Origin: Pseudomonadota bacterium
GTDB lineage: Bacteria > Pseudomonadota > Gammaproteobacteria > Steroidobacterales > Steroidobacteraceae
DNA: 64,000 bases
Assembly: GCA_018241445.1 (NCBI GenBank)
Contig: JAFEDT010000007.1
Span: 1-64,000 of the forward strand
Reading direction: 5' to 3'
Notes under the pieces: generated by a model
What the model was told of the DNA's origin: nothing
The model's database searches: none
What the model saw: the letters and a program-made list of their open reading frames with translations, nothing else
Translations under genes and position numbers: made by a program
Shown: one piece after another, positions 1 to 64,000 of the stretch
How the letters are laid out: every line of letters starts with the position of its first letter
How positions within the stretch are numbered: position 1 is the stretch's first letter

Positions 1-68
1 CCCATAGCGCAAGCCGACTGCAGGAACTGCTGCCGCATCGCTGGCAGCCGTCGACCAAAACCCACTGA
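1..68 (+). pseudogene. C-terminal tail of an IS66-family transposase
   Basis: Reading from base 3, the frame gives a 21-residue end, HSASRLQELLPHRWQP and five more residues, before TGA at 66-68. The 'R-L-x-E-L-L-P-x-x-W' ending is characteristic of the last residues of IS66 TnpC transposases. The rest of the gene lies left of the window, so I cannot say whether it is intact. It abuts the IS3 remnant with only about 20 bases between, which suggests nested insertions. Only a short stretch supports the call. Confidence 0.5.
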
Positions 69-89
69 CCGCCCCTCTGGCCACGTTCA

Positions 90-827
90 TCACTCCGGCG
101 CAAGGTGGGTTGCCCGGACGGTTACAAACCAGTGCTCATTCAGGCACTCGTCGCGGAAGCGTCCGTTGAAACTCTCCACATACGCGTTCTCGACCGGCTT
201 GCCTGGCCGGATGAAGTTCAGCCGCACGCCGCGCTCATATGCCCAGGCATCGAGCACCTGGCCCTCGAACTCTGGCCCGTGGTCGACCGTAATCGACAAC
301 GGCAGCCCGCGCAGATCGCCAAGGCGATCGAGAACCGCCGCAACTCGCCGGCCGGTGATCGACGTATCGACCTCAAGCACCAGACACTCGCGGCTGTAGT
401 CATCAACGATCACCAGACACCGCAGCTTGCGGCCATCGATAAGACCGTCCGCCACAAAGTCCATCGACCAGCTGCGATTCACAGCGCTCGGCTTGGGCAG
501 CGGTTTGCGCTCAAAAAGCCCGATTCGCTTGCGTTTCCGCCGACGCACCGCCAGCCCTGCTTCCCGGTACAGCCGGTAGGTGCGCTTGCGATTCACCTGC
601 CATCCCTCACGGCGCAGCAGGATATGAATGCGGCGATAGCCGTAACGACGCTTCTCACCGGCGAGCTCGCAGATCCGATCACGCAGACCCGTGCACGCCG
701 TCCTACGGCTGCGATAGCCGTACAGTGACCGCGAAATGCCGACCAGCCCGCAAGCGCGCGTGATTCCAAACCCGCGCTCCTCCTTGAGCACATCAACAGC
801 CTGGCGCTTCACTTGCGGGCCTACCAT
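90..827 (-). CDS. IS3-family transposase OrfB, C-terminally truncated
   Basis: DDE transposase of the IS3 type (245 aa). It has the N-terminal HTH_21 segment (KRRYGYRRIHILL), then the catalytic core: first Asp in SMDFVADGL, second Asp in TVDHGPEF, and Glu in NAYVESFNGRFRDECLN. After NEHWF the frame diverges and ends at ATHLAPE, so about 35-40 residues of the normal C-terminus, including the 'RPHSSLGY' segment, are gone. It is normally made as an OrfAB fusion by -1 frameshifting; here ATG 827-825 overlaps the orfA stop, and an A-run (CGAAAATGG) sits at the junction. Probably inactive on its own. Confidence 0.8.
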   Translation of the reverse strand: MVGPQVKRQAVDVLKEERGFGITRACGLVGISRSLYGYRSRRTACTGLRDRICELAGEKRRYGYRRIHILLRREGWQVNRKRTYRLYREAGLAVRRRKRKRIGLFERKPLPKPSAVNRSWSMDFVADGLIDGRKLRCLVIVDDYSRECLVLEVDTSITGRRVAAVLDRLGDLRGLPLSITVDHGPEFEGQVLDAWAYERGVRLNFIRPGKPVENAYVESFNGRFRDECLNEHWFVTVRATHLAPE

Positions 828-1087
828 TTTCGGCCCAGCAGATCCTTCAGGGCCGCCTTGTCCAGCTCCGATTCTGCCAGCAGCTTCTTCAGCTTCGAGT
901 TCTCCGCCTCAAGCTCCTTCAGCCGCCGCGCCTCGGAGACCGTCATCCCGGCGTATTTCGCCTTCCAGTTGTAGAACGTCACATCGGAGATGCCGTACTT
1001 CCGGCACAGGTCCTTGGTCTTCGCGCCTGCCTCGGCTTCCTTCAGCACCGCGATGATCTGTTCCTCCGTAAACCGCTTCGCTTTCAT
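821..1087 (-). CDS. IS3-family transposase OrfA
   Basis: 88-residue OrfA of the IS407-type group. The N-terminal helix-turn-helix (MKAKRFTEEQIIAVLKEAE ... CRKYGISDVTFYNWKAKY) binds the element ends, and the following leucine-zipper-like part (RRLKELEAENSKLKKLLAE) mediates multimerisation. I chose ATG at 1087 because IS407-type OrfA proteins begin at MKxKRFTEEQ; an in-frame ATG further upstream would add 11 atypical residues. It ends LLGRKW, and its last codons overlap the orfB start in the -1 frame. Confidence 0.8.
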   Translation of the reverse strand: MKAKRFTEEQIIAVLKEAEAGAKTKDLCRKYGISDVTFYNWKAKYAGMTVSEARRLKELEAENSKLKKLLAESELDKAALKDLLGRKW

Positions 1088-1137
1088 GGTCCGCTCCCAT
1101 TGGGCGGACTCTACCCCCAACCGGTACTATTCGCGGG

Positions 1138-1428
1138 GAGCACCTCATCAGCACTATGCACCTCGCCAAGGGGCTGGAATTCCGCGGCGTCGTGGCCATG
1201 GCGTGTGACGATGAAGTCATCCCGCTACAGGCGCGAATCGATGCCGCCGGGGACGACGCGGATCTCGAAGAGATCTACAACACCGAGCGGCACCTCTTGT
1301 ACGTCGCGTGCACTCGGGCGCGTGATATCCTCTGCGTGACGGCAGTGACGCCTGCCTCTGAGTTTCTTTGCGACTTGCTCATGCTCGCTGGCGATGCGCC
1401 CAGAACGCCACGTCACGACAACGAGTAA
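1138..1428 (+). pseudogene. 3' fragment of a UvrD/Rep-family helicase gene
   Basis: Reading frame 1 from about 1138 gives EHLISTMHLAKGLEFRGV, the conserved motif V region of superfamily 1A helicases, and then ERHLLYVACTRARD, motif VI with its arginine finger. It ends normally at TAA 1426-1428. Everything upstream (Walker A, Walker B, 2A/2B domains) is missing and replaced by the IS3 element, so this is the last ~95 codons of a disrupted ATP-dependent 3'-5' helicase gene. An internal ATG at 1156 exists but would make only a non-functional fragment. Confidence 0.8.
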
Positions 1429-1442
1429 AAGAAGATACTCGC

Positions 1443-2780
1443 CTACTCAATGTTGCGCAGTTTAATGTACTGGCGAAGAACAGGGTTTACGAACTCGTAT
1501 GTGCCTTGCCTCTCTGGAACGCGCTCCAGCACCGGGCCGTACTTCTTTTCGACCAATCTGGGCATCAGCTGGTCGATGAATTCCACGTTTAGGTCCTCTG
1601 CATCCTGCCTGGATGCTTTAAGAACAATTCGTCCGATCTCATCAGAAAACATCGACTGGTCCGTTTCTTGCTCAGCCAGGAGATGCAGGAGAATCTGGCG
1701 TCCCTTCGAATTTCCGACCGCTCTCTGATACGCGGACTCGAGTGTCGGAAACGCGCGTCCGCTTTTCAAGTCTTCGATCACCCTTCCCAGCACTTCCTTA
1801 TCGATTGTGTCGTGATTCAGCGTATTTGCTTCGTTCACGCATTGCTTGCCAATCAGCTGAACAAAATATGGATATCCGTGACCGAGCTTGGCGATCTCAG
1901 ATGGAATCGCGGAATCGAAGCGGAGCGCACCTTTGAATAGGATCTCAGCTCGCTGAACTATCTCTTCCGATTCAACATGGGTCATGGGTTTGACTGGCAG
2001 AACTCCTTGCTCAATAAGTCTCTCCACTGAAGCGTGATCTTGGATGAGATCGGAGAGATCTCGGCCCACTCCACACACGGCAAACTTGACCTCTGATGTC
2101 GTCAAAGACTTGATGAGTGAGCCAAGGCCTGTTTTGTTCTGAATCACATCGAACTCATCGAGAATTATCAGCAACCCGTCGCGCTTCATGCGCTTCTTAA
2201 CCTGGTGCAAGACCACCGCATCAATGAAGTTCCGGAAAGTCTGAACGATGTCCGATGGAACCACTCGTGCATACTTTGAACTCTCGATCCCCTTAGCACC
2301 CCAGCTTACGACCTTTAGATCGGCACCTGCGGACACCTCCTTTGATCTCGTGAACTCAGTGATTTCCTTTCCTTCATCCGGCACTAGACGCAGGAGACTG
2401 TCTTCAGCGTTCTGGTCATTGCAAAGGCGACCAAGCAGATCCTTCCCGTCCACGATCATGGAATCGCAGGAATAGTAGACGGTTAGATAGGTCCGCGGTC
2501 TCGTGGGTATCAAATGCCCAAGTTGCGCTTGCTTGATGAGCGTGTAATCGCCCAGGGCCATCTGTTGGATTTGACGGAGAAGTGATGACTTTCCGACCCC
2601 ACGCTTGCCGAAGAGAGAAATCAGTCCGGTCGAGGCGTTGACAGCACTGACGCAGTCACGAATGAGATCCGCGCGACCGACGAACCGCTTTGGATCACGG
2701 ATGACTTCAGCCGTGAAGCCGATTTCAGGATCTATCATCACGCCCGAGGCTTCCCTGCATGGGAATTTTGGGAAGGACAA
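1443..2780 (-). CDS. AAA (AAA_16/ORC-like) ATPase of unknown role
   Basis: 445-residue P-loop ATPase. Walker A is LFGKRGVGKSSLL near residue 57-69 and Walker B is LLIILDEFDVI near residue 205-215, followed by a sensor-1-like segment and a helical C-terminal part that looks winged-helix. The family contains Cdc6/ORC-like and STAND-type NTPases; single-gene versions are frequent on mobile islands but have no fixed function. Start is TTG 2780, preceded by GAGG eight bases upstream; ATG 2738 is an alternative 14 codons later. By eye the gene is clearly less G+C-rich than its neighbours, which suggests separate acquisition. It stands between the helicase fragment and the coupling-protein gene and may be a defence gene, but nothing in the sequence proves that. 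Confidence 0.6.
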   Translation of the reverse strand: MSFPKFPCREASGVMIDPEIGFTAEVIRDPKRFVGRADLIRDCVSAVNASTGLISLFGKRGVGKSSLLRQIQQMALGDYTLIKQAQLGHLIPTRPRTYLTVYYSCDSMIVDGKDLLGRLCNDQNAEDSLLRLVPDEGKEITEFTRSKEVSAGADLKVVSWGAKGIESSKYARVVPSDIVQTFRNFIDAVVLHQVKKRMKRDGLLIILDEFDVIQNKTGLGSLIKSLTTSEVKFAVCGVGRDLSDLIQDHASVERLIEQGVLPVKPMTHVESEEIVQRAEILFKGALRFDSAIPSEIAKLGHGYPYFVQLIGKQCVNEANTLNHDTIDKEVLGRVIEDLKSGRAFPTLESAYQRAVGNSKGRQILLHLLAEQETDQSMFSDEIGRIVLKASRQDAEDLNVEFIDQLMPRLVEKKYGPVLERVPERQGTYEFVNPVLRQYIKLRNIE

Positions 2781-2952
2781 TCATATAGCCTCGTCTTCGA
2801 ATCATAAAGCGAAGTCACTCCGATCAGGAACAAGCCCCTTGCAGCTCGAGTGGATCCCCCTCATGGAGGCGAAGACCGTGTGGCCCACACTGCCAGTGGG
2901 CGGGGCACTGTAAGGCGGTCAGCAATAAGCGTGGCATAACTCAGCGACATAC

Positions 2953-4509
2953 TCAGTGACTGCGGCCGGACATCAGACGTACACAGCGCCACTCCGGCCG
3001 CGACGCCACCTTCAAATACCCCGCCAGGTCCGGCAGCTGCTCAATCTCCGACGCCATCACCGCATCCTCCACCACTTGTTGCGTACTGAGCGTCCGGGAC
3101 GCATGCCCTCCCCACAGGACCGGCCGGCTCAACGACTCCTGCTGCCGAATCACCTCCCGCTTGCCAATCAGCCTCGACGCAAACTCCGCCGTCCCGCCCC
3201 GCTCACTGGCCGAACAGCGCAGAATCAGCGTGTTGCCGCAGTTCTCCACAATCGTCTGCGCATCAGCATCCCCGTTCGTGCCCCGCACCTGCGCGATACT
3301 CTGAAACCCCAGCACACACCGCCCGCCGAATTTCCTTAACCGCGCCAGCGCATCCTTCAACCCGTCGATCTGCCCCAGGGCATCCAGCTCATCGATCACA
3401 AACCACAGACGCCGATCGCCCTCCCCGCCACACATGGTCTCGAAGATCGCCAGGCGCAACCAGGTCGCGATGAGATTGCGCAGCGCCGCGATCTCGCCCG
3501 CCGAGTACGGCAGGAACAGCACCCCCTTGCCCTCGCGCACCCATTGCCGTACCGACAGCGGCGCCGCCGCATCGTCCTTGACGTACTTGAGCGCCGACAA
3601 CGCCGGGGTCGCCGTGCTGCGGATGGAGTGGAACATCTTCACCGCCCCCTCGGCCAGAAAGGGCTGCGCCGCCGAACCGGCGAGCAGCTCCTTCAGCTCG
3701 TCCGCATCCGCCACCGTGACCAGCCGCCACAGCTCCGCCAAACCCCGGTCCTCGAGCTTGCAGTACTCGAGCACCGCGCCCAGGAAGGTGCGCGCATAGC
3801 CGCGCCATTCGCGCCCGGAGTCCTCCGCCCCTTCCGGGATGAGCGAGCGCGCCAGCTGCTCCACGTCCTGGGGCTTTTCAATCTCGCCGAACAGGTCCCA
3901 GCGGACCGACCGCCCATCAAAGGGATTCAGGATCAGGTCCCCGCGCGCCGCGTCGTAGAAGCGCGCCAGATACCCTCCATCCGGGTCCGCAATGATCGCC
4001 CGGTCGCCGCGACCCAGCGCCCCGGTCAGCAGCTCGCGGATGGCCGTCGACTTGCCCGAGCCTGTGGTCCCCAGCAGCTTGAAGTGTTTGGTCTCATCCA
4101 GCAGCGGAATCGGGATGCCGGCGAGCGTCACCGCGCCGCGGGGGGCCCGTGACCTGCCGTTGGGCTTCCCGGACGTGAGCACCGTACCGCGTTGCAGCGC
4201 GACCTTCAGTGTCCTGCGCCGCATGAGCCACAGCACGCCCAGCCCGCCTACAGCGAAGTACAGGACCATGAGGCAGAAGAGACCGGACCAGCTGGGCTGC
4301 AACAGAGCTGCCAGGGTGGCGCTCTTCCAGGTGAGGAGACTCGCCAGGGCGGCGGCCCCGAGCATGCAGGGAAGCGCAAAAATCAAGCCGCCGATGTACT
4401 GCCCGAATGAGCAGCGACGATAAGCCGTCGCCGACAGCACGCCGGCGAGCGTCGTGCCGTACGCCAGCAGTAATCCATTGGTCCCGTGGGTGAGGGAGTC
4501 CAGGGTCAT
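2953..4509 (-). CDS. traD: Type IV coupling protein (TraD/VirD4-like, DNA-binding ATPase)
   Basis: 518 aa. The N-terminus carries three or so membrane segments (residues ~10-100: LLLAYGTTLAGVL, IGGLIFALPCMLGAAALASLL, SGLFCLMVLYFAVGGLGVLWLM). It is followed by a TrwB/TraD-type motor: Walker A LLGTTGSGKSTAI (about 145) and Walker B LWFVIDELDAL (about 370), then a FQSIAQVRG segment typical of the family. Coupling proteins hand the relaxase-bound strand to a type IV secretion channel at the inner membrane. No other secretion genes are present in the window, so the element would borrow a channel. The MOBQ relaxase 0.9 kb away is the likely client. Confidence 0.85.
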   Translation of the reverse strand: MTLDSLTHGTNGLLLAYGTTLAGVLSATAYRRCSFGQYIGGLIFALPCMLGAAALASLLTWKSATLAALLQPSWSGLFCLMVLYFAVGGLGVLWLMRRRTLKVALQRGTVLTSGKPNGRSRAPRGAVTLAGIPIPLLDETKHFKLLGTTGSGKSTAIRELLTGALGRGDRAIIADPDGGYLARFYDAARGDLILNPFDGRSVRWDLFGEIEKPQDVEQLARSLIPEGAEDSGREWRGYARTFLGAVLEYCKLEDRGLAELWRLVTVADADELKELLAGSAAQPFLAEGAVKMFHSIRSTATPALSALKYVKDDAAAPLSVRQWVREGKGVLFLPYSAGEIAALRNLIATWLRLAIFETMCGGEGDRRLWFVIDELDALGQIDGLKDALARLRKFGGRCVLGFQSIAQVRGTNGDADAQTIVENCGNTLILRCSASERGGTAEFASRLIGKREVIRQQESLSRPVLWGGHASRTLSTQQVVEDAVMASEIEQLPDLAGYLKVASRPEWRCVRLMSGRSH

Positions 4510-4714
4510 TTGTTGTTGTCAGGGCCGCAGGCCGCAGCGCCGAAGGTAGACCTATCCCGCGCGGCGATCCACTCCCAGATGGGCGCCCGGGGCGTGTCAA
4601 GGGGGAATATCTAGGGCGAATGACGAGAAATGCGGATGCGGTGCCGGAACAACTCACTGCCGCCGGGGATGGGGCCAATGGCCGTTGATGGCTCCCCGCA
4701 GGTAGAATGCTCAA

Positions 4715-5014
4715 ATGCAGCGCGACGACGCCCTCCAGGTTCTGCGCGAGCGCCGTGAACAGTTCCGCTCACTCGGCGTCGGCCAGCTGTTCCTGTACGG
4801 ATCCGTGGCGCGCGACCAGGCGCGCGAGGACAGCGACGTCGACCTGCTCGTCGAGCCGTCTACCCCCCGGTTCTCGATCTTCGACCTGGTCCGCGTACAA
4901 GAGCTTTGCCGCTCCATTCTGGGCACAGCCGCCGACGTGCATGACTATGACGGCCTGCGGCGTCTGCCGGAATTCCGGCGCCGCGTCGGCGCAGACCTCG
5001 TTCGTGTCTTCTGA
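4715..5014 (+). CDS. mntA: MNT-type nucleotidyltransferase antitoxin (MntA)
   Basis: 99 aa minimal nucleotidyltransferase. The active site is in one piece: LFLYGSVARDQAREDSDVDLLVE, that is GSx(10)DxD with both metal-binding aspartates. Proteins of this family AMPylate and neutralise the HEPN RNase HepT encoded next door. ATG 4715 is chosen; ATG 4707 is in a different frame. Its last codons overlap a possible GTG start of the HEPN gene, the usual tight coupling of this type VII toxin-antitoxin module. It is placed beside the mobilization genes, as addiction modules often are. Confidence 0.85.
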   Translation: MQRDDALQVLRERREQFRSLGVGQLFLYGSVARDQAREDSDVDLLVEPSTPRFSIFDLVRVQELCRSILGTAADVHDYDGLRRLPEFRRRVGADLVRVF

Positions 5015-5399
5015 TCGCCCCCAACGAGGCCGTGCAGAGACGCCGCGTGGCGCCGCCATGGCGGCCGTGCGCGCAGGGAAAAGAGCGCTGGAACTGGTCG
5101 CCCACGACACCGAAAAGTCCTACCTCGCCAACAACGAACGTCAGCTCGCGGTTGAGCGCCTGTTGATTCGCTTCGGGGAGGCCCTGAAGAACATCCCCAA
5201 TCCGACGTTGTCGGACATCGATCCCAGGATCGCCTGGAGCGGCCCCAAGGGGTTCCGCGATATCGCTTCCCACTGGTACGAGGAAGGGCTGGATCACCGG
5301 TTGATCTGGCACGCGCTGGAGAACGACCTGCCCGGCATGCTCGAGTCTCTGCAGCGGTGGATTGACTCATCGGGGGTGCGGTCACCGCCGGCAACATGA
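5004..5399 (+). CDS. hepT: HEPN-domain toxin RNase (HepT, DUF86-like)
   Basis: All-helical HEPN protein. The signature is GFRDIASHWYEEGLDHRLIW: an R-x4-H motif (R-DIAS-H) plus the tyrosine that MntA-type partners modify, and then the family ending ENDLPGMLESLQRWI. The second residue of the motif is Asp instead of the commoner Asn. I place the start at GTG 5004, overlapping the end of mntA by 11 bases; ATG 5058 is the alternative and would drop 18 residues of weak family resemblance. It is predicted to cleave cellular RNA when freed from MntA. Confidence 0.8.
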   Translation: MSSDRPQRGRAETPRGAAMAAVRAGKRALELVAHDTEKSYLANNERQLAVERLLIRFGEALKNIPNPTLSDIDPRIAWSGPKGFRDIASHWYEEGLDHRLIWHALENDLPGMLESLQRWIDSSGVRSPPAT

Positions 5400-5409
5400 C
5401 CGGCAGGTG

Positions 5410-6393
5410 TCAGCGTTCACGGTCCGGGCCGTCGCGGTCCTTGGTACGATCGCGGGTCCGATCGCGGTCCGCGCTCTTCTCCCTGGCTTGCTCACGTCGG
5501 GCCCGGGCCTCGTCGCGCCACTTCTCGAGGTCAGTACGCTGGTCGGGTTCCGGCGCGAGTGACTTGTCGCGCTCGCGGCGGGCGGCGCCAATGTCAGTCG
5601 AGAGCACCAGGATCGACTCGCGGACCACAGCCTGCTCGCGCTGCAGACGTCCGATCTCGGCCGCCCGCTCGAGTCTCAGCTGCCCCTCGAGCGCGCGTTC
5701 TTCCGCCACGCGGCGCAGCACGCGCGCCGGGATCCCGCGCCGCGCAATGGCCGTCAGCATCGGCCCCTGGTGAACCGTCGGCGTGCGCTCGATGCCCTGC
5801 GCCTCGAGCGTGCGGTGATCGACCCGGATCGAGAGGCCCCGATCCCTGAGCCGTTCGTTGGTGAGCGCCGCCCAGCGTTCACGCCAGTACGCTACCTCCC
5901 CGCTCCTGGCGTCATCCAGCTCGCGCGTCTTGTCCCTGAAGCCCTCCGGTGTCAGCCGGCGCGTGGTGCACAGCAGGTGCGCGTGGTGATTGCGGGTATC
6001 CCCTCCCCGCCCCGGGCGGTGGACGGACACGTCCACCGCGCAGGCGTGGCGTGCGGCGATGCCGCGCGCCAGATCCACCGCCAGGCGGGTGCGTTCCGCG
6101 CCTGACAGCTCCGACGGCAGGGCGATCTCGAACTCGCGCGCGACGGTGGAGTTGCGCCGCGTCTCCGCCCGCTCCGCGGCATTCCAGAGCTGCTCGCGCT
6201 GACGGGCCCAATCCGGGGCGCCCGCCGGTAGCACCAGCTCGCGGTGCGCCACGCCGCCCTTGCGGGAGTAGTCGTGCAGCTCGCCGGTGCGCTCATCGTG
6301 GATGCGCATCGCCGAGCGATACGCCGCCGCGGCCGTGGCCGACTGGCCACGGCTGCGGCTCATGCACTTGACCGAGAGGTGGTAGATGGCCAC
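5410..6393 (-). CDS. mobA: MOBQ-family relaxase (MobA/MobL)
   Basis: Starts MAIYHLSVKCMSRSRGQSATA, the classic beginning of MobA/MobL relaxases. The GTG start at 6393 has GCGAGG just upstream; a longer frame reaching 6480 would cover the oriT and is not used. The catalytic Tyr lies in the N-terminal AAAAYRSA segment. The three-histidine metal site is TRNHHAHLL near residue 140. The C-terminal third is a charged coiled coil (REQAREKSADRDRTRDRTKD) with no helicase or primase domain, so at 327 aa it is a minimal relaxase. It nicks oriT, stays covalently bound to the 5' end and pilots DNA to a coupling protein. Confidence 0.88.
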   Translation of the reverse strand: MAIYHLSVKCMSRSRGQSATAAAAYRSAMRIHDERTGELHDYSRKGGVAHRELVLPAGAPDWARQREQLWNAAERAETRRNSTVAREFEIALPSELSGAERTRLAVDLARGIAARHACAVDVSVHRPGRGGDTRNHHAHLLCTTRRLTPEGFRDKTRELDDARSGEVAYWRERWAALTNERLRDRGLSIRVDHRTLEAQGIERTPTVHQGPMLTAIARRGIPARVLRRVAEERALEGQLRLERAAEIGRLQREQAVVRESILVLSTDIGAARRERDKSLAPEPDQRTDLEKWRDEARARREQAREKSADRDRTRDRTKDRDGPDRER

Positions 6394-6458
6394 GATCACC
6401 TCGCCAGGCGCACAGAGCCACTTCCGGGGGTGCAGGGGGCGAGAGCCCCCTGCCGCAC

Positions 6459-6491
6459 GCAAACCGTCTGCGGTTTGCATAAGTGCGCCCT
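6459..6491 (+). other. oriT: IncQ-like transfer origin between the divergent mob genes
   Basis: A perfect 8-bp inverted repeat GCAAACCG-TCTG-CGGTTTGC (6459-6478) is followed directly by ATAAGTGCGCCCT (6479-6491). The latter matches the nic core of RSF1010/R1162-type plasmids, where MobA cuts between G and C in TAAGTGCG/CCCT. The site sits immediately upstream of the MOBQ relaxase and is divergent from a small Mob gene, exactly as in IncQ and related elements. Two more hairpins flank it: GCAGGGGGC-GAGA-GCCCCCTGC (6432-6453) and GGCCGGAG/CTCCGGCC (6506-6529). Confidence 0.85.
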
Positions 6492-6692
6492 TCGCTTCGG
6501 CTCGGGGCCGGAGAGCTTGCGCTCCGGCCTACCGTCGCACAAGCGTCAGCCCCCGCGATTCTTCTCCCCGCAGCGCAGCAAGAGCGGACTGGCGATGGCC
6601 GTGCGCCGAGGTCTATTCTCGCGACTCTTTGCGGACCGAGCGTCGGGCAGCCGGCGTGGTCACGATCTATTGCGAACTACGGGGAGCGCCCC

Positions 6693-6953
6693 ATGCCCAG
6701 CAAACTCACCGATCGCATTGAGACGCTCGAAGAGCGTCTCAAGCAGCTCAAGGCGCAGCAGCAGCGCATCGAAGCGCGCCAGCGCCAGCTGTCGTCCCGG
6801 CGGGCACGCCGGGACGACACGCGCCGCAAGATCCTCATCGGGGCGATCGTGCTGGCCAAGGTCGAGCAGGGCGTGATCGAGGAAGCGCAGCTGCGCAGCT
6901 GGCTGCGCGGCGCGCTCAGCCGGCCCGACGACCGGGCGCTGTTTCGGCTGTAG
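6693..6953 (+). CDS. Small mobilization accessory protein (MobC-like)
   Basis: 86 aa, strongly helical and charged. A coiled coil (DRIETLEERLKQLKAQQQRIEARQRQL) is followed by a short basic segment and an 'RRKILIGAIVLAKVE' core typical of the small proteins encoded divergently from MobA/MobL relaxases. These help open or mark oriT for the relaxase. ATG 6693 has GGGGAG eight bases upstream; extension to 6483 would run through oriT and looks non-coding. The next gene starts two bases after the stop, so the two are co-transcribed. Confidence 0.65.
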   Translation: MPSKLTDRIETLEERLKQLKAQQQRIEARQRQLSSRRARRDDTRRKILIGAIVLAKVEQGVIEEAQLRSWLRGALSRPDDRALFRL

Positions 6954-6955
6954 GC

Positions 6956-7582
6956 GTGACGACCGCCCTCGCCCCGTTCTCGGACGAGGACTTCGAGACG
7001 CTGTCCGACTGGCTGATGCGCCGCGGCAAGGGGATCTACGACATCGTGGAACTCGAGGGCTTCCTCACAGCAATCGTGATCGGGCCCAATACCCTCTCCC
7101 CGCTCAACTGGCTGCCGAAGGTGTGGGGCGGCAGGCAACCGCGGTTCAAGGATCTCGAGGAAATGAACCGGTTCACCGCGCTGGTGATCGGGTACTACAA
7201 CGACATCGCAATGGCCTTCGAGGTCACCCCTGGTGAGTTCGAGCCGACGTTCTACGAGCCCAGGCGGCCGGCTAAGGGATCACCCACCGCACGGCGAATC
7301 CTCATCGTGGACGAGTGGTGCGTGGGGTTCCTGAAGGGGATGCGGCTGGACAGCGCCGGGTGGAAGCCGCTCACGCGCGAACGCCCGGAGCTGCTGAAAC
7401 CGATCCAGCTCTTCGGTACCCGCAAGGGATGGGACGAGCTCAAGGCGGGCGGTGAGGTGCGCATGCATGGCACCTGGTCGGTGCGGGTGGCGCCCGCGGT
7501 GCGCGATATCTACGCCTACTGGATGCCGCACCGGCGACGAATGCTCGAAGCTCGCGCGAGATCCACTATTCGGGGGCATTGA
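6956..7582 (+). CDS. YecA/UPF0149-family protein
   Basis: 208 aa beginning with GTG two bases after the preceding stop. The helical segment 'FSDEDFETLSDWLMRRGKGIYDIVELEGFLTAI' style N-terminus, the 'GPNTLSPLNWLPKVWGG' motif and the 'DEWCVGFLKGM' motif are the hallmarks of the UPF0149/YecA family. The C-terminal SEC-C zinc motif of classic YecA is absent. Members often ride with mob genes on mobilizable elements, but their role there is unknown. No catalytic residues can be named. Confidence 0.75.
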   Translation: MTTALAPFSDEDFETLSDWLMRRGKGIYDIVELEGFLTAIVIGPNTLSPLNWLPKVWGGRQPRFKDLEEMNRFTALVIGYYNDIAMAFEVTPGEFEPTFYEPRRPAKGSPTARRILIVDEWCVGFLKGMRLDSAGWKPLTRERPELLKPIQLFGTRKGWDELKAGGEVRMHGTWSVRVAPAVRDIYAYWMPHRRRMLEARARSTIRGH

Positions 7583-7616
7583 GCATGAGCCGGCTGGACG
7601 CCGCCATGTGCAAGCC

Positions 7617-8015
7617 TCAAGCGCCCGGACGGAGGGCTTTGAGATCCGCCCACCTGCCCTGACCCGGCAACCGGGCCTTCCAGAACGTCCAGCCGTTGAC
7701 CGGGTGCTGAGTAACACTCATTGCCGCAGCGGAAAGACTGTCAAAACGCTTGCCGTTGAGGACCAGGGCGCCGGCCGCGACGCGCGCGAGATAGGTCTGG
7801 CCTTTGTACGTGGCGCGCAATTCGCTCCCCGCGGGTAACCGCACACCTTTGGTCACCCAATCATCGGGAGCCGGACGGGCAGGAAGCGCGGACCCCGAGG
7901 CGCTACGCGGCAGATGCAGCAACTCGCGCAGCACATCGTTTTCGGAGACATTCTCCGCGGGGCGCCGTGCGGTCAGGGCTTTGAAGACGTCAAAATCGAC
8001 TTCTATCGTGGGCAT
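7617..8015 (-). CDS. RAMA-domain protein with SeqA-like N-terminus
   Basis: 132 aa. Residues ~1-35 (IEVDFDVFKALTARRP ... VLRELLHLP) resemble the short multimerisation/DNA-contact segment seen in SeqA-like proteins. Residues ~60-120 form a RAMA-type domain: LRATYKGQTYLARV, then 'FDSLSAAAMSVT' and 'VNGWTFWKARLPG', the diagnostic 'sLSaAA..NGWxFW' pattern. RAMA domains are associated with DNA modification and restriction systems and are thought to read modified bases. ATG 8015 is preceded by AAGAGAG. It diverges from the XRE/AbiEii operon over an AT-rich promoter region. Confidence 0.6.
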   Translation of the reverse strand: MPTIEVDFDVFKALTARRPAENVSENDVLRELLHLPRSASGSALPARPAPDDWVTKGVRLPAGSELRATYKGQTYLARVAAGALVLNGKRFDSLSAAAMSVTQHPVNGWTFWKARLPGQGRWADLKALRPGA

Positions 8016-8039
8016 GTGAATTGCTCTCTTAAAGCACTA

Positions 8040-8117
8040 TAGCGACATAGTATACTATTAGTATCATTAATTACCTATCAATTACCTGTAATGTGATATA
8101 TATTTAACATTCTAGGT
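8040..8117 (+). promoter_or_regulatory. AT-rich divergent promoter/operator region of the AbiEii-type TA operon
   Basis: In a GC-rich window this stretch is about 75% A+T. It holds a perfect 12-bp palindrome ATAGTATACTAT (8047-8058) and two direct copies of AATTACCT (8069-8076 and 8080-8087) whose starts are 11 bp apart, about one helical turn. A -10-like TGATATATAT lies near 8094-8103. Autoregulation by the XRE protein encoded immediately downstream is the likely purpose. Confidence 0.5.
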
Positions 8118-8618
8118 ATGCATCAAGACCTTACCCAACTCGGTTACGAAATCCGCCGTGCCAGGCAGGCCCGCGGCTTCACCCAGGCTCAGCTGGCGCA
8201 GAAGGCTCATCTCACTCGCACGACGCTCAACAGGCTAGAAAACGGGCTCGTCACGGACCTGGGTATCTGCAAAGTGCAAGCAATACTCCACGAGCTCGGG
8301 CTGAGCCTCGCGGTCGAGGCCGCGACCGATAGCGGGCAAAGCAACTACCTGCGCCTGGCGGCCACCTCGGCGAGCGTGAGCTTCAAGACAGCCCTCACTG
8401 GAGACGAGTTGCGGCGGGCGCTCCTCACCGGAAAGGTGCCTGCCAGCCGGCGTCCTCACATACGTACGCTTCTGGAGGAGGCAAACCCGGCCCTCCTCAA
8501 GGCCCTGGTGGAGCAGTTGAGCAGTGCCACCCCACCGGGCAAGGTGGAAAGGAACCTGAGCAAACTGGCCGCAGCGGTTGGCTTGCCTGCGAGCGCTGAC
8601 AAATGGTCGAAGACCTGA
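8118..8618 (+). CDS. XRE-family HTH antitoxin/regulator
   Basis: 166 aa. Residues ~6-60 are a Cro/CI-type helix-turn-helix (LGYEIRRARQARGFTQAQLA ... HLTRTTLNRLENG). The C-terminal ~90 residues are helical and contain a family-specific 'LTGDELRRALLTGKVP' segment. The gene overlaps the nucleotidyltransferase toxin gene by 16 bases, which indicates coupled expression. It is expected to repress its own promoter at the palindromic/direct-repeat region upstream and to act as antitoxin or regulator. AGG lies only a few bases before ATG 8118. Confidence 0.75.
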   Translation: MHQDLTQLGYEIRRARQARGFTQAQLAQKAHLTRTTLNRLENGLVTDLGICKVQAILHELGLSLAVEAATDSGQSNYLRLAATSASVSFKTALTGDELRRALLTGKVPASRRPHIRTLLEEANPALLKALVEQLSSATPPGKVERNLSKLAAAVGLPASADKWSKT

Positions 8619-9247
8619 ACGCCTGGGAGAGCCTGTTTCGCCGCGCCCTCGTACTCATCGAGGACGCGGGAAACCTGGGCCTGCCCGTGAAGGAATGGAC
8701 CTTCGGCGGGGGCACGGTCCTAATGCGGCGTTACCGGCATCGCTACAGCAAGGATGTCGACATCTTCATCAACGACCCGCAGTTCATCGGCTATTTGACG
8801 CCGCGGTTGAGTGGCGCCGCGGCGTCCCTTACCACCCACTATGTTGAGGATCACAATTCGGTGAAGCTGGTCTTTCCGGAAGGCGAAGTCGACTTCGTCG
8901 CGGCGCCTCCGCTAACTCAAACCCCAGCGCTTCAGGAGCTGGTCCTTGACCACCCGATTCTGGTTGAAACCTCCACCGAGATCGTAGGCAAGAAGGTTTG
9001 GCACCGCGGCGAGCAATTCACCGCACGCGATATTTTCGATCTGGCGCTCGTGGCGGAACGCGAGCCCGCCGCCCTGGATGAAATCAGACCCATCCTGCAC
9101 GATCGGCGCGAAGCGATACTCGGCCGCATCTCGCGCGATGAGCTCCTTCTGCGCGAGAGTTTCCGGCACTTGACCATCCTCGACTACCGCCGCAGCTTTG
9201 ACGAGTGCGTAGAAATTGTGCGGGAGCTGCTGATCGGCAGCGGCTAA
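8603..9247 (+). CDS. AbiEii/AbiGii-family nucleotidyltransferase toxin
   Basis: 214 aa. The nucleotidyltransferase core is evident in WTFGGGTVLMRRYRHR and YSKDVDIFI, the G-G-G-T-x-L and R-x-S-x-D-x-D signature of AbiEii/AbiGii toxins. The third acidic residue is probably in GEVDFVAAP, and a helical C-terminal part contains 'FTARDIFDLALV'. Characterised relatives (AbiEii, MenT) transfer nucleotides to substrates such as tRNA and stop growth or phage replication. It overlaps the upstream XRE gene, forming a type II/IV-like toxin-antitoxin pair with an HTH antitoxin rather than the usual AbiEi. Confidence 0.8.
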   Translation: MVEDLNAWESLFRRALVLIEDAGNLGLPVKEWTFGGGTVLMRRYRHRYSKDVDIFINDPQFIGYLTPRLSGAAASLTTHYVEDHNSVKLVFPEGEVDFVAAPPLTQTPALQELVLDHPILVETSTEIVGKKVWHRGEQFTARDIFDLALVAEREPAALDEIRPILHDRREAILGRISRDELLLRESFRHLTILDYRRSFDECVEIVRELLIGSG

Positions 9248-9276
9248 GTACACCCTATCTTGCCTTCGCGGCAATA

Positions 9277-10746
9277 TCAGTGGACGCCCGGACGCGGATG
9301 CGCCTCGCCTGGTGCGCCTGCTGGGAGACCAGGGAGTCCGGCGCTCTTGCCCGCTTCGTCGAGCTGACGGAAGCGCAGGGCTTCGCTGACGTGTTCAACC
9401 GTCACCCGGGCGCTGGCGGTGAGGTCGGCGACGGTGCGCGCGACGCGGAGCGTCCGCCCACAGCCGCGGGCAGACAGGTTGAAGCGCGCCGCGGTGAATT
9501 CCAGCAGGTCGCGGATCGGGCGGTCGGGCGCCGCGTGACGCTCGAGCCCGGCGTCGGCGAGGGCGCTGTTGAGCACGCCCTGGCGCTCGAGCTGCCGCGC
9601 ACGAGCGCGGGCGACCCGCAGGCGCACCACTGCGCTGGACTCGCTGACGCGGTGCGGATCCAGGAGTGTTGAGACGGCCGCCGGCGGCACAAGAACCTGC
9701 AGGTCCAGCCGGTCGAGCAAGGGACCGGAGAGTCGCGCGCGATAGCGTTGGATGGTGAGTGCGCTGCAGCGGCAGCGCCGGCTGCCGTCGCCGTGGTGGC
9801 CGCAGGGACAGGGGTTCATGGCGGCGATGAGTTGGAAGCGCGCCGGGAACTCGCTCTGCCAGGCGGCGCGCGAGATCGAGATCCGGCCGGACTCCAGTGG
9901 CTCGCGCAGCGCCTCCAGCGCCTCGCGGTCGAACTCCAGCAGCTCGTCCAGGAACAGCACGCCGTGATGGGCGAGGGAGATCTCGCCGGGGCCCGGCGGC
10001 ACGCCGCCGCCGACCAGGGCGGCGGCGGAGCTGGTGTGGTGAGGCGCCCGGAACGGGCGGCGGCTCCAGTCCTGGTCCTTGAAGCCGCGTGAGCTGGTGG
10101 AGGCGATGATCGCGCTCTCGAGCGCTTCGGTGGGCGTGAGCGGCGGCAGCAGTCCCGGCAGGCGATGCGCGAGCATCGACTTGCCGGCGCCGGGTGGTCC
10201 CAACAGCAGGAGGCTGTGGGCGCCGCCGGCGGCGATCTCGAGCGCGCGGCGGGCGTCGGGCTGACCGCGCACGTCGGCCAGGTCCGGGTAGTGGGCCTCG
10301 GGTATGTCGGGCGCGGCGCCCTGCACTTCCGGCAGCGGGCGGTCGCCGTTTAAGTGACTGACGACTTCGTTGAGGTTGGCGGCGGCGACGACTCTCGCGC
10401 CGGAAATGCGGCCGGCCTCCTCCCGATTGCCGCGCGGCAGGATGACCCGGTGTTGCTCCAGCGTCGCCTGGCAGAGGGCCGACAGCAGGCCACGCACGGC
10501 GCGTAGCTCTCCGCCGAGCGAGAGTTCGCCGTAGAACTCATACGGTATCAGAGGATGTGAGGGAATCTGGCAGGTGGCGGCCAGGATGGCGAGTGCGATC
10601 GGCAGGTCGAAGCGGCCGCCGTCCTTGGGGAGGTCGGCGGGCGCCAGGTTGACGGTGATGCGCCCCGGCGGCCACTGGAAGCCGCTGTTGAGTGCCGCCC
10701 GCCAGCCGGCGGGTGCCACCCCTGACCCCATCAGCGCGGCGAGCAC
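9277..10746 (-). CDS. comM: ComM/YifB Mg-chelatase-like AAA+ ATPase, 5'-truncated
   Basis: 489 aa. It contains the Lon-like segment ITVNLAPADLPKDGGRFDLP, Walker A LLLLGPPGAGKSMLAH (about 180), Walker B HHGVLFLDELLEF (about 265), the zinc-like MNPCPCGHHGDG motif and the C-terminal 'RVARTVADL' region. ComM is a branch-migration helicase that extends recombination during natural transformation. Family members begin about 45-50 residues earlier, with a conserved segment running into 'RERVRAALLNSGF'. Here that part is replaced by a short unrelated start (GTG 10746), and the frame overlaps a SymE-like gene. The C-terminus is also about 30 residues longer than usual. The ATPase core is intact, but the N-terminal domain is not. 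Confidence 0.8.
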   Translation of the reverse strand: MLAALMGSGVAPAGWRAALNSGFQWPPGRITVNLAPADLPKDGGRFDLPIALAILAATCQIPSHPLIPYEFYGELSLGGELRAVRGLLSALCQATLEQHRVILPRGNREEAGRISGARVVAAANLNEVVSHLNGDRPLPEVQGAAPDIPEAHYPDLADVRGQPDARRALEIAAGGAHSLLLLGPPGAGKSMLAHRLPGLLPPLTPTEALESAIIASTSSRGFKDQDWSRRPFRAPHHTSSAAALVGGGVPPGPGEISLAHHGVLFLDELLEFDREALEALREPLESGRISISRAAWQSEFPARFQLIAAMNPCPCGHHGDGSRRCRCSALTIQRYRARLSGPLLDRLDLQVLVPPAAVSTLLDPHRVSESSAVVRLRVARARARQLERQGVLNSALADAGLERHAAPDRPIRDLLEFTAARFNLSARGCGRTLRVARTVADLTASARVTVEHVSEALRFRQLDEAGKSAGLPGLPAGAPGEAHPRPGVH

Positions 10747-10985
10747 TGCGTCTCGGGCGCGAGCGCCTCGATGATCAACCGGCCTGTGCTTACCCGTACC
10801 CTGACCGGGGCGCCAATGGAAAAGCCGGCGCGCTCGAGCCAGGCACCCTGCAGCCGCAGGAACGGGGTCAGCGCCGGGCGGCCCTCCGGGTCACGCACGC
10901 TGTGCGGCCCGTAGGACACTTTAAGACGGCGAGAAAGGGACGGATGTGTTGGCGCCGATGTCGGCGTGGGAGCGTTGGGAGCCAT
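10731..10985 (-). CDS. SymE-like toxin (type I toxin family)
   Basis: 84 aa. After a short Pro/Thr-rich leader it has SRRLKVSYGP, then 'FLRLQGAWLERAGFSIG' and 'VRVRVSTGRLIIE', the SymE/AbrB-like swapped-hairpin pattern. SymE proteins are SOS-induced, AbrB-fold toxins normally silenced by the antisense RNA SymR over the 5' end. ATG 10985 has a strong GGAGG nine bases upstream. The gene overlaps the start of the truncated comM by 16 bases, apparently replacing the comM 5' end. I cannot see an antisense promoter with confidence. Confidence 0.65.
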   Translation of the reverse strand: MAPNAPTPTSAPTHPSLSRRLKVSYGPHSVRDPEGRPALTPFLRLQGAWLERAGFSIGAPVRVRVSTGRLIIEALAPETQCSPR

Positions 10986-11098
10986 GGTCTGATACCTCCA
11001 GTGGTGATCAGGCGCCGGACAGAGACTGCGCGGTGCGCGATCGCTTCAGCGGCCTGGGGCGGGATTGCCCGCGGCCCTGCCGCCACGCCGCAGCGCAG

Positions 11099-11163
11099 CC
11101 GTCAAGGCCGCCGCAGGCGCTCGCGAGCACGGGCCGTTTCGGCCCGCGCGCAGGCCTTGACGG
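11099..11163. repeat. Nested inverted repeats upstream of the SymE-like gene
   Basis: An 11-bp perfect inverted repeat CCGTCAAGGCC / GGCCTTGACGG (11099-11109 and 11153-11163) encloses a smaller hairpin GGGCC-GTTTC-GGCCC (11131-11145). No protein-coding frame covers 10986-11212 convincingly. It could be a structured leader, a small RNA or a terminator for the gene to the right; nothing in the sequence decides. Confidence 0.35.
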
Positions 11164-11212
11164 CGAGAACGGCGTGGCACAATCAGCAAGCGGCAAGCCC
11201 GCCCTGCTGTCT

Positions 11213-12001
11213 TCAGCGGATGAACGCCTCGAGCAGCGCACCCTTTGTCGATCCTCCAGGTGGCAGCAAGACGTGCACAGGTGCGCCGGGCACGAGCTGG
11301 TTGATCAGCCAGTCGTTTGCGCACCAGACCACCGTCTCGGTTCGCGCGCCGCTCTGCGACGGATAAGAAACATAGACATCCGCGGTGCTGCTTCCGGGCC
11401 AGCCGGGCCAGGTGGCGGTATTACGCTTCGTCACGAAGACAACCTGGCCCTGGATGAGGGTCCCCCTCTTGTAGAGTTTTCGGGCCCGCATGACCTCACG
11501 AAGCTGCGGAAAGTACAGCGGTGAAAATATCAGCACGAAGAGCAACGGAAAGATCATGAAGAGGAAGATCGGGGGCTCATTGCTCCCGCCCCCAGCGATG
11601 TTGTTTACGGCCGGATCACGCTCGAGATAGCGAACCGGAATCGTGTCGCCCACGCTCACCGAGTAGTACGGTGCACCGTCGCACACCACGGCAACGCCAC
11701 GGAACTCCTTCCCTGGCTCGGATGAGAAGGAATAAACGATGCTCCGGGCATCGGAGCCCCTGCAGCCGGACGCGTCAGCCAGGGACAACACTCGCCCCTG
11801 TGCGGTTGCGCTTGGACCGAATTGCAGCCTGGCTCTCGGGTCCATGCTCAGCATGGAGAGCGGCATGAGGGCAAAGAGGGCCACTAATGCCAACAGCAGA
11901 ACCAGTGTGGATCTGGGAATGGCGCTCTTGATCCGCATCCCGGGAAGCATGCCGGTCCGCGGTGGATTCGCCGGAACGCTCGCAAACTCTTGTTCGAACA
12001 T
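11213..12001 (-). CDS. DUF3592-type membrane protein
   Basis: 262 aa. There is one membrane helix near residues 32-53 (STLVLLLALVALFALMPLSML), a DUF3592-like extracytoplasmic β domain containing 'YSFSSEPGKEFRGVAVV' and 'VSVGDTIPVRYLERDPAVN', and a second helix near 145-165 (IFLFMIFPLLFVLIFSPLYF). A second soluble domain with 'SYPSQSGARTETVVW' follows. The 'G-d-x-i-p-V-x-Y-x-p-x-n-P' motif is what names the family. No enzymatic function is known. ATG 12001 has CGGAGAG upstream. It appears to be cargo inserted next to the broken mobile mystery B gene. Confidence 0.6.
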   Translation of the reverse strand: MFEQEFASVPANPPRTGMLPGMRIKSAIPRSTLVLLLALVALFALMPLSMLSMDPRARLQFGPSATAQGRVLSLADASGCRGSDARSIVYSFSSEPGKEFRGVAVVCDGAPYYSVSVGDTIPVRYLERDPAVNNIAGGGSNEPPIFLFMIFPLLFVLIFSPLYFPQLREVMRARKLYKRGTLIQGQVVFVTKRNTATWPGWPGSSTADVYVSYPSQSGARTETVVWCANDWLINQLVPGAPVHVLLPPGGSTKGALLEAFIR

Positions 12002-12023
12002 CGGGGCTCTCCGAAGACTGGGG

Positions 12024-12224
12024 TCAGACTCTACGGCACAAACGCATCAGCGGCCCGGCAAGCGCGCGCCGGGAGCGCAGGGCCCATTGCTGGCCCACCA
12101 GGATGTTGGCCGCCTCGACCTGGTCGAGTTGCCGGCGCGTGCGGACGAGCGGGAGTTTCAGTCCCCGCAGATCGTCCGCGGTGAGCGGCGTCTCGCCCAC
12201 AACGGGCTTGCCCGTCAGCGCCAC
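12024..12224 (-). pseudogene. Truncated mobile mystery protein B (Fic-domain) gene
   Basis: The 66-residue product (GTG 12224) keeps the family N-terminus: 'GETPLTADDLRGLKLPLV', then the 'TRRQLDQVEAANILVGQQWAL' segment. It then stops at LMRLCRRV, where intact proteins continue into the Fic domain (HPFxxGNGR motif). All catalytic residues are absent, so no AMPylation is possible. It overlaps the end of the mobile mystery A gene by 10 bases, as in intact A/B pairs. The break lies next to the DUF3592 gene. Confidence 0.75.
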
Positions 12225-12685
12225 AGCGTTTCCGGCTTCTGTTCCAGTTCGCGGGCGAGTTCCCTGATCTGCCGATCGATCTGTGCCGCGGTGAGTCCCT
12301 GCGCTTCCAATGCCATGGATTTCGCAATGGGTGCTACGCGCGCGCGTGCTACCTCACGCGCGCGCGCGCGCACCGTCTCGCGCAGCGCCTTGCGGGGCAC
12401 GATCGCGTAGACGAGGTCGGCATCCAGCGCCTCGGCTGCGCGCTTCAGCGTTTGCAGCGTGATGGTGCCAGCCCGCTCGTTGCGCTCCAGTTCTTTGACA
12501 CTGGCGGGTTCCTTGAAACCGATGCGCCGGGAAAAGGAGCGCATGGACATACCCAGTGACTGGCGGAGGCTTCGCACCCAGCCTTCGCGCGGCGCACCGC
12601 GTTCCAGGAGTGCAGCACTCTGCCGCAATCGTGGCAGATCCTTGTCGAACTGCTCGAGGGATAGGAGTCTCGCCGGGGTCTTCAT
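12215..12685 (-). CDS. Mobile mystery protein A (XRE-like HTH regulator)
   Basis: 156 aa. Residues ~36-90 form a helix-turn-helix typical of the family: GWVRSLRQSLGMSMRSFSRR followed by 'ASVKELERNERAGTITLQTL'. The C-terminal helices include an Arg/Ala-rich stretch (RETVRARAREVARARVAP). In the 'mobile mystery' pair, protein A is the DNA-binding partner (probable antitoxin/repressor) of the Fic protein B. Here B is broken, so A may persist only as a repressor. Three palindromic operators occupy the upstream region, the nearest 11 bp from the start codon. Confidence 0.8.
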   Translation of the reverse strand: MKTPARLLSLEQFDKDLPRLRQSAALLERGAPREGWVRSLRQSLGMSMRSFSRRIGFKEPASVKELERNERAGTITLQTLKRAAEALDADLVYAIVPRKALRETVRARAREVARARVAPIAKSMALEAQGLTAAQIDRQIRELARELEQKPETLWR

Positions 12686-12696
12686 GGCTTACATCT

Positions 12697-12781
12697 CAGG
12701 TGGCTATAGCCACCTGTATAGTATCATAATGGGTGGTTATAGCCACCCTAGTTTTCACCACGCGAGTGGCTTTAACCACTC
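12697..12781 (-). promoter_or_regulatory. Three phased palindromic operators and promoter of mobile mystery A
   Basis: Operator 1 is a perfect 20-bp palindrome CAGGTGGCTATAGCCACCTG (12697-12716). Operator 2 is GGGTGGTTATAGCCACCC (12731-12748, one mismatch). Operator 3 is GAGTGGCTTTAACCACTC (12764-12781, degenerate centre). Their dyad centres are at 12706.5, 12739.5 and 12772.5, exactly 33 bp (about three helical turns) apart and therefore on one DNA face. Between operators 1 and 2 the minus strand reads TTATGATACTATA, a good -10 region. Repression by the mobile mystery A protein encoded just downstream is the obvious reading. Confidence 0.75.
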
Positions 12782-12820
12782 CAGAATTCCGGCGTCCGCC
12801 ACCCGGCGCGGGGAGCTCTA

Positions 12821-12943
12821 TCCCCGCAGGCGGGTGACTTTGCGCGGCTTGCGGGGCGGGGTGTCGGTGAAGCTCGGGAGGTTGTCGCGGATGAGCTGCG
12901 CGGTGGGACGGCGCCAGGTGCGCGTGGTGCTCTTTCCGGCCAG
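12821..12943 (-). pseudogene. Decayed 3' end of an integrase gene (copy 2)
   Basis: About 120 bases align with the last 40 codons of the intact integrase at 15128 (the segment encoding AHLAPSH ... TDTPPRKPRKV). Relative to the intact gene it has lost two bases just after the 'APSH' codons, so the frame is broken. The remainder of the gene is absent; coding sequence of the SEC-C protein begins at once on its right. It marks an older integration or recombination end. Confidence 0.7.
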
Positions 12944-12948
12944 CGACG

Positions 12949-14370
12949 CTACAGCCCCAGCCGACGACGCAGGCCGCCGAACACTGCCGGGTCCGGCGGA
13001 ACCGGCATGCGCGCGGCATCGCGCTCGAATTGCGTGATGAGGGCGTCGACCATTTCGCGGCCGTCAGGATCCCGAACGGCCTCGAGCGGCGTCTTGTTGT
13101 TAAGGGCCGGGAGCGCGACCTCGGGCCAGTTCTCATAGTGGCGACGCTGCAGCTGCTCAAGCTTTGCGCGCACTTCAGGATGCTTGAGGAGCTCTTCCTG
13201 CTCGTCATCCCGAGGCCGAAATCCGGCGCCTGCCGCAGGACGCCCGGCGGCGCGCCTGAGATCGAGAGTGTGCTTGCGCGTTCGCAGGTAGCGCGCGTTG
13301 AGCCCGGGAGTCTCGGCCACCAGAGCGCGGACAGTGCGGGCACGGGCCAACGAGTTGACCTCGACCTTCAGCTTGCGAGCGGCAATGTGAAAATGTCCCA
13401 GAACCACCGTCTCGAGGTCGTGCTTCGGACCGTTGCGACGAATCCAGGGGATCTCGGCCTCGATTACCGCGCCCTTCGCATCGAACTTCGCCTCCGCCAG
13501 CAACTCCTCGCGCGGGCTGCCCAGCGCGAGCGGTGCGAGTGCCTCGAATGCCGCCGGTGCGGAATCGATCTCGAAGTACAGGGTGCGCGGCTCGAGCGGG
13601 TCCCCATCCGTGTTGTGGAGCCGGGGCGGCGGCGGATTGACATAGGCGTCCGCGAGCGAGAGGTACAGAGTGCGCAGCGCCAGATCACTCGCGTGCTGGA
13701 GCTCCGGTCGGCTGCGGACCTGGACCAGATGGGTCTTGTAACTCGGAGGCAGCGCGTAAGATCCGAGGGCCTCGACCATCGCGATGCCGGAGACCGCGAC
13801 GATCTGGCCGAAGACGATGTCGCCTCGGGCGAGAGTGGCCGAGGCCGAGCGCTCGCGGACCTCGAGCTCCCTTCCTGTGAACACGTTCCGCGTGGTGAAG
13901 CCGGCTCCCGGCCAGCAATCGCAGATCTCGTGGAACGCGAACGGCGTGGCGAGACACGCTTCGAGGTAGCGCTTCAGCAGCGGATTCAGACGCGCACCAC
14001 GCCGGTCGAGGTATGCCTGCGACGGTGGCACACCGAACAGGGTCGTGTCGGTAATCACGTTGCCCTTGTGCACCTGCGGCACCCATACGTGGAACAGCCA
14101 GGAGAAAAAGAGCTCGGTGTTGGGATGGCCGGCCGCAAACTGCTCCTCGCGGCCGAGGGTAAACTCGAACCAGGCCTGTCGGACGACGTCTGCGCCATAG
14201 GAGCGGGTGACGAAGCCGAGCATGTCAGCCGCGAAACCGTCGCGGGCCGCGCGCATGCGCCGCCAAGTCTGTGCGCCGAGATCGCCGATAGTGGCCGGCT
14301 CAGCGAGGCAGCAATGCTTGTACTTCCTGCCGCTGCCACACGGACAGGGATCGTTGCGCCCGGGCTTCAT
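12949..14370 (-). CDS. SEC-C zinc-motif protein of unknown function
   Basis: 473 aa from ATG 14370; a GTG at 14388 is in frame but adds an atypical leader. Residues 2-22 are a SEC-C motif (KPGRNDPCPCGSGRKYKHCC), the short C-x-C-x8-C-C/H zinc ribbon found in SecA and many accessory proteins. The rest is a mixed α/β body without recognisable catalytic motifs. The final ~50 residues (LPALNNKTPLEAV ... GREMVDALI) resemble the MbcA/ParS-type C-terminus of antitoxins and related regulators. Its context, between an integrase remnant and a toxin-antitoxin remnant, marks it as island cargo. Function unknown. Confidence 0.6.
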   Translation of the reverse strand: MKPGRNDPCPCGSGRKYKHCCLAEPATIGDLGAQTWRRMRAARDGFAADMLGFVTRSYGADVVRQAWFEFTLGREEQFAAGHPNTELFFSWLFHVWVPQVHKGNVITDTTLFGVPPSQAYLDRRGARLNPLLKRYLEACLATPFAFHEICDCWPGAGFTTRNVFTGRELEVRERSASATLARGDIVFGQIVAVSGIAMVEALGSYALPPSYKTHLVQVRSRPELQHASDLALRTLYLSLADAYVNPPPPRLHNTDGDPLEPRTLYFEIDSAPAAFEALAPLALGSPREELLAEAKFDAKGAVIEAEIPWIRRNGPKHDLETVVLGHFHIAARKLKVEVNSLARARTVRALVAETPGLNARYLRTRKHTLDLRRAAGRPAAGAGFRPRDDEQEELLKHPEVRAKLEQLQRRHYENWPEVALPALNNKTPLEAVRDPDGREMVDALITQFERDAARMPVPPDPAVFGGLRRRLGL

Positions 14371-14421
14371 GCCTGGTGATTGTGGCACGGATTCCGAGCG
14401 GCCGGCCCCTGAAGGCAGAGA

Positions 14422-14652
14422 TCAGCTCTCAAGCCAACGAATCGCCCCTTCCCCGCTGGCCAATCGTCGTCCCTCACCGGTAGCCTCTTGCTTCAACGAC
14501 TTCCGCAGGGCGTGGCGCAGTTCGGCAGCTGACCGACCCGGTTTTGCCCGCGCGGCCCACTCCTTCAGCGCCGCCGCCGCACTGCGCTTGCCGGTGCGCT
14601 CCTTGAGCGCCTGGATCTCCCGGTCACTGAGCTGGACGGTCACGCGGGTCAT
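14422..14652 (-). CDS. Small ribbon-helix-helix-like protein
   Basis: 76 aa. The N-terminal TRVTVQLSDREIQALKERTG has the β-strand-helix pattern of RHH DNA-binding antitoxins. It is followed by a helical 'RSAAAALKEWAARAKPG' and a basic C-terminus. It lies five bases downstream of the HigA-type antitoxin gene on the same strand, so the two share a transcript. No toxin partner is visible. It could be an orphan antitoxin or a regulator; the family assignment rests on the short N-terminal pattern. Confidence 0.45.
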   Translation of the reverse strand: MTRVTVQLSDREIQALKERTGKRSAAAALKEWAARAKPGRSAAELRHALRKSLKQEATGEGRRLASGEGAIRWLES

Positions 14653-14657
14653 CGATT

Positions 14658-14957
14658 TTACGCAGCTGCCAGCTGGACGCGCACAGTCCGGCCGAGCGCC
14701 GCCGCCGCGCGGCTGATGGTCGACAGGGTCACCGAGGGATCGTCGACATTGAGCAGGCGGTGAATCACGGCCCGGCTGGTCTTCATGCGGCGGGCGAGTT
14801 CGGCTTGAGAGACGTGCGCGTCCTTCATCGCCTTGGCAATCTGCCAGGCCAGTACGCGTTTGATCGCGACAGCCGTCGCCGCTTCCAGCTGGCCTTCCTC
14901 GGCCAGGAAGTCCTCGAAGTCACTTCCGACGTGGGGGTTTCGCTTTCGCCGTGCCAT
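14658..14957 (-). CDS. HigA-type XRE antitoxin
   Basis: 99 aa. An N-terminal acidic/helical segment (SDFEDFLAEEGQLEAATAVA) is followed by a Cro/CI helix-turn-helix: QIAKAMKDAHVSQAELARRM, then 'TSRAVIHRLLNVDDPSVTL'. This is the form found downstream of RelE/HigB (Gp49-like) toxins. Toxin-first order is expected, and the sequence directly upstream does contain the two ends of such a toxin. ATG 14957 overlaps the toxin remnant frame; GGAGG lies just upstream (GCGGAGGTGAGCG). It probably still represses the shared promoter. Confidence 0.75.
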   Translation of the reverse strand: MARRKRNPHVGSDFEDFLAEEGQLEAATAVAIKRVLAWQIAKAMKDAHVSQAELARRMKTSRAVIHRLLNVDDPSVTLSTISRAAAALGRTVRVQLAAA

Positions 14958-15078
14958 CGCTCACCTCCGCCTGAACGAGCTGCTTCCTGCGTTTCAGCGC
15001 CGTATCGAGTTCCCCGGCCGGCAGTTCGTTCCCCTGGAGGGTGCGGAAGAACCGGACGCGGAGCTTCGGGTCAACCAC
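14920..15078 (-). pseudogene. Internally deleted HigB/RelE-type toxin remnant
   Basis: A 52-codon frame from GTG 15078 reads VVDPKLRVRFFRTLQGNE, the usual start of HigB/RelE toxins. It jumps straight to LPAGELDTALKRRKQL, which matches the usual end ('TPadEldtAlkRkkql'). The ~60 residues between, including the catalytic core, are missing without a change of frame. The frame then runs over the antitoxin start. It is too short for the 300-bp class of normal toxins (about 100-110 aa) and is presumably inactive. Confidence 0.55.
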
Positions 15079-15127
15079 AGAAGGAGTGTATCAAAATAAA
15101 TACATGCCCGCAACGCAAGAACTGAGC

Positions 15128-16525
15128 TCACCCCCGCAGCCGGGTAACTTTGCGCGGCTTGCGCGGCGGGGTGTCGGTGAGGCTCGGGAGGTTATCGCGG
15201 ATCAACTGTGCGACGTGCGACGGCGCCAGGTGCGCGTAGTGTTTCTCGGTCATACGGGCGTCCGCGTGCCCTAAGGCGGTGGCGACGACCTGCAGCGGCA
15301 CGCCGGCCTTGGTCAAGAGGCTCGCGTAGCTGTGCCGCAGGATATGGAAGGACACCGGCGGGTCGATCTGGGCGTTGCGGCAGGCGTCCCGCATCGGGCG
15401 GTGCTGGTGCGAGGTGCTGAAGGGCGAGCCGTCGGCATGCAGGAACAGCGTCTCCTCCCGCTTGCGGCCCACCGTGAGTGCGTCGAAAAACTCCACCCCC
15501 TCGGTGTTGAGATACACATGACGCGGCCGGCCGCCCTTGGCCATGCGGATGGTCAGCGTGGCGTTCTCCAGGTCCGCATCACCGACCTTCAGCGCGCACA
15601 GTTCCCCATACCGGCAGCCCGTGAACAGCGCGGCGCGGATGACCGGGCGGAACTCCGCATCGCTTGCATTGACCAGGCGCTGCGCCTCCTCGGTCGTCAG
15701 GAAACGGATCACGGGCGCATCCACCTTGCGGAACGCCGGCACCCGCCGCCAGGCCTGGTCGGACTCCGTGTGACCCTCGCGCCAGGCATGGTTGAGCGCG
15801 GCGCGCAGCGCATTGAACACCCGGTTGGCGGTGGCCTGCCGGCGGCGCTGCTGGTCGGCCTCATCGGCGGCCGATGCACCCGCCCGCTGCCCTGCTCCCG
15901 CGCCCGGCCCGCCTCCCGCGCCCGGCCCGCCTCCCGCGCCCGGGCCACCTCCTGCCCGCGCCGCCTCCGCGGCCGAGATCGCGCCCGGTGCCGCGCTGCG
16001 CCTCGGCGCGCCGCGCGCCCCGCCCCGGTCGCGCGCCGCCCGCGTCACCCCATCGCGCCAGCGGCGAATGAGCTCGGGTGTCAGCTCCGTAAGCTTCAGC
16101 CCACCCAGCTTCGGCAGCACGTGTACGCGCAGCTTCTGCTCCGTGTCCGCCCAGCTCTTGGCCCGCACCTTCAGGTGCTCGACATAGTCCACGACCGCCT
16201 GGGCGACCGTGTAGTGCCGCTCGTTGCGTGGTTTCAGCTCCCCCGACGCCGAGGTGCCGAGCGCCCTGCGCTGCGCCTCGGCGAAGGACAACACGTTTGT
16301 CCCGTCGGAGTCGGAGAAGTCATCAGCGATCCCCAGGCGGGCCTTGATGTAGCGCGCGCCCTGGCGGCTGCGGACATACCAGGTGCCACCTTGCGTCCCC
16401 TTGTAGTAACCGACGGCAAGCCCCGGCTCAACCACCCGCCAGTACGCTGTATTGTCCTGGCTCAAGGGGAGCCGGGCTCGGGCATCCCGCGTCTCGATCC
16501 GCGCGTCGCGCCGAAGTCTTGCCAC
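15128..16525 (-). CDS. int: Tyrosine-family site-specific integrase
   Basis: 465 aa phage-type integrase. The N-terminal arm-binding part (residues ~30-95) and the core-binding SAM-like domain (YTVAQAVVDYVEHLKVRAKS) are followed by the catalytic domain: Arg in FTGCRYGELCAL, His-x-x-Arg in SFHILRHSYASLL, and the second His plus the Tyr nucleophile in LGHADARMTEKHYAHL. An Ala/Gly/Arg-rich low-complexity stretch with repeated GAGGGP units (about residues 165-220) is inserted between the core-binding and catalytic domains. It catalyses integration/excision at the tRNA-Glu att site 200 bp upstream. It defines the right end of the element carrying the mob genes. Confidence 0.9.
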   Translation of the reverse strand: MARLRRDARIETRDARARLPLSQDNTAYWRVVEPGLAVGYYKGTQGGTWYVRSRQGARYIKARLGIADDFSDSDGTNVLSFAEAQRRALGTSASGELKPRNERHYTVAQAVVDYVEHLKVRAKSWADTEQKLRVHVLPKLGGLKLTELTPELIRRWRDGVTRAARDRGGARGAPRRSAAPGAISAAEAARAGGGPGAGGGPGAGGGPGAGAGQRAGASAADEADQQRRRQATANRVFNALRAALNHAWREGHTESDQAWRRVPAFRKVDAPVIRFLTTEEAQRLVNASDAEFRPVIRAALFTGCRYGELCALKVGDADLENATLTIRMAKGGRPRHVYLNTEGVEFFDALTVGRKREETLFLHADGSPFSTSHQHRPMRDACRNAQIDPPVSFHILRHSYASLLTKAGVPLQVVATALGHADARMTEKHYAHLAPSHVAQLIRDNLPSLTDTPPRKPRKVTRLRG

Positions 16526-16594
16526 CTGCCTGCCCTCCGTCCCCTTTTGGGGGGTGCCCGCCCCGCTGCAGCCTCGACAAGGCTCTAACCGGGC

Positions 16595-16614
16595 TTAGGT
16601 AACTTTAGGTAACT
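16595..16614 (+). repeat. Tandem 10-bp repeats, candidate integrase arm sites
   Basis: Two perfect head-to-tail copies of TTAGGTAACT (16595-16604 and 16605-16614) lie between the integrase start (16525) and the att core. Short direct repeats at this place usually bind the integrase N-terminal domain. A hairpin CCTAT-TTTT-ATAGG (16665-16678) lies between them and the tRNA fragment. Confidence 0.5.
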
Positions 16615-16720
16615 TTCCAGGTTGAACCGGACAAGTCCTATCTTAGACGGAATTGAACAGAATGCCTATTTTTATAGGATATTCGTGCAGACAAGCGTGA
16701 ACAGTGGCACCCCCAATGAA

Positions 16721-16768
16721 GGCCCTCTCAAGGCTGTAACACGGGTTCGAATCCCGTAGGGAGCGCCA
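16721..16768 (+). other. 3' fragment of tRNA-Glu (CUC): attachment site of the element
   Basis: The sequence ends with an intact T arm (ACGGG-TTCGAAT-CCCGT), the acceptor 3' strand AGGGAGC, discriminator G and encoded CCA (16766-16768). Upstream is an anticodon loop CTCTCAA followed by GGCTGTAAC, which matches tRNA-Glu with anticodon CUC. No D arm or 5' acceptor strand (GCTCCCT) precedes it, so it is not a complete tRNA. Beside a tyrosine integrase, a displaced tRNA 3' end is the classic attL/attR product. The reconstituted tRNA should lie at the other end of the element, left of the window. Confidence 0.75.
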
Positions 16769-16805
16769 ATAAAAACAAAAGGTTAGGTCTCCTCAACTGC
16801 CCGCG

Positions 16806-18794
16806 CTAGGTCAGTACGGGGACGCCCAGATCTACTAGATAACGGTACGTTTCATCGTAGAACTCGGGGAGCCGAGTCGGATCAGACGAGTCCCCTGGAG
16901 GAATGAACAGGACCATTCCTTGTCTCGCTCGCGTCAGGAGAACCCGGTACGCGTTTCGAAGATAGCTTTGATTCTCCGCACTGCGAATGCTCTGCCAGCG
17001 GTTACCTCTGAAATCGTTGAAGGTCCATCGCGAATCTCGAAATCGCAGGTCGCCGTCCCAAGTAACGCATGCCCAGTCAAGCTCCAGACCCTGGACCTGA
17101 AACTCGGTGGCGCAATCCTCCAGGTAATAACTCGACCGCGTATCGTCAGGTCCATTAAGAAACCAGTGCACGGGGTCAACCGCGACACGAACGTCAACAG
17201 CATACGGCTTCAGCCTCATCGCCTTTGACGAGGCAAGAAGTCCGTAGCGCTCCGAGCCACGTGCGCGGCTGCGAACCCAATCTCGCGCACGACGCAAGTC
17301 GCGTGTAAGAGCCACTGGATAGCGCGTGAGCCCCGCGAACGTCGCGCGTGCGCGCTTCGTTTCGCAATCCAGCAGCGCCTTCACGAACCCGGATACGCCT
17401 TCGGCTCGAAAGGATCGCATCGAAACAGCAAGATGCAGACATTCGTCCAAGTGCACGTTGTGCAGCCCATCGGCGATATCCAAGTCCCCAACCGCATATT
17501 CGCTATCCGTCAAATGCGGTGAAAGGTAGGCCTCCCATTGAGGAAAGCCTCCCCGCAGCGCCGCGAGCCACTCTCCAATTCCGGCCTCGCCCGTGTGAAT
17601 CTCCTGGCCGCCGCCAACGAGGCAGACCACCACGGCCCAGTCCTTGTGCCTATCAAGATAAGAAAGCAAGAATGCAGGCTCGGAGTGTCTGAAATCCAGT
17701 TGGTTCTTTCGGCGCATCATGAAGCTCGAAGTCTTCCGAGCGTTCCAGGCGCGCTGAGCTTCGTCAAAGATGACGACGTGATCGGCCGGGGGACCTGGGT
17801 CGCGCAACGCCTCGTCGCGAAAGTGATGTACGTTCTGTATGAAGGCCTTAACAGGATTCGCAACCCCGTCTTTCTTGGCCCTGATCCCCGCTGCCCTTCT
17901 TCTCGCTAATTCATCTCGAGTTAGGGCCTCTCGCAATACCGCTACCAAGGGTCCATTTCCGGACAGGAATACTGCGTGGGTGGGCTCAGTTTCGTCACGG
18001 CGCTGCGTAGCAATATTCAGCCCCACGAGCGTCTTTCCAGCTCCTGGCACGCCAGTCACAAAGCAAATGATCTTTTTGCCGCCAGCTTTCGCTTTATCCA
18101 CCAACTGCTCGATCCTCACCGACGTCACACGGAGGTTGATCGCACCGGCATCATTGCGAGCGATTGCGTCGACTGAGTGCTGCGCGTAAAGCGCGCGCGC
18201 GGCCTCTACAATTGTTGGAGTTGGTCTGTACTGCGCCTCGGGCCACCCCTGTTGGTTAATTGTCTGGCCGGCCACATACTGCAACGCTCGGTCGATTGCG
18301 GCACGAAAGGTCTCGCCCGAAACCCGTATCGGGCGGCATACCTGATCCGGCGCAAACTGGAGATTGATTTCTGCTGACGTCGTTGCCTCCGTAGCGACCA
18401 AGAGCGGTACGATCGAAGCTGTGTGACTCGCTTCATGAAAGTTCTTTAGGTCCAGAGCGTAGTCCCAAACCTGATCAATTGCGCTGCGCTCGAACCGAGT
18501 CTCGCCAACCTTAAATTCCACGACAAATATCACGGCGTCGATCAACAGTACTGCGTCGATTCTTCGCCCCATTCGAGGGATGTTGAATTCGAGGAAAACG
18601 GACCCGGAAAGACCCATTACCCTCGCCTTCAGGAAAGCGATCTGATGGGCCCACGCCTCGATCTGTGCCGGGACTATGTCGTTATCTGAGTTCTTGGTTA
18701 GATGACCGAGGACTGTGCTTGGGTCCATCTCCAAGAATCTGCCAATCGCGGCGTGAAACCACGCCCGAGGAAGCCTGGCTGACGTTTCGCTCAC
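16806..18794 (-). CDS. DUF2075 nuclease-helicase (N-terminal PD-(D/E)XK-like domain)
   Basis: About 662 aa from GTG 18794 (a frame up to 18833 is possible). The N-terminal ~200 residues contain RIDAVLLIDAVIFVVEFKVG, a D-x(n)-E-x-K arrangement of restriction-like nucleases. The DUF2075 motor follows: Walker A IICFVTGVPGAGKT (about 265), Walker B DHVVIFDEAQRAW (about 370), and a C-terminal helicase motif VI YRVLLTRARQGMVLF (about 640). DUF2075 proteins are widely found in defence islands, but their substrates are unknown. The gene is visibly less GC-rich than its surroundings. It ends just outside the tRNA-Glu fragment, so it belongs to a neighbouring insertion or to the original flank. Confidence 0.7.
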   Translation of the reverse strand: MSETSARLPRAWFHAAIGRFLEMDPSTVLGHLTKNSDNDIVPAQIEAWAHQIAFLKARVMGLSGSVFLEFNIPRMGRRIDAVLLIDAVIFVVEFKVGETRFERSAIDQVWDYALDLKNFHEASHTASIVPLLVATEATTSAEINLQFAPDQVCRPIRVSGETFRAAIDRALQYVAGQTINQQGWPEAQYRPTPTIVEAARALYAQHSVDAIARNDAGAINLRVTSVRIEQLVDKAKAGGKKIICFVTGVPGAGKTLVGLNIATQRRDETEPTHAVFLSGNGPLVAVLREALTRDELARRRAAGIRAKKDGVANPVKAFIQNVHHFRDEALRDPGPPADHVVIFDEAQRAWNARKTSSFMMRRKNQLDFRHSEPAFLLSYLDRHKDWAVVVCLVGGGQEIHTGEAGIGEWLAALRGGFPQWEAYLSPHLTDSEYAVGDLDIADGLHNVHLDECLHLAVSMRSFRAEGVSGFVKALLDCETKRARATFAGLTRYPVALTRDLRRARDWVRSRARGSERYGLLASSKAMRLKPYAVDVRVAVDPVHWFLNGPDDTRSSYYLEDCATEFQVQGLELDWACVTWDGDLRFRDSRWTFNDFRGNRWQSIRSAENQSYLRNAYRVLLTRARQGMVLFIPPGDSSDPTRLPEFYDETYRYLVDLGVPVLT

Positions 18795-18829
18795 GCAGAC
18801 ACCATGATCCTGCAGCGGGCGTCGAGGCC

Positions 18830-20629
18830 TCACTGCACCACAAACGGCCCTGAGATCAGCACGATCTGATCATTCGGCGCGTTGATGGCAGCCTGTTGAC
18901 TAGTGGCCAGGAAGGCGAGTCCATTGCTGCCCCAGCGCATGAAATCCGATTCGACCAGGTATTGGTTATAGACGCCCAGAATCAGCGCGTGTCCCTGTAG
19001 CGCCAGTGTATCGGCGTCATACTGATTCAAATACGTCCCAACGCCACCTGTAGTTGTGATCTTGTACACGCGCTTGATCGAGCCGTCTGCAGTGACCGCA
19101 ATGGCCGGGTAGCTCGGCGCCGGAAGCACTGCCGATGCCATGAGGGTCGTGGGATCCAGCAGCGCGCCGCTGTCGGCATAAATGACTCCGCCGATGTACT
19201 GAATCCTGCCAACGTTCCCCGGTGTGGCTGACGCGCTGACCTGGGCGCCGGACGCGCTGACAGCCAATGTAGCAATTTCACCGAATCCCGAGCCATACAG
19301 GGTCGCTGCGCTGCTGCCCCAGCTTAACCAGCCTATGGCCTGGTTCGCATTGCCTTGCGCGTCCAGGCCCGCGATTTGCGCACGGGGGACGGTGTCATCG
19401 TAGATGACAACGCCGTCTCCTTGAGCCTGCGTATCATTCTTGAAGTCGCGCGCCACCGCGATGGTCTTGGGCGATCCGGGTTGGACTTTGATGTCGATCG
19501 GCCAGGTCACCTGTCCGTGTGCGTCGTTCGCCAGGGTGATCGTGGCATCCAGGGTCATACCGGGAAGCACTAGGCGCGCAATGCGCGGCCCGTTGTGCTC
19601 CCCGACATAGAGGTAGCCCCCGTCAGCTGACAGGGCCAGCTTCCCGGGGTCAAACCCCATGGCCACATATGACGTGATCACCGCATTCACCGGATCAATG
19701 ACGGCTATCGAGCTGGGATGGGCAGCGGCACTTGCGGGTACCGCAGCATAGAGCAGACCTCGCGTGCCGTCGGCGACCAGATCGACGGCCTCCACCGCAA
19801 CCTGGCTGACCGTATAGGCTCCGGGGACGCTGTTGCCGATGACGTAGGCGATCGTGATTGTCTGGGGGCTGCCGGCCAGAGGATTGACGCACGCCGGGTC
19901 GAGGCAGAGCACCACGGTCACCTGATCCTTGTAGACGCCGGCCGGCAACTGACTGGGCGACTTCAGGGTGATGTCCACACCGAACCCCCCCTGCGGCGGG
20001 GTGTTCCAGATCGGGGTTGGCGGGTCAATCGTGGCTGAGACCACCGCATTCGAGGTCTGCGTGACTTTGGCGGTGAGCGCGAAGCTGGGCGCATTGGCGA
20101 TCGCCACGCTGAAGCCGGCGGGCGGCGCGGCGCCGCCCGGAAGGGCCTGCAGGGACAGCGCATTGGTGGACACGGTCATGGCGGGCTGGGCGCCTGCAGG
20201 CGCCGGGTTGACGGTGTAACTGACCTTAACGGTAACGGGGCTGCCGGAGATCTGCTGGGTGCAAGCCTGGTCGGTGCAGACCGCCAGTTGAACGGAGTCC
20301 GTGTATGTGGCAGGCGCCAGCGTGTAAGGCGTCTTGAGATGGATTTGGACTACCGCGCTAGTCGCGGAGAAAATGCCAGGGGATAGGGTGGCCACTCCGT
20401 TGTGGCTTGTTGCACCGGAAACGTAATAACTGCCACCCGTTGCATTACTGATAGTCAACGTCACGGTCGGAGTGCCAACCGTGGCGTCCACGACGCTCGC
20501 TGAGACGGCTACCGACGCTTTGTCAACAGACACGGCCGTCGCGCCCCCTCCGCCGCCACCGCCGCCACATGCCGCCAACAAGAATACAAAGAAGCCGGCC
20601 AGTACATACCGGGTGTGCGCAAGGTTCAT
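18830..20629 (-). CDS. Lipoprotein with Ig-like and β-propeller-like regions
   Basis: 599 aa. The signal peptide ends in a lipobox (FLLAAC, Cys 21), followed by a poly-Gly linker (GGGGGGGGG). Residues ~30-270 hold two related ~110-residue β domains (compare 'YTDSVQLAVCTDQACTQQISGSPVTV' with 'YKDQVTVVLCLDPACVNPLAGSPQTI'), each with a conserved Cys pair and 'GSP' turn. Residues ~280-599 are a repetitive β-rich part with YVTN-like strands (LALSADGGYLYVGEHNG). The protein is probably exposed at the outer membrane or periplasm as a binding scaffold. GGAGAGAC precedes ATG 20629. No enzyme motif seen. Confidence 0.65.
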   Translation of the reverse strand: MNLAHTRYVLAGFFVFLLAACGGGGGGGGATAVSVDKASVAVSASVVDATVGTPTVTLTISNATGGSYYVSGATSHNGVATLSPGIFSATSAVVQIHLKTPYTLAPATYTDSVQLAVCTDQACTQQISGSPVTVKVSYTVNPAPAGAQPAMTVSTNALSLQALPGGAAPPAGFSVAIANAPSFALTAKVTQTSNAVVSATIDPPTPIWNTPPQGGFGVDITLKSPSQLPAGVYKDQVTVVLCLDPACVNPLAGSPQTITIAYVIGNSVPGAYTVSQVAVEAVDLVADGTRGLLYAAVPASAAAHPSSIAVIDPVNAVITSYVAMGFDPGKLALSADGGYLYVGEHNGPRIARLVLPGMTLDATITLANDAHGQVTWPIDIKVQPGSPKTIAVARDFKNDTQAQGDGVVIYDDTVPRAQIAGLDAQGNANQAIGWLSWGSSAATLYGSGFGEIATLAVSASGAQVSASATPGNVGRIQYIGGVIYADSGALLDPTTLMASAVLPAPSYPAIAVTADGSIKRVYKITTTGGVGTYLNQYDADTLALQGHALILGVYNQYLVESDFMRWGSNGLAFLATSQQAAINAPNDQIVLISGPFVVQ

Positions 20630-20873
20630 CTGTCTCTCCAGCGTCTTCTTCTTGTTTGGCGAGCCGCGTCAGACAGCCGCAGTATGCCATCCCGGTTTCG
20701 CGGCGAAGGGAGTATTTGCCCTGATAAGACGGTCGCTACAAGATCGCGAGGTACGGTGCCCTTGAAGCACCGTCTGGCACGTTGGAGCGCAGGCTTGGAC
20801 TCAACTCACCGTCGGCGTGGTAGCAATCCGCGCCGCAGCGATCATGACCGGATTGGGCGTTCTTCTTCTACAC

Positions 20874-20908
20874 TTGACATTAACTGATCATTTAATTAAT
20901 TTACTGAC
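20874..20908 (+). promoter_or_regulatory. TetR promoter with operator between -35 and -10; transcript probably leaderless
   Basis: TTGACA (20874-20879), a 17-bp spacer, then TAATTT (20897-20902) form a near-consensus promoter. The spacer holds an imperfect palindrome TTAACTGATCATTTAA (20880-20895, centre TGATCA, one mismatch pair), a typical position for TetR autorepression. The TetR ATG is at 20909, just where transcription should start, and no Shine-Dalgarno is present, so the mRNA is predicted to be leaderless. Confidence 0.65.
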
Positions 20909-21604
20909 ATGCCCAAACCCAGATCCCGCTCCACCCCCGGACGCCGCGCCCGCCGGCCCGACTCCGATGCCCGCGGCCAGCTGCTGGATGCGGCGGTGGC
21001 GCTGTTCGCCGAGCGCGGCATCGCCAACACCACGGTCGCGCAAATTGGCGCGGCGGCGGGCGTGACCGCTGCGATGGTCCACTACTGGTTCGACACCCGC
21101 GAGCGGCTGCTCGAGGCGCTGGTCGAGGAGCGCCTCGCCCCACGTTTCAACTACGTCTGGGACCAGGACGGCCCGGAGAGTATGGCACCGCTGGCGCTCG
21201 CCGAGCGGGTCATGGGCCGCCTGCTGGAGGTCACGGGGCAGATGCCCGCCCTGCCCTCGCTGTGGCTGCGCGAGGTGGTCAACGAGGGCGGCCTGCTGCG
21301 CGAACAGGTGTTGCGCCGGGTGCCGATGCAGCGGGTCGCCCAGTTCAGCGCCGTCATGGCCGCGGGCCAGGCGCGCGGCGAGCTGAATCCCGACATCGAG
21401 CCCTCCCTCATCTTCATTTCCCTCCTGGCGTTGGTGATGCTGCCACAGGCCACCGCCAAAACCTGGCGGCGCGTCAATCCGCAGCTGCAGCTCGGGCCTG
21501 AAGTGTTGCAGCGGCACGTCGCGGCGCTACTTATGCGTGGCCTGCAGGGGTCGGGCGCACGCGCGGCTCCCGGCGCGGGCCGGAAGCACGGGAGAACCTC
21601 ATGA
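20909..21604 (+). CDS. TetR-family transcriptional repressor of the efflux operon
   Basis: 231 aa. The N-terminal HTH (residues ~22-68: RGQLLDAAVALFAERGIANT, then VAQIGAAAGVTAAMVHYWF) is the TetR signature. The C-terminal ligand domain ends 'RHVAALLMRGL'. It is the first gene of a five-gene operon and overlaps the HlyD-type gene by four bases (ATGA). In the well-studied YbiH/YbhGFSR arrangement a TetR protein of this type controls an ABC-2 exporter. It is expected to bind the palindrome in its own promoter and release it when a drug or lipid-like ligand binds. Confidence 0.88.
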   Translation: MPKPRSRSTPGRRARRPDSDARGQLLDAAVALFAERGIANTTVAQIGAAAGVTAAMVHYWFDTRERLLEALVEERLAPRFNYVWDQDGPESMAPLALAERVMGRLLEVTGQMPALPSLWLREVVNEGGLLREQVLRRVPMQRVAQFSAVMAAGQARGELNPDIEPSLIFISLLALVMLPQATAKTWRRVNPQLQLGPEVLQRHVAALLMRGLQGSGARAAPGAGRKHGRTS

Positions 21605-22602
21605 AACGAGAGCTGCAGGACCGGCGCCCCACGCGCTCGCGAATCGGCCTGTTCGGTGCGATGTTTGTTGCCCTGTGCGCCGCGACACTGACGCTTGGCG
21701 GCTGCTCGCGCACCGCCCGGGACGTCTACCAGGGCTACGTCGAGGGCGAGTATGTGTATGTCGCCTCCTCACAGGCCGGCCAGCTGAGCCGGCTCGCCGT
21801 GGTGCGCGGACAGTCGGTTGCCGCCGGCGACCTCCTGTTCACCCTCGAGGCGCAAAGTGAGTCCGACGCGGTGAACCAGGCGCAGCACCAGTTGGACGCC
21901 GCGCAGGCGCAGCACGCCGACCTGCTGCTCGGCAGGCGCCGCCCCGAGGTCGCGGTCACGGCAGCGCAGCTCGAGCAGGCGCGCGCCGAGGCCAGCCGCG
22001 CCGCGGCGGCGCTCGCCCGCGACGAGACGCAGTTCCGGGCCGGAGGCATCCCGCACAGCCAGCTGGATGACTCGCGCGCCACGGCCCGCTCGAGCGCCGC
22101 GAAGGTGCGCGAGCTCGAAAGTCAGCTCGAGGTGGCACGCCTGCCGGGCCGGCAGCAACAGATCCTGGCGCAGCAGGCCCAGGTGCAGGCCGCGCAGGCC
22201 GCGCTCGCCCAGGCGCAATGGCGTCTCGACCAGAAGAACATGCATGCGCCGCACGGCGGGCTCGTCAGCGACACCCTCTACCGCAGTGGAGAATGGGTGC
22301 CGGCTGGCAGCCCGGTGGTACGGCTGCTGCCCCCGGAAAACGTCAAGGTGCGCTTCTTCGTCCCGGAGACAGCGGTCGGCGCACTGAAGCTCGGCAGCAC
22401 GCTCCACATCCGCTGCGACGGCTGCGCCGCCGACGTGCCGGCCACCCTGAGCTTCGTGTCGGACCAGGCCGAGTACACCCCGCCGGTGATCTACAGCAAT
22501 GAGACGCGCGCCAAGCTGGTGTTCCTCGTGGAGGCCCGTCCGCGGCCCGCCGATGCGCTGACCCTTCATCCTGGTCAGCCGGTGCAGGTGTTGCTGCGAT
22601 GA
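21601..22602 (+). CDS. HlyD-family periplasmic adaptor lipoprotein of an ABC exporter
   Basis: 333 aa. The N-terminal signal has a possible lipobox (LTLGGC at about Cys 38). A biotinyl-lipoyl half (LAVVRGQSVAAGDLLFTLEA), a long coiled coil of ~100 residues (QAQHQLDAAQAQHADLLLG ... REL), the second lipoyl half (WRLDQKNMHAPHGGLVSDTL) and a β-barrel part follow. It resembles YbhG/YhiI. It should bridge the inner-membrane ABC-2 transporter and the NodT-type outer-membrane channel encoded in the same operon. Four-base overlaps on both sides indicate translational coupling. Confidence 0.88.
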   Translation: MKRELQDRRPTRSRIGLFGAMFVALCAATLTLGGCSRTARDVYQGYVEGEYVYVASSQAGQLSRLAVVRGQSVAAGDLLFTLEAQSESDAVNQAQHQLDAAQAQHADLLLGRRRPEVAVTAAQLEQARAEASRAAAALARDETQFRAGGIPHSQLDDSRATARSSAAKVRELESQLEVARLPGRQQQILAQQAQVQAAQAALAQAQWRLDQKNMHAPHGGLVSDTLYRSGEWVPAGSPVVRLLPPENVKVRFFVPETAVGALKLGSTLHIRCDGCAADVPATLSFVSDQAEYTPPVIYSNETRAKLVFLVEARPRPADALTLHPGQPVQVLLR

Positions 22603-23594
22603 ACTCACCGCCGGGGACTATGCAACCGGCGTCGTCGTTGGCGCAGGGCGCCGCGACGCCCGCGATCGACGTGCACGGCCTCAACAAGCACTTCGGCGAC
22701 AAGCACGTGGTCAGGGACGTATCGCTGCGCGTGGAGCGCGGTGAGATCTTCGGCTTCCTGGGTCCCAACGGCAGCGGCAAGACCACCTGCATCCGCATGC
22801 TGTGCGGACTGCTGACACCCGACTCGGGCAGCGGCACCTGCCTGGGCGCGGACCTCCTCACGGAGAGCGCACGCATCAAGCGCCAGGTCGGCTACATGAC
22901 GCAGCGCTTCTCCTACTGGGAGGACCTCACCATCCGCGAGAACCTCGACTTCGTCGCGCGCATGTACCAGATGGGGGGCCGCGCCGAGGCGGTCGAGCGG
23001 GCGCTCGAGGGGCTGGGGCTGCAGGACCGCGCCGGCCAACTCGCCGGCACGCTCTCGGGGGGGTGGAAACAGCGCCTGGCGCTGGCCGCAGCACTCCTGC
23101 ACCAGCCGCAGCTGCTGCTGCTCGATGAACCGACCGCCGGCGTCGATCCGAGCGCGCGCCGCGATTTCTGGGAGGAGCTGCACCGCCTGGCGGCGCAGGG
23201 CATCTCCGTGCTGGTCAGCACCCACTACATGGACGAGGCCGAGCGCTGCCACAAGCTTGCCTACATCGCCTGGGGCACCCTGCTCGCCCAGGGCACCGCG
23301 GCGCAGATCATCGCCTCGTTGGGTCTCGCCACCTGGTCGGTCAGCGGCAGCAACCCCCCGTCGGACATCTCCGCCGCACTGCGCGGCGCGCCAGGCGTGG
23401 CGCAGACGGTGGTCTTCGGCACCGCGCTGCAGGTCAGTGGCACCGACGAGGTGGCGCTGGGCGCCACCCTCGGGAAGCTCGGCCGGGACCAGCCGGCGCT
23501 GCGCATCGAGCGCATCGACACCAGGCTCGAGGACGCCTTCATCTATCTGATGAGCCACGCCCGCGACCCGGCCGCACAGAGCGCGGCGGCATGA
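22599..23594 (+). CDS. ABC transporter ATP-binding protein (YbhF/CcmA-like half)
   Basis: 331 aa single ATPase domain. Walker A is FGFLGPNGSGKTTCIRML, the Q loop is VGYMTQRFSYWEDLT, the signature is TLSGGWKQRLALAA, Walker B is LLLLDEPTAGVDPSAR, and the H loop is LVSTHYMDEAERCH. The C-terminal ~80 residues are an accessory domain. YbhF of E. coli is a double ATPase, so this shorter protein probably forms a homodimer. It powers the ABC-2 permease encoded immediately downstream (ATGA overlap). Confidence 0.9.
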   Translation: MNSPPGTMQPASSLAQGAATPAIDVHGLNKHFGDKHVVRDVSLRVERGEIFGFLGPNGSGKTTCIRMLCGLLTPDSGSGTCLGADLLTESARIKRQVGYMTQRFSYWEDLTIRENLDFVARMYQMGGRAEAVERALEGLGLQDRAGQLAGTLSGGWKQRLALAAALLHQPQLLLLDEPTAGVDPSARRDFWEELHRLAAQGISVLVSTHYMDEAERCHKLAYIAWGTLLAQGTAAQIIASLGLATWSVSGSNPPSDISAALRGAPGVAQTVVFGTALQVSGTDEVALGATLGKLGRDQPALRIERIDTRLEDAFIYLMSHARDPAAQSAAA

Positions 23595-24733
23595 ACCGCT
23601 TCGCGCACTTTTCAGCTGTCCGCTGGTGGGGCATCGTGCGCAAGGAATTCCTGCAACTGCGCCGCGACCGCCTGACGTTCGCGATGATTGTCGGCATTCC
23701 GCTCATCCAGATGGCCCTGTTCGGCTACGCCATCAACACCGACCCGAAGCACCTGCCGACCGCGCTGATCACCGCGGACCGCAGCGAATTCACGCGCAGC
23801 TTCGTCGCCGCACTGGGTGCTTCCGGGTATTTCGACATCCGCCAGACACTGCCCGACGAAGCGGCCGGTCGCCGCGCGCTCGCGCGGGGCCAGGTGCTGT
23901 TCGTGCTCGACATCCCGGCGGGATTCACCCGCGAGCTGGTCACGGGCCGGCATCCCTCGCTGTTGATGGAGGCCGATGCCACAGACCCGGTGGCCGTGGC
24001 CACCGCGCTCGGCGCATTGCAGGGCATCACGCAATCGGCACTGCGCAAAGATCTGACCGGCCCGCTCGCCCCGCTGGGACAGAAGCCGGCGGCCTTCGAC
24101 GTGCAGGTGCACCGGCTCTACAACCCGGAAGGCGACAGCCAGTACAACGTGGTGCCGGGGCTCATGGGCGTGATCCTCACCATGACCATGGTGATCATGA
24201 CCGGGCTTGCCATCACGCGCGAGCGCGAGCGCGGCACCATGGAGAACCTGCTGGCGACACCCGTGCTGCCGATCGAGGTCACGACCGGCAAGATCATCCC
24301 CTATGTCGCGATCGGGCTGTTCCAGGCGACCATCATCGTGTTCGCCTCCCGCTACCTGTTCGGTGTGCCCATCGCCGGCAGCCTCGTGCTGCTGTACGGC
24401 GCGGCACTGCTGTTCATCGCCGCCACGCTCGCGGTCGGCATCATGTTGTCCTCGATCGCGCAGAACCAGCTGCAGGCCGTGCAGCTGTCATTCTTCTACT
24501 TTTTGCCCAACATTCTGCTGTCTGGGTTCATGTTTCCCTTCTTCGGCATGCCCGGCTGGGCGCAGACGCTGGGCAACCTGCTGCCGCTCACCTACTTCAA
24601 CCGCCTGGTGCGCGCCATTCTGCTCAAGGGCGCGGGCTTCAGCGACATCTGGCCGCAGGTGTGGCCGATGCTGATCTTCATGGGCGTGGTGATGGCGGTC
24701 GCCGTGCGCTTCTACCGCCGCACGCTCGACTGA
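23591..24733 (+). CDS. ABC-2 type permease of the efflux system (YbhR/YhhJ-like)
   Basis: 380 aa. There is one N-terminal membrane helix (FAMIVGIPLIQMALFGYAIN), a large periplasmic domain of about 150 residues, and then five helices, including LMGVILTMTMVIMTGLAI and 'FFYFLPNILLSGFMFPFFGM', the latter being the conserved ABC-2 loop before the last helices. The segment 'RERERGTMENLLATPV' is the family signature. With the ATPase, adaptor and outer-membrane factor it forms a tripartite exporter. It ends 12 bases before the outer-membrane gene. Confidence 0.9.
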   Translation: MNRFAHFSAVRWWGIVRKEFLQLRRDRLTFAMIVGIPLIQMALFGYAINTDPKHLPTALITADRSEFTRSFVAALGASGYFDIRQTLPDEAAGRRALARGQVLFVLDIPAGFTRELVTGRHPSLLMEADATDPVAVATALGALQGITQSALRKDLTGPLAPLGQKPAAFDVQVHRLYNPEGDSQYNVVPGLMGVILTMTMVIMTGLAITRERERGTMENLLATPVLPIEVTTGKIIPYVAIGLFQATIIVFASRYLFGVPIAGSLVLLYGAALLFIAATLAVGIMLSSIAQNQLQAVQLSFFYFLPNILLSGFMFPFFGMPGWAQTLGNLLPLTYFNRLVRAILLKGAGFSDIWPQVWPMLIFMGVVMAVAVRFYRRTLD

Positions 24734-24745
24734 GGGAGGCAGGCC

Positions 24746-26218
24746 ATGCGCACCACCTTCATATATATGACCGTGACGGGGATACTTGCCCTGGCAGGGC
24801 AGCTCGCCGGCTGCGCGGCCGGCCCCGACTTTCACGCACCCGCCCCGGTCGCAACTTCGACCTACACACCCGCGCCGCAGCCTGCGCAAACCGCAGGTTC
24901 AGTGGGAGCCGGCGGCGCCGCACAACACTTCGTGGCCGCGGACTCTCCGAGTGCGCAGTGGTGGCAGGCATTCGGCTCACCGCTGCTCGATCATCTGGTG
25001 CAGGAGGCCCTCGAGGACAGCCCGACCGTGGCGCAGGCGCGCCTGAAGCTGCGGCAGGCGCAGGAGGATTACCGCTCCGAATCCGGCGCATTGCTGTGGC
25101 CGCAGCTCGATGCGAGCCTGCGCGCCTCGCGGCAAAAGCCCGATCCCGCCGCCGCCGGCCTGGGCAGCCTCGTCGCCGGACGCAGCTTTCCCCCGTTCAC
25201 CCTCTACAGCGGCAAGGTGAACGTGTCGTACAACTTCGATCTGTTTGGCGCCAGCCGGCGGACGCTCGAGGGGCTCGCCGCCGCGGTTGACTATCAACGC
25301 TACGAGCTCGAGGCGGCGCGGCTGACGCTGGCGGGCAACGTGGTGACGACGGCGCTGCGGCGCGCCTCACTCGCCCGGCAGATCGCGCTCACCGAATCGC
25401 TGCTCACCGACCAGGCGAGCCAGCTTCAGATCACGACAGAGCGCGTGCGCGCCGGCGGCGTGTCGCAGATGGAACTGCTGAGCGAGCGCGCCCAGGTCGA
25501 GGCAACCCGCGCGAGCCTCCCGCCGCTGCGCGCCGCGCTGGCGCAGGCCGATCACAGCCTCGCGGTCTATCGCGGTCGCCCGCCGGCCGAACCTGCCTCC
25601 GCGCAGGCCGACCCCGGGGCGCTGGATCTCGATGCGCTCTCGCTGCCCACTGACCTGCCCCTCACCCTTCCCTCGAAACTTGCGCAGCAGCGGCCGGATA
25701 TCCGCGCATCCGAAGCCCTGCTGCACCAGGCGAGCGCCAACGTTGGCGTTGCCACGGCGAATCTCTATCCGCAGATCACGCTCTCGGGCAGCACGGGCCC
25801 CGAGGGCCTGTCGCTCTCGCACATGCTGAACATCTGGAGCGCCAGCGCCGCGATCACGCAGCCGATTTTCCACGGGGGTGCGCTGCGCGCGCACCGACGC
25901 TCGGCCGAGGCGGCGTACGAGGCGGCCCTGGCCGGCTACCGGCAGACCGTGCTCGGGGGTCTGCAGCAGGTGGCGGATGCGCTGCGCGCGCTGCAGGAGG
26001 ATGCGCTCGAGCTGCAGGCCCGCGATGCGGCGCAACGCAGTACCCACGCCAGCGCCGGCATCGCCGCTGAACGTTATGCCGCCGGCGGGCTGAGCCAGCT
26101 GGCGCTGCTCGACGCCCAGGGCCAGGAGCTGCGCACGGCGCTCGATCGCACCCGCGCGCAGGCGCAGCGCCTCACCGACACGGCCGCGCTCTACCAGGCG
26201 CTCGGGGCGCGGCCCTGA
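24746..26218 (+). CDS. NodT-family outer-membrane efflux lipoprotein
   Basis: 490 aa. The signal peptide ends at LAGCAAGPDF (lipobox), typical of OprM/NodT channels. Two OEP repeats follow: 'WWQAFGSPLLDHLVQEALEDSP', then coiled-coil stretches such as ARLKLRQAQEDYRSESG and 'RVRAGGVSQMELLSERAQVE', and in the second half 'RRSAEAAYEAALAGYRQTVL' and 'RYAAGGLSQLALLDAQGQEL'. It trimerises as the exit duct of the exporter encoded upstream. GGGAGGCAGGCC precedes ATG 24746. It closes the operon. Confidence 0.9.
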   Translation: MRTTFIYMTVTGILALAGQLAGCAAGPDFHAPAPVATSTYTPAPQPAQTAGSVGAGGAAQHFVAADSPSAQWWQAFGSPLLDHLVQEALEDSPTVAQARLKLRQAQEDYRSESGALLWPQLDASLRASRQKPDPAAAGLGSLVAGRSFPPFTLYSGKVNVSYNFDLFGASRRTLEGLAAAVDYQRYELEAARLTLAGNVVTTALRRASLARQIALTESLLTDQASQLQITTERVRAGGVSQMELLSERAQVEATRASLPPLRAALAQADHSLAVYRGRPPAEPASAQADPGALDLDALSLPTDLPLTLPSKLAQQRPDIRASEALLHQASANVGVATANLYPQITLSGSTGPEGLSLSHMLNIWSASAAITQPIFHGGALRAHRRSAEAAYEAALAGYRQTVLGGLQQVADALRALQEDALELQARDAAQRSTHASAGIAAERYAAGGLSQLALLDAQGQELRTALDRTRAQAQRLTDTAALYQALGARP

Positions 26219-26863
26219 GGGATTGCTATCGCGAAACATCGTCGCAACCGGATTGCCATCCAGAAGCTCGATGTTGTGTCCGGGGCCGGCGCGCTTGATG
26301 AGACTTCAACCCGCATACAACCATTGCTTACGGGCGCCGCGCAGGCTTTCCACTCCGTAGCGATCCTTTGCCGCCTTGTTGACCTACAATTTGCATTTGT
26401 TGGTCAACTCGCCCCCGCAGGGTGCCCTTGCGCGGCTTGCGGGCCGGGGTGTCGGTCGGGTTCGGGAGGTTGTCGCGGGTCAGCCGAGCGGTGGGATGGC
26501 GCCGGGCGCGCGTAGTGCGTCTCAGCCATGCGGGCGCCCACATGGCCCAAGTTGGTGGTGAGCTGGCAGATGGTGCGGATGCGAGCGGGTGGCAGCGTTC
26601 CGTGGCAAGCTCGCAGGTCCGTGAACCCGGCCGCACCCCCGAGTGACTTTCGGGCGATTCGTAACATGCGGGTGTAATTGCGCCGAGGCGGGCTGCGATG
26701 ATTGCCGGGATCTTCCTGATCGTTGTTGGTCTGTGGCTTATCTGGAGGTCGCTAAGATAGCGCAGCCGCGCGTTAACCTGCAGGGGACTGTCGGCGTTTT
26801 CCTGACGAATCCGCTTCCCCATACTGAGAACGGGCGCGAACCGCAGCGCCACGGAGGAAACCT
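26219..26863. other. 645-bp intergenic region with an integrase remnant and nothing else clear
   Basis: The first ~190 bases contain no recognisable gene; a minus-strand frame ending 'ARKQWLYAG' near 26300 may be another decayed coding end but matches nothing I know. Bases 26411 to about 26580 are a decayed integrase end (separate entry). The last ~200 bases before the amidohydrolase must carry its promoter, but I see no convincing -35/-10 pair. GGAGGAAAC at 26853-26861 is the amidohydrolase ribosome-binding site. Confidence 0.5.
26411..26580 (-). pseudogene. Decayed 3' end of an integrase gene (copy 3)
   Basis: The minus strand encodes LGHVGARMAETHYARPAPSH, equivalent to the histidine/tyrosine active-site segment of the intact integrase. 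After a frameshift it continues with the TDTPARKPRKGT ending. The frameshift is the same two-base shortening after the 'APSH' codons as in the remnant at 12.8 kb. Upstream of this segment the similarity fades (TICQLTTN precedes it). It is about 10 kb to the right of the intact gene, in otherwise chromosomal-looking DNA. Confidence 0.7.
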
Positions 26864-28535
26864 GATGAAGCCGAAGAACATCCTGGCGCATGCGCTGCTG
26901 TGCCTGGGCCTGAGCGGCCTGACGGGCGCGGCAAACGCGGCGGATGCAGCCCCCACGCTGATCGCAAATGTCCACGGCTACACTCTGACCGCCACCGGGC
27001 TGCAGCAGTTTGGCGCCCTGGTCTTCGATCGGGGCAAGGTCCTGAGGACGGGCGATCCGCGCGCACTGCAGCAGGAGTACCCGGGCGCACAAGTCATCGA
27101 CGGCGGCAGCGGGACGCTGCTGCCGGGGTTGATCGACGCGCATGGCCACATCCGCTCGCTCGGCCTGCAGCGTACCCACCTCGAACTCGCAGGCACTCAA
27201 AGCCTGCAGGATGCGCAGCAGCGCATACGCAGCTACGCGGCCGTGCATCGGGATGCTGCCTGGATCTTGGGTGGGGGCTGGAACCAGGTCATCTGGCGGT
27301 TGGGGCGCTTTCCGGTCGCTGGCGATCTGGATCAGGCGGTATCGGACCGCCCGGCGCGACTCGAGCGCGTCGACGGGCACGCCGTGTGGGTCAACAGCGC
27401 CGCACTGCGGGCCGCGGGTATCACCCGCGACACGCCCGACCCGCCGGGCGGACGCATTGAACGCACGCCGAAGGGCGATCCCAGCGGGGTGCTGGTCGAC
27501 AACGCCATGCAACTGGTCGACCGGGTGGTGCCGGAACCCTCGGGGTCCGAACTGCGTGCCGCCCTGGGCGCAGCGATTAGTGAGCTGAATGCCGTGGGAC
27601 TCACTGCGGTCGCTGACGCGGGTGACAGCGCCGCCGATATTGCCCTGCTGCGCGCCTTCGCCGATGAGGACCGGCTGACCGTGCGCGTCTACGCCATGAT
27701 CGCTGACACCGGGACGGACTTCGCCCTGCTGTCGAAACACGGACCGCTGATCGGCTACGACGACGACCGCCTGACGGTGCGCTCGGTCAAACTGTTTGCC
27801 GACGGCGCCCTGGGCAGCCGGGGCGCAGCCCTGCTCGCCCCCTATTCCGACGCCCCGGCCGAGCGCGGGTTGCTCTTCATGACGCCCGCGCAGATGCAGC
27901 GCAAGATCGAGACGGCCCTGCGGGCTGGCTACCAGGTGAACGTGCATGCCATCGGCGATGCCGCGAACCGCGAGGTGCTGGATGCGTTCCAGGTGGCATA
28001 CGGCGCAGTGGGTGGCCGGGCGCTGCGCAACCGCATCGAGCACGCCCAGGTGGTGACCCTTGCCGACATTCCGCGGTTCCGGCAGCTCGACCTGGTTGCC
28101 TCCATGCAGCCGACCCACGCAACCAGCGATATGAACATGGCGCAGGACCGCCTCGGCGCGCAGCGGCTGCGCGGCGCGTACGCCTGGCACACATTCCTGG
28201 TCCAGGGTACCCGCATCGCCGGCGGCTCCGACTTCCCGGTCGAGTCGCCCAATCCCTTCTTTGGTCTGTACTCCGCCGTGACCCGCATGGATCACTCCGG
28301 TCACCCGGCCGGCGGCTGGCGCCCCGAGCAGGCCATGACCCTCGAGCAGGCGTTCCGGGCGTTCACGCTGGATGCGGCGTACGCCCAGCATATGGAGAAC
28401 TCGATCGGCTCGCTGGAGCCCGGCAAATGGGCGGACTTCATCCTGGTTGATCGGGATCTGTTCAGGATCCCGCCGGCCGACATCTGGAAGATCAGGGTCG
28501 AGCAGACCTGGCTGGCCGGTAAGCGCGTCTACTGA
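26864..28535 (+). CDS. Exported YtcJ-like amidohydrolase (amidohydrolase 3 family)
   Basis: 556 aa from ATG 26864, preceded by GGAGGAAAC. A cleavable signal peptide (residues 1-25, ending GAANAADA) directs export. The metal-site motif 'LLPGLIDAHGHIRS' (HxH), the later His in QVNVHAIGDAANREVLD, the His in NRIEHAQVV, and the Asp in IAGGSDFPVESPNPFFG are all present; this last motif is diagnostic for the YtcJ subgroup. It presumably hydrolyses a C-N bond in an N-substituted or cyclic amide; the substrate is unknown. It stands alone, with no operon partners. An upstream in-frame extension to 26643 runs through the integrase remnant and is not real. Confidence 0.85.
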
Positions 28536-28660
28536 TAACCCTCATCCGTCGGCAACACTTCTTCCAGCGTTGCGACCCGGTAGAGCACCACCACGAGGCT
28601 CGCGCCGAGGAACACCAGAAGCGCCAGAACACCGACCACGACCCACATGAGTTCGAGCAT
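28529..28660 (-). CDS. Candidate 43-residue single-span membrane protein
   Basis: Minus-strand frame from ATG 28660 to TAG 28529: MLELMWVVVGVLALLVFLG and then a further hydrophobic run to VVVLYR, followed by a soluble tail ATLEEVLPTDEGYQ. A single membrane helix spans residues ~5-27 with a positive residue at its end. Its stop codon overlaps the end of the amidohydrolase gene in convergent orientation. The Shine-Dalgarno is weak (CCGCTATGAC precedes the ATG), so expression is uncertain. The hydrophobic pattern and the charged C-terminus make chance less likely than for a random short frame. Confidence 0.4.
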   Translation of the reverse strand: MLELMWVVVGVLALLVFLGASLVVVLYRVATLEEVLPTDEGYQ

Positions 28661-28783
28661 GTCATAGCGGCGCCGGCACGACAGTTGCCTTGAAGGCAGG
28701 CGCTGGTCTCAACCATTTGGCAGAGCGATTTGCGGGCAATCCGGGTGAGGTTCACACTCCCGTCACTGCAGGGGAGTTGGCCG

Positions 28784-29275
28784 TTGAACCCGGATCAGCT
28801 TCAGCTCTACCGTTCCAGTGGCCACCCGGGCTACTCGGACTACGTTTTCACCGAGCCGCGCCGACTGCGGGCGCGCAAGCGGGTGCGCGAGATCCAGGTG
28901 CGCTTTGCCACCGAGGACTGCATCGTGCACAGCCTGGAAGGCGAAGTGCACGCCCACGCCGGCGATGCCATCGTGACCGGCACGGCGGGGGAGCACTGGC
29001 GCGTGTCACATGCCCACTTCGCTCACAAGTACCGCCCCGTTCCCCCGACCGCCGCGGGCGAGTCCGGGCGCTACGCGAGTCTCCCGTACGAAGTCCTGGC
29101 GGTACCGATGACCGGCTCGTTCGAGGTGCTGCTGGCGGATGGTGAATCGCGCCTGCGCGGGCACGCGGGGGACTGGCTGGTTGACTACGGCGATGGCAGC
29201 CTCGGGGTGGTGTCACCGGCCATCTTCGCCACCACCTACGACCTCATCGGTGCTGGACCAGTGTCGCACTGCTGA
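28784..29275 (+). CDS. PGDYG-domain protein
   Basis: 163 aa from TTG 28784, chosen because GGGGAG lies eight bases upstream; a longer frame starts at 28730. It contains two related PGDYG-type units: HAGDAIVTGTAGEHWRVSHA leading to 'FAHKYRPVPP', and HAGDWLVDYGDGSLGVVSPA leading to 'FATTYDLIG'. The pattern 'GD-x-x-V-x-G-x-x-G-E-x-W-x-V ... F-x-x-x-Y' defines the small PGDYG family of unknown function. No signal peptide or membrane segment. It is monocistronic between the small membrane frame and the DUF1993 gene. Confidence 0.65.
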   Translation: MNPDQLQLYRSSGHPGYSDYVFTEPRRLRARKRVREIQVRFATEDCIVHSLEGEVHAHAGDAIVTGTAGEHWRVSHAHFAHKYRPVPPTAAGESGRYASLPYEVLAVPMTGSFEVLLADGESRLRGHAGDWLVDYGDGSLGVVSPAIFATTYDLIGAGPVSHC

Positions 29276-29327
29276 ACGCCGATCGACTGCGCGAACCGGG
29301 CCTGGCCGCGCGAACTCCCCCCCGGCC

Positions 29328-29837
29328 TCACTGTATCTGCCCGAGAAAATCCCGCTTGCCCAGCTCGACGCCGTTCTTGCGCAACACCGCGTAGGCCGTC
29401 GTCAGGTGGAAGTAGAAATTCGGCAGGGCGAACTTCGTCACGTAGTCCAGGCCGTTGAACTTCATGGTCATCTGCGGGAACTGCAGCACGATCTCGCGCG
29501 TCTGCGCACCCTCGAGCTGCTTAGGTCCGATGGTCTTCAGGAAGTCCAGGGTCCAGGTGACGCGCGCCGAGAGCTCCGCCAGCGTACTCTCATTATCCTC
29601 GTGCTTCGGTGCGGTGACGCCGGCCAGGCGGGCGGCGGCGCCCTTGGCGGTGTCGCAGGCGATCTGAACCTGGGATGACAGCGGCAGCATGTCGAGGATC
29701 AGGCGCGCCTGCGCCATCACCTTCGGGTCGACCTTCTTCGCCTCGGCATGGCGCGCCGCCTTGTCGAGAATGGCGCCGAGATTGTTCAGGCCCAGGGTGA
29801 AGGCGGGAACGGTTACGTCATACAGTGAGACAGCCAC
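29328..29837 (-). CDS. DUF1993-family protein
   Basis: 169 aa helical-bundle protein of the DUF1993 family, recognised by SLYDVTVPAFTLGLNNL at the start, 'LDMLPLSSQVQIACDTAKGAAARLAG' style central helices, and the ending 'LPNFYFHLTTAYAVLRKNGVELGKRDFLG'. The fold is DinB-like (four-helix bundle), but the usual metal-binding His triad is not obvious. Function unknown; homologs are common in proteobacteria and fungi. Seven bases of GGAGG-like sequence (TTGGAGGTATTGC) precede ATG 29837. It lies just downstream of prsW on the same strand. Confidence 0.8.
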   Translation of the reverse strand: MAVSLYDVTVPAFTLGLNNLGAILDKAARHAEAKKVDPKVMAQARLILDMLPLSSQVQIACDTAKGAAARLAGVTAPKHEDNESTLAELSARVTWTLDFLKTIGPKQLEGAQTREIVLQFPQMTMKFNGLDYVTKFALPNFYFHLTTAYAVLRKNGVELGKRDFLGQIQ

Positions 29838-29864
29838 GCAATACCTCCAAGAATGAATGAGACT

Positions 29865-30881
29865 CTACTGGCGCAGCAGCGTGAGCTGCCAGATTTCCTT
29901 GCCGGTGGTGACCAGCAGCGGCCGCAGCGCCAGCACGCCGGTCTTGCCGATGGCCTGCTCCAGCTTGCCGAGTTCGTTGAGTTTTTCGCGCGTTTCGGCA
30001 TCGATGGGTGGTTCCTCCACCCCGCTCTCGCGCAACAGCAGTACCCCCTTGGCGCGTACCGCCAGCTCCCCGTGCAGCCGCAGGTAACAGAGCATGTCGC
30101 CGAGCTGCTCGCCGCGGAAGCGTTCGCGCAGTGACTGCAGGTAGCTGCCGGATTTGGTGCCGAGGAAGTCACCCGCGGTGATCGACTCCAGCAGGCGTAC
30201 GTTCGAATCCAGGTCGACCTCCAGCCACTGCTTGAGGATGCGTTCGCTGTGCTCGAACACCAGCAGGATTACGAACGGCAGCACCAGCAGAGTCGACAGC
30301 GTGGCCAGCGCGGGCCGCACCAGCAGGTAGTTGTAGCCGGTATGCAGCGCAATGGCGGTCAGCAGGCCGGGAATCAGGAAGCGGATATCCTGGCTGGGCC
30401 GCCGCTCGTACAGGGTGTTGGAGATCATGGCCAGGATCGCGGCGGTGCCGCCGTGCATGATGGCGGTACCGAAGCCACGGATCACCTGCACGGGCAGGTC
30501 GGTGTCGGGGCGCACGGCGAGGTAGTAGATGTTCTCGATCAGGGCGAAGCCGGTCCCGATGGCGAAACCGGCGATACCGGCGTCCACCGGCAGGCCCACA
30601 CGGCGGGTGCGGATCAGGAACACCAGCAGCACCGCCTTGAGGGACTCCTCGATCCAGGGCGAGATGAAGCGCGAGTAGGTGAGGAAGCTGCCCTGGAAGT
30701 GGGAAAAGGCGAAGTTGTTGACCAGGTAACTGGCCCCGGAAGCCACCGCGCCGGCGGCGACCAGCGCCAGCATCATGCGCAGGCGCAGCAGCTTGTAGCC
30801 GTCCAGCTGCACCAGGCCGGCCAGAAAGATGACCACGGGCAGCAGCGCGATCGGCGCGCGCATCAGCAAATCGGCGTTCAT
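29865..30881 (-). CDS. prsW: PrsW-family intramembrane metalloprotease
   Basis: 338 aa from ATG 30881. Eight or so membrane helices carry the PrsW motifs in order: SPWIEESLKAVLLVFLI (E-E-x-x-K), GTGFALIENIYYLAV (F-x-x-x-E), FGTAIMHGGTAAIL (H) and TAIALHTGYNYLL (H). A cytoplasmic C-terminal domain of ~110 residues follows. In Bacillus subtilis PrsW makes the first cut in anti-sigma factor RsiW. Here an ECF sigma/anti-sigma pair lies 4 kb upstream on the same strand, which makes a similar role possible but unproven. The gene starts 13 bases after the zincin-barrel gene stop, so the two are co-transcribed. Confidence 0.85.
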   Translation of the reverse strand: MNADLLMRAPIALLPVVIFLAGLVQLDGYKLLRLRMMLALVAAGAVASGASYLVNNFAFSHFQGSFLTYSRFISPWIEESLKAVLLVFLIRTRRVGLPVDAGIAGFAIGTGFALIENIYYLAVRPDTDLPVQVIRGFGTAIMHGGTAAILAMISNTLYERRPSQDIRFLIPGLLTAIALHTGYNYLLVRPALATLSTLLVLPFVILLVFEHSERILKQWLEVDLDSNVRLLESITAGDFLGTKSGSYLQSLRERFRGEQLGDMLCYLRLHGELAVRAKGVLLLRESGVEEPPIDAETREKLNELGKLEQAIGKTGVLALRPLLVTTGKEIWQLTLLRQ

Positions 30882-30894
30882 GACTGACTGGACT

Positions 30895-33888
30895 TTACAG
30901 CACCTGCAGGGACAGCATGAACTCCGTCTTGGCCAGCCCGCCACCCGCGAACCCGCGCGCGGCCCCGAGCGACAGCATCATCGGCTGCCGGTGCATGACG
31001 TGCAACTGGAAATCCACCTGGCCGCCCACGTCGCGGGCGCTGTAGCGACGCCCGGAGGTGCCGAGGTTGGCCTGCAGGTCGCTGAAGAACAGTTCCGGGC
31101 GCGCCCAGCTCAGGTAGAAACCGGGGGAGCCGACGCCTTCGAAACGCAGCGGCGGCAGGCACCATTCCAATACACCCTTGATCAGCGACTTTCCGCTCAG
31201 GGCATCAAGGGAGAAGCCAGGCATGCTCAGCAGCTGGCGGTAGCGCTGCGCGCCACCGTTGATCTCGTTGTCCACGTAATTGTTGCCGAAAGCGCCCAGG
31301 TAGGCGTTGGCGAGCGGATTCCCGGGAGATCCGCCGGAGATGCTGGCCCCGGTGCGCAGCCAGATGGAGGAATGATCCAGCGGCAGGGGGAACCCGAGGT
31401 CCAGGGTGGCGGTGAGGCTCGGAATCAGTGCCCCTGCGGCACCATAGGCGTGCGCCTTGATGGACCAGCGATTCCCCGTTTCGTCGTCCACCGCACCGGG
31501 GGAGCGGCGGGCATCGACACTGACAAACCCGGCGTCGGCCTTGAAGAGATTCTTCGACGGCGAGGGCACGTTCTGGAAGCCCGGCAGGGAATCCAGCCCA
31601 CCGTAGTACGCCACCCGCGAGGTGAACTTGAAAGTGTACGGGGGATCGAAGGTGAAGTAGCGGTCGTAGCCCAGGTAGCCGTTGTAGCCGGTGAGCGCCC
31701 GCTTGGTGGGCCCGAACAGGTCGTAGAAATCCGCGCCGTTCCACGCGACGCCCGCGGTCCAGCCGCGGTGGCGCGCATTCATTGAGACGTGCAGCCGGTT
31801 CTTCGCCGCCAGGACGTGATCCGGGCTGTAGCTGGAATCGACGTCCAGTGAGTCAAAGCCAATCGGATCACTGAAGCTTGCATGCGCCCCGAGCGCCACC
31901 GAGTCCTGGAAGCCCTCGACCACGGGATACAGTGAATCCAGGGAGACCTTGGCGCGCTGATAGCGGCCCTGGCGCACGATCTGCGACTCGTACGGAACCG
32001 TGTCGGGATTCTGAGCGCTCCAGTGGGTGACTTCCGGATGCTTCTCCGCAACCTGCTGGCCCAGAAAATTGATCGCGCTCAAATCCTCGGTCGGGTGCAC
32101 CTCGATCTCCGCCGGCTCGAAGCCGGTCGCCGCGTAGCGCAGCACGATGAGTTTCGAGGGATCCGGCAGCGGCAGCGGCCGGAAAAAGCCGATTTCGGCG
32201 TTGCTGACCGCCTCGAGCTTTTCGGTGGCGATCTCGTAGCGATAAATATTCGACACGCCGGTGTAATAGCTGCTGCCATAGAGGTAGCGCCCGTCTCTCG
32301 AGAAGACGAAGCTCTCGGGAACCGCTGCGCCCATGGTCAGCGCGTGCAGCGGGGACCCGTCGCCCTGCTCGAGTGTGGCTGTCTGCACAACCCGCATCTG
32401 CCGCACCCGGGGAGCGCCAGGTCGGGGGCCCGGACCGGCCACAGAAAATGCCGCCAATTTGCCATCGGGAGAAAGATCCAGGTCCGAGGCTACCTCACCG
32501 GGGGGAAACAGGTATATCCCCTTCCACGTCGTATAGGGATAAGGGATTCGCACCATCTGGACCCGGCCGCGCGTCAGACGCAGGCCCCACAGCGAGCGAT
32601 CAACGGGATTGAAGACGATATCGCCAATGCGTGCGTCCTTGAGCAACAGGCGCGATTTCCCCGTTTGCAGGTCAAGCGCCATCAGGTTGCGATAGTTGGT
32701 GTTGTTCGTCGTGTAGAACAGTGTGCCACTGCGGGGATCATAGGCGAGGTAGGACACGACATAGCCGCGCGGATCCGTGACCTCGGCGAGCTCCCTGATG
32801 CGTCCGTCGTTGCGGCTGATCGAAACGATATGCGCCACCTGCCCGGGATACCTGATCGCCGCAAACAGGTGCGCGCCGTCGGCCGAGAGGTAGGCACGCG
32901 AGACGGCGCCGAGGCTGCGCTTTGTCAGGTCATGGTAACCCGTCACAGGATGCTCGTGAACCGACCTGAGGTTCTGCTCCTGAAAGCTGTGTTCAAAGTC
33001 GACCCACTGCTGCCACGCGACATCGAGGGGACGCCCAAATACCTGCTCGAACTGATCGGCGTAGTAGCGGCGACTGGCGGCGTCACGCCGCCACCAGTCC
33101 AGCAGCCGTTGTGGTCCGTAGGTAAGCGCCAGGTAATCGGCGAAGCGCGTACCGTACAGATAAGCATTGGCGCCGGTCTGGAAGTCGATCTCGGTGCCCT
33201 TCGACACCAGCCCGAGGGGATCGTAGAACTTCGCGTGATCGTGGACCATCGCCCGGAATACCATCTCGTCGTAGCCGCCTTGCGCACGGCCGACCCCCCC
33301 CATCAACCAGGTCTCGACAAACACCGCGCTGCCTTCCTGGTACCAGCGTGGGGCGGTATTGCGGGGCGTGGTCAGATAGCTGTACAGCAGCGTCTCCGGG
33401 TGAGTGCTGTCCACGTCCACCTTGCCGTGGAACAAGCGACGGAAGCGCTGGTCCTCGGGGCTGGCGCGCTCGGTGTCGGCCAGGTGCGTCGACTCGTGCA
33501 CGGAGAGCGCTGCGAAGCGTTCACCGGAGTTGAAGGTTTCGTAGGGAATGCCTGCCGCCGCGACCTCGAAGGTCACTCTGTTGCGCGGCGTCGTCATTGT
33601 GGAGGCATTGGTGAGATCGGTGTAATCGCTCAGGAACACATTGACCTGGCCGTCGGGGGTGTAGTCCAGGAGGCGGCGCTGTGCCGCCAGGGCGCTGAGC
33701 ATGCTTTGCGTGACGCGGGGAACGAGCCAGGATTCGGCCGGATCGTAGTAAACAATCCGCAACTCGCGAGTCTCGACGAACTTCAGATCCGCCGCGGCAA
33801 CCTGCACCGCGCAACAGGCTACTGCCAGCCCGGCGGCCAGACGCGCACCCGCTCCGCGCCCAAAGGCGCGCTGAAGTCCGTTATACAA
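30895..33888 (-). CDS. Exported zincin protease-like / β-propeller / outer-membrane barrel fusion
   Basis: 997 aa. A signal peptide (to about residue 33) precedes a gluzincin-like domain with HESTH (131-135, HExxH) and a downstream Glu in APRWYQEGSAVF (E186), as in peptidase MA-like proteins. Residues ~330-640 are WD40/TolB-type propeller repeats (SRAYLSADGAHLFAAIRYPG, LDLSPDGKLAAFSV, FVFSRDGRYLYGSSYYTG). Residues ~680-997 alternate in the manner of a β-barrel and end in a hydrophobic C-terminal strand (FMLSLQVL), as outer-membrane proteins do. The only start is TTG 33888, with no clear Shine-Dalgarno and a terminator directly upstream; the true start could be a few codons later at a CTG. Likely a surface-anchored protein-processing or binding factor; protease activity is inferred from motifs. 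Confidence 0.75.
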   Translation of the reverse strand: MYNGLQRAFGRGAGARLAAGLAVACCAVQVAAADLKFVETRELRIVYYDPAESWLVPRVTQSMLSALAAQRRLLDYTPDGQVNVFLSDYTDLTNASTMTTPRNRVTFEVAAAGIPYETFNSGERFAALSVHESTHLADTERASPEDQRFRRLFHGKVDVDSTHPETLLYSYLTTPRNTAPRWYQEGSAVFVETWLMGGVGRAQGGYDEMVFRAMVHDHAKFYDPLGLVSKGTEIDFQTGANAYLYGTRFADYLALTYGPQRLLDWWRRDAASRRYYADQFEQVFGRPLDVAWQQWVDFEHSFQEQNLRSVHEHPVTGYHDLTKRSLGAVSRAYLSADGAHLFAAIRYPGQVAHIVSISRNDGRIRELAEVTDPRGYVVSYLAYDPRSGTLFYTTNNTNYRNLMALDLQTGKSRLLLKDARIGDIVFNPVDRSLWGLRLTRGRVQMVRIPYPYTTWKGIYLFPPGEVASDLDLSPDGKLAAFSVAGPGPRPGAPRVRQMRVVQTATLEQGDGSPLHALTMGAAVPESFVFSRDGRYLYGSSYYTGVSNIYRYEIATEKLEAVSNAEIGFFRPLPLPDPSKLIVLRYAATGFEPAEIEVHPTEDLSAINFLGQQVAEKHPEVTHWSAQNPDTVPYESQIVRQGRYQRAKVSLDSLYPVVEGFQDSVALGAHASFSDPIGFDSLDVDSSYSPDHVLAAKNRLHVSMNARHRGWTAGVAWNGADFYDLFGPTKRALTGYNGYLGYDRYFTFDPPYTFKFTSRVAYYGGLDSLPGFQNVPSPSKNLFKADAGFVSVDARRSPGAVDDETGNRWSIKAHAYGAAGALIPSLTATLDLGFPLPLDHSSIWLRTGASISGGSPGNPLANAYLGAFGNNYVDNEINGGAQRYRQLLSMPGFSLDALSGKSLIKGVLEWCLPPLRFEGVGSPGFYLSWARPELFFSDLQANLGTSGRRYSARDVGGQVDFQLHVMHRQPMMLSLGAARGFAGGGLAKTEFMLSLQVL

Positions 33889-33896
33889 AAATACCA

Positions 33897-33930
33897 GGCG
33901 GCCCGTCTTTGGGACGGGCCGCCCCTTTTT
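33897..33930. terminator. Strong bidirectional intrinsic terminator
   Basis: A perfect 11-bp stem GGCGGCCCGTC / GACGGGCCGCC (33897-33907 and 33913-33923) with a 5-base loop. It is followed on the plus strand by CCTTTTT (33924-33930) and, read on the minus strand, by TGGTATTTTT. It lies after the collagen-like gene and immediately before the TTG of the zincin-barrel gene, separating the sigma-factor operon from the downstream genes. Confidence 0.85.
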
Positions 33931-33975
33931 CAGACCAACCTGCTATGGCAGGGTTGTTATTGTGCTACGGGCCAA

Positions 33976-34560
33976 TCACCTGTTACCGGCCTGCCCGTTG
34001 AGCGCCTTGTTGCCAGCCTGTCCATCGAGCGCCTTGTTGCCAGCCTGTCCATCCAGGGCCTTGTTGCCACCCTGGCCGTCGAGTCCCTTGTTGCCGGCCT
34101 GTCCATTCAAGGCCTTGTTGCCGCCCTGGCCATCCAGGGCCTTGTTGCCACCCTGACCGTCGAGTCCCTTGTTGCCAGCCTGTCCATTGAAGGCCTTGTT
34201 GCCGCCCTGGCCATCGAGTCCCTTGTTGCCACCCTGGCCGTCGAGACCCTTGTTGCCACCCTGGCCGTCGAGTCCTTTGTTGCCGCCCTGGCCGTCGAGT
34301 CCCTTGTTGCCACCCTGGCCGTCGAGTCCCTTGTTGCCACGGTTGCCATCGAGCCCCTTGTCGCCAGCGTTGCCCTGGGTGTCCGCACTGCGATCGTCGG
34401 CCGTGCCGTCCGAGCTGGCGCTGTCCGCTATCGCCCGCTTCGCTTCAACAATCGTTCCGGCAGCATCCTTGCCCGCAGGTCCCTCGTGATAGCTCAGGTA
34501 GGCGACCGCGCCGATTGCTACGGCGAGTCCGCCCGCCATCCATACTGTCTTGCTGGCCAT
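33976..34560 (-). CDS. Membrane-anchored collagen-like Gly-X-Y repeat protein
   Basis: 194 aa. An N-terminal membrane anchor (VWMAGGLAVAIGAVAYLSY) and a ~40-residue charged/serine-rich spacer are followed from about residue 65 by ~14 copies of a 9-residue unit, GNK-GLD-GQG. The register is Gly at every third position, as in collagen. In the C-terminal half some units read GNK-ALD-GQA or GNK-ALN-GQA, breaking the glycine register. No proline is present, so a triple helix would rely on Lys-Asp pairs. GGAGGG precedes ATG 34560. It lies 107 bases downstream of the anti-sigma gene and before a strong terminator, so it may be the output gene of the sigma operon. Confidence 0.7.
   Translation of the reverse strand: MASKTVWMAGGLAVAIGAVAYLSYHEGPAGKDAAGTIVEAKRAIADSASSDGTADDRSADTQGNAGDKGLDGNRGNKGLDGQGGNKGLDGQGGNKGLDGQGGNKGLDGQGGNKGLDGQGGNKAFNGQAGNKGLDGQGGNKALDGQGGNKALNGQAGNKGLDGQGGNKALDGQAGNKALDGQAGNKALNGQAGNR
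33985..34370 (-). repeat. 27-bp tandem repeats (~14 copies) inside the collagen-like gene
   Basis: The plus strand shows repeated GAGTCCCTTGTTGCCACC-CTGGCCGTC-type units of 27 bp with variants (GCCTTGTTGCCAGCC, GCCTTGTTGCCGCCC). Copies near 34200-34345 are nearly identical, whereas those at 33985-34130 have diverged. Such arrays expand and contract by slippage, so copy number should vary between strains. Confidence 0.85.
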
Positions 34561-34667
34561 TGAATAATTCCCTCCGGGTTGTGTCAGTTGTTATCGGAAA
34601 GCAAACTCAGTCGTTGTTTTGTGCATTAAGTACTGTCTACTCGCAGAAAAGTTGGTGGCCGGCCCCG

Positions 34668-35363
34668 TCAGGGCGAGCCGGATGCCCGCAGTGTCGCGCG
34701 CCCGATCTCCCTGCCCGCCATCAACACAGTCACGTCCACGCTCGTGGGAGCTGCAGGCGTCTCGGGCAAGGTAATTGTGGTGGCCGCACCGCCCGCGTGG
34801 CCACCCAGCCCCCTGATCCTGCGGGTCTGGCCGCCGGCCGTGACCAGGACATCCACCGGCCCCGGGGCCATGATCTGCAGCTTCACCTGCAGGGCGCGGC
34901 GGTGGCGGTACAGTCCGACGCGACCGGAAACGCCTTCACGTGCCAGCACCGCCTCGTCCAGCGGCGTGTGCGTGCCCGAATCGGCCATGGTGCCGGCCAG
35001 GTCGCCCAGGGCGCCGGGTCCCCGAACGGTGGTGAACACGATCGCGCCTGCAACCAGGACGCCGGCGGCGACCGCGGCGTAACGCCAGCGGTGCGCCGTG
35101 GACCAAGGCTGCAGCACCGGCGCCCACAGCCCGCCGCGCGGACGTTGCGGCGGCAGCGCAGCAAGGATCCGCTCGGGCAGATCGGCGGGAGGGTCGCTCT
35201 GCCCGGCCCCATCCAGCAGTCCGCACAGGCGGCGCAGCGCCTCCCGCTCGCCCCGCGCGGCCGGGTCGGCAAGCAGCTGGCGAGCCAGTTCAGCCCGTTC
35301 GGCAGTATCGAGTACCCCGTCGATCTCGCCGTGGATCAGCTCAGTGAGGCGTGGATCGCTCAT
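34668..35363 (-). CDS. Membrane anti-sigma factor
   Basis: 231 aa. The N-terminal cytoplasmic domain (residues 1-85: DPRLTELIHGEIDGVLDTAE ... LRRLCGLLDGAG) has the helical arrangement of anti-sigma domains (RseA-/zf-HC2-like but lacking the zinc Cys/His pair). It is followed by one membrane helix (YAAVAAGVLVAGAIVFTTV, about 95-113) and a ~115-residue periplasmic β-domain. It starts three bases after the ECF sigma gene, the usual coupling of sigma and anti-sigma. Release would require proteolysis or conformational change; the PrsW protease downstream is a candidate. Confidence 0.75.
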   Translation of the reverse strand: MSDPRLTELIHGEIDGVLDTAERAELARQLLADPAARGEREALRRLCGLLDGAGQSDPPADLPERILAALPPQRPRGGLWAPVLQPWSTAHRWRYAAVAAGVLVAGAIVFTTVRGPGALGDLAGTMADSGTHTPLDEAVLAREGVSGRVGLYRHRRALQVKLQIMAPGPVDVLVTAGGQTRRIRGLGGHAGGAATTITLPETPAAPTSVDVTVLMAGREIGRATLRASGSP

Positions 35364-35366
35364 GCT

Positions 35367-35909
35367 TCAGCTCGTCGCCTCGTACGGCAGCAGCTCGCTG
35401 CGCAGCAGCTGCCGGGCGGTGTGCAGCCGCGATTTAACGGTCTTTTCGGGAACAAGGAGAATGTCGCTCATGTCCTGGTAGCTCAGCTGCATCAGGTGCC
35501 GCAGCACGATCACCGAGCGCAGTTCGGGTGACAGGTGCATCAGGGCCTCGCCGATCGCCAGCCGCGCCTGGGCACCCTCGGCGCACCGTTCCGGTCCCGG
35601 GCTGCCGTCGATCTCGCGACCGTTGATCGCCTCCACGGGGCGGCGGGAGCTGAGGGCGTTGAGGGACTCGTTGAGGGCAATGCGGTAGATCCAGCTGTAG
35701 AACCTGTAGCGCGGGTCGTAATCTCCAAGGTGTTCGTAAGCCTTCAGGAACGTGGTCTGGGACACGTCGCGCGCGTCGTCGCGATCGTGCAGCATCCGCA
35801 GTGCCGCATTGAACACCGGCCTGTGGTAGCGAAGCACCAGCAGCTCGAAGGCATGGCGGTCCCCCTCCCGGCAGCGCCGGACCAGCGTGGCATCGTCGTC
35901 CCCGTTCAC
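35367..35909 (-). CDS. ECF-type RNA polymerase sigma factor
   Basis: 180 aa. Region 2 is ELLVLRYHRPVFNAALRMLH followed by 'DARDVSQTTFLKAYEHL' and 'YRFYSWIYRIALNESLNALS'. Region 4 is LMHLSPELRSVIVLRHLMQL, then 'SYQDMSDILLVPEKTVKSRLHTARQLLR' with the recognition helix. The two regions are typical of RpoE-like ECF sigmas. The start is GTG 35909 with no strong Shine-Dalgarno, so expression may depend on upstream translation. It is the only sigma factor in an operon of partner-switch genes, an unusual combination because RsbW-type kinases normally bind σB/σF-type factors. Confidence 0.88.
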   Translation of the reverse strand: MNGDDDATLVRRCREGDRHAFELLVLRYHRPVFNAALRMLHDRDDARDVSQTTFLKAYEHLGDYDPRYRFYSWIYRIALNESLNALSSRRPVEAINGREIDGSPGPERCAEGAQARLAIGEALMHLSPELRSVIVLRHLMQLSYQDMSDILLVPEKTVKSRLHTARQLLRSELLPYEATS

Positions 35910-35922
35910 AAGTACAGTCTGC

Positions 35923-35940
35923 GGCCCAAAAAGTTGGGCC
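35923..35940. terminator. Intercistronic hairpin between STAS and ECF sigma genes
   Basis: A 7-bp perfect stem GGCCCAA-AAAG-TTGGGCC starts at the stop codon of the second STAS gene and ends 13 bases before the sigma GTG. There is no T-run after it on the minus strand, so it is more likely an RNA-processing or attenuating hairpin than a full terminator. It may set the ratio of partner-switch to sigma products. Confidence 0.4.
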
Positions 35941-36233
35941 TAAGGCGCGCGGCTCATGTCGAAAATCTTGTCGAAGCCGGCATAGTGGAATACGTCGTGG
36001 ACCGGGGGCCTGACGTTGATCAGGCGCAGCCTGCCTCCGGCTGCGTGCACGCGCTTCTGGGTCAGCAGCAGCACGCGCAGCCCGGCACTGGCGATGTACT
36101 CCAGGCCCCCCAGGTCGATCTCGCGCGGCGCGGCGATACCGTTGAGGAACGCGAGCGCAGCATCGCTTTGGCTGGCGTCCAGGCGCCCGCTCATCAGCAC
36201 TTCACCCCCCTGCCCCATTCTTATGTCGAACAT
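35940..36233 (-). CDS. STAS-domain anti-sigma factor antagonist (second copy)
   Basis: 97 aa single STAS domain. The phosphorylation-site loop is DLGGLEYIASAGLRVLLL, with the conserved Ser before AGLR. The strand VLMSGRLDASQSDAALAFL leads into it. SpoIIAA/RsbV proteins bind the kinase when dephosphorylated and are inactivated when the kinase phosphorylates that Ser. This is the second STAS gene in the operon (the first is at 36667), so the module has two possible kinase partners with different set-points. It starts 20 bases after the kinase gene. Confidence 0.85.
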   Translation of the reverse strand: MFDIRMGQGGEVLMSGRLDASQSDAALAFLNGIAAPREIDLGGLEYIASAGLRVLLLTQKRVHAAGGRLRLINVRPPVHDVFHYAGFDKIFDMSRAP

Positions 36234-36253
36234 CTGCGCCTGTGATCTGTCTG

Positions 36254-36670
36254 TTAAGGCTCGATGCGCCGGGTCATCCGCAGCCGGTTGTGCGCGCCCA
36301 CCCGCTGGTAGCTGACCGTATCCATCATACGCCGCACCAGGTGGATGCCGAGGCCCCCGACGGGGCGCTGCTCCAGGGGGCAGTCGACATCCGGGGGCGG
36401 CAGGGTGAGCGGATCGAATTGAGGACCGTCGTCTTCGACCGTCATGGTCACGCCGCCGTCAGCGACGGCGAGCGAGACCTCCACCCGGACGCGGGTCCCG
36501 CCGCGCGACCCGTGGGTCACGGAGTTGACAAAGATCTCCTCGAGCGCCACTTCGAAGGCGCTCGCCTGCGCGGCCGGCAGACGCTCGGCGGTCCAGAAGT
36601 CCTGCAGGAAGCGAGTCAGCTCCGGCAGCCTCGCCACCTCCCCCGGCACGGTGGCGTGGCGTCCGCTCAC
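36254..36670 (-). CDS. RsbW-like serine kinase / anti-sigma ATPase (HATPase_c)
   Basis: 138 aa from GTG 36670, overlapping the first STAS stop (GTGA). The GHKL motifs are intact: N box FEVALEEIFVNSVTHG, G1 box TMTVEDDGPQFDP, G2 box RPVGGLGIHLVRRMMD. Such kinases bind either a sigma/effector or a STAS antagonist, and phosphorylate the latter. A longer frame to 36871 exists but covers the STAS gene. The target here could be the ECF sigma, the membrane anti-sigma, or an unseen effector; the sequence does not settle it. Confidence 0.88.
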   Translation of the reverse strand: MSGRHATVPGEVARLPELTRFLQDFWTAERLPAAQASAFEVALEEIFVNSVTHGSRGGTRVRVEVSLAVADGGVTMTVEDDGPQFDPLTLPPPDVDCPLEQRPVGGLGIHLVRRMMDTVSYQRVGAHNRLRMTRRIEP

Positions 36671-37017
36671 CCTTGCGGCACCTGCGCAAGTGCCACACCG
36701 CGGTCGGCATATACCGTCACGATGCGGCTGAAGCCGCTCACGTCCAGGACGTCGCGAACCGCCGCCGTAAGCGAGCACAGGCAAAAGGCGATTCGCGCAC
36801 GCTGCGCGGCCTTCGCGGCTACCAGCAACACCCGCAGCCCGGCACTCGAGATGTACTGCAGAGCGGCGCAATCGATGACAACAGCAGGTGGCACCGAGCC
36901 TATCCCGGCCAGCACCAGCTCGAGCTGCTTCTGAAAGCCCTCGGCCGTGGCGAAATCGAGCCGGCCCTCGAGGATCACCACCGCCACCTTCCCCACCGTT
37001 TCCAGCCGCACGTTCAT
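36667..37017 (-). CDS. STAS-domain anti-sigma factor antagonist (first copy)
   Basis: 116 aa from ATG 37017, which overlaps the phosphatase stop codon (ATGA) and has GGAGGG six bases upstream. The STAS core is VAVVILEGRLDFATAEGFQK, with the phospho-acceptor loop DCAALQYISSAGLRVLLV; the Ser preceding AGLR is present. It is the natural substrate of the SpoIIE-type phosphatase and the GHKL kinase that flank it. It ends with 'YADRGVALAQVPQG'. Overlaps on both sides indicate tight co-translation with the phosphatase and the kinase. Confidence 0.88.
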   Translation of the reverse strand: MNVRLETVGKVAVVILEGRLDFATAEGFQKQLELVLAGIGSVPPAVVIDCAALQYISSAGLRVLLVAAKAAQRARIAFCLCSLTAAVRDVLDVSGFSRIVTVYADRGVALAQVPQG

Positions 37018-38228
37018 GAATCCCTCCATGTCAGTACCGACAGGGCGATGTCGTCCGACTGCGGCGCGTCGCCGGCGAAGCGCGTGACGCTGTTGCGGAT
37101 GCGATCGATGAGACCGGAAGCCGCGCCGCTGTCGTAGGCCTTGACCTCCGCGATCAGCCGCTCGACGCCGTAGGCCTCGTCGGTCGAATTGAAGGCCTCG
37201 GTCACGCCGTCGGTGAACAGCACCACGCGGTCCCCCGGCAGCAGCTGCAGAGAATGGGTTTCGAAACGGGAGTCGGCCATTGCGCCGAGCACCAGCCCAC
37301 CCGCGCCGTCCAAGGCATGCACCGAGCCGTCGGCACGCCTCAGGTAGGGGGGATTATGACCCGCATTCGCATAGCGCAGCAGTCCCGTGTGGGTATTGAG
37401 CATGCAATAGAACACCGTCACGAACAGGTCCATGGGATTTTGCGTGCACAGCACCTCGTTGGTGCGGTTCAGGCAGGTGCCCGGGTCGGGGCAGTGCGGC
37501 GCCAGTTCCCGCAGGTTGGTGCGCGCCACCGCCATGAAGAACGCCGCCGGCACGCCGTGGCCCGAAACATCCGCCATCACCAGTCCGATTTCCCCGCCCG
37601 GCAGCTCCATGAAATCGTAGAAGTCTCCGCCCATGGTGGTCGCCGGGATCATGCAGGCGGCGGCCTCGCACCCCGGCCGGTCGGGGAAACCCGCCGGCAG
37701 GATCGCTATCTGCATGGCGCGCGCCAGGTCGATCTCGGCCTTCAGTTGCGCCTGGGCGGCCAGCAGCGCGGCATTCTTCTGCGCGAGCTCGCGGGTGCGC
37801 TCCGCCACGGTGTGCTCCAGGAAGTGGGTCTGCAGCTTCAGCAGGCGCAGCAGGCGCAGCAGGCGCAGCGCCCGCAGCCAGCGCGCATCCAGTCCGATCA
37901 GGAAGAACGGCGCAATGGCCAGCAGATCGACCACGCCCTGGAAGCTTACGATGAAGGCAAGCTTTTTGGGCGCCGCCACGATGCGCAGCAGGTACTCGAA
38001 CGAGAACACTGCGACCACCACGACCTCGGCAACCCGCAGCACCGTCAGCAGCCACTGCGGCACCTGTGGCATCGCCTCGACGCCGATCGAGGCGACGCTG
38101 AAGACGATCAGGCCCACGATGAGATTTTCGAAGCCGGCGGCGTAGCGGCCCTGCGGCTCGAGCAACTGCTCCGCCAGGTGGTGCAGGCGCAGGTTGAACA
38201 GCTGCAGCGGGCGCAGCACGGCGCTCAC
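37014..38228 (-). CDS. Voltage-sensor-like membrane domain fused to a SpoIIE/RsbU-type PP2C phosphatase
   Basis: 404 aa. Four membrane helices match an ion-transport voltage-sensor domain: S1 ~33-52, S2 ~60-84 with Glu in SFEYLLRIVA, S3 ~93-112 with Asp in GVVDLLAIAP, and S4 ARWLRALRLLRLLRLLKL with charges at 116, 119, 122, 125, 128 and 131, every third residue. No S5-pore-S6 follows. S4 runs into a coiled coil (~135-172) and then the phosphatase (175-402), with its acidic metal ligands in TTMGGDFYDFM, LVMADVSGHGVPA, VVLFTDGVTEAF and APQSDDIALS. It presumably dephosphorylates the adjacent STAS proteins. GTG 38228 overlaps the preceding stop. The resemblance to voltage sensors is by pattern; voltage control is inference. 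Confidence 0.8.
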   Translation of the reverse strand: MSAVLRPLQLFNLRLHHLAEQLLEPQGRYAAGFENLIVGLIVFSVASIGVEAMPQVPQWLLTVLRVAEVVVVAVFSFEYLLRIVAAPKKLAFIVSFQGVVDLLAIAPFFLIGLDARWLRALRLLRLLRLLKLQTHFLEHTVAERTRELAQKNAALLAAQAQLKAEIDLARAMQIAILPAGFPDRPGCEAAACMIPATTMGGDFYDFMELPGGEIGLVMADVSGHGVPAAFFMAVARTNLRELAPHCPDPGTCLNRTNEVLCTQNPMDLFVTVFYCMLNTHTGLLRYANAGHNPPYLRRADGSVHALDGAGGLVLGAMADSRFETHSLQLLPGDRVVLFTDGVTEAFNSTDEAYGVERLIAEVKAYDSGAASGLIDRIRNSVTRFAGDAPQSDDIALSVLTWRDS

Positions 38229-40054
38229 GTGCCGGTCCCGCCCGGCGGCTCGTGTTCACGGTGGAAGCGGTGGATGGTCCACAGGTAGCTCTCCATGAGC
38301 GAGTCCCGGCCCAGTTCGGCCAGGATCTCCAGGCGGCGGCCGGCGGCCCCGGTGAGAGCCAGCTGTGCGCTGGCGCGGGAGTAGTGTTTGAGTTGATTGC
38401 GGTACTGCCACAGCAGCTCGCGGGTCGCCATCTTGTTCTGATGCAGCTCCCAGGAGCCGAGCGTCACGGCCATCAGGCCCACCCCGAAGGTCAGTATGGT
38501 TTGCACCGAAGCGCCGAGCAGCTCCCGCTCCTCGCCGGCCTTGCCGAGCACCAGCAGGATGGCGCACACCAGCAGGATGGTGCCGAACAGGAAGCGCTTG
38601 GCCCACTTGGTGCGCTCGCCACTGAGGTGCAGCTGCGCCACCTTCCTGACGAAGTAGCGTCGCTGGTTTTCGATCCAGGTCTGGTCGACGCCATTCTCCG
38701 GCGCATTGGTGCCGGCGGCGGCCTCCAGCTCGATGCGCGGCCACTCCAGGCCCACCAGTACGTGCCCGATCCAGCCGAAGCCGTGGAAGCGGTTGATGCC
38801 CGACAGGGACAGCACCTCGTGGGCGTTCACGTTCTGGTCGCAGCCGGCCAGGCGCAGGTAGAACTTCACGCGCAGCGTCTCGGCGAGCGCGCGGCACATC
38901 AGATGCTTGGCAAACCAGTGCCGCTCGTGCAGCACCAGGTACAGCAGCGCACTCGAACCGAGGATCAGCACGTAAGTCAGCAGCATGGTGCGTGTCGGCA
39001 GGAACTTCTCGTACACCAGGTACGCAAAGCCCATGACGAAGGCCACCAGGTTGAAGAAGGTGAACAACTGGTCTGAACGCTTCTGGAAGTAGATCGCCAG
39101 CCCGTCCGCCTTGCCGTACTGCGAGTCGATCCGCTCGATGGTATTGCGGTCGCGCGGGTCGATGCTGGTCTGGGCCGACAGCCCCGCGACCAGCGAGTCC
39201 GGCGGCCCCGGCCAGCGCCAGCTGTTGGCGAAACGCCGGTATTCCTTGTTGTAGGCGTTGAGGGATCTCAGGTGCACGTCCAGCCGGTGCGGCAGCTGCG
39301 GCAGCCTGACCAGCGCGTTGTCACTCAGGCCCGCCAGGAAGCAGGCTTCGCCGCCGACGGGCGTGCGCCCCGTCCGCGCCCGCCGCGCGGGGATCCAGTA
39401 GGCCAGCCTGTCCGGCAGGTCCTGGTCGGGAGCCGCATCGAAGAAGCGCAGCACCTGGTCGTCCTTGTTGCGGTCGGTGCGTACGTCGAGGTAGCGCAGC
39501 ACCGTGTCGGCGGTGCCGCCAGGCAGCAGCGAAGGCTCACCGTCCCACAATGTGATCAGCAGGCTGCAGCCGCGGATGAGAGTGCGCGTCAGGCCCGCAT
39601 AGTGCGCGTCTCTCATGGAGAGCCCGGCCGCGGCTGCGGCCTGTTCTTCGCGGGTGCCGAGCGGCAGTTCGATGAACCGCACGCCGGGGTTCGAGAGGAT
39701 GGTCTTCAGCTGCGCGAAGGAATCCTGATCGAAGTCGGACGCGTACTGCACCAGGGGCATGGGCAGCATCGCGTCCACACCGATTCCCATCTCCAGCGCC
39801 ACCTGCGCCACCAGCAGGTCCGCCCCCGTGGCCATCCCCGCCATGAGCCGCACCTCGGACTCCGGCAGACGCTGCAGCAGCTGACGCAGAATGCCCTGGG
39901 TCGCCTCGCGCAGGCGCGGCAGGCACTCGGGGTGCAGGTCACGGTGGCCGGAGACGCCAACGATGAACGGCGAGACGCGGTTATTGCTGTTGGTCAAAGT
40001 CGTGGCGAAAGGTTTGCGATCCGGGCACGCTTCATTCTGACGCCAACCCCACAT
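38225..40054 (-). CDS. SLOG-domain protein with four membrane helices (SLATT-like)
   Basis: 609 aa from ATG 40054 (GAGG nine bases upstream); a longer frame to 40222 would overlap the divergent TIR gene. The N-terminal Rossmann-like SLOG domain has FIVGVSGHRDLHPE and then MAGMATGADLLVAQVALEMG, the family's 'SGHR' and 'G-x-x-x-GAD' nucleotide-site motifs. Two helical hairpins follow: about 330-375 (TFFNLVAFVMGFAYLVY, LLTYVLILGSSALLYLVL) and about 485-535 (FLFGTILLVCAILLVLG, ILTFGVGLMAVTLGSW), as in SLATT proteins. SLOG/SLATT proteins have been predicted, from comparative genomics, to sense nucleotides and act on membranes in conflict systems. It is the first gene of the partner-switch operon (GTGA overlap with the phosphatase). 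Confidence 0.7.
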   Translation of the reverse strand: MWGWRQNEACPDRKPFATTLTNSNNRVSPFIVGVSGHRDLHPECLPRLREATQGILRQLLQRLPESEVRLMAGMATGADLLVAQVALEMGIGVDAMLPMPLVQYASDFDQDSFAQLKTILSNPGVRFIELPLGTREEQAAAAAGLSMRDAHYAGLTRTLIRGCSLLITLWDGEPSLLPGGTADTVLRYLDVRTDRNKDDQVLRFFDAAPDQDLPDRLAYWIPARRARTGRTPVGGEACFLAGLSDNALVRLPQLPHRLDVHLRSLNAYNKEYRRFANSWRWPGPPDSLVAGLSAQTSIDPRDRNTIERIDSQYGKADGLAIYFQKRSDQLFTFFNLVAFVMGFAYLVYEKFLPTRTMLLTYVLILGSSALLYLVLHERHWFAKHLMCRALAETLRVKFYLRLAGCDQNVNAHEVLSLSGINRFHGFGWIGHVLVGLEWPRIELEAAAGTNAPENGVDQTWIENQRRYFVRKVAQLHLSGERTKWAKRFLFGTILLVCAILLVLGKAGEERELLGASVQTILTFGVGLMAVTLGSWELHQNKMATRELLWQYRNQLKHYSRASAQLALTGAAGRRLEILAELGRDSLMESYLWTIHRFHREHEPPGGTGT

Positions 40055-40187
40055 GCCGGACAACCTCGGAAAACCGCCGCCCGCAGACGCCCCTGCCGGA
40101 GGGGCTTGTAGAGGCCAGCCGCGCGCTGCACACTCGCAAGGACAGGAGTCGCCTCCTCTCACGGACGACCGGCCCGCAGAATGACAG

Positions 40188-42431
40188 TTGAACTCATCGA
40201 ATCCGAAATACTGGGCGTTCATCAGCTACAGCCATCGCGATACGCGCTGGGCGTCGTGGCTGCACAGGGCGCTCGAGTCCTACCATCCCCCTAAACAGAT
40301 CGTAGGTACGGTCACCGCCCGCGGCGCGGTGCCCCGCAAGCTCTCGCCGGTCTTCCGCGACCGCGAGGAGCTGGCCACCTCCACCACGCTTGGTGACTCG
40401 CTCAACGCGGCACTGGCCGGCTCGCGCTGCCAGATCGTTATCTGTTCGCCAAGCGCGGCGCGCTCGCGCTGGGTCAACGAGGAAATCCTCGCCTTCAAGC
40501 GCCTGGGCCGCTCAGACCGGATTTTCTGTTTCATTGTCGACGGCGAACCCAACGCCTCCGACGACCCCGCGCAGGCCCAGCAGGAGTGTTTTCCGCCTGC
40601 CCTGCGCTTCGAGCTCGACCCCGACGGCAGCCTCAGCAGCCGGCGCACCGAGCCGATCGCCGCCGATGCGCGCCCGGGCAAGGACGGCCGCGGCAACGCG
40701 AAACTCAAGCTCATCGCCGGCATCCTCGGGGTTGGATTCGATGCCCTGCGCCAGCGGGAGCTGCATCGGCGCCAGCGACGGCTGTTCGCCATCGCCTCAG
40801 CAGCCGTCGCCGGCATGGTGCTCACGACCGGGCTCGCCACCGCGGCGCTCATCGCGCGCTCACAGGCGAAGCACCAGACCGTCATCGCCAGGCGCGAGGC
40901 GGAAACCGCGCGCCAGACCACTGAGTTCCTGGTCGACCTGTTCCGCATCTCCGACCCCACCGAGGCGCGCGGCAACAGCCTGACTGCGCGCGAGGTACTC
41001 GACAGCGGCGCGGCACGGGTCGGCCGGCAGCTCACTCATCAGCCGCAGGTTCAGGCCACCCTGATGGATACGCTGGGCACGGTGTACCTGGGCCTCGGGC
41101 TGTACCGCCAGGCGCAGCCGTTACTGGAAGCCGCCGCGCAGAAACGCCAGAGTCTGCGGCCTGCGCAACCGGCCGAAGTAGCGCTGTCGCTCAGTCACCT
41201 GGCCGATCTGCGCTCCTTCCGCGCCGACTACCCGGGTGCGGAGCAGGCCTACCGCCGCGCCATCGCCCTGCAGCGCGCGCTGCCTGCAGCGCAGCGCGAT
41301 GTGCCCGCGCTGGCGCGCACGCTGTACGGGCTCGCCAACGAGCTGGAGAACCGCGGGGAATTCCAGGAAGCCGAACGCACCCTGCGTGAAACCCTCACGC
41401 TGCAGGAAGAGGCGTTCCAGGGGGCGAACGAGGACACCGCGCGCACCCTGGCGCTGCTGGCCTGGACGGTGCAGCAGCGCAATCTGAACGAGGCTATCCC
41501 GCTCATGGAGCGCGCTACGGGCATGCAGCGGACGCTGTGGGGCACGACGCCCTATCCGGATTACGCTCACGCACTCAACGACCTCGGCCTCATGTACCGC
41601 GATCGCGGCGACTATGAGCGTTCCGAAACGCTGCTGCGGGAATCGCTGGCGATGGAACGGCGGCTGGTCGGGGACAAGCACCCCGACCTCGCGCTGATGC
41701 TGGACAACCTGGGAGTGGTGCAGGAGCGCCGCGGGAATCCTGCTGCCGCCGCGACCACCTTCCGCCAGGCCCTCGACATGCAGCGCGAACTGCTCGGGGA
41801 GACGCACCCGGACGTCGCCAATACCGTGGACTTACTGGCGAGCACCCTCTACGAGAGCGGCGACGTGAGTGCGGCGCTTGAGACCGAGCAGGAAGCGCTG
41901 GCCATCTACCGCAAGCTGTTCACTGGCGACAACCCCGACGTGGCGCGCCTGCTGAACCGACTCGGTTACTGGCTTACCGAGGCCGGCCGCTACCAAGCGG
42001 CCGACCTGGACCTCCAGGAGGCGCTCAAGATGCGGCAGCGCCTGTTCGGCCCGCACCACCCGGAGATCGCCAGCAGCCTGGTGCATGTCGGAATTCTTCA
42101 GGTCGCGACGGGTAAATACAGCGACGCGCAGGCCTCGGCGCGCGGCGCCGCCGGGATTTTCGGCAGGACGCTGTCGGCGGACAACTGGAAGACGGCCGTG
42201 GCGGACTCGATCGAGGGCGCAGCGCTGTGCGGCATGGGCCAGTATTCCGAGGCCGAAGAGCACCTGATACGCAGCTACGGCATCATCAGCCAGGACGCGG
42301 GCGCGATGCAGTACCGCGACCTGACACGCGGCTACCTGAAGACCCTCTACCAGCGCTGGGGGCGGCCACGCGAGGCGCAGCGTTACACCGCCGCAACCCG
42401 CTCACCGCCGTTTACGCATCCGGGCCACTGA
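40188..42431 (+). CDS. TIR domain / membrane helix / TPR repeat protein
   Basis: 747 aa. Residues 7-150 are a TIR domain: YWAFISYSHRDTRWASWLHR, 'VFRDREELATSTTLGDSL', then CQIVICSPSAARSRWVNEEI, where the second Glu occupies the NADase position (S-x-W-x-x-x-E). One membrane helix lies at about 203-225 (LFAIASAAVAGMVLTTGLATAALIA split over two turns). From ~250 to 735 there are about ten TPRs of the 42-residue kinesin-light-chain type (HPDVANTVDLLASTLYESGD, HPDLALMLDNLGVVQERRGN). TIR-TPR proteins are candidate NAD+-degrading or signalling effectors. It is divergent from the SLOG operon with 133 bp between, suggesting a shared regulatory region. Confidence 0.8.
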   Translation: MNSSNPKYWAFISYSHRDTRWASWLHRALESYHPPKQIVGTVTARGAVPRKLSPVFRDREELATSTTLGDSLNAALAGSRCQIVICSPSAARSRWVNEEILAFKRLGRSDRIFCFIVDGEPNASDDPAQAQQECFPPALRFELDPDGSLSSRRTEPIAADARPGKDGRGNAKLKLIAGILGVGFDALRQRELHRRQRRLFAIASAAVAGMVLTTGLATAALIARSQAKHQTVIARREAETARQTTEFLVDLFRISDPTEARGNSLTAREVLDSGAARVGRQLTHQPQVQATLMDTLGTVYLGLGLYRQAQPLLEAAAQKRQSLRPAQPAEVALSLSHLADLRSFRADYPGAEQAYRRAIALQRALPAAQRDVPALARTLYGLANELENRGEFQEAERTLRETLTLQEEAFQGANEDTARTLALLAWTVQQRNLNEAIPLMERATGMQRTLWGTTPYPDYAHALNDLGLMYRDRGDYERSETLLRESLAMERRLVGDKHPDLALMLDNLGVVQERRGNPAAAATTFRQALDMQRELLGETHPDVANTVDLLASTLYESGDVSAALETEQEALAIYRKLFTGDNPDVARLLNRLGYWLTEAGRYQAADLDLQEALKMRQRLFGPHHPEIASSLVHVGILQVATGKYSDAQASARGAAGIFGRTLSADNWKTAVADSIEGAALCGMGQYSEAEEHLIRSYGIISQDAGAMQYRDLTRGYLKTLYQRWGRPREAQRYTAATRSPPFTHPGH

Positions 42432-42557
42432 GAGCCGCCGGCGGACCGGCGTATCCAATAGCCGGCCCTCCGTCGCGCTGCGTGCCAGTCGCTGCCCGTG
42501 CCTGTAAGCGCGAGTATCGGTTTGTAATTCGTCCGCGCGGGCCCGCGCGCACAGGCC

Positions 42558-42596
42558 CCGGCGCACGTTGTTCGCGCGGTGCGCCGGTGTTATGAT
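42558..42596 (+). promoter_or_regulatory. Promoter of the large secreted repeat protein, with overlapping dyad
   Basis: TTGTTC (42568-42573), a 17-bp spacer and TATGAT (42591-42596) form a plausible σ70 promoter. A perfect 9-bp inverted repeat CCGGCGCAC / GTGCGCCGG (42558-42566 and 42579-42587, 12-base loop) overlaps the -35 and spacer. It could be an operator, or the terminator stem of the TIR-TPR transcript. The predicted leader is about 115 bases. Confidence 0.45.
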
Positions 42597-42713
42597 TCTC
42601 CGAATAAATAAACTCGCGGCTCCGCTCACGGTCGCGCCATAAGAACCAACCGTAGTGCCCCGCCCCGCGGATCGCCTGGCAGCCTCGGATCCGCTGCGAT
42701 GAAGGGGAAGGTT

Positions 42714-45700
42714 ATGTCAATGCAGCGCGCGATGACACTGGCCGGCGCCGTCCTGGCGACGGTGTTGGGATTCACCGCGACGGCGCCCGTGCACGCCCAG
42801 GCGCAGAACGCCGGCCGCAACCTCAACATCGCGGCGGTCAACCTGGACAACAAGAACGTCCTGCGGATCAACTTCCCGCCGTCGCCGGGAACGCCCTCGG
42901 ACTTCATCGGCAACACCGACCAATCGACGTTCGTGCGGCCGGAGGCGCTGGCATTCGTGACCAACGCCACGACCTTCCAGCTCGACCTGCTGATCGCCGA
43001 CAACCAGCGCGGCACCCTGTATCGCTACCCCGGCGCACTCACGGTCCAGACGCCGCCGAACCCGACCGCCGCGACCCTGGTGTGGAATTCCAACACCCAG
43101 GGCGCCGGCCCCACGGCGCCGGACGCGCTCGCCGTCGACGGGCTGGGCAATCTCATGGTGGCCAATTCGACCTCCGGTCACAGCGCCAATGCCCAGCTGT
43201 GGGAGTTCCCGGTCGGGGCCTCGGGCGCGGGATCCTTCGGTGCCCCGGTGCTGCTCGACAGCAATTTCCAGAACAAGGAGACGCTGCTGGAGGTCGCATT
43301 TGCGCCGACCGACGTGGCCGGCGCCACCGGGGTTTCCGGCGGCGACCTGCTCCTGCTCACCACCAGCCGCGTGCTGGCCTATTCGCGCGCCAGCGGCTTC
43401 ACCAGCCGCATCACACTCCTGAGCTTCCCCAACGGCTCGCCGGTGGCGGGCGGCATGGACTTCTGGCCGATCGGCAACGGCGCCGCGGCCAACTACAGCC
43501 TGCTGATCAGTTCCAGCGGCAGCAGCAGCATCAGCCGCTACTACTTCACCAACCCGCTCACGCCCGCGCCGGTGTTCGCCACCGGGCTCACCTCCCCTTT
43601 CAGGCTCAAGACCCTGTTCCAGGCGGGTGATCCACTGCTGTTCGTGTCCGAGAGCGGCGCCGTGCTGGAGTTCGGCGCCAATCCGGCCAACGGGTCGGGT
43701 GTGCTGCAGGCGAGCCTGATGCAGAACATCACGACGCCGCAGGGCTTCGCGGTGTCGAACGACTTCACCAACGCGGCAAGCGTGTGCCTGCAGGCGGGCG
43801 GCTGCAACCTGACGGGCCTGCTCGGTCACACGGTCAGCAGCAACATCACCACCCTGAACGGCGACATCGTCGAGGACGTCTGTACGGTCAACGCCGATCC
43901 GCGCGTCACCTTCGCAGGCGGTGCGTGGAGCTGCAGCGTGCCGTTCACGCCGCCGGCGGGCTTCACCTGTCCGCCGGGCACCCCCGCCAACGGGCCCGGT
44001 TGCCTGCCCGTGAATGCCATGTGCCCCGGCTTCGACGACACCGGTAAGATGGCGCTGCCGGACACCCTGTGCGGCCGGTCCGGCAAGACCGGCGCCGGGT
44101 TCTCCATCATCAAGACGCTGGTGACCCCCACCCAGTTCGTCGGCGGGCTGGTCGAGAACTCCGCCCTGCTGTCCGACGGCACCAATCCGGAGTGCGGTCC
44201 GAATACGCTGGCGGACCCCAACGCGGCGGACGGCGCCTTCCTGTTCGCACCGCTGAAGGCGGAAGGCACCATCCAGGAAGGCGCCAACGCCGTCGACATG
44301 ACCGACGGCTGTGGCACCGTGCATTCCAGCGGCGGGCACATGTCGATCTATATCGTCGGGCCATCGGTGAACGAGGCCGCGCCCGAGCTGAACCCGGCTG
44401 GCGGCCTGCGCCATCCGCTGGAGAATTTCGCCCAGATCAAGTACCAGAACCTCACCAGCACTGTCACCGGCTGGACCAACGCCTTCAACAACATCTCCGC
44501 GCCGGTGTCAGGGGCGCTGTGGGCCGGCAACGTGCCGCCCGCCAGCGGCAACCAGCCGTTCGGCTGCCTGGACAAGAGCTGGGCGCTGTTCTACGCCGCC
44601 ACGGTGCTCGATGCCGACGGCTCGCCGCAGGCCCGCGCGGATCTGCAGAACGCCGCCAACCTGCTGACCGATGCGGACTCCATCGGCAACAGCACCTGCG
44701 ATGCGATCGCGGTGGCGAACCCGAATGCCTTCTCGCAAACGCCGAACGCCACCTTCCCCAACGCGCCGACGGTGCTCAATCCGTTCGGCGAGTTCCGCGG
44801 GCGGGACGCCAACCTGTACTACAGCATCGACGTGCGGCTGCTCGGCAACGCCGCGCCCAACCACTGGCCGCTGCCGGTCAGCGTGAACGTGTCGCCGACG
44901 GCCGTAACGCTGCCCTCCGCCAACTCGCCGGGCAGCGCGACGCTCTTCTGGAACGTCCACGGCGCCAGCGGCTGCACCCTGAGCAGCTCCGACGGCGTCT
45001 ACGCGGGCGCAACGCTGGCCTCGCCGCAGTCGCTGACCATCCCGGTGGCCGATTCCGGCACCATCGTGGCCTACACCATCACCTGCGGCAGCGGACCCGC
45101 AGGCAACGCCGCCAACGCGGTCACGGCCTACGTCACGGTCTTCCCGCCGCCCACGGCCAGCGTCTCGCCGGCGGCCATCGTGCAGGGCGCGTCCTCGACA
45201 TTGAGCTGGAACACCAGCACCGCCCAGGGCTGCAGCGGAAGCTCCAACGATCCTTCCGCCGCTGGCTTCTTCAACAATGTGGCGCTGAACGGCAGCGGGT
45301 CGCACAGCGTGACGCCGACCGCCGCCGGCTCGTTCACCTACACGCTCGCCTGCACCAGTCCCGCGACTTCCGTTTCGGCGACGTTGACCGTGGTGGCGCC
45401 GCCCACGCTCACGGCATCGCCCTCGACTGTGACCCTGGGTGCGCCCTCCCCCTCCAACAGCGCCACGCTGACCTGGAACGAGAACGGCAACACCGGCTGC
45501 ACCTGGTCGAGCTCGGATGCGGGCTTCACGGCGCCCGCCGGCGCAAGCGGCACGCAGACTGTCACACCGCAGAGCGTCGGAACTGCCAGCTATACCCTCG
45601 CCTGCTCGACGCCCGGCCCGACTTCTCAGACGGTCAGCGTCACCGTGCAGGCGCAGCCACCGCTGATCAGCGTAGCGCCGAGCTCGATAATCCTGGGTTA

Positions 45701-46940
45701 CCCCGCGACGCTGCAGTGGACCGAGTATCCCGGCGACGTATGCACCCCGAGCAGCAGCGGCACCGACACCAACGCGGCGGACCGCTTCTCCGGCCCCATC
45801 GCGATGAGTGGCTCGATGCCGCTGACGCCCAACGCCACCGGCACCAACACCTACACGCTGACCTGCACGGTGCCGGCGGTGACTCGCTCGGCCACCCTGA
45901 CCGTCAACCCGCCGCCCACGGTCAGCGTCACGCCAGCGGCCCTCGTGCAGGGCGCGTCCTCGACATTGAGCTGGAACACCAGCACCGCCCAGGGCTGCAG
46001 CGGCAGCTCCAACGACCCGTCCGCCGCGGCCTTCAACGGGGCGCTGACCGGCACGGGCTCGAGCAGCGTGACACCGGCCGCCGGTTCGTTCACTTACACG
46101 CTCGCCTGCACCGGTCCCGCGACTTCCGTTTCGGCAACGCTGACGGTGGTGCCGGCGCCGACGCTCGGGATATCCCCCGCGACGATAACCCTCCCCGGCA
46201 GCGCCACGCTGACCTGGAACGAGAACGGCAACACCGGCTGCAGCTGGTCGAGCTCGGATGCGGGCTTTACGGCGCCCGCCGGCGCGAGCGGCACGCAGGC
46301 CGTTACTCCGCAGAGCGTCGGCACAGCCAGCTATACGCTGGCCTGCACGACGCCCGGCCCGACCTCAAAGACGGTCAGCGTCACGGTGCAGGCGCAGGCG
46401 CCGCTGATCAGCGTATCGCCCAGCTCGATTACCCTGGGTGACTCCGCGACGCTACAGTGGACGCAGTACAGCGGCGATGTGTGCACCGCAGGCAGCAGCG
46501 GCACCGACACCAACGCGGCGGACCGCTTCTCCGGCCCCATCACGATGAACGGCTCGATGGTGCTGACGCCCAACGCCACCGGAAATGACACCTACACGCT
46601 CACCTGCACGGTGCCGGCGGTGACTCGCTCGGCCACGCTGACCGTCAACCCGTCCCCGGCCATCATCAAGATCGCCGTGGTGCACAGCGGCTCCGAGATT
46701 GAAGTGCCCGACAGGGTAACGCTGACCTGGACAATCAGTGGTGGACCGGCCACCGGCTGCCAGGTGAGCGGCCAGTGGCCCTCCGGGGCCGTGCCGCAGT
46801 TCATACCCTTCCCTGTGTTCGCCAGCGGTACCAAGTCGCTGACGTACGCGACGCCCGGGACCTACACCTACACACTCAGCTGCACCAGCCCGGCGACGCC
46901 GGCAAAGACCAGCGTGTACGTCGAGCGGCGCGACGACTGA
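42714..46940 (+). CDS. Large secreted protein with C-terminal Ig-like repeats
   Basis: About 1408 aa. GGGGAAGG precedes ATGs at 42714 and 42720; an ATG at 42699 lacks a ribosome-binding site. The signal peptide ends near ATAPVHAQAQ. The N-terminal ~700 residues contain propeller-like strands (GTLYRYPGALTVQTPP, DALAVDGLGNLMVANST) and several Cys. From ~725 on, eight Ig-like domains of ~80-90 residues follow, each with two Cys and the pattern 'P-x-x-S-V-S-P-x-x-x ... LTW/LSW ... YTLxC'. Domains 2-3-4 are repeated as 5-6-7. No sortase or autotransporter domain is visible, so it is probably released or periplasmic; adhesion is a guess. It is monocistronic. Confidence 0.7.
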   Translation: MSMQRAMTLAGAVLATVLGFTATAPVHAQAQNAGRNLNIAAVNLDNKNVLRINFPPSPGTPSDFIGNTDQSTFVRPEALAFVTNATTFQLDLLIADNQRGTLYRYPGALTVQTPPNPTAATLVWNSNTQGAGPTAPDALAVDGLGNLMVANSTSGHSANAQLWEFPVGASGAGSFGAPVLLDSNFQNKETLLEVAFAPTDVAGATGVSGGDLLLLTTSRVLAYSRASGFTSRITLLSFPNGSPVAGGMDFWPIGNGAAANYSLLISSSGSSSISRYYFTNPLTPAPVFATGLTSPFRLKTLFQAGDPLLFVSESGAVLEFGANPANGSGVLQASLMQNITTPQGFAVSNDFTNAASVCLQAGGCNLTGLLGHTVSSNITTLNGDIVEDVCTVNADPRVTFAGGAWSCSVPFTPPAGFTCPPGTPANGPGCLPVNAMCPGFDDTGKMALPDTLCGRSGKTGAGFSIIKTLVTPTQFVGGLVENSALLSDGTNPECGPNTLADPNAADGAFLFAPLKAEGTIQEGANAVDMTDGCGTVHSSGGHMSIYIVGPSVNEAAPELNPAGGLRHPLENFAQIKYQNLTSTVTGWTNAFNNISAPVSGALWAGNVPPASGNQPFGCLDKSWALFYAATVLDADGSPQARADLQNAANLLTDADSIGNSTCDAIAVANPNAFSQTPNATFPNAPTVLNPFGEFRGRDANLYYSIDVRLLGNAAPNHWPLPVSVNVSPTAVTLPSANSPGSATLFWNVHGASGCTLSSSDGVYAGATLASPQSLTIPVADSGTIVAYTITCGSGPAGNAANAVTAYVTVFPPPTASVSPAAIVQGASSTLSWNTSTAQGCSGSSNDPSAAGFFNNVALNGSGSHSVTPTAAGSFTYTLACTSPATSVSATLTVVAPPTLTASPSTVTLGAPSPSNSATLTWNENGNTGCTWSSSDAGFTAPAGASGTQTVTPQSVGTASYTLACSTPGPTSQTVSVTVQAQPPLISVAPSSIILGYPATLQWTEYPGDVCTPSSSGTDTNAADRFSGPIAMSGSMPLTPNATGTNTYTLTCTVPAVTRSATLTVNPPPTVSVTPAALVQGASSTLSWNTSTAQGCSGSSNDPSAAAFNGALTGTGSSSVTPAAGSFTYTLACTGPATSVSATLTVVPAPTLGISPATITLPGSATLTWNENGNTGCSWSSSDAGFTAPAGASGTQAVTPQSVGTASYTLACTTPGPTSKTVSVTVQAQAPLISVSPSSITLGDSATLQWTQYSGDVCTAGSSGTDTNAADRFSGPITMNGSMVLTPNATGNDTYTLTCTVPAVTRSATLTVNPSPAIIKIAVVHSGSEIEVPDRVTLTWTISGGPATGCQVSGQWPSGAVPQFIPFPVFASGTKSLTYATPGTYTYTLSCTSPATPAKTSVYVERRDD
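45148..46650 (+). repeat. Direct duplication of a three-Ig-domain block (~0.75 kb each)
   Basis: Block A starts at about 45148 and block B at about 45911, and the two are largely identical over long stretches. Both contain the 18-residue stretch QGASSTLSWNTSTAQGCS and later the shared segments TLTWNENGNTGC and SSDAGFTAPAGASGTQ. The offset is about 762 bp, with small in-frame deletions in block B. This is a recent in-frame tandem duplication inside the secreted-protein gene. Confidence 0.85.
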
Positions 46941-46956
46941 TCGCCTGGGGTGCGCG

Positions 46957-46981
46957 CTACGGGCCGCAATACGGCCCGTAG
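46957..46981. terminator. Hairpin between convergent genes, overlapping the OYE stop
   Basis: A perfect 10-bp stem CTACGGGCCG / CGGCCCGTAG with loop CAATA lies at 46957-46981 and includes the last codons of the flavin oxidoreductase. It is 16 bases beyond the stop of the large secreted-protein gene. No T-run follows on either strand, so termination is plausible but not certain. Confidence 0.4.
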
Positions 46982-48030
46982 CTGGTATAGCCCGCCGCGC
47001 CCGCCGTGTAGAGCGTCTTGCGGTCGAACTGCGCCAGCGGCCAGCCCTGGCGGTAGCGCGCCACCAGGTCGGGGTTGGCGATGTAGGCGCGCGCGAAGGA
47101 CACCGCCGCCGCCTCGCCGCTGCGCACCGCCGCCTCGGCCGTGGTGAAATCAAATCCGTCGTTGAGTATCAGCGGGCCGGCGAAGTGCGCACGCGCCAGC
47201 GCGAAGGCGTCGAGTGCGGCGTCGGGGGAGCGGATCACGTGCAGGTACGCCAGCCGCAGCGGCGCCGCCGCATCGAGCAGCGTCGCATAAGTGGTACGCG
47301 GGTCGGCGTCACTCAGGTCGTTGAAGGGGTTGCCCGGACAGATGCGCATCCCCACGCGCCCGGCCCCCACGGCCGCGACCAGCGCTTCGAGCACTTCGAC
47401 CACGAAGCGCACACGAGCGGTCACGCTGCCGCCGTAAGCATCGCTGCGCCGATTGGTTCCGGTGGACAGGAACTGCATCGGCAGATAGCCGGAGGCAGCG
47501 TGCAGCTCGACCCCGTCGAAGCCGGCAGCCCGCGCAGCGCGCGCCGCGCCGGCGAACTCGCCGATGACCTGCGGGATCTCGCTGAGCCCGAGCTCCTGCG
47601 GCATGTCGAAATCGACCATGCCGGCGGTGTCGGTGAACATGCGCCCCGCGGCGCGCAGCGCAGAAGGCGCGACCGTGCGCGCCCCCGGGTCCTTGTTGTA
47701 ATGGCTGCCGATGCGGCCGCAGTGCATCAGCTGCGCCACCATGGCGCCCCCGCCGGCGTGCACCGCCGCGGTGACGGCCTGCCACGCCGCCACCTGCGCG
47801 GCATTGTGGATCCCGGGCGTGCGGCAATAGCCCTTGCCGTCGGGGCACGGTTGCGTGCCCTCGCTGACGATCAGCCCGGCGCTGCTGCGCTCACCGTAGT
47901 ATTGCACGGCGAGTTCGCCCGGCAGGTCGCCGGCCAGCGCGCGGCTGCGCGTCATGGGCGCCATCACGATGCGATTGCGCAAGTTGAGTTCGCCGAGGGA
48001 CAGCGGCGCCAACAGGGCCTGTCGCCTCAC
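46957..48030 (-). CDS. NADH:flavin oxidoreductase / Old Yellow Enzyme family
   Basis: 357 aa from GTG 48030, which overlaps the SnoaL-like stop (GTGA). TIM-barrel OYE: LLAPLSLGELNLRNRIVMAP at the N-terminus binds FMN, 'AQLMHCGRIGSHYNKDPG' is the substrate/FMN segment (His in MHCGRIGH-type position), FDGVELHAASGYLPMQFLS is the family motif, and the C-terminus has FARAYIANPDLVARYRQG. Such enzymes reduce activated C=C bonds of enones, nitro compounds or steroid-like molecules. A longer frame to 48471 is an artefact of the overlapping gene. It is co-transcribed with a SnoaL-like protein, so a small catabolic unit is likely. Confidence 0.88.
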   Translation of the reverse strand: MRRQALLAPLSLGELNLRNRIVMAPMTRSRALAGDLPGELAVQYYGERSSAGLIVSEGTQPCPDGKGYCRTPGIHNAAQVAAWQAVTAAVHAGGGAMVAQLMHCGRIGSHYNKDPGARTVAPSALRAAGRMFTDTAGMVDFDMPQELGLSEIPQVIGEFAGAARAARAAGFDGVELHAASGYLPMQFLSTGTNRRSDAYGGSVTARVRFVVEVLEALVAAVGAGRVGMRICPGNPFNDLSDADPRTTYATLLDAAAPLRLAYLHVIRSPDAALDAFALARAHFAGPLILNDGFDFTTAEAAVRSGEAAAVSFARAYIANPDLVARYRQGWPLAQFDRKTLYTAGAAGYTSYGPYCGP

Positions 48031-48659
48031 CGTACCCGGATCCTCGGGTCCGGCGCGCCGCGACGCATGTTCGCCAGGAACTCCCCGAGCGGCGCCGGCG
48101 GCGCCACTTCGGCGGCGCCGCTGGGCGGGTGCGCCCAGAATTCCTTCCAGGACGGCCACAGGTCGTGCCAGCTGCCCTCGTAGGGCTCGCGTCCCGGCCA
48201 GCGCATCTTGCGCGCCCCGAGCGGCGGGCGGTTGAGGTCGGTTGCGTACCAGTAGCACGGCAGCCGGCGGCGGAAGTACCAGCGCCCGTCGATGCGCTGG
48301 TAGTCGTCCCAGTACAGCATCTGCATGATGACCCATTCGTCGCCGGTCTCGTGCTCGTTCTTGGAATACAGCACGCCGTGCGCGTGGTCCGCGTCGCTGA
48401 ACTCGATGATGTGGCCGCCGATATGGTGGGACGTCCCGGTGAACTGGTTGCGCAGGGTCGCATCGACCCATTCCTTGAGCGCGGCGCGGCCGACCTGCCC
48501 GCGGCCGACGCGGATGTCGGGCGCGAACAGGTTCACGTGCGCGTCCAGGTCACGCATGTCCAGCGACAGGCTGTACTTGGCGACCAGCATGCGGATCTCC
48601 TCGATCGCCTCCAGGCGGTCGAGGCGTGCTTCAGGAGACAGGGGCTCGCGAGGGTTCAT
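48027..48659 (-). CDS. SnoaL/NTF2-like protein
   Basis: 210 aa. The α+β cone fold is recognised from LDRLEAIEEIRMLVAKYSLS, the Asp in DMRDLDAHVNLFAPD, the 'SHHIGGHIIEFSDADHAHG' strand and 'QRIDGRWYFRRRLPCYWY'. SnoaL-like proteins are dehydratases, isomerases or dioxygenase subunits acting on ring compounds; the His-Asp pair near residues 34 and 80 may be catalytic. The gene overlaps the permease gene by 29 bases and the OYE gene by 4, so the three form one transcript. The substrate is unknown. Confidence 0.75.
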   Translation of the reverse strand: MNPREPLSPEARLDRLEAIEEIRMLVAKYSLSLDMRDLDAHVNLFAPDIRVGRGQVGRAALKEWVDATLRNQFTGTSHHIGGHIIEFSDADHAHGVLYSKNEHETGDEWVIMQMLYWDDYQRIDGRWYFRRRLPCYWYATDLNRPPLGARKMRWPGREPYEGSWHDLWPSWKEFWAHPPSGAAEVAPPAPLGEFLANMRRGAPDPRIRVR

Positions 48660-50037
48660 TTTCCGGTTGTTCCGCGGAGCGTCTGAACAGCACCCAGGCC
48701 AGCAGCACGACCGCGATGGAGATGGTGCTGGTCCAGAATTCAGCGCGGTGCGAGGGCGTGAGCGCCATGGCGACCAGCACCATCGCCATGCCGGCGATCG
48801 CCAGGTAGCTCAGCCACGGAAACAGCCACATCGGCAATGCCGGCGGCGGGGCGCCGGCACGCTCGCGCGCGCGCCGCGTGCGCACCTGGGCCACGCCGAT
48901 GGCCAGGTAGATGATGGCGATGATCGCACCGGAGGCGTTCACCAGGAAGGCGAACACAACACTCGGGGAAAGGATGGCGGCCGCCACACCGGCGAAGCCG
49001 ACCGCGCTCGCCAGCAGCACCGCGCGCGCCGGCACGTGGCGGCGGTTGGTCCTGACCAGCCAGTGCGGCGCATCGCCGCGGCTGGCGAGGACGAACAGGA
49101 CCCGCGACGCGACATAGAAGGACGAATTGAGGCACGACAGAACGGCCGTCAGGATCACGGCCGCCATGACGTCACTGGCGTACGGAAAATTGATCCCGTC
49201 CAGCGCCAGCGTGAAGGGTGACTGGCCCGACACCACGGACGTCCAGGGAACGGTGCTCACGATCACGAATATGGAGCAGACATAAAAGAGCAGGATGCGG
49301 GTCATGATGGTCGAGGTCATGCGCGCCACTGCCTTCGCCGGTTCCGGCGACTCCGCCGCCGCGATAGTCACCACCTCCGCTCCCATCATCGACCAGATGA
49401 CGGTCGTGACAGCCGCGAGGACTGCAAACGGTCCGCGGGGTGCGAATCCCCCATGTTCCACCAGGTTACCGAAGGTGGGACCGCCGGCCGAGCGGAAGCC
49501 GAAGGCATGGGCGCCCACCACCACGATGAACACGATGATGGCGGCGACCTTGATCGAGGAGAACCAGAACTCGAACTCGCCGTAGGCGCGCGCCGACATC
49601 AGGTTGACCAGCGTCATCAGCAGCATCAGCGCCGCACCGATCTCCCAGGTCGGCAGGGGCAGCCAGCGCTGGATGATGCCCGCCCCGGCAATCGCCTCCA
49701 CGGGAATCACCACGACCCAGAAGTACCAGTAGAGCCAGCCGACCGAAAAGCCCGCCCAGTTGCCGAGCGCGGGGCGCGTGAATTCCGTGAAGGAGCGGAT
49801 CTGCGGCATTTCCACCGCCATCTCGCCCAGCATGCGCATAATCAGGAACACCAGCAGGCCCGTGAGCACGTAACTGATGAGGATCGCCGGCCCCGCGGCG
49901 GCGATCGCCACACTGCTGCCGACGAACAGACCCGCACCGATGACACCCCCGATGGTGATCATCGCCACGTGACGCGGCCGCAGGGAGCGGCTGAGGGTGT
50001 TCTGCTCCGCCTCGGCGGCCGGCTGTGCTGCGTGCAT
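48631..50037 (-). CDS. Amino-acid permease (APC superfamily, AnsP/GabP type)
   Basis: 468 aa from ATG 50037. Twelve membrane helices begin with the family signature HVAMITIGGVIGAGLFVGSS. Helix 6/7 contains 'SMMGAEVVTIAAAESPEPAK', the conserved loop of amino-acid/GABA permeases. Helix 10 has 'LTAVLSCLNSSFYVASRVLF'. It should import an amino acid or related amine with H+. In an operon with SnoaL and OYE genes, the substrate could be an amine-containing compound. The upstream extension to 50124 overlaps the DUF2834 gene and is not needed. Confidence 0.88.
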   Translation of the reverse strand: MHAAQPAAEAEQNTLSRSLRPRHVAMITIGGVIGAGLFVGSSVAIAAAGPAILISYVLTGLLVFLIMRMLGEMAVEMPQIRSFTEFTRPALGNWAGFSVGWLYWYFWVVVIPVEAIAGAGIIQRWLPLPTWEIGAALMLLMTLVNLMSARAYGEFEFWFSSIKVAAIIVFIVVVGAHAFGFRSAGGPTFGNLVEHGGFAPRGPFAVLAAVTTVIWSMMGAEVVTIAAAESPEPAKAVARMTSTIMTRILLFYVCSIFVIVSTVPWTSVVSGQSPFTLALDGINFPYASDVMAAVILTAVLSCLNSSFYVASRVLFVLASRGDAPHWLVRTNRRHVPARAVLLASAVGFAGVAAAILSPSVVFAFLVNASGAIIAIIYLAIGVAQVRTRRARERAGAPPPALPMWLFPWLSYLAIAGMAMVLVAMALTPSHRAEFWTSTISIAVVLLAWVLFRRSAEQPENEPSRAPVS

Positions 50038-50044
50038 CACGCCA

Positions 50045-50506
50045 CTATACCGGGTCTGTCCGCGGCTGCGACACGGGCTGGCGCACCTGGCGTTCCTGCG
50101 CCGCCAGGTACAGCCCCATCGCAAAACCGAGGCTGGTGAACAGGCTGAGCACGAAGTAGATCCAGGGTTGGCGCAACCCGCGCCTGCGGCCGTCGATGAT
50201 GGTCCACAGTGGGAACAGGAACACGTTGGCGGCGATCAGATCCTGCGCCCCGGAACTGGCGGCCGGATTCGTGAACAGCATCTTCGTGAAGTGCACCCAG
50301 CCCGCCTCGGCGGGATAGGCCTGGATGTAACGGATGTCGAAGTACCAGCCCAGGCACAGCGACACCGCCGCGATCAGGTAATAGAGCGCTTCGAGCGCGC
50401 CCACACCCCCGGCCGGCGTGCCGCGCCCGTAGAGGTGCCGGTTGAAGCGCAGGAACAGCACCAGGCACAGCACGCCCAGCGCCGCGTGCACGTAGAACGA
50501 AGTCAT
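50045..50506 (-). CDS. DUF2834-family membrane protein
   Basis: 153 aa. Four membrane segments: FYVHAALGVLCLVLFLRF, ALYYLIAAVSLCLGWYF, the DUF2834 motif 'NPAASSGAQDLIAANVFLFPLW', and PWIYFVLSLFTSLGFAMGLYL. The 'SGAxDLIxA' motif defines the family, whose role is unknown. It is eight bases upstream of the permease start and leads the four-gene operon. AGGGGGG precedes ATG 50506. A -10-like TGATATAAC lies about 50 bases upstream on the minus strand. Confidence 0.75.
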   Translation of the reverse strand: MTSFYVHAALGVLCLVLFLRFNRHLYGRGTPAGGVGALEALYYLIAAVSLCLGWYFDIRYIQAYPAEAGWVHFTKMLFTNPAASSGAQDLIAANVFLFPLWTIIDGRRRGLRQPWIYFVLSLFTSLGFAMGLYLAAQERQVRQPVSQPRTDPV

Positions 50507-50641
50507 GCGGACCCCCCTTGGCTCAGCCGGGCTGGCCTTGTTATATCAGTGTGCCCTCGAAACCCCGGTCGATGCCAGCGGTGGACCGGCCGCGGCCGGC
50601 ACTGCGCTGCTCGCCGCTATACCGCGTCGGATGGCTGGCGG

Positions 50642-51664
50642 TCAGACCCGCCTAATCCAGCCGTGCCGGTCGCTGACACGCCCCTGCTGGATGGCCACCA
50701 GCTTCGCCCTCAGGGCCTGGGTGATCGGCCCGATCTGGCCGTTGCCGACGGTGTATTCCTGCTCGCGGTACACCAGCGTCCCCACTCCCGCCAGCACCGC
50801 CGCGGTCCCGGAAAGCGCAGCCTCGCCCGCCTTCGCCCACTCCAGCATCTCGGGCACTTTGAACACGCGCTCCTCCACCGTGAAGCCCTCATCGCGCGCC
50901 AGCGTCAGCAGGGAGTCGCGCGTGACCCCGTGCAGGAAGCTGGAATCCAGGCTGCGGGTCAGCAGGCGCTTGTCGCGGATCAGCACGAAGTTGGCCGCAC
51001 CGGTCTCCTGCACCTCGCCTCCCGGGCAGAACAGCACCTGGTCGGTCTTGAAGCGCCGCCGCGCCTCGAGCGTCGGCCCCAGCGCCGCGGCGTAGTTACC
51101 GCCGGTCTTGACGCGCCCGGTATGCGCCGCCGAGCGGGTGTTGACGTCGTCCACCAGGATGCGCAGCGGCTTGGCCCCGCCGGCAAAGTAGTCCCACACC
51201 GGGCTGACGAGCACGATCAGCATCGCCTCGGTGGCGGGGGTGGCCGCGGCGCCGATGTTGGGTGTGGTGCCGATGAGCAGCGGGCGCAGGTACAGCGCGC
51301 CGGGCGCCTCCGGCACCGCGGCACGATTGGCATCGATGGTGGCGCGCACCATGGCGGCGAGCTGGGCCGCGTCGGGCTCCGGCAGCACCAGCGAACGGGC
51401 GCTCTGGCGCATGCGTTCGATGTGCCGGTCCATGCGGAACACGTTGATGCTGCCGTCGGCCCAGCGATACGCCTTGAAACCCTCGAAGCAGGTGCTGGCG
51501 TAGTGCAGCACATGCGCCCCCGGGTGCATCGGGATGGTTCCGGTGGCACGCAGCTCGTGAGGCTGCCACTTGCCGTCACGATACACCGCCACCGCCATCT
51601 GCTCCGCGAGGACAGTGCCGAAGGCCGGGCGGACCGGTTCCATGGTGCTGGGAGCAGTTGCCAT
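50642..51664 (-). CDS. ilvE: Branched-chain amino acid aminotransferase
   Basis: 340 aa from ATG 51664 (GGAG seven bases upstream); ATG 51676 is in frame. Fold-type IV PLP enzyme: VLHYASTCFEGFKAYRWADG at the N-terminal side, 'LYLRPLLIGT', the Schiff-base lysine in HTGRVKTGGNYAAAL, and the phosphate-binding QETGAANFVLI and 'SGTAAVLAGVG' segments. It transfers the amino group of Leu, Ile or Val to 2-oxoglutarate and back. It corresponds to the long (type II, ~340-360 aa) form. It stands alone and is divergent from a small lipoprotein. Confidence 0.92.
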   Translation of the reverse strand: MATAPSTMEPVRPAFGTVLAEQMAVAVYRDGKWQPHELRATGTIPMHPGAHVLHYASTCFEGFKAYRWADGSINVFRMDRHIERMRQSARSLVLPEPDAAQLAAMVRATIDANRAAVPEAPGALYLRPLLIGTTPNIGAAATPATEAMLIVLVSPVWDYFAGGAKPLRILVDDVNTRSAAHTGRVKTGGNYAAALGPTLEARRRFKTDQVLFCPGGEVQETGAANFVLIRDKRLLTRSLDSSFLHGVTRDSLLTLARDEGFTVEERVFKVPEMLEWAKAGEAALSGTAAVLAGVGTLVYREQEYTVGNGQIGPITQALRAKLVAIQQGRVSDRHGWIRRV

Positions 51665-51743
51665 AAGAGTCTCCATTACCGCAACAGGGGCGGGACAGCG
51701 ATTTTACGCCATACCCGTGTAGACTTGCGCCATCTCGGAAGGA

Positions 51744-52310
51744 ATGCGGCACTTGACAGCGAAATCGCAGCGCGCGAAGGCCCCCGTATACGTAATCGGC
51801 CCGCGGGGTTGGGCAACGGCCGCATCCCGGGGCCTGCTTCCGGCCACCGTTGCGTGCCTCGCCGCACTCACGGCGTGCAACCGTTCCCCGGCTCCCGCGG
51901 CTGCCGCGACCGCACAGGCACCCGCCCCGTCCACCGCTGACGCCACCGGCCCCACAACGCCGGCCAGTAGCGCCGACCTGGCGCAGCGGGCGCGCGACGC
52001 GCTGTCAGCCTGTCACATGCCGCTGACGCCGGACATTCCGGACGGCGCCAGCGCGACCACGCAACGGATGCTGGAGGGACAGCGCGCGTTCAAGGCCTAC
52101 GACGCCGACACGGTCACCTACACGAAGTGCGTCGACAGTGCGATCGACCAGCTGACGCGGGAAGCCACTGGGCATGCCTCGGCCGCGGACCTCAATGATC
52201 TGGCCGCGGTCGGTGTGCGCGTGCACGATACCGCGATAGAGCAGGAACAGGTGGCGGCCGACAGCTTCAATCTGCAGGTACGCACCTTCAAGGCGAAGCA
52301 CCCGAAGTAG
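51744..52310 (+). CDS. Small lipoprotein of unknown function
   Basis: 188 aa. The signal peptide ends in a lipobox (LAALTAC, Cys ~45), followed by a Pro/Ala/Thr-rich linker (SPAPAAAATAQAPAPSTADA) and a helical domain with one Cys pair (SACHMPLTPDIPDG ... VTYTKCVDSAIDQL). GGAAGGA touches ATG 51744, so TTG 51753 with nine-base spacing may be the real start. No family recognised. It could be a periplasmic, membrane-tethered helical-bundle protein; the sequence shows no enzyme motif. Its gene converges with the sulfite-exporter gene (one base between stops). Confidence 0.5.
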   Translation: MRHLTAKSQRAKAPVYVIGPRGWATAASRGLLPATVACLAALTACNRSPAPAAAATAQAPAPSTADATGPTTPASSADLAQRARDALSACHMPLTPDIPDGASATTQRMLEGQRAFKAYDADTVTYTKCVDSAIDQLTREATGHASAADLNDLAAVGVRVHDTAIEQEQVAADSFNLQVRTFKAKHPK

Positions 52311-52311
52311 T

Positions 52312-53154
52312 TCAGCGCCCCGACCCGGCCAGCCCGCGCCACAGCATGTACGCCGCCACGGTGAACACGACCGCGGCAAACGCGCGGTTCAGCGCGCCGG
52401 GTCGCAGGGCCAGCCGGCGGGCCAGGCGGGTGCCGCCGTACCCTCCCACGGCCGCCCCACCCACGAGGACCAGCGCCAGCGGCCAGTCAACCCAGCCGGC
52501 GCGCGTGTAACTGATCGCGGTCGTCAGGCCGAAGGCCGTCACGGCCACCAACGAGGAGGCCATCGCCTCCAGGATTGGCAACCGGGCGAAGCGTGTCAGC
52601 GCGGGCACGATCAGGAATCCGCCGCCGATCCCGAAGAAGCCGCACAGCAATCCGGTCACGGCTCCACCACCCAACAATGGCGCAAGCCCCGCCGGCCTGG
52701 CCGGCGCGGCCGCATCCGATGCACCGGGCGCCGCTGCCTGCGCCGGCCGGGCGCCACCCCCGGCCGGGGGTATGCGCGGGGCCGTTCCCCGCAGCATCCA
52801 CGCGCCGACCGCAATCATCAGCGCGGCGAACGACAGCAGCAGCGTGGCGCCCGGTACTGCCTTGCCGCCGAGTGAACCGAACCAGGCGCCCGCGATCCCG
52901 GCGAGAGCGAAGGGCAGCGCCGCGGACCAGCGGACCGCCGAGCTCCCGTGGTGATGCCACAGGTTGATCAGCGCGCTCGCCGCCACCGCCAGCGCGCTGG
53001 TGCCCACGGCCCGGTGCGCATCGCCGACACCGACAGCGTAGACCAGCAGCGGCACGGCGAGAATGGAACCGCCGCCGCCGATCAATCCCAGGGAAAATCC
53101 CACCAGCGCCCCGCATGCGGCCCCGGTCAGGTACTGCAGCAGGCCCAGGGTCAA
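52312..53154 (-). CDS. TSUP-family exporter (TauE/SafE)
   Basis: 280 aa from TTG 53154, overlapping the cytochrome stop (TTGA); a longer frame to 53508 lies inside the cytochrome gene. Eight to nine membrane helices. Both halves carry the TSUP glycine motif: 'ALVGFSLGLIGGGGSILAVP' in the first and 'LLCGFFGIGGGFLIVPAL' in the second. Family members move sulfite, sulfoacetate, thiosulfate or similar anions. In an operon with a tetraheme cytochrome, a solute-binding protein and a DsrE protein, a role in exporting or importing sulfur oxyanions is likely. Confidence 0.85.
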   Translation of the reverse strand: MTLGLLQYLTGAACGALVGFSLGLIGGGGSILAVPLLVYAVGVGDAHRAVGTSALAVAASALINLWHHHGSSAVRWSAALPFALAGIAGAWFGSLGGKAVPGATLLLSFAALMIAVGAWMLRGTAPRIPPAGGGARPAQAAAPGASDAAAPARPAGLAPLLGGGAVTGLLCGFFGIGGGFLIVPALTRFARLPILEAMASSLVAVTAFGLTTAISYTRAGWVDWPLALVLVGGAAVGGYGGTRLARRLALRPGALNRAFAAVVFTVAAYMLWRGLAGSGR

Positions 53155-54719
53155 GGCGCGCGCGGCCCCGGGCGCGGAGATCTGCTGCCCAGCAGTTCCC
53201 CGTTCACCATCGTTCCGTAGACCCAGTCGGCCCCCGCATGAAAACGCGCGCGCGTCGCGGCGACCGAGCCGGTGAAGCGCGGGTCCTGCGGCCGGTCGTG
53301 GCTGTCCATGAAGCGCGCCACGTCCCAGGCCTGCTGGTCGGTCAGCGTGCCGCTCGCCCCGAGGGGCATGTTGGCCTTGATGAAGGCCGCCGCATTGCTG
53401 ACAGCACCCATGCCCGCGCCCCAGTTGAACGAGTCCGCACCCCACAGCGCGGGGAACCCCGGCGAGCCATCGGCCGCGGCCTGTCCGGCGCCGTCGGTGG
53501 CGTGGCACAGGGCGCAGTGGTCGGCATAGACCCGCTCGCCCCGCGCGTAGTCCGGGGACTGAGCTGGCGCGGGTACTTTCGGATAGCCCCGCCCCGGGAG
53601 GTCAGGATCGACCGTCACGCCCTGGGCCATCCAGTAGGCATAGCTCTCCAGCGCCACCAGTACCGCATCGCCCGGCGGCGGCGCATGGCCGTTCATGCTG
53701 TACTGGAAGCAGCCCTGCAGGCGCTCCGCGAAGGTGTTGACCTGTTGCGTCTTCGCCCGGTAGGCGGGGTAGCTCACCCAGGCGGCCCACATCGGCGCGG
53801 AACCCACCCGGCGCCCCTGGTCCAGGTGACAGTTGGCGCAGCTGAGGCGGTTTCCGACCCAGGCCGCGGCGTAACGCGGCGTGTCATTGAAGATGCGCCG
53901 CCCCAGCTCCACTACCCGGCCGAAGTCGCTGTCGGGAATCGCGCGGCCTGCGGGAGACAGTGTCGGGGGTTCCACCGCTGCCAGTGTCGCCACCTTGCCT
54001 CCCTGGGTCTGCGGCGCTGCGGCGGCGAGCAGCCGCGCATCCGCGGCGGCGAAGTCGGCAAAGTAGCGCGACACTTCATCGATATCCGCATCGCCCAGGG
54101 CGGACGCCACGCGCCGCATCAGGCCCATTGGGTCTTCATGGCGCGTGCCGCTTCGCCACGCGCGCAGTTGCGCGGCGAGATAAGCGGCGGGCTGCCCGGC
54201 GAGTGGCGGCGAGACCGCGCCGATGCCGACGCCCCCGCGCCCGTGACATTGCACGCAGGCCGGCATCCCCTGCCCCCAGCGTCCGTGCAGGGCCAGCTCC
54301 ACCCCCGCGTGCGGTCTGCGGGTCACGTCGGCCGACGGCGCCGTGGTCGTGCCCGCGACATTGCCCGCAGTTGCTGAAGCAGCAGGCCTCAACGCCGCGT
54401 AATAATCCGCCAGCTGCGCGCGCTCAAGCCCATTCAGTGCCTGTGCCACCTGGGCCATGACCGGGTGCTCACGGCTGCCGTCGGCGAAGGCCGCGATCTG
54501 CTGCCGCAGGTAGGCGCCGGGCAGTCCGGCAAGACGCGGATAGCCGGCCGCCGCATTGCCCTCACCCGCGGGGCCGTGGCAGGTGATGCAGCCCGGTACG
54601 CCATGTGCGCCCTGCTGCACCAGCGACTGCACTGCCGCGGGTACGGCAGGGGCCGCCGCGGAGGTTGCCGCCAGAACGGTCGCCGCCAACCCCGCCAGCG
54701 CGGCAAACCGCGACGGCAT
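53151..54719 (-). CDS. Tetraheme periplasmic c-type cytochrome
   Basis: 522 aa from ATG 54719. A signal peptide (about 23 residues) precedes four CxxCH heme sites: GCITCHGPAGEG (~44), ACVQCHGRGGVG (~155), SCANCHLDQGRR (~290) and HCALCHATDGAG (~400). The first two belong to cytochrome c4/cbb3-like domains with 'YPRLAGLPGAYLRQQIAAF' and 'SPPLAGQPAAYLAAQLRAW'. The third and fourth resemble the SoxX/TsdA-like diheme part (FGRVVELGRRIFNDTP, 'RGERVYADHCALCH'). It is thus a c4-type diheme fused to a TsdA-type diheme, suited to thiosulfate/tetrathionate or similar electron transfer. It overlaps the exporter gene and follows the solute-binding gene. Confidence 0.85.
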   Translation of the reverse strand: MPSRFAALAGLAATVLAATSAAAPAVPAAVQSLVQQGAHGVPGCITCHGPAGEGNAAAGYPRLAGLPGAYLRQQIAAFADGSREHPVMAQVAQALNGLERAQLADYYAALRPAASATAGNVAGTTTAPSADVTRRPHAGVELALHGRWGQGMPACVQCHGRGGVGIGAVSPPLAGQPAAYLAAQLRAWRSGTRHEDPMGLMRRVASALGDADIDEVSRYFADFAAADARLLAAAAPQTQGGKVATLAAVEPPTLSPAGRAIPDSDFGRVVELGRRIFNDTPRYAAAWVGNRLSCANCHLDQGRRVGSAPMWAAWVSYPAYRAKTQQVNTFAERLQGCFQYSMNGHAPPPGDAVLVALESYAYWMAQGVTVDPDLPGRGYPKVPAPAQSPDYARGERVYADHCALCHATDGAGQAAADGSPGFPALWGADSFNWGAGMGAVSNAAAFIKANMPLGASGTLTDQQAWDVARFMDSHDRPQDPRFTGSVAATRARFHAGADWVYGTMVNGELLGSRSPRPGPRAP

Positions 54720-54720
54720 G

Positions 54721-55791
54721 CTATTTCGGCGTACCCGGCTCAAAGCGCTTGAAGCCGTAGCGTTCGAAGATGGCCAGCCCCTCGGGCGAGCGGATGAAGT
54801 CCAGCCACAGGCGCGCGGCTGTCTCGTGCGCGGCACCCCGCACCACCGCGGCGGCATACACACCGGAAGTGTTGTATTGCGGCGGTATGTCGACATGCGA
54901 AATCGGGTGTCCCACCTGCTCCTGGAACAGGGCCTCGGACTGCCAGGTGACGCCGGCCTGGGCACGGCCCTGCATGAGCCACAGCGGCGTCTGGCGGTGA
55001 TGGATGCGTGTCAGGCGGGTGGTGCCATCCTTCACCTTGCTGTCATACACCGTCCGCGCCAGCGATTCGCCGCCCGCCTTGGTCAGCGACTCGGTGATCT
55101 GACGCGCCACGCCTTCGAATTCGGGGTTGGGCATGGCCAGCAGCAAGCCCGGGCGCGCCAGGTCGGCCAGCCCGCTGACGTGCCCGGGATTGCCGCGCGG
55201 CACCATGATGGTCAGGGTGTTGGTGACGTACGGCAGCGCCGGTCCGCTCAGCAACCCGGCGTCGATCTGCCGCTGCACGGCAGACAACCCGGCCAGGTAG
55301 ACGTCGGGTTTCACCGTCCAGCTCATGTTGCCGACGGTGATGCGCCCGCCCGCCTTGATCTGCTGCACCAGCAGTCCTGGCGGCAGCGTCTCCCAGTACA
55401 GCCGCCCGCGGTACTGCGGGTGCTGTGCCTCGAAAGTCTTCACCAGCGGCGCCATGGCGAAGAAATAATTTCCACCGACATACAGCGCGAGCAGTGGATC
55501 GCGTGGGTCGCCGTGAAAGTCCGCGAGGTTGTCGGCGTCGGGGACCGTGAACGTAAGGCCACGCTCCACGGCATCGTTGTTGGCGCCGTGCTGCCAGGGC
55601 GGATACAGGCGCTCGTCCCAGGGGTCCGCCGGCCGCGTGGCGGCGTCTTGCGCCGCAGCCACCCGCGGGGTATCGGCGGCCGGTGTCGTGTCAGCGGCCG
55701 GCCCCAGGCCAGCGGCCTGCACTATAGCCGCAAGCCCCAGCAGCAGCGGCGCGCGCCACAGCGCGCGGCTGGCTCCGCGCCCGTCCATCAC
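54721..55791 (-). CDS. Periplasmic solute-binding protein (ModA/SBP_bac_11-like)
   Basis: 356 aa. A signal peptide (residues ~1-30) and a Thr/Ala/Pro-rich spacer (~30-55) precede a two-lobed binding domain: LLALYVGGNYFFAMAPLVKT, 'VGNMSWTVKPDVYLAG', 'TNTLTIMVPRGNPGHVSG' and 'AGVTWQSEALFQEQVGHPI'. The set matches molybdate/tungstate/oxyanion-type binding proteins. No ABC permease or ATPase lies nearby, so it may act as a carrier or sensor for the cytochrome or exporter next to it. It overlaps the DsrE gene by four bases (ATGA) and ends two bases before the cytochrome start. Confidence 0.75.
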   Translation of the reverse strand: MMDGRGASRALWRAPLLLGLAAIVQAAGLGPAADTTPAADTPRVAAAQDAATRPADPWDERLYPPWQHGANNDAVERGLTFTVPDADNLADFHGDPRDPLLALYVGGNYFFAMAPLVKTFEAQHPQYRGRLYWETLPPGLLVQQIKAGGRITVGNMSWTVKPDVYLAGLSAVQRQIDAGLLSGPALPYVTNTLTIMVPRGNPGHVSGLADLARPGLLLAMPNPEFEGVARQITESLTKAGGESLARTVYDSKVKDGTTRLTRIHHRQTPLWLMQGRAQAGVTWQSEALFQEQVGHPISHVDIPPQYNTSGVYAAAVVRGAAHETAARLWLDFIRSPEGLAIFERYGFKRFEPGTPK

Positions 55792-56390
55792 AGGAAGGGC
55801 ATCAGGCTGTAGCCCTGACTCTCGAGCATCGTGATGGTCGTGATCGCCGACAGCGCCACGGTGACCGTGGGTTCGACCCAGTCATATTGATAGTGGTGTT
55901 CTGCCCAGGCCTGGCCGCATACCGCGATGTCGACGCCCGCCTTGCGCAGGGCCGCGATCACCGGCAGGTTGGGATTGGCAACACCGAATGCCGCACGGTA
56001 CTGCGTATCGTTCAGGGCCACCGAGGTGGCGGGTCCGGCGGCGATGGCGACGAATTTCAGGTGGCTCAGCGGCACGCCGGCGGAGGCGTACAGGTTGACC
56101 GCGCGCGCCACGCGCTCGATCGCAGGATTGATCTCCCCGGGTTGCTTCGAGCCGGCAGTCATGAAGAACACGACCTTGTAGGTCTGGGCCGGGTCGGGCT
56201 GGTAGGCGGCCTTGGGCAGCGAATGGATCTGCCCGAAGCCCTCGATCGCCGGATGGGTCCAGAAGCCGGGTGGCGCCGCGACTTCTTCAGCACCGGCCGG
56301 GCCAACCCCTGCCACAGCCAGTGTCACGGCCAGCATCATGGTGATAGAGATCGCACGGGCGGATACAGCAGCAAAATGGGCAACGCGCAC
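55788..56390 (-). CDS. Exported DsrE/DsrF-like sulfur-relay protein
   Basis: 200 aa from GTG 56390 (GGAG about eight bases upstream); a TTG at 56426 is in frame. The signal peptide ends near AGVGPAGAEE. The DsrE-type α/β core has YKVVFFMTAGSKQPGEINPA, then 'HLKFVAIAAGPATSVALND', and a single conserved Cys in VDIAVCGQAWAEHHY, the position of the sulfur-carrying cysteine. DsrE-like proteins carry persulfide sulfur in sulfur oxidation, usually in the cytoplasm; an exported form is less common. It is the first gene of the DsrE-SBP-cytochrome-TSUP operon. Confidence 0.75.
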   Translation of the reverse strand: MRVAHFAAVSARAISITMMLAVTLAVAGVGPAGAEEVAAPPGFWTHPAIEGFGQIHSLPKAAYQPDPAQTYKVVFFMTAGSKQPGEINPAIERVARAVNLYASAGVPLSHLKFVAIAAGPATSVALNDTQYRAAFGVANPNLPVIAALRKAGVDIAVCGQAWAEHHYQYDWVEPTVTVALSAITTITMLESQGYSLMPFL

Positions 56391-56455
56391 TGGAGGGCTC
56401 CCGGTTGCTGCGCGGGATTCGCGCAATCACACAAGTATAGCCCGTGCCGCCGGTG

Positions 56456-57106
56456 TCAGGATCCCGTGCAGCCCGCGGCGCTGTCGGCCAGCCAGGCGCG
56501 CGCCGTACCGGCGATCTGGCCGGCCAGTGCCGCGAGCGCGCGCTGGTGCGCATGGACCAGCTCGTCATACCCAGGTGCCGCATCTTCGCGCAGCGAACTG
56601 CGGCAGATCAGCGTGCCGGAGCGATTTGCCGACAGCGACAGGCTCCACACCGCCTCCAGCGCCGCGTACCGGCCGGGTGCGGAGTCGAAGCGGCGCACGT
56701 CCACCTTGACGCGCAGCACGGCCGGCACACCGACCTGGGGCTGGCCGCTGATGTCCGCGACCCTGAGGCGCTGCGCCAGGTCCTGCGACAGTGCCGCGCG
56801 CAGCTCATCCGCGAGCGGCGCAATCCAGCGTTCGTGCTCCAGCGGCAGCAGTTGCTCCCCGCCCGTGCGCACCACCAGCTGCGGCTGGTCCACCTGCGCC
56901 GGCACCAAGACCGGCAGGAGCTCGAACGGCATGCCGATGGCCACCGCGCCGGCGACTTCACCGGCCGGCGCGCCGCCACCGCTCACAGTGGCCAGCAGTG
57001 AATGAAAGTGGGTGGGAACGGCGGTCGCACAGCCGCCCAGCAGCAACGCCACGACGGCCAGGCGGCGCGATCGGCGGGTGTCTGCGGGTGCGCGGTAGTC
57101 GATCAC
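56456..57106 (-). CDS. pqiC: PqiC-like outer-membrane lipoprotein (ABC auxiliary)
   Basis: 216 aa. The signal peptide ends in a lipobox (LLLGGC, Cys ~26). The PqiC/YmbA-like β domain has 'FELLPVLVPAQVDQPQLVVR' and 'ADELRAALSQDLAQRL', followed by an ending with a helix. PqiC forms a ring at the outer membrane that receives the PqiB tunnel, completing a lipid path across the periplasm. It overlaps pqiB by four bases and is the last gene of the operon. The only oddity is a C-terminal Cys (AAGCTGS). Confidence 0.8.
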   Translation of the reverse strand: MIDYRAPADTRRSRRLAVVALLLGGCATAVPTHFHSLLATVSGGGAPAGEVAGAVAIGMPFELLPVLVPAQVDQPQLVVRTGGEQLLPLEHERWIAPLADELRAALSQDLAQRLRVADISGQPQVGVPAVLRVKVDVRRFDSAPGRYAALEAVWSLSLSANRSGTLICRSSLREDAAPGYDELVHAHQRALAALAGQIAGTARAWLADSAAGCTGS

Positions 57107-58761
57107 GGCGTTTTCTCCTGCGGGGCTGGCGTCACGACGGGATCCGGCGGCAGGCCGCGCAACAGTGACTGCGGGTTGCGCTGCAGGGCATCGCTGAACA
57201 CGCGCAGCGAGCGCGCCATGCGTTGCAGCTCCGCCAGGGTGCGCTCCAGGTTCTGCATCATCGGGCCATCCTGGGCCAGGGCCCGTTGCGCCACCGCGGT
57301 GGTGCCCTGCACGCCGCCGAGCGTATTGTTGAGCTGCGGCAGCGTGCGGCCCTGCACCTCCTGCAGTGTGGCGTCGAGACGCAGCAGGGTGTGGTCGAGG
57401 TCGTGCCCGATGGCATCGAAGGGGATGCGGTTGATCTTGTCCACCAGCTCCCCGAGTTGCTCCTGCAGACGGTCGAAGCTGCCCGGCGCCGTCGGCAGCT
57501 CCATCGGCCGCGCGCGCTCGTCGAAGCTCACCCGGCTGGCGCGCGGCACGAAGTCGAGCGCCACGAACAGCTGTCCGGTCAGCATGTTGCCGGTGCGCGC
57601 CTGCGCGCGCAGGCCGCCGGCCACGAAGGATTTCAGCAGCCGCGCGAAGCGCTCGGACTGCGTGCCGCCGCCGGCCGCCTCCGACAGCTTTTCGTAGGCG
57701 CGCCCGAAGCGCTGCGGGTACACCACCGCACCGACGATCAGCGGAAAGCGCTGGTGGGTGGCGTCGTAGTCCAGGTCGATCGATACCACCTTGCCAACCG
57801 TGATGCCGCGGAAGTCCACCGGCGAACCGACGATCAGCCCGCGCAGCGACTGCTCGAAGCGCATGCGCAGGTACTCCGGTGCGCCGTCCGGCGGCGCCAT
57901 CGCACTGGCCTGGTCGTCGAACAGCGTGAACTGCGCGTTCTGCGGCGCCGGCGCGGCTGGCGGGCCGGGTGGCGTCAGAAAGGCGATGCCGCCGGCGATG
58001 ACCGTGGCCAGGGATTGGGTGCTCAGGCGCAGGCCGCTGGCGTCCAGGTTCAGATCCAGCCCGCTGGCATTCCAGAAGCGGGTGTCGGAGTCGACGAAGC
58101 GGTCGTAGGGACTGTCGATGAAAATCCCGATCAGCATCTGCCGCCCGTCCGCATCGAGCTGGTAGGACACCACGCGGCCTACCTGGATGCGGCGGAAATA
58201 CACCGGCGAGCCCACATCCAGCGAACCGATGTCGCTCGCCAACAGCAGGAAGCGCCGGCCGGGTGCGCCATGGATGACCGGCGGCGGCTCCTCCAGCCCG
58301 ACGAAGGTGTAGCGCGGCGCGGTGGCCGCGCCGGTATCCGCCGCGATATAAGCGCCCGACAGCAGAGTGCCGATGCCACTTATACCGGTGGCGCCGAAGC
58401 GCGGGCGTACCACCCAGAAGCGCGAACCACTGGTGGCGAAACTGCGGGCGTCGTGATTGAGCTTTACCTGCACCCTCACCTTGCTCAGGTCGCGCGCCAG
58501 CCGCACGCTGGTGACTGTTCCGATGGTCACGTCCTTGAAGCGCACCGGCGTCTTGCCCGCCTCCAGGCCCTCGGCGGTCAGGAAGGAGATCTCGATGCCG
58601 GGGCCCTCGGTCGACCAGCTGTGGATCACCATCGACAGCCCGATGAGCGCGGCGACCGCGGGCACCAGCCAGATCAGCCCGGCACTCCAGCGGCTGCGCG
58701 GCTCTAGCGGCAGCGGCGGAATGTCCTGCGGCTCCCCTGCCGGCGTCGGCTCGCTCATCAC
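57103..58761 (-). CDS. pqiB: PqiB-like MCE (MlaD) protein, three MCE domains
   Basis: 552 aa. One N-terminal membrane helix (AGLIWLVPAVAALIGLSMVI) is followed by three MCE domains, recognised by LEAGKTPVRFKDVTIGTV, 'IGSLDVGSPVYFRRIQVG' and 'RGLIVGSPVDFRGITVGKV'. A C-terminal coiled coil (LQEQLGELVDKINR ... NLERTLAELQRMARSL) builds the long needle seen in E. coli PqiB. It should hexamerise and carry phospholipid between the membranes. It overlaps pqiC and the second pqiA by four bases each, so the subunits are translationally coupled. Confidence 0.92.
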   Translation of the reverse strand: MMSEPTPAGEPQDIPPLPLEPRSRWSAGLIWLVPAVAALIGLSMVIHSWSTEGPGIEISFLTAEGLEAGKTPVRFKDVTIGTVTSVRLARDLSKVRVQVKLNHDARSFATSGSRFWVVRPRFGATGISGIGTLLSGAYIAADTGAATAPRYTFVGLEEPPPVIHGAPGRRFLLLASDIGSLDVGSPVYFRRIQVGRVVSYQLDADGRQMLIGIFIDSPYDRFVDSDTRFWNASGLDLNLDASGLRLSTQSLATVIAGGIAFLTPPGPPAAPAPQNAQFTLFDDQASAMAPPDGAPEYLRMRFEQSLRGLIVGSPVDFRGITVGKVVSIDLDYDATHQRFPLIVGAVVYPQRFGRAYEKLSEAAGGGTQSERFARLLKSFVAGGLRAQARTGNMLTGQLFVALDFVPRASRVSFDERARPMELPTAPGSFDRLQEQLGELVDKINRIPFDAIGHDLDHTLLRLDATLQEVQGRTLPQLNNTLGGVQGTTAVAQRALAQDGPMMQNLERTLAELQRMARSLRVFSDALQRNPQSLLRGLPPDPVVTPAPQEKTP

Positions 58762-59381
58762 CCCTCCCCCATGCGCCGCGCAGCGGGCGCGTCCCAGATC
58801 AGGCGCGGATCAAAACTCATCGCCGCCAGCATGGTCAACACCACCGCCAGCCCGAAGAACACAATTCCCACGCGCGGCTCGGCCGTACCGATGAACTGGA
58901 ACTGCACCAGGCTGCACACCAGCGCCACCACTATCACATCCAGCATTGACCAGTAGCCGATGAACTCGATGGCACGGTACAGCTGGGTGCGCTGCAGGCG
59001 CGCCCAGCTGCTGCACCGCTGGCTGCTGACCAGCAGCGTGCCGATCACCAGGAATTTCACGGTCGGCACGGCGACACTGGCGACGAAGATCACCAGCGCG
59101 ATCCCCCATGAGCCGGCGTGCCAGAAATCCACCACGCCCCCGAGGATGGTGCTGCTGGAGCCGGTGCCGAGGCTGCTGGTGTACATGACCGGCAGGACGT
59201 TGGCGGGGATGTACAGCAGCAGGGCGGCCAGCAACAGCGCCCAGGTGCGCCCGATCGATGCGGGCTTGCGTGCGGCGAGCGGCGTGCCACAGCGGCGGCA
59301 GCTGCCTGCGGCGGCAACGTTGGCCAGTCCGCAGGTGCGGCAGCCGATGAGACCGAAGTCGCGGGCGCGCGCCACCTTCAC
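58758..59381 (-). CDS. pqiA: PqiA-like membrane protein, second half
   Basis: 207 aa from GTG 59381 (GTGA overlap with the first PqiA gene). The N-terminal zinc-ribbon IGCRTCGLANVAAAGSCRRC (C-x2-C ... C-x2-C) is followed by four membrane helices, with the PqiA motif 'LLLYIPANVLPVMYTSS'. E. coli PqiA is one ~415-residue protein with two such zinc-ribbon/four-helix repeats; here they are two separate genes. It forms the inner-membrane base for the PqiB tunnel. A longer frame to 59552 is an artefact of overlap. Confidence 0.88.
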   Translation of the reverse strand: MKVARARDFGLIGCRTCGLANVAAAGSCRRCGTPLAARKPASIGRTWALLLAALLLYIPANVLPVMYTSSLGTGSSSTILGGVVDFWHAGSWGIALVIFVASVAVPTVKFLVIGTLLVSSQRCSSWARLQRTQLYRAIEFIGYWSMLDVIVVALVCSLVQFQFIGTAEPRVGIVFFGLAVVLTMLAAMSFDPRLIWDAPAARRMGEG

Positions 59382-59977
59382 CTGCCACCCAGCTCCCACA
59401 GTGCCGCGGTGTCGCGCTTGGCAATCAGCGTGATCAGCAATGTCAGGGCCACGATGGCGTAAGTGCCGGCGCCGGTGATGACACTGAGCGATGCCGACAA
59501 CTTCACGATCGCCACCAGCACGCCCAGCAACAGCACTTCGGTCATACTCCACGGATGGATCAGCTGCAGCACCCGCATCGCCGGTACGAACGCCGGGGCG
59601 CGCCGCCGCAGGCGTGCAAACGCCAATACCCAGGCGAGCAGCGCGATCTGCAGCAACGGCACCACGAACAGGGTGACGCCGACCATCACCCCGATCGCCG
59701 CGTCACTGCCACGCAGCATCGCCGCCACGGCCTGCAGCAGCGTGGCGTGGTTGAACTGCCCGTGGGCAGACAGGGTGATGACCGGTGAGGCGTTGGCGAT
59801 CACGAACACGATGCCGGCCGCCACGGTCAGCGCCAGCAACCGGCCGGCATCCAGCCGTCCGCCCCGGCCCAGCACGGCGCGGCAGGAGGCGCAGCGCGCC
59901 AGCTGCGCCGGCGCCAGCGCACGGGCGCGGTAGAGCGCGTCACAGTACTGGCAGATGACCCACCCGGGCGCGGACAT
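59378..59977 (-). CDS. pqiA: PqiA-like membrane protein, first half
   Basis: 199 aa from ATG 59977. The zinc ribbon VICQYCDALYRARALAPAQL with a second pair ARCASCRAVLGR is followed by four membrane helices: 'LTVAAGIVFVIANASPVITL', 'IGVMVGVTLFVVPLLQIALL', 'SMTEVLLLGVLVAIVKLS' and 'YAIVALTLLITLI'. It corresponds to the N-terminal repeat of E. coli PqiA. It leads the pqi operon and is divergent from the SRPBCC gene, with 65 bp between. Confidence 0.88.
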   Translation of the reverse strand: MSAPGWVICQYCDALYRARALAPAQLARCASCRAVLGRGGRLDAGRLLALTVAAGIVFVIANASPVITLSAHGQFNHATLLQAVAAMLRGSDAAIGVMVGVTLFVVPLLQIALLAWVLAFARLRRRAPAFVPAMRVLQLIHPWSMTEVLLLGVLVAIVKLSASLSVITGAGTYAIVALTLLITLIAKRDTAALWELGGR

Positions 59978-60042
59978 GGATCTGAGTGTTGCCGGGATGC
60001 GCGTCCTTGGCAACTGCAGCGGGGTAGCGAGGCGAGTCCGGA

Positions 60043-60735
60043 ATGAACCCGCCGCACCCGCGGCCGTCACCCACTGACGGAGGCACTCCGATCCGTCACA
60101 TTCTGTTGTGTTCCGAACTGGTACTGCTGGCCTGCGGCGTGCTGTCGCCGCAGGCCCGGAGTGCCGCGGCGGACTGGACCGCCGAGCCGGCCGTGGCGCA
60201 ACGTCTGCTCGCGCAGGAAGTGGTGGTGGAGACCATATCCGCGGTCGACCCGGAGCATCCGCGTGGCTGGATCCGCGCCGCGGTGCGCATCAACGCCTCG
60301 CCGCAGGCGATATGGAGTGTCCTGACCGACTGTGCCCAGGCTGTCACCTACGTGCCATACCTGAAACTGTGTCGCCGCGTCGCGGAGGACCCCGGCGGCC
60401 GCTGGGCCGACATCGAGCATGAAGTGCGTTTCTCACGGCTGCTGCCGGGCATCGATTACGTCATTCACGCCCGCTATGACCCGCCGCGCCGGATCGACTT
60501 CCGGCGCATCCGTGGCGACCTGAATGACGAGGAGGGAACCTGGCTGCTGGTCGCGGCGCCCGGCGCAACCGTGACTACCGTCGAATACCAGGTCTACATC
60601 GACCCGGGCTTCTGGGTGCCGCACTTCCTGGTCAACCGCTCACTGCGCAAGGACCTGCCCGCCGCGCTCGCCGGTCTGCGCGAGCGGGCGGAACGTAACC
60701 AGACCCCGGCCGCCGGCAAGGGTCGCGCGCCCTAG
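60043..60735 (+). CDS. Exported SRPBCC/START-like protein
   Basis: 230 aa. A signal sequence (HILLCSELVLLACGVLSP, to about residue 42) precedes a START-type helix-grip domain: VRINASPQAIWSVLTDCAQA, 'VPYLKLCRRVAEDPGGRWADIEHEVRF', and the long C-terminal helix 'FLVNRSLRKDLPAALAGLRE'. Such domains bind hydrophobic ligands such as quinones, lipids or polyketides (COQ10-like). It is divergent from the pqi lipid-transport operon, so a lipid-related role is possible. No catalytic residues can be named. Confidence 0.75.
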   Translation: MNPPHPRPSPTDGGTPIRHILLCSELVLLACGVLSPQARSAAADWTAEPAVAQRLLAQEVVVETISAVDPEHPRGWIRAAVRINASPQAIWSVLTDCAQAVTYVPYLKLCRRVAEDPGGRWADIEHEVRFSRLLPGIDYVIHARYDPPRRIDFRRIRGDLNDEEGTWLLVAAPGATVTTVEYQVYIDPGFWVPHFLVNRSLRKDLPAALAGLRERAERNQTPAAGKGRAP

Positions 60736-60803
60736 CCGGTGGCAGCGGCCGAATGAAGTAGCAGGCCGTTTTTCTACGGGCTGCCAGGCCGCATCGACTC
60801 GAA

Positions 60804-62237
60804 CTAAGCCGCGTCGACTCCCATCAGGGCCTTCACCTCGAGGAAGTCCTTCAGGCCGTGCACGCCCCACTCACGGCCGTTGCCGGAGCGCTTGAACCCG
60901 CCGAAGGGTGCGTGCAGATCGCCTCCCGCGCCATTGAGGCGCACCTGGCCTGCGCGGATGCGGCTGCCGACCCGGCGCGCATGCTCCAGGTCGCCGGCCC
61001 AGACATAGGCGGCGAGCCCATAGGGAGTGTCGTTGGCGATGCGGATGGCCTCATCCTCCGAGGTATAGGGCAGGATGCACAGGACCGGGCCGAAAATCTC
61101 CTCACGCGCGATGGCCATGTCGTTGCGCACACCGGAGAACACCGTCGGCCTGACGTAGTAGCCGCGCGTCAGCCCGGCCGGCCGGCCGACACCGCCGGTC
61201 AGGAGCTTCGCGCCCTCTTCGATCCCCCTGGCGATCAGCGCCTCGACCCGCTCGAACTGGATCTTTGACACCACCGGGCCCACCTGCGTCTTGTCCGAGG
61301 CGGGATCCCCCACCACCACCGACTCGGCCACGCGCTGTGCGATGGCTTCGACCTGCGCCAGCTTCGCCGCCGGCACCAGCATGCGCGTGGGGGCGTTGCA
61401 GGATTGACCGGTGTTCTCCATCACGCTCAGCACGCCGGCCTTCACCGCACGCTCCAGATCGACACCGTCCAGCAGGACGTTGGGGGACTTGCCGCCCAGT
61501 TCCTGGTGCACGCGCTTGATGCTGGGCGCCGCCAGCCGCGCCACCTCGGCGCCGGCACGGGTGGAGCCGGTGAACGACACCATGTCGATCTCGGGGTGGG
61601 AGGCCAGCGCTGCGCCAACGACGGCGCCCTCCCCGTTGACCAGGTTGAATACCCCGGCGGGTACGCCCGCCTCGTGCATCACCTTCGCCCACAGGATGGC
61701 GCTGAAGGGCGAGAACTCCGAGGGCTTGAGCACCATGGTGCAGCCGGCGGCCAGCGCCGGCACCACCTTGGCGGTGACCTGGTTGATGGGCCAGTTCCAC
61801 GGCGTGATCAGCGCGCACACGCCCACCGGCTCCTGCACCAGGCGAGTCCTGCCGTGCTGCTCCTCGAAGCGGAAGGTTTCAAGCACGTCGATCATGGTCT
61901 TGAGATGCCCGACGCCGATGGCGGCCTGCGCATCGCGCGACAGCTTCGCGGGTGCGCCCATCTCCGCGGTGATGGCGGCGGCGAATTCGGCGTAGTGGGC
62001 CTTGTAGGCTGTCAGCACCCTCATCAGCAGCGCGCGCCGCTCCGCCGGTGTGGTGCGTGAATAACCGTCGAAGGCGCGCCGCGCAGCGGCCACGGCGCGC
62101 TCGACATCGGCGGCGCTGCCGAGACTGATCACCCCCGCGGGCCCCTCGGTTGCGGGGTTGATCACCGTGAAGTCACGGGCTACGGCCGGATCGACCCATT
62201 GGCCATCGATGTAGAACTGACGGTTTTCGTAGATCAT
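60804..62237 (-). CDS. NAD(P)+-dependent aldehyde dehydrogenase
   Basis: 477 aa. The ALDH motifs are present in order: ALITPWNWPINQVTAKVVPA (oxyanion Asn), 'TMVLKPSEFSPFSA', the glycine motif MVSFTGSTRAGAEV, the general-base Glu in VHQELGGKSPNVLL, the catalytic Cys in MENTGQSCNAPTRML, and 'EEIFGPVLCILPY'. It is a class closest to succinate-semialdehyde/coniferyl-type ALDHs; the substrate is not evident. It starts at ATG 62237 and is divergent from a ModE-like regulator over 138 bp, which may regulate it. Confidence 0.9.
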   Translation of the reverse strand: MIYENRQFYIDGQWVDPAVARDFTVINPATEGPAGVISLGSAADVERAVAAARRAFDGYSRTTPAERRALLMRVLTAYKAHYAEFAAAITAEMGAPAKLSRDAQAAIGVGHLKTMIDVLETFRFEEQHGRTRLVQEPVGVCALITPWNWPINQVTAKVVPALAAGCTMVLKPSEFSPFSAILWAKVMHEAGVPAGVFNLVNGEGAVVGAALASHPEIDMVSFTGSTRAGAEVARLAAPSIKRVHQELGGKSPNVLLDGVDLERAVKAGVLSVMENTGQSCNAPTRMLVPAAKLAQVEAIAQRVAESVVVGDPASDKTQVGPVVSKIQFERVEALIARGIEEGAKLLTGGVGRPAGLTRGYYVRPTVFSGVRNDMAIAREEIFGPVLCILPYTSEDEAIRIANDTPYGLAAYVWAGDLEHARRVGSRIRAGQVRLNGAGGDLHAPFGGFKRSGNGREWGVHGLKDFLEVKALMGVDAA

Positions 62238-62375
62238 GGTGCGCCTGCGGATGACTCTTCAGAGAGCCTGTTATTCTACCGCGGCCGTGCCTTGCGGTCC
62301 TGCAGCCCTCGCAGGCACCGCCGGCCATGCAGGTCGGTACAGTATGATGGCGTGGGGGATCATCAGGAGGACACC

Positions 62376-62780
62376 GTGGCCGCCACCGTCCGCTTCCGCA
62401 TCGACCTGACCACGGCTTGCGCCGTCGGACCCGGCAAGATTGCGCTGCTGGAAGCCATCCGGCGCGGCGGCTCGCTGTCGCAGGCCGCACGCGAACTGCG
62501 CATGAGCTATCGGCGTGCCTGGCTGCTGCTGGAAAACCTCAATGCTGCGTTCCTGCACCCGGTTGCGACGCTGAGCACCGGCGGCCGCGGCGGCGGCGGC
62601 GCGCGGCTCACCCCCCTGGGCACCGAGTTGATCGCCACCTACCGTTCGCTGGAGGAACAGGTCGAGCGTGCCGCGCGTACGGCGTTCGTGCGGCTGGCCC
62701 GCGAGGCCCGCGCGCGCGCGCGGCCCGGCACGCCGCGCAGCTCACGCCGGCCCGTGAAGCCGGCGCGGCGGCGCGCCTGA
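62376..62780 (+). CDS. ModE-like winged-helix regulator (HTH only)
   Basis: 134 aa from GTG 62376, with AGGAGG six bases upstream. The N-terminal domain is the ModE winged helix: KIALLEAIRRGGSLSQAARE, then 'LRMSYRRAWLLLENLN' and 'STGGRGGGGARLTPLGTELI'. The molybdate-binding TOBE domains of full ModE are absent; an Arg/Ala-rich basic tail follows. HTH-only relatives exist in many proteobacteria and often regulate molybdate or adjacent metabolic genes. A frame starting at 62199 overlaps the aldehyde dehydrogenase start and is not used. Confidence 0.8.
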   Translation: MAATVRFRIDLTTACAVGPGKIALLEAIRRGGSLSQAARELRMSYRRAWLLLENLNAAFLHPVATLSTGGRGGGGARLTPLGTELIATYRSLEEQVERAARTAFVRLAREARARARPGTPRSSRRPVKPARRRA

Positions 62781-62781
62781 A

Positions 62782-64000
62782 TCAGCCCAACAGCCCGGGC
62801 AACAGCTCCGCCAGCGGACCGGGGCGGCCGTACAGGTAGCCCTGGGCGCACTGCACGCCGAGGGTTCGCAGACGTGCGGCCACCCGCTCGGTCTCTACGT
62901 ATTCGGCGACAGTCTGCAGCTCCAGGCGCTCTGCGATCAGCACCAGTGCACGCACCAGGGCGTCGGAGCGCGGATTTTCGATTACGTCGCGGGTGAAGCG
63001 CCCGTCGATCTTGATCTGCTGGACCGCCAGCTCCTTCAGATGCATCAGGGACGACACCCCGGTGCCGAAATCATCCAGGGCCACGCGGGCGCCCAGCTCC
63101 GTCACCCGGTCGATGAAGCGCACGGTAGCCGCCAGGTTGCGCATTGCTGCAGCCTCGGTGCACTCGAACACCAGCAGGTCTCCCGGCACCGCGCGCTGCT
63201 TGAGCGTGGTACGCACGAAGTCGGCGAAGCCACGCTCCGAGAGCGACTGCCCGGTGACATTCACCGCGAAGCGCACCCCCCGCGCCAGCAGTTGTTGAGC
63301 GTGCGGCGCGATGCGCTCCAGGACGTGGAGCAACACCCAGCGGTCCAGCCGCTCCAGCAGCTGATAGCGGTCCGCCGCCGCGAGGTACTCGCTGACGCTC
63401 ACCAGCTGACCGTCATCGTCCTTGACACGCAACAGGATCTCGAAGTGCGACGGCCGCCCGGGTGCGACCAGGCTGACTATCGGCTGCGCGTGCAGGACCA
63501 GGCGGTCTTCCGCGAGTGCGTCCGCGATGTCGCGCGATTCGCGCACCTCGGCGCGCCGCCGCACGATGGTGGCATCCGCGATGACGTAGCTCTCCACGCG
63601 GTCGCGGCCGCGTTCCTTGGCGACGCGACAGGCGGTCTCGGCGGCCGCCAGTGTCGAGCCGAGCGACTGTGCATCCGGCAGCTCCGCCAGGCCCACGCTG
63701 ACGGTGACGCGTCCCGGGATATCCGGGAAGTGCGTGGCCGCGATCCGCTCGCGCACCCGGTCCGCCCAGGTGCGCGCCTGGTTCACGGTGTGGTTGAACA
63801 GCACCGCCGCATAACGATCGCCGGACAGGTGTACGGCGGCGCTGCCCTCGGGCAGCAGCCGGTCGCGCCACAGATACGCGACGTCGTGCAACACCCCATC
63901 GCCGCCCTGGAAACCCGCCACGTCGTTCACGGCGTGCATGTGATCCAGGTCGGCGTAGACGACGCAGGACGGCTGCCCCTCCTGGAAGCGCTGTACGACC
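62782..64000 (-). CDS. GGDEF-EAL protein, N-terminus beyond the window
   Basis: At least 406 residues; the frame is open to base 64000, where it reads VVQRFQEGQPSCVVYADLDH, so the gene begins outside. The GGDEF domain has the active-site loop VHLSGDRYAAVL (SGDRY instead of GGDEF), so cyclase activity is doubtful. The EAL domain begins HFEILLRVKDD (E-I-L-L-R in place of EALLR) and retains AVNVTGQSLSE, FECTEAAAM, VALDDFGTGVSSL and 'IKIDGRFTRDV' with the metal-binding Asp/Glu and the catalytic Lys. A c-di-GMP phosphodiesterase or sensor is likely. Stop two bases after the ModE-like gene stop, convergent. Confidence 0.85.
   Translation of the reverse strand, partial: VVQRFQEGQPSCVVYADLDHMHAVNDVAGFQGGDGVLHDVAYLWRDRLLPEGSAAVHLSGDRYAAVLFNHTVNQARTWADRVRERIAATHFPDIPGRVTVSVGLAELPDAQSLGSTLAAAETACRVAKERGRDRVESYVIADATIVRRRAEVRESRDIADALAEDRLVLHAQPIVSLVAPGRPSHFEILLRVKDDDGQLVSVSEYLAAADRYQLLERLDRWVLLHVLERIAPHAQQLLARGVRFAVNVTGQSLSERGFADFVRTTLKQRAVPGDLLVFECTEAAAMRNLAATVRFIDRVTELGARVALDDFGTGVSSLMHLKELAVQQIKIDGRFTRDVIENPRSDALVRALVLIAERLELQTVAEYVETERVAARLRTLGVQCAQGYLYGRPGPLAELLPGLLG

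What the first reader, a model, noticed from the sequence alone, without database searches (positions are those of the whole stretch)
37014..38228. Pore-less voltage-sensor domain fused to a PP2C (SpoIIE/RsbU-type) phosphatase
The membrane domain has S1-S4 with counter-charge candidates in S2 (Glu) and S3 (Asp). S4 carries Arg/Lys at 116, 119, 122, 125, 128 and 131, a perfect every-third pattern. No S5-S6 pore follows; S4 runs through a coiled coil into a complete phosphatase. This is the layout of the animal voltage-sensing phosphatase, but with a protein-serine phosphatase. I know of no characterised bacterial example. If real, membrane potential would set the phosphorylation of the adjacent STAS proteins and so gene expression.
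Basis: partly seen in the sequence, partly recalled or inferred. Interest (0 to 1): 0.93.

Follow-up and report, generated by a model that had tools for sequence, protein, structure and literature searches.

The report
Bacterial voltage-sensor protein phosphatase
A bacterial gene joins the four-helix voltage-sensor domain of nerve-type ion channels, without the ion pore, to a protein-serine phosphatase domain beside genes of a predicted gene-control switch, so the cell's membrane voltage likely sets that switch, which would be a direct route from voltage to gene expression in bacteria.

Summary
Residues 33-136 match only the S1-S4 part of Ion_trans (PF00520); 210-401 are a full SpoIIE/PP2C domain. 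No pore follows S4; one predicted helix (115-175) runs from S4 into the phosphatase. In 220 relatives (35 clusters at 80% identity) the S2 Glu pair, S2 Phe, S3 Asp and four S4 charges (R119, R125, R128, K131) are invariant; R116 and R122 are kept in 219. In 18 bacterial channel segments picked by PF00520 alone, the S2 Phe, S3 Asp and R122, R125, R128 are kept in 18 of 18. The VSD model's 50 listed PDB matches are voltage-gated channels. Sister phosphatases carry receiver, PAS or Cache-HAMP domains in the same place, so the VSD sits in a sensor slot. Five of five genomic loci have STAS and RsbW-type kinase genes alongside; three also have an ECF sigma factor. The layout fits a voltage-controlled phosphatase feeding a partner switch. 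Voltage dependence, its sign and the substrates are untested. It is laid out like the animal VSP but is not one: the catalytic domain is unrelated. Ten searches of open papers listed no description. New variant of a known kind, high interest.

The parts
37014..38228 (-). VSD-PP2C protein, 404 aa, GTG start
   Evidence: ORF; Pfam PF00520 + PF07228
38070..38132 (-). S1 helix (about residues 33-53)
   Evidence: AF2 helix 30-51; Ion_trans match begins at 33
37971..38057 (-). S2 helix (58-86) with E68, F75, E78, R82
   Evidence: these four invariant in 220 of 220; aligned to Kv3.1 and Kv1.2 S2
37893..37943 (-). S3 helix (96-112) with D101
   Evidence: D101 in 220 of 220 relatives and in 18 of 18 channel segments
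37824..37886 (-). S4 helix (115-135): R116, R119, R122, R125, R128, K131
   Evidence: 219-220 of 220 each; R119-K131 in register with the Kv3.1 S4 charges
37698..37823 (-). helical linker (136-177), heptad a V141 L148 L155 L162 A169 I176, d L137 R144 K151 A158 E165 M172
   Evidence: one helix 115-175 in the model; heptad hydrophobicity and conservation
37014..37697 (-). SpoIIE/PP2C phosphatase domain (178-404) with D202, D205, D220, D340, D392, D393
   Evidence: PF07228; conservation; PDB matches Rv1364c, SiaA, RssB, SpoIIE
36667..37029 (-). STAS protein 1 (anti-sigma-factor antagonist type) with a Ser in S-A-G-L; overlaps the phosphatase gene by 16 nt
   Evidence: PF01740, TIGR00377 over cut-off; motif
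36254..36676 (-). RsbW-type HATPase kinase (start uncertain)
   Evidence: PF13581 101.6 bits on the longer ORF 36254-36871; N-box pattern
35940..36233 (-). STAS protein 2 with a Ser in S-A-G-L
   Evidence: PF13466, TIGR00377 over cut-off; motif
35367..35909 (-). ECF sigma factor
   Evidence: Sigma70_r2 and r4_2; TIGR02937 over cut-off
34668..35363 (-). predicted anti-sigma factor of the ECF factor
   Evidence: NF052375 and PRK13920 matches below their cut-offs, no Pfam hit; place after the sigma gene kept in the window, L003 and L077

Best explanation
This bacterial gene encodes an S1-S4 domain with the charge pattern of voltage-gated potassium channels and no pore, joined by one predicted continuous helix to a SpoIIE-type PP2C phosphatase domain, and it likely works as a membrane-potential-controlled phosphatase that would act on the STAS proteins encoded next to it. 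Shown: the domains, the conserved charges, the missing pore, the constant-length linker, the neighbouring STAS and RsbW-type genes. Inferred: (1) the protein is a dimer through the linker coiled coil, as reported for RsbU and RssB and for the coiled coil below S4 in Hv1 and TMEM266; (2) loss of potential moves S4 outward, and because S4 and linker are predicted to be one helix this shifts or twists the coiled coil and changes how the two phosphatase domains pack; (3) the most likely sign is activation on depolarisation; (4) the active phosphatase removes phosphate from the STAS serine put there by the RsbW-type kinase; (5) the freed STAS protein re-partners and changes transcription, at loci with the ECF sigma factor probably through that factor. 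Steps 2 and 4 are the core claim; the sign and the exact sigma-factor target are the weakest.
Confidence: 0.66

Rival explanations
1. The S1-S4 domain is a membrane anchor and dimerisation module only; the phosphatase is controlled by something else, such as a partner protein on the linker as with RsbT on RsbU, and the S4 charges are kept for folding.
For: RsbU is controlled by a partner binding its linker (PMC12143880, abstract and sections 18-19). No voltage data exist.
Against: A plain anchor does not need E68, F75, E78, D101 and the S4 charges kept across 35 clusters, five of these positions being shared with 18 of 18 channel segments. 9 of the 16 invariant VSD columns are charged. The one pore-less S1-S4 coiled-coil protein of unknown role that I looked up, TMEM266, does move with voltage (PMC6392501).
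Confidence: 0.17
2. The S1-S4 domain conducts protons or other ions like Hv1, and the phosphatase responds to the local pH or ion change, or the protein is a channel regulated by its phosphatase.
For: Hv1 is a pore-less S1-S4 protein with a coiled coil after S4 (PMC6392501 passages). Some isolated VSDs pass ions (PMC10651576, title, abstract start and passages).
Against: The domain aligns to Kv, Nav, Cav and BK channels; no Hv1 chain is among the 60 rows shown of 76 or the 50 rows shown of the fold search, though both lists are cut. The Hv1 S4 signature (R-x-W-R, recalled) is not met: the sequence reads R116-W117-L118-R119. The mid-S1 Asp of Hv1 (recalled) has no counterpart in residues 33-51.
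Confidence: 0.06
3. The protein senses voltage, but its target is not the neighbouring sigma factor; the STAS/RsbW pair acts on another output, such as the SLOG-like membrane protein or something encoded elsewhere.
For: In 2 of 5 loci no ECF gene was found in the fetched flanks, while STAS, kinase and the SLOG-like gene are there. The ECF factor has its own predicted anti-sigma.
Against: In 3 of 5 loci STAS2 lies directly before the ECF gene in one conserved run at 42-70% identity.
Confidence: 0.1

Closest known systems
RsbU / RsbP / SpoIIE / RssB family of PP2C (PPM) phosphatases of partner-switching systems
   Same: PF07228 domain with the conserved Asp residues, helical linker with a heptad, adjacent STAS and RsbW-type genes; alignment to P. 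aeruginosa RssB runs without a gap from linker residue 147 to about 249 and structurally from 119-121 to 401-402
   Different: The sensor is a voltage-sensor domain. The sensors named for this class in the sections of PMC12143880 that I read are the RsbU N-terminal domain, PAS, receiver, GAF and HAMP.
Animal voltage-sensing phosphatase (Ci-VSP / TPTE)
   Same: Pore-less S1-S4 voltage-sensor domain, then a linker, then a phosphatase in the cytosol
   Different: VSP has a PTEN-related phosphatase acting on phosphoinositides (PMC4322731, abstract start and passages; PMC13095418 passages). Here it is a PP2C domain, predicted to act on protein serine, after a long coiled-coil linker. Analogy, not membership.
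Hv1 and TMEM266
   Same: Pore-less S1-S4 with S4 continuing into a dimerising coiled coil (PMC6392501 passages)
   Different: No enzyme attached; Hv1 conducts protons; the sequence here matches Kv-type channels.
Protozoan adenylyl cyclases with channel domain (Plasmodium, Paramecium, Tetrahymena)
   Same: Voltage-sensor domain fused to a signalling enzyme
   [quoted passage not shown] eukaryotic; the enzyme is a cyclase.
Bacterial voltage-gated channels (Ion_trans)
   Same: S1-S4 with F75, D101, R122, R125, R128 shared in 18 of 18 segments
   Different: They go on to S5-S6: pore-channel hits in the family run to Ion_trans position 232-240, the five VSD-PP2C stop at 108-112.

Membership tests
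Voltage-sensor domain (S1-S4 of the voltage-gated channel superfamily) | Sequence match to the S1-S4 part of Ion_trans | tested here: met
   53 bits against a cut-off of 25, profile 4-112
Voltage-sensor domain (S1-S4 of the voltage-gated channel superfamily) | S4 Arg/Lys every third residue, S2 Phe and Glu, S3 Asp in the Kv register | tested here: met
Voltage-sensor domain (S1-S4 of the voltage-gated channel superfamily) | Fold matches solved voltage sensors | tested here: met
Voltage-sensor domain (S1-S4 of the voltage-gated channel superfamily) | Moves with membrane potential | not testable with these tools
   needs electrophysiology or fluorometry
Voltage-gated ion channel | S5-S6 pore after S4 | tested here: not met
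   Ion_trans match stops at 112 of 241; helix 115-175 then PP2C
Animal voltage-sensing phosphatase (VSP/TPTE) | PTEN-like cysteine phosphatase domain | tested here: not met
   after S4 Pfam finds SpoIIE, with a sub-threshold PP2C_2 match, and no PTEN-like family
Hv1 proton channel | S4 motif R-x-W-R and mid-S1 Asp (both recalled) | tested here: not met
   sequence reads R116-W117-L118-R119; no Asp in residues 33-51
SpoIIE/RsbU-type PP2C phosphatase | PF07228 domain with its conserved Asp residues | tested here: met
   188 bits; D202, D205, D220, D340 in 220 of 220, D392 and D393 in 219 of 220; that these bind metal is general knowledge of PP2C
SpoIIE/RsbU-type PP2C phosphatase | Helical coiled-coil linker before the phosphatase | tested here: met
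   helix 115-175, heptad pattern; the dimer itself was not modelled
SpoIIE/RsbU-type PP2C phosphatase | Dephosphorylates a STAS serine | not testable with these tools
   STAS genes with the serine are adjacent
Partner-switching module | STAS antagonist and RsbW-type kinase gene beside the phosphatase | tested here: met
   5 of 5 genomic VSD-PP2C loci. Ser of S-[AS]-G-L found by pattern in the window, L003 and L077; in L002 and L076 the pattern missed and the place reads A-S-I-G by eye
Partner-switching module | Controls a named sigma factor | tested here: inconclusive
   ECF sigma gene beside 3 of 5 loci; no binding data

The most novel reading that the evidence does not exclude
The first voltage-gated protein phosphatase: a bacterium has plugged a potassium-channel voltage sensor into the sensor slot of a partner-switching phosphatase, so that membrane potential is read directly, without an ion current, into protein phosphorylation and sigma-factor activity. 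In this genome it is the only Ion_trans protein found, so voltage sensing would serve gene control and not excitability.
Probability: 0.6. Interest if true: 0.93.

Novelty: new variant of a known kind. Interest (0 to 1): 0.82.

Why it matters
Bacterial membrane potential changes with stress and between cells (general knowledge, no call), but my ten paper searches listed no protein that reads it directly through a voltage-sensor domain into gene control. Here the parts are simple (one sensor protein, one kinase, two STAS proteins) and each can be tested in a laboratory host. If true, the voltage-sensor-plus-phosphatase design would have arisen independently of the animal VSP, and there would be a phosphatase for protein substrates whose activity is set by voltage, useful as a tool as well.

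Tried and rejected
Rosetta-stone fusion: P0212 (526 aa) is annotated with VSD, PP2C and STAS in one chain. Its phosphatase end leaves the normal reading and lacks the D392-D393 pair, so it most likely comes from a frameshift in overlapping genes; I do not use it as evidence.

Biased control replaced: five VSD-PP2C sensors and 13 channel sensors share seven invariant columns (I41, F75, D101, R119, R122, R125, R128). The channel segments came from a script that required an S4 motif R..R..R..[RK]; of 16 usable segments I gave 13, leaving out one duplicate (L047) and L129 and L136 without a good reason; 5 of the 13 are first sensors of tandem-sensor channels. The S4 part of that result is therefore built in. 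One search repeats it with 18 channel segments taken by the PF00520 match alone: F75 and D101 in 18 of 18, R122, R125, R128 in 18 of 18, E78 in 17 (Asp in 1), I41 in 16, E51 in 15 (Asp in 3), R82 in 12 (Lys in 5), K131 Lys in 10 and Arg in 8, R119 Arg in 10 and a gap in 8, E68 Glu in 4 and Asp in 12. I quote.

Other VSD-effector fusions: the class-wide PF00520 search (339 genomes, 156 with a match) listed mainly full channels and was cut off before the weak rows, so it neither finds nor excludes them. In the family search (150 genomes, 30 with a match) hits confined to S1-S4 were the five VSD-PP2C, the first sensor of tandem-sensor channels, and some others (G021, G126, G132) that I did not examine; G012 C33 turned out to be a cut-short copy of the first part of a tandem-sensor channel.

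Distribution: full-length VSD-PP2C in 5 of 150 family genomes, 2 of 196 order genomes (own genome and one of the same genus), 1 of 369 class genomes (own), 1 of 398 phylum genomes (own). The samples overlap, searches list only E up to 1e-40 and score a few candidates a genome. In one search two rows (G813, G837) start at model position 84-87; both are 539-aa phosphatases whose membrane part shows no S4 charge ladder on reading. Other phyla were not searched this way (one search failed). The named-genome scan gave 17 loci, two with the VSD; of the others L010 and L011 were read, the rest not.

Fold search of the whole model lists only phosphatases in the rows shown, because that domain fills the list; the VSD was therefore modelled alone.

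Hv1-like or VSP-like membership was considered and rejected (Membership tests). No Hv1 or VSP chain is in the rows shown; those lists are cut, so this absence is weak.

In one search one of four genomic rows (L021) was empty by a script fault; others (124 rows; 220 rows) repeat the count. In one search three rows (P0129, P0132, P0197) have gaps somewhere in 33-115.

Literature: ten searches of open PubMed Central papers; among the rows listed (several lists were capped, for example 25 of 157) I saw no report of a bacterial voltage-sensor enzyme. Subscription papers and bioRxiv are not held. The survey of bacterial PP2C domains (PMC12088040, term search only) has no occurrence of voltage, channel or ion transport.

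Full report
What is there. The ORF lies on the minus strand, 37014-38228, 404 aa, GTG start. Its start overlaps the stop of the gene before it (38225-40222) by 4 nt and its end overlaps the next gene (STAS1, 36667-37029) by 16 nt, so these genes are very probably one transcript (inference). Pfam finds Ion_trans at 33-136, covering profile positions 4-112 of 241, and SpoIIE at 210-401. Nothing resembling S5-S6 follows. In the full-length AlphaFold2 model (55 sequences, mean pLDDT 82, pTM 0.63) the helices are 30-51, 58-85, 96-110 and then one helix 115-175 that contains S4 and the linker. The VSD blocks have pLDDT 57-79 there; modelled alone with 18 sequences, residues 1-150 reach a mean of 85.6.

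Conservation. Two protein searches listed 120 relatives each (of 5425 and 7721 hits, of which only these best rows are shown); every listed row carries both PF00520 and PF07228. Merged (217 proteins) with three further genomic loci they give 220 sequences in 35 clusters at 80% identity. E68, F75, E78, R82, D101, D114, R119, R125, R128 and K131 are kept in 220 of 220; R116 and R122 in 219, the exception being one disrupted row (P0208). E51 is kept in 202; T134 in 210 (Arg in 8, Ser in 2). Of 103 VSD columns 16 are invariant, 9 of them charged (Fisher p 3e-5; sequences are related, so the p-value is only a guide). Between five genomic loci 5 of the 6 S4 codons and also D101 vary synonymously. 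As a control I took 18 channel segments by their PF00520 match alone: F75, D101, R122, R125 and R128 are kept in 18 of 18; R119 is Arg in 10 and gapped in 8; D114 and R116 are not shared. So the enzyme keeps the core that channels keep, plus D114 and R116 of its own.

The phosphatase. The best solved matches are the RsbU domain of Rv1364c, SiaA, RssB and SpoIIE. The conserved Asp residues are kept. The linker has a clean heptad: a = V141, L148, L155, L162, A169, I176 (mean hydropathy 3.7) and d = L137, R144, K151, A158, E165, M172, with R144 and E165 in 220 of 220. PMC12143880 (abstract and sections 18 and 19 read) reports that RsbU is switched by its linkers forming a short coiled coil that brings two phosphatase domains together, that RssB crystals show a similar crossing-linker dimer, and that many such predicted linkers hold unfavourable polar a/d residues. 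The sensors it names there do not include a voltage sensor. The RssB match here runs over linker and phosphatase (residues 147-400 to 137-390; 119-402 in the structural match).

A sensor slot. The four nearest phosphatases without the VSD (53-63% identical over the matched part) carry other sensors: a receiver domain (L080, directly after a 1201-aa ORF that reads like a hybrid histidine kinase), dCache/sCache plus HAMP (L081, L083) and PAS (L082). In the receiver version the 40 residues before the phosphatase align without a gap (19 of 40 identical), and identity ends at S4 (2 of 20). The VSD therefore stands where other proteins of this group have their input domain.

Neighbours. In 5 of 5 genomic VSD-PP2C loci a STAS gene and an RsbW-type kinase gene are close by. 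In the window, L003 and L077 the order is VSD-PP2C, STAS1, kinase, STAS2, ECF sigma, anti-sigma, repeat protein, at 42-70% identity to the window. In L002 and L076 the order is VSD-PP2C, SLOG-like gene, STAS, kinase, with the last two only 23-29% identical to those in the window and no ECF hit in the fetched flanks. The STAS serine is seen in all five, in L002 and L076 by eye only. The SLOG-like gene and the TIR-TPR gene are found in 3 of 5.

Distribution. 5 of 150 genomes of the family have the gene; in the order (196), class (369) and phylum (398) samples none outside the family was listed. One relative is named Steroidobacteraceae; two named loci are Gammaproteobacteria MAGs with palsa in the isolate name. 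In the window's genome (98.7% complete) it is the only Ion_trans match and the only strong SpoIIE match; one other SpoIIE hit lies just over the cut-off.

How it most likely works. S4 moves when the membrane potential falls; the S4-linker helix passes this to the dimer interface of the phosphatase; the phosphatase acts on phospho-STAS; STAS and kinase re-partner. The direction (active on depolarisation) is chosen because animal VSPs are stimulated by positive potentials (PMC4322731, abstract start in the listing) and because partner switching answers to blocked respiration in M. smegmatis (PMC7693655, abstract). None of these steps was measured for this protein.

Verdict. It is a new variant: a known sensor kind on a known enzyme kind, in a pairing for which I found no report.

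Noticed in passing
window 38225-40222 (-): 665-aa protein with a weak SLOG-like N-terminal match (PF10686, E 0.06, below cut-off) and hydrophobic stretches that look like TM helices; homologs at 38-39% identity lie directly after VSD-PP2C in L002 and L076, so it may belong to the system. Its listed start overlaps the divergent gene, so the true start is probably further in.
   Followed up: partly
window 40188-42431 (+): TIR domain plus TPR repeats protein, divergent from the operon; homologs at 55-56% identity beside VSD-PP2C in L002 and L076. Weak PADLOC match to a SAVED/TIR model.
   Followed up: partly
window 33976-34560 (-): Collagen-like GNKGLDGQG repeat protein with a hydrophobic N-terminus, after the anti-sigma gene; its N-terminal part is kept in L003 and L077.
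   Followed up: no
window 30895-33888 (-): Large predicted exported protein, 65% identical to its counterpart at the same place in L003; possible target of the ECF factor.
   Followed up: no
window 42699-46940 (+): 1413-aa predicted exported protein with long internal repeats; weaker relatives (26-27%) next to VSD-PP2C in L002 and L076.
   Followed up: no
L121, L124, L125, L126, L127: Channels with two voltage sensors in one open frame, the first without its own pore; a cut-short copy of the first half is in G012 C33 (L147).
   Followed up: partly
L080 and L081: Two genomes keep a similar flank (SPOR, BirA, PlsY, HemH-like genes by my reading of the ORFs) but differ in the sensor of the phosphatase there: receiver domain in one, Cache-HAMP in the other.
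   Followed up: partly
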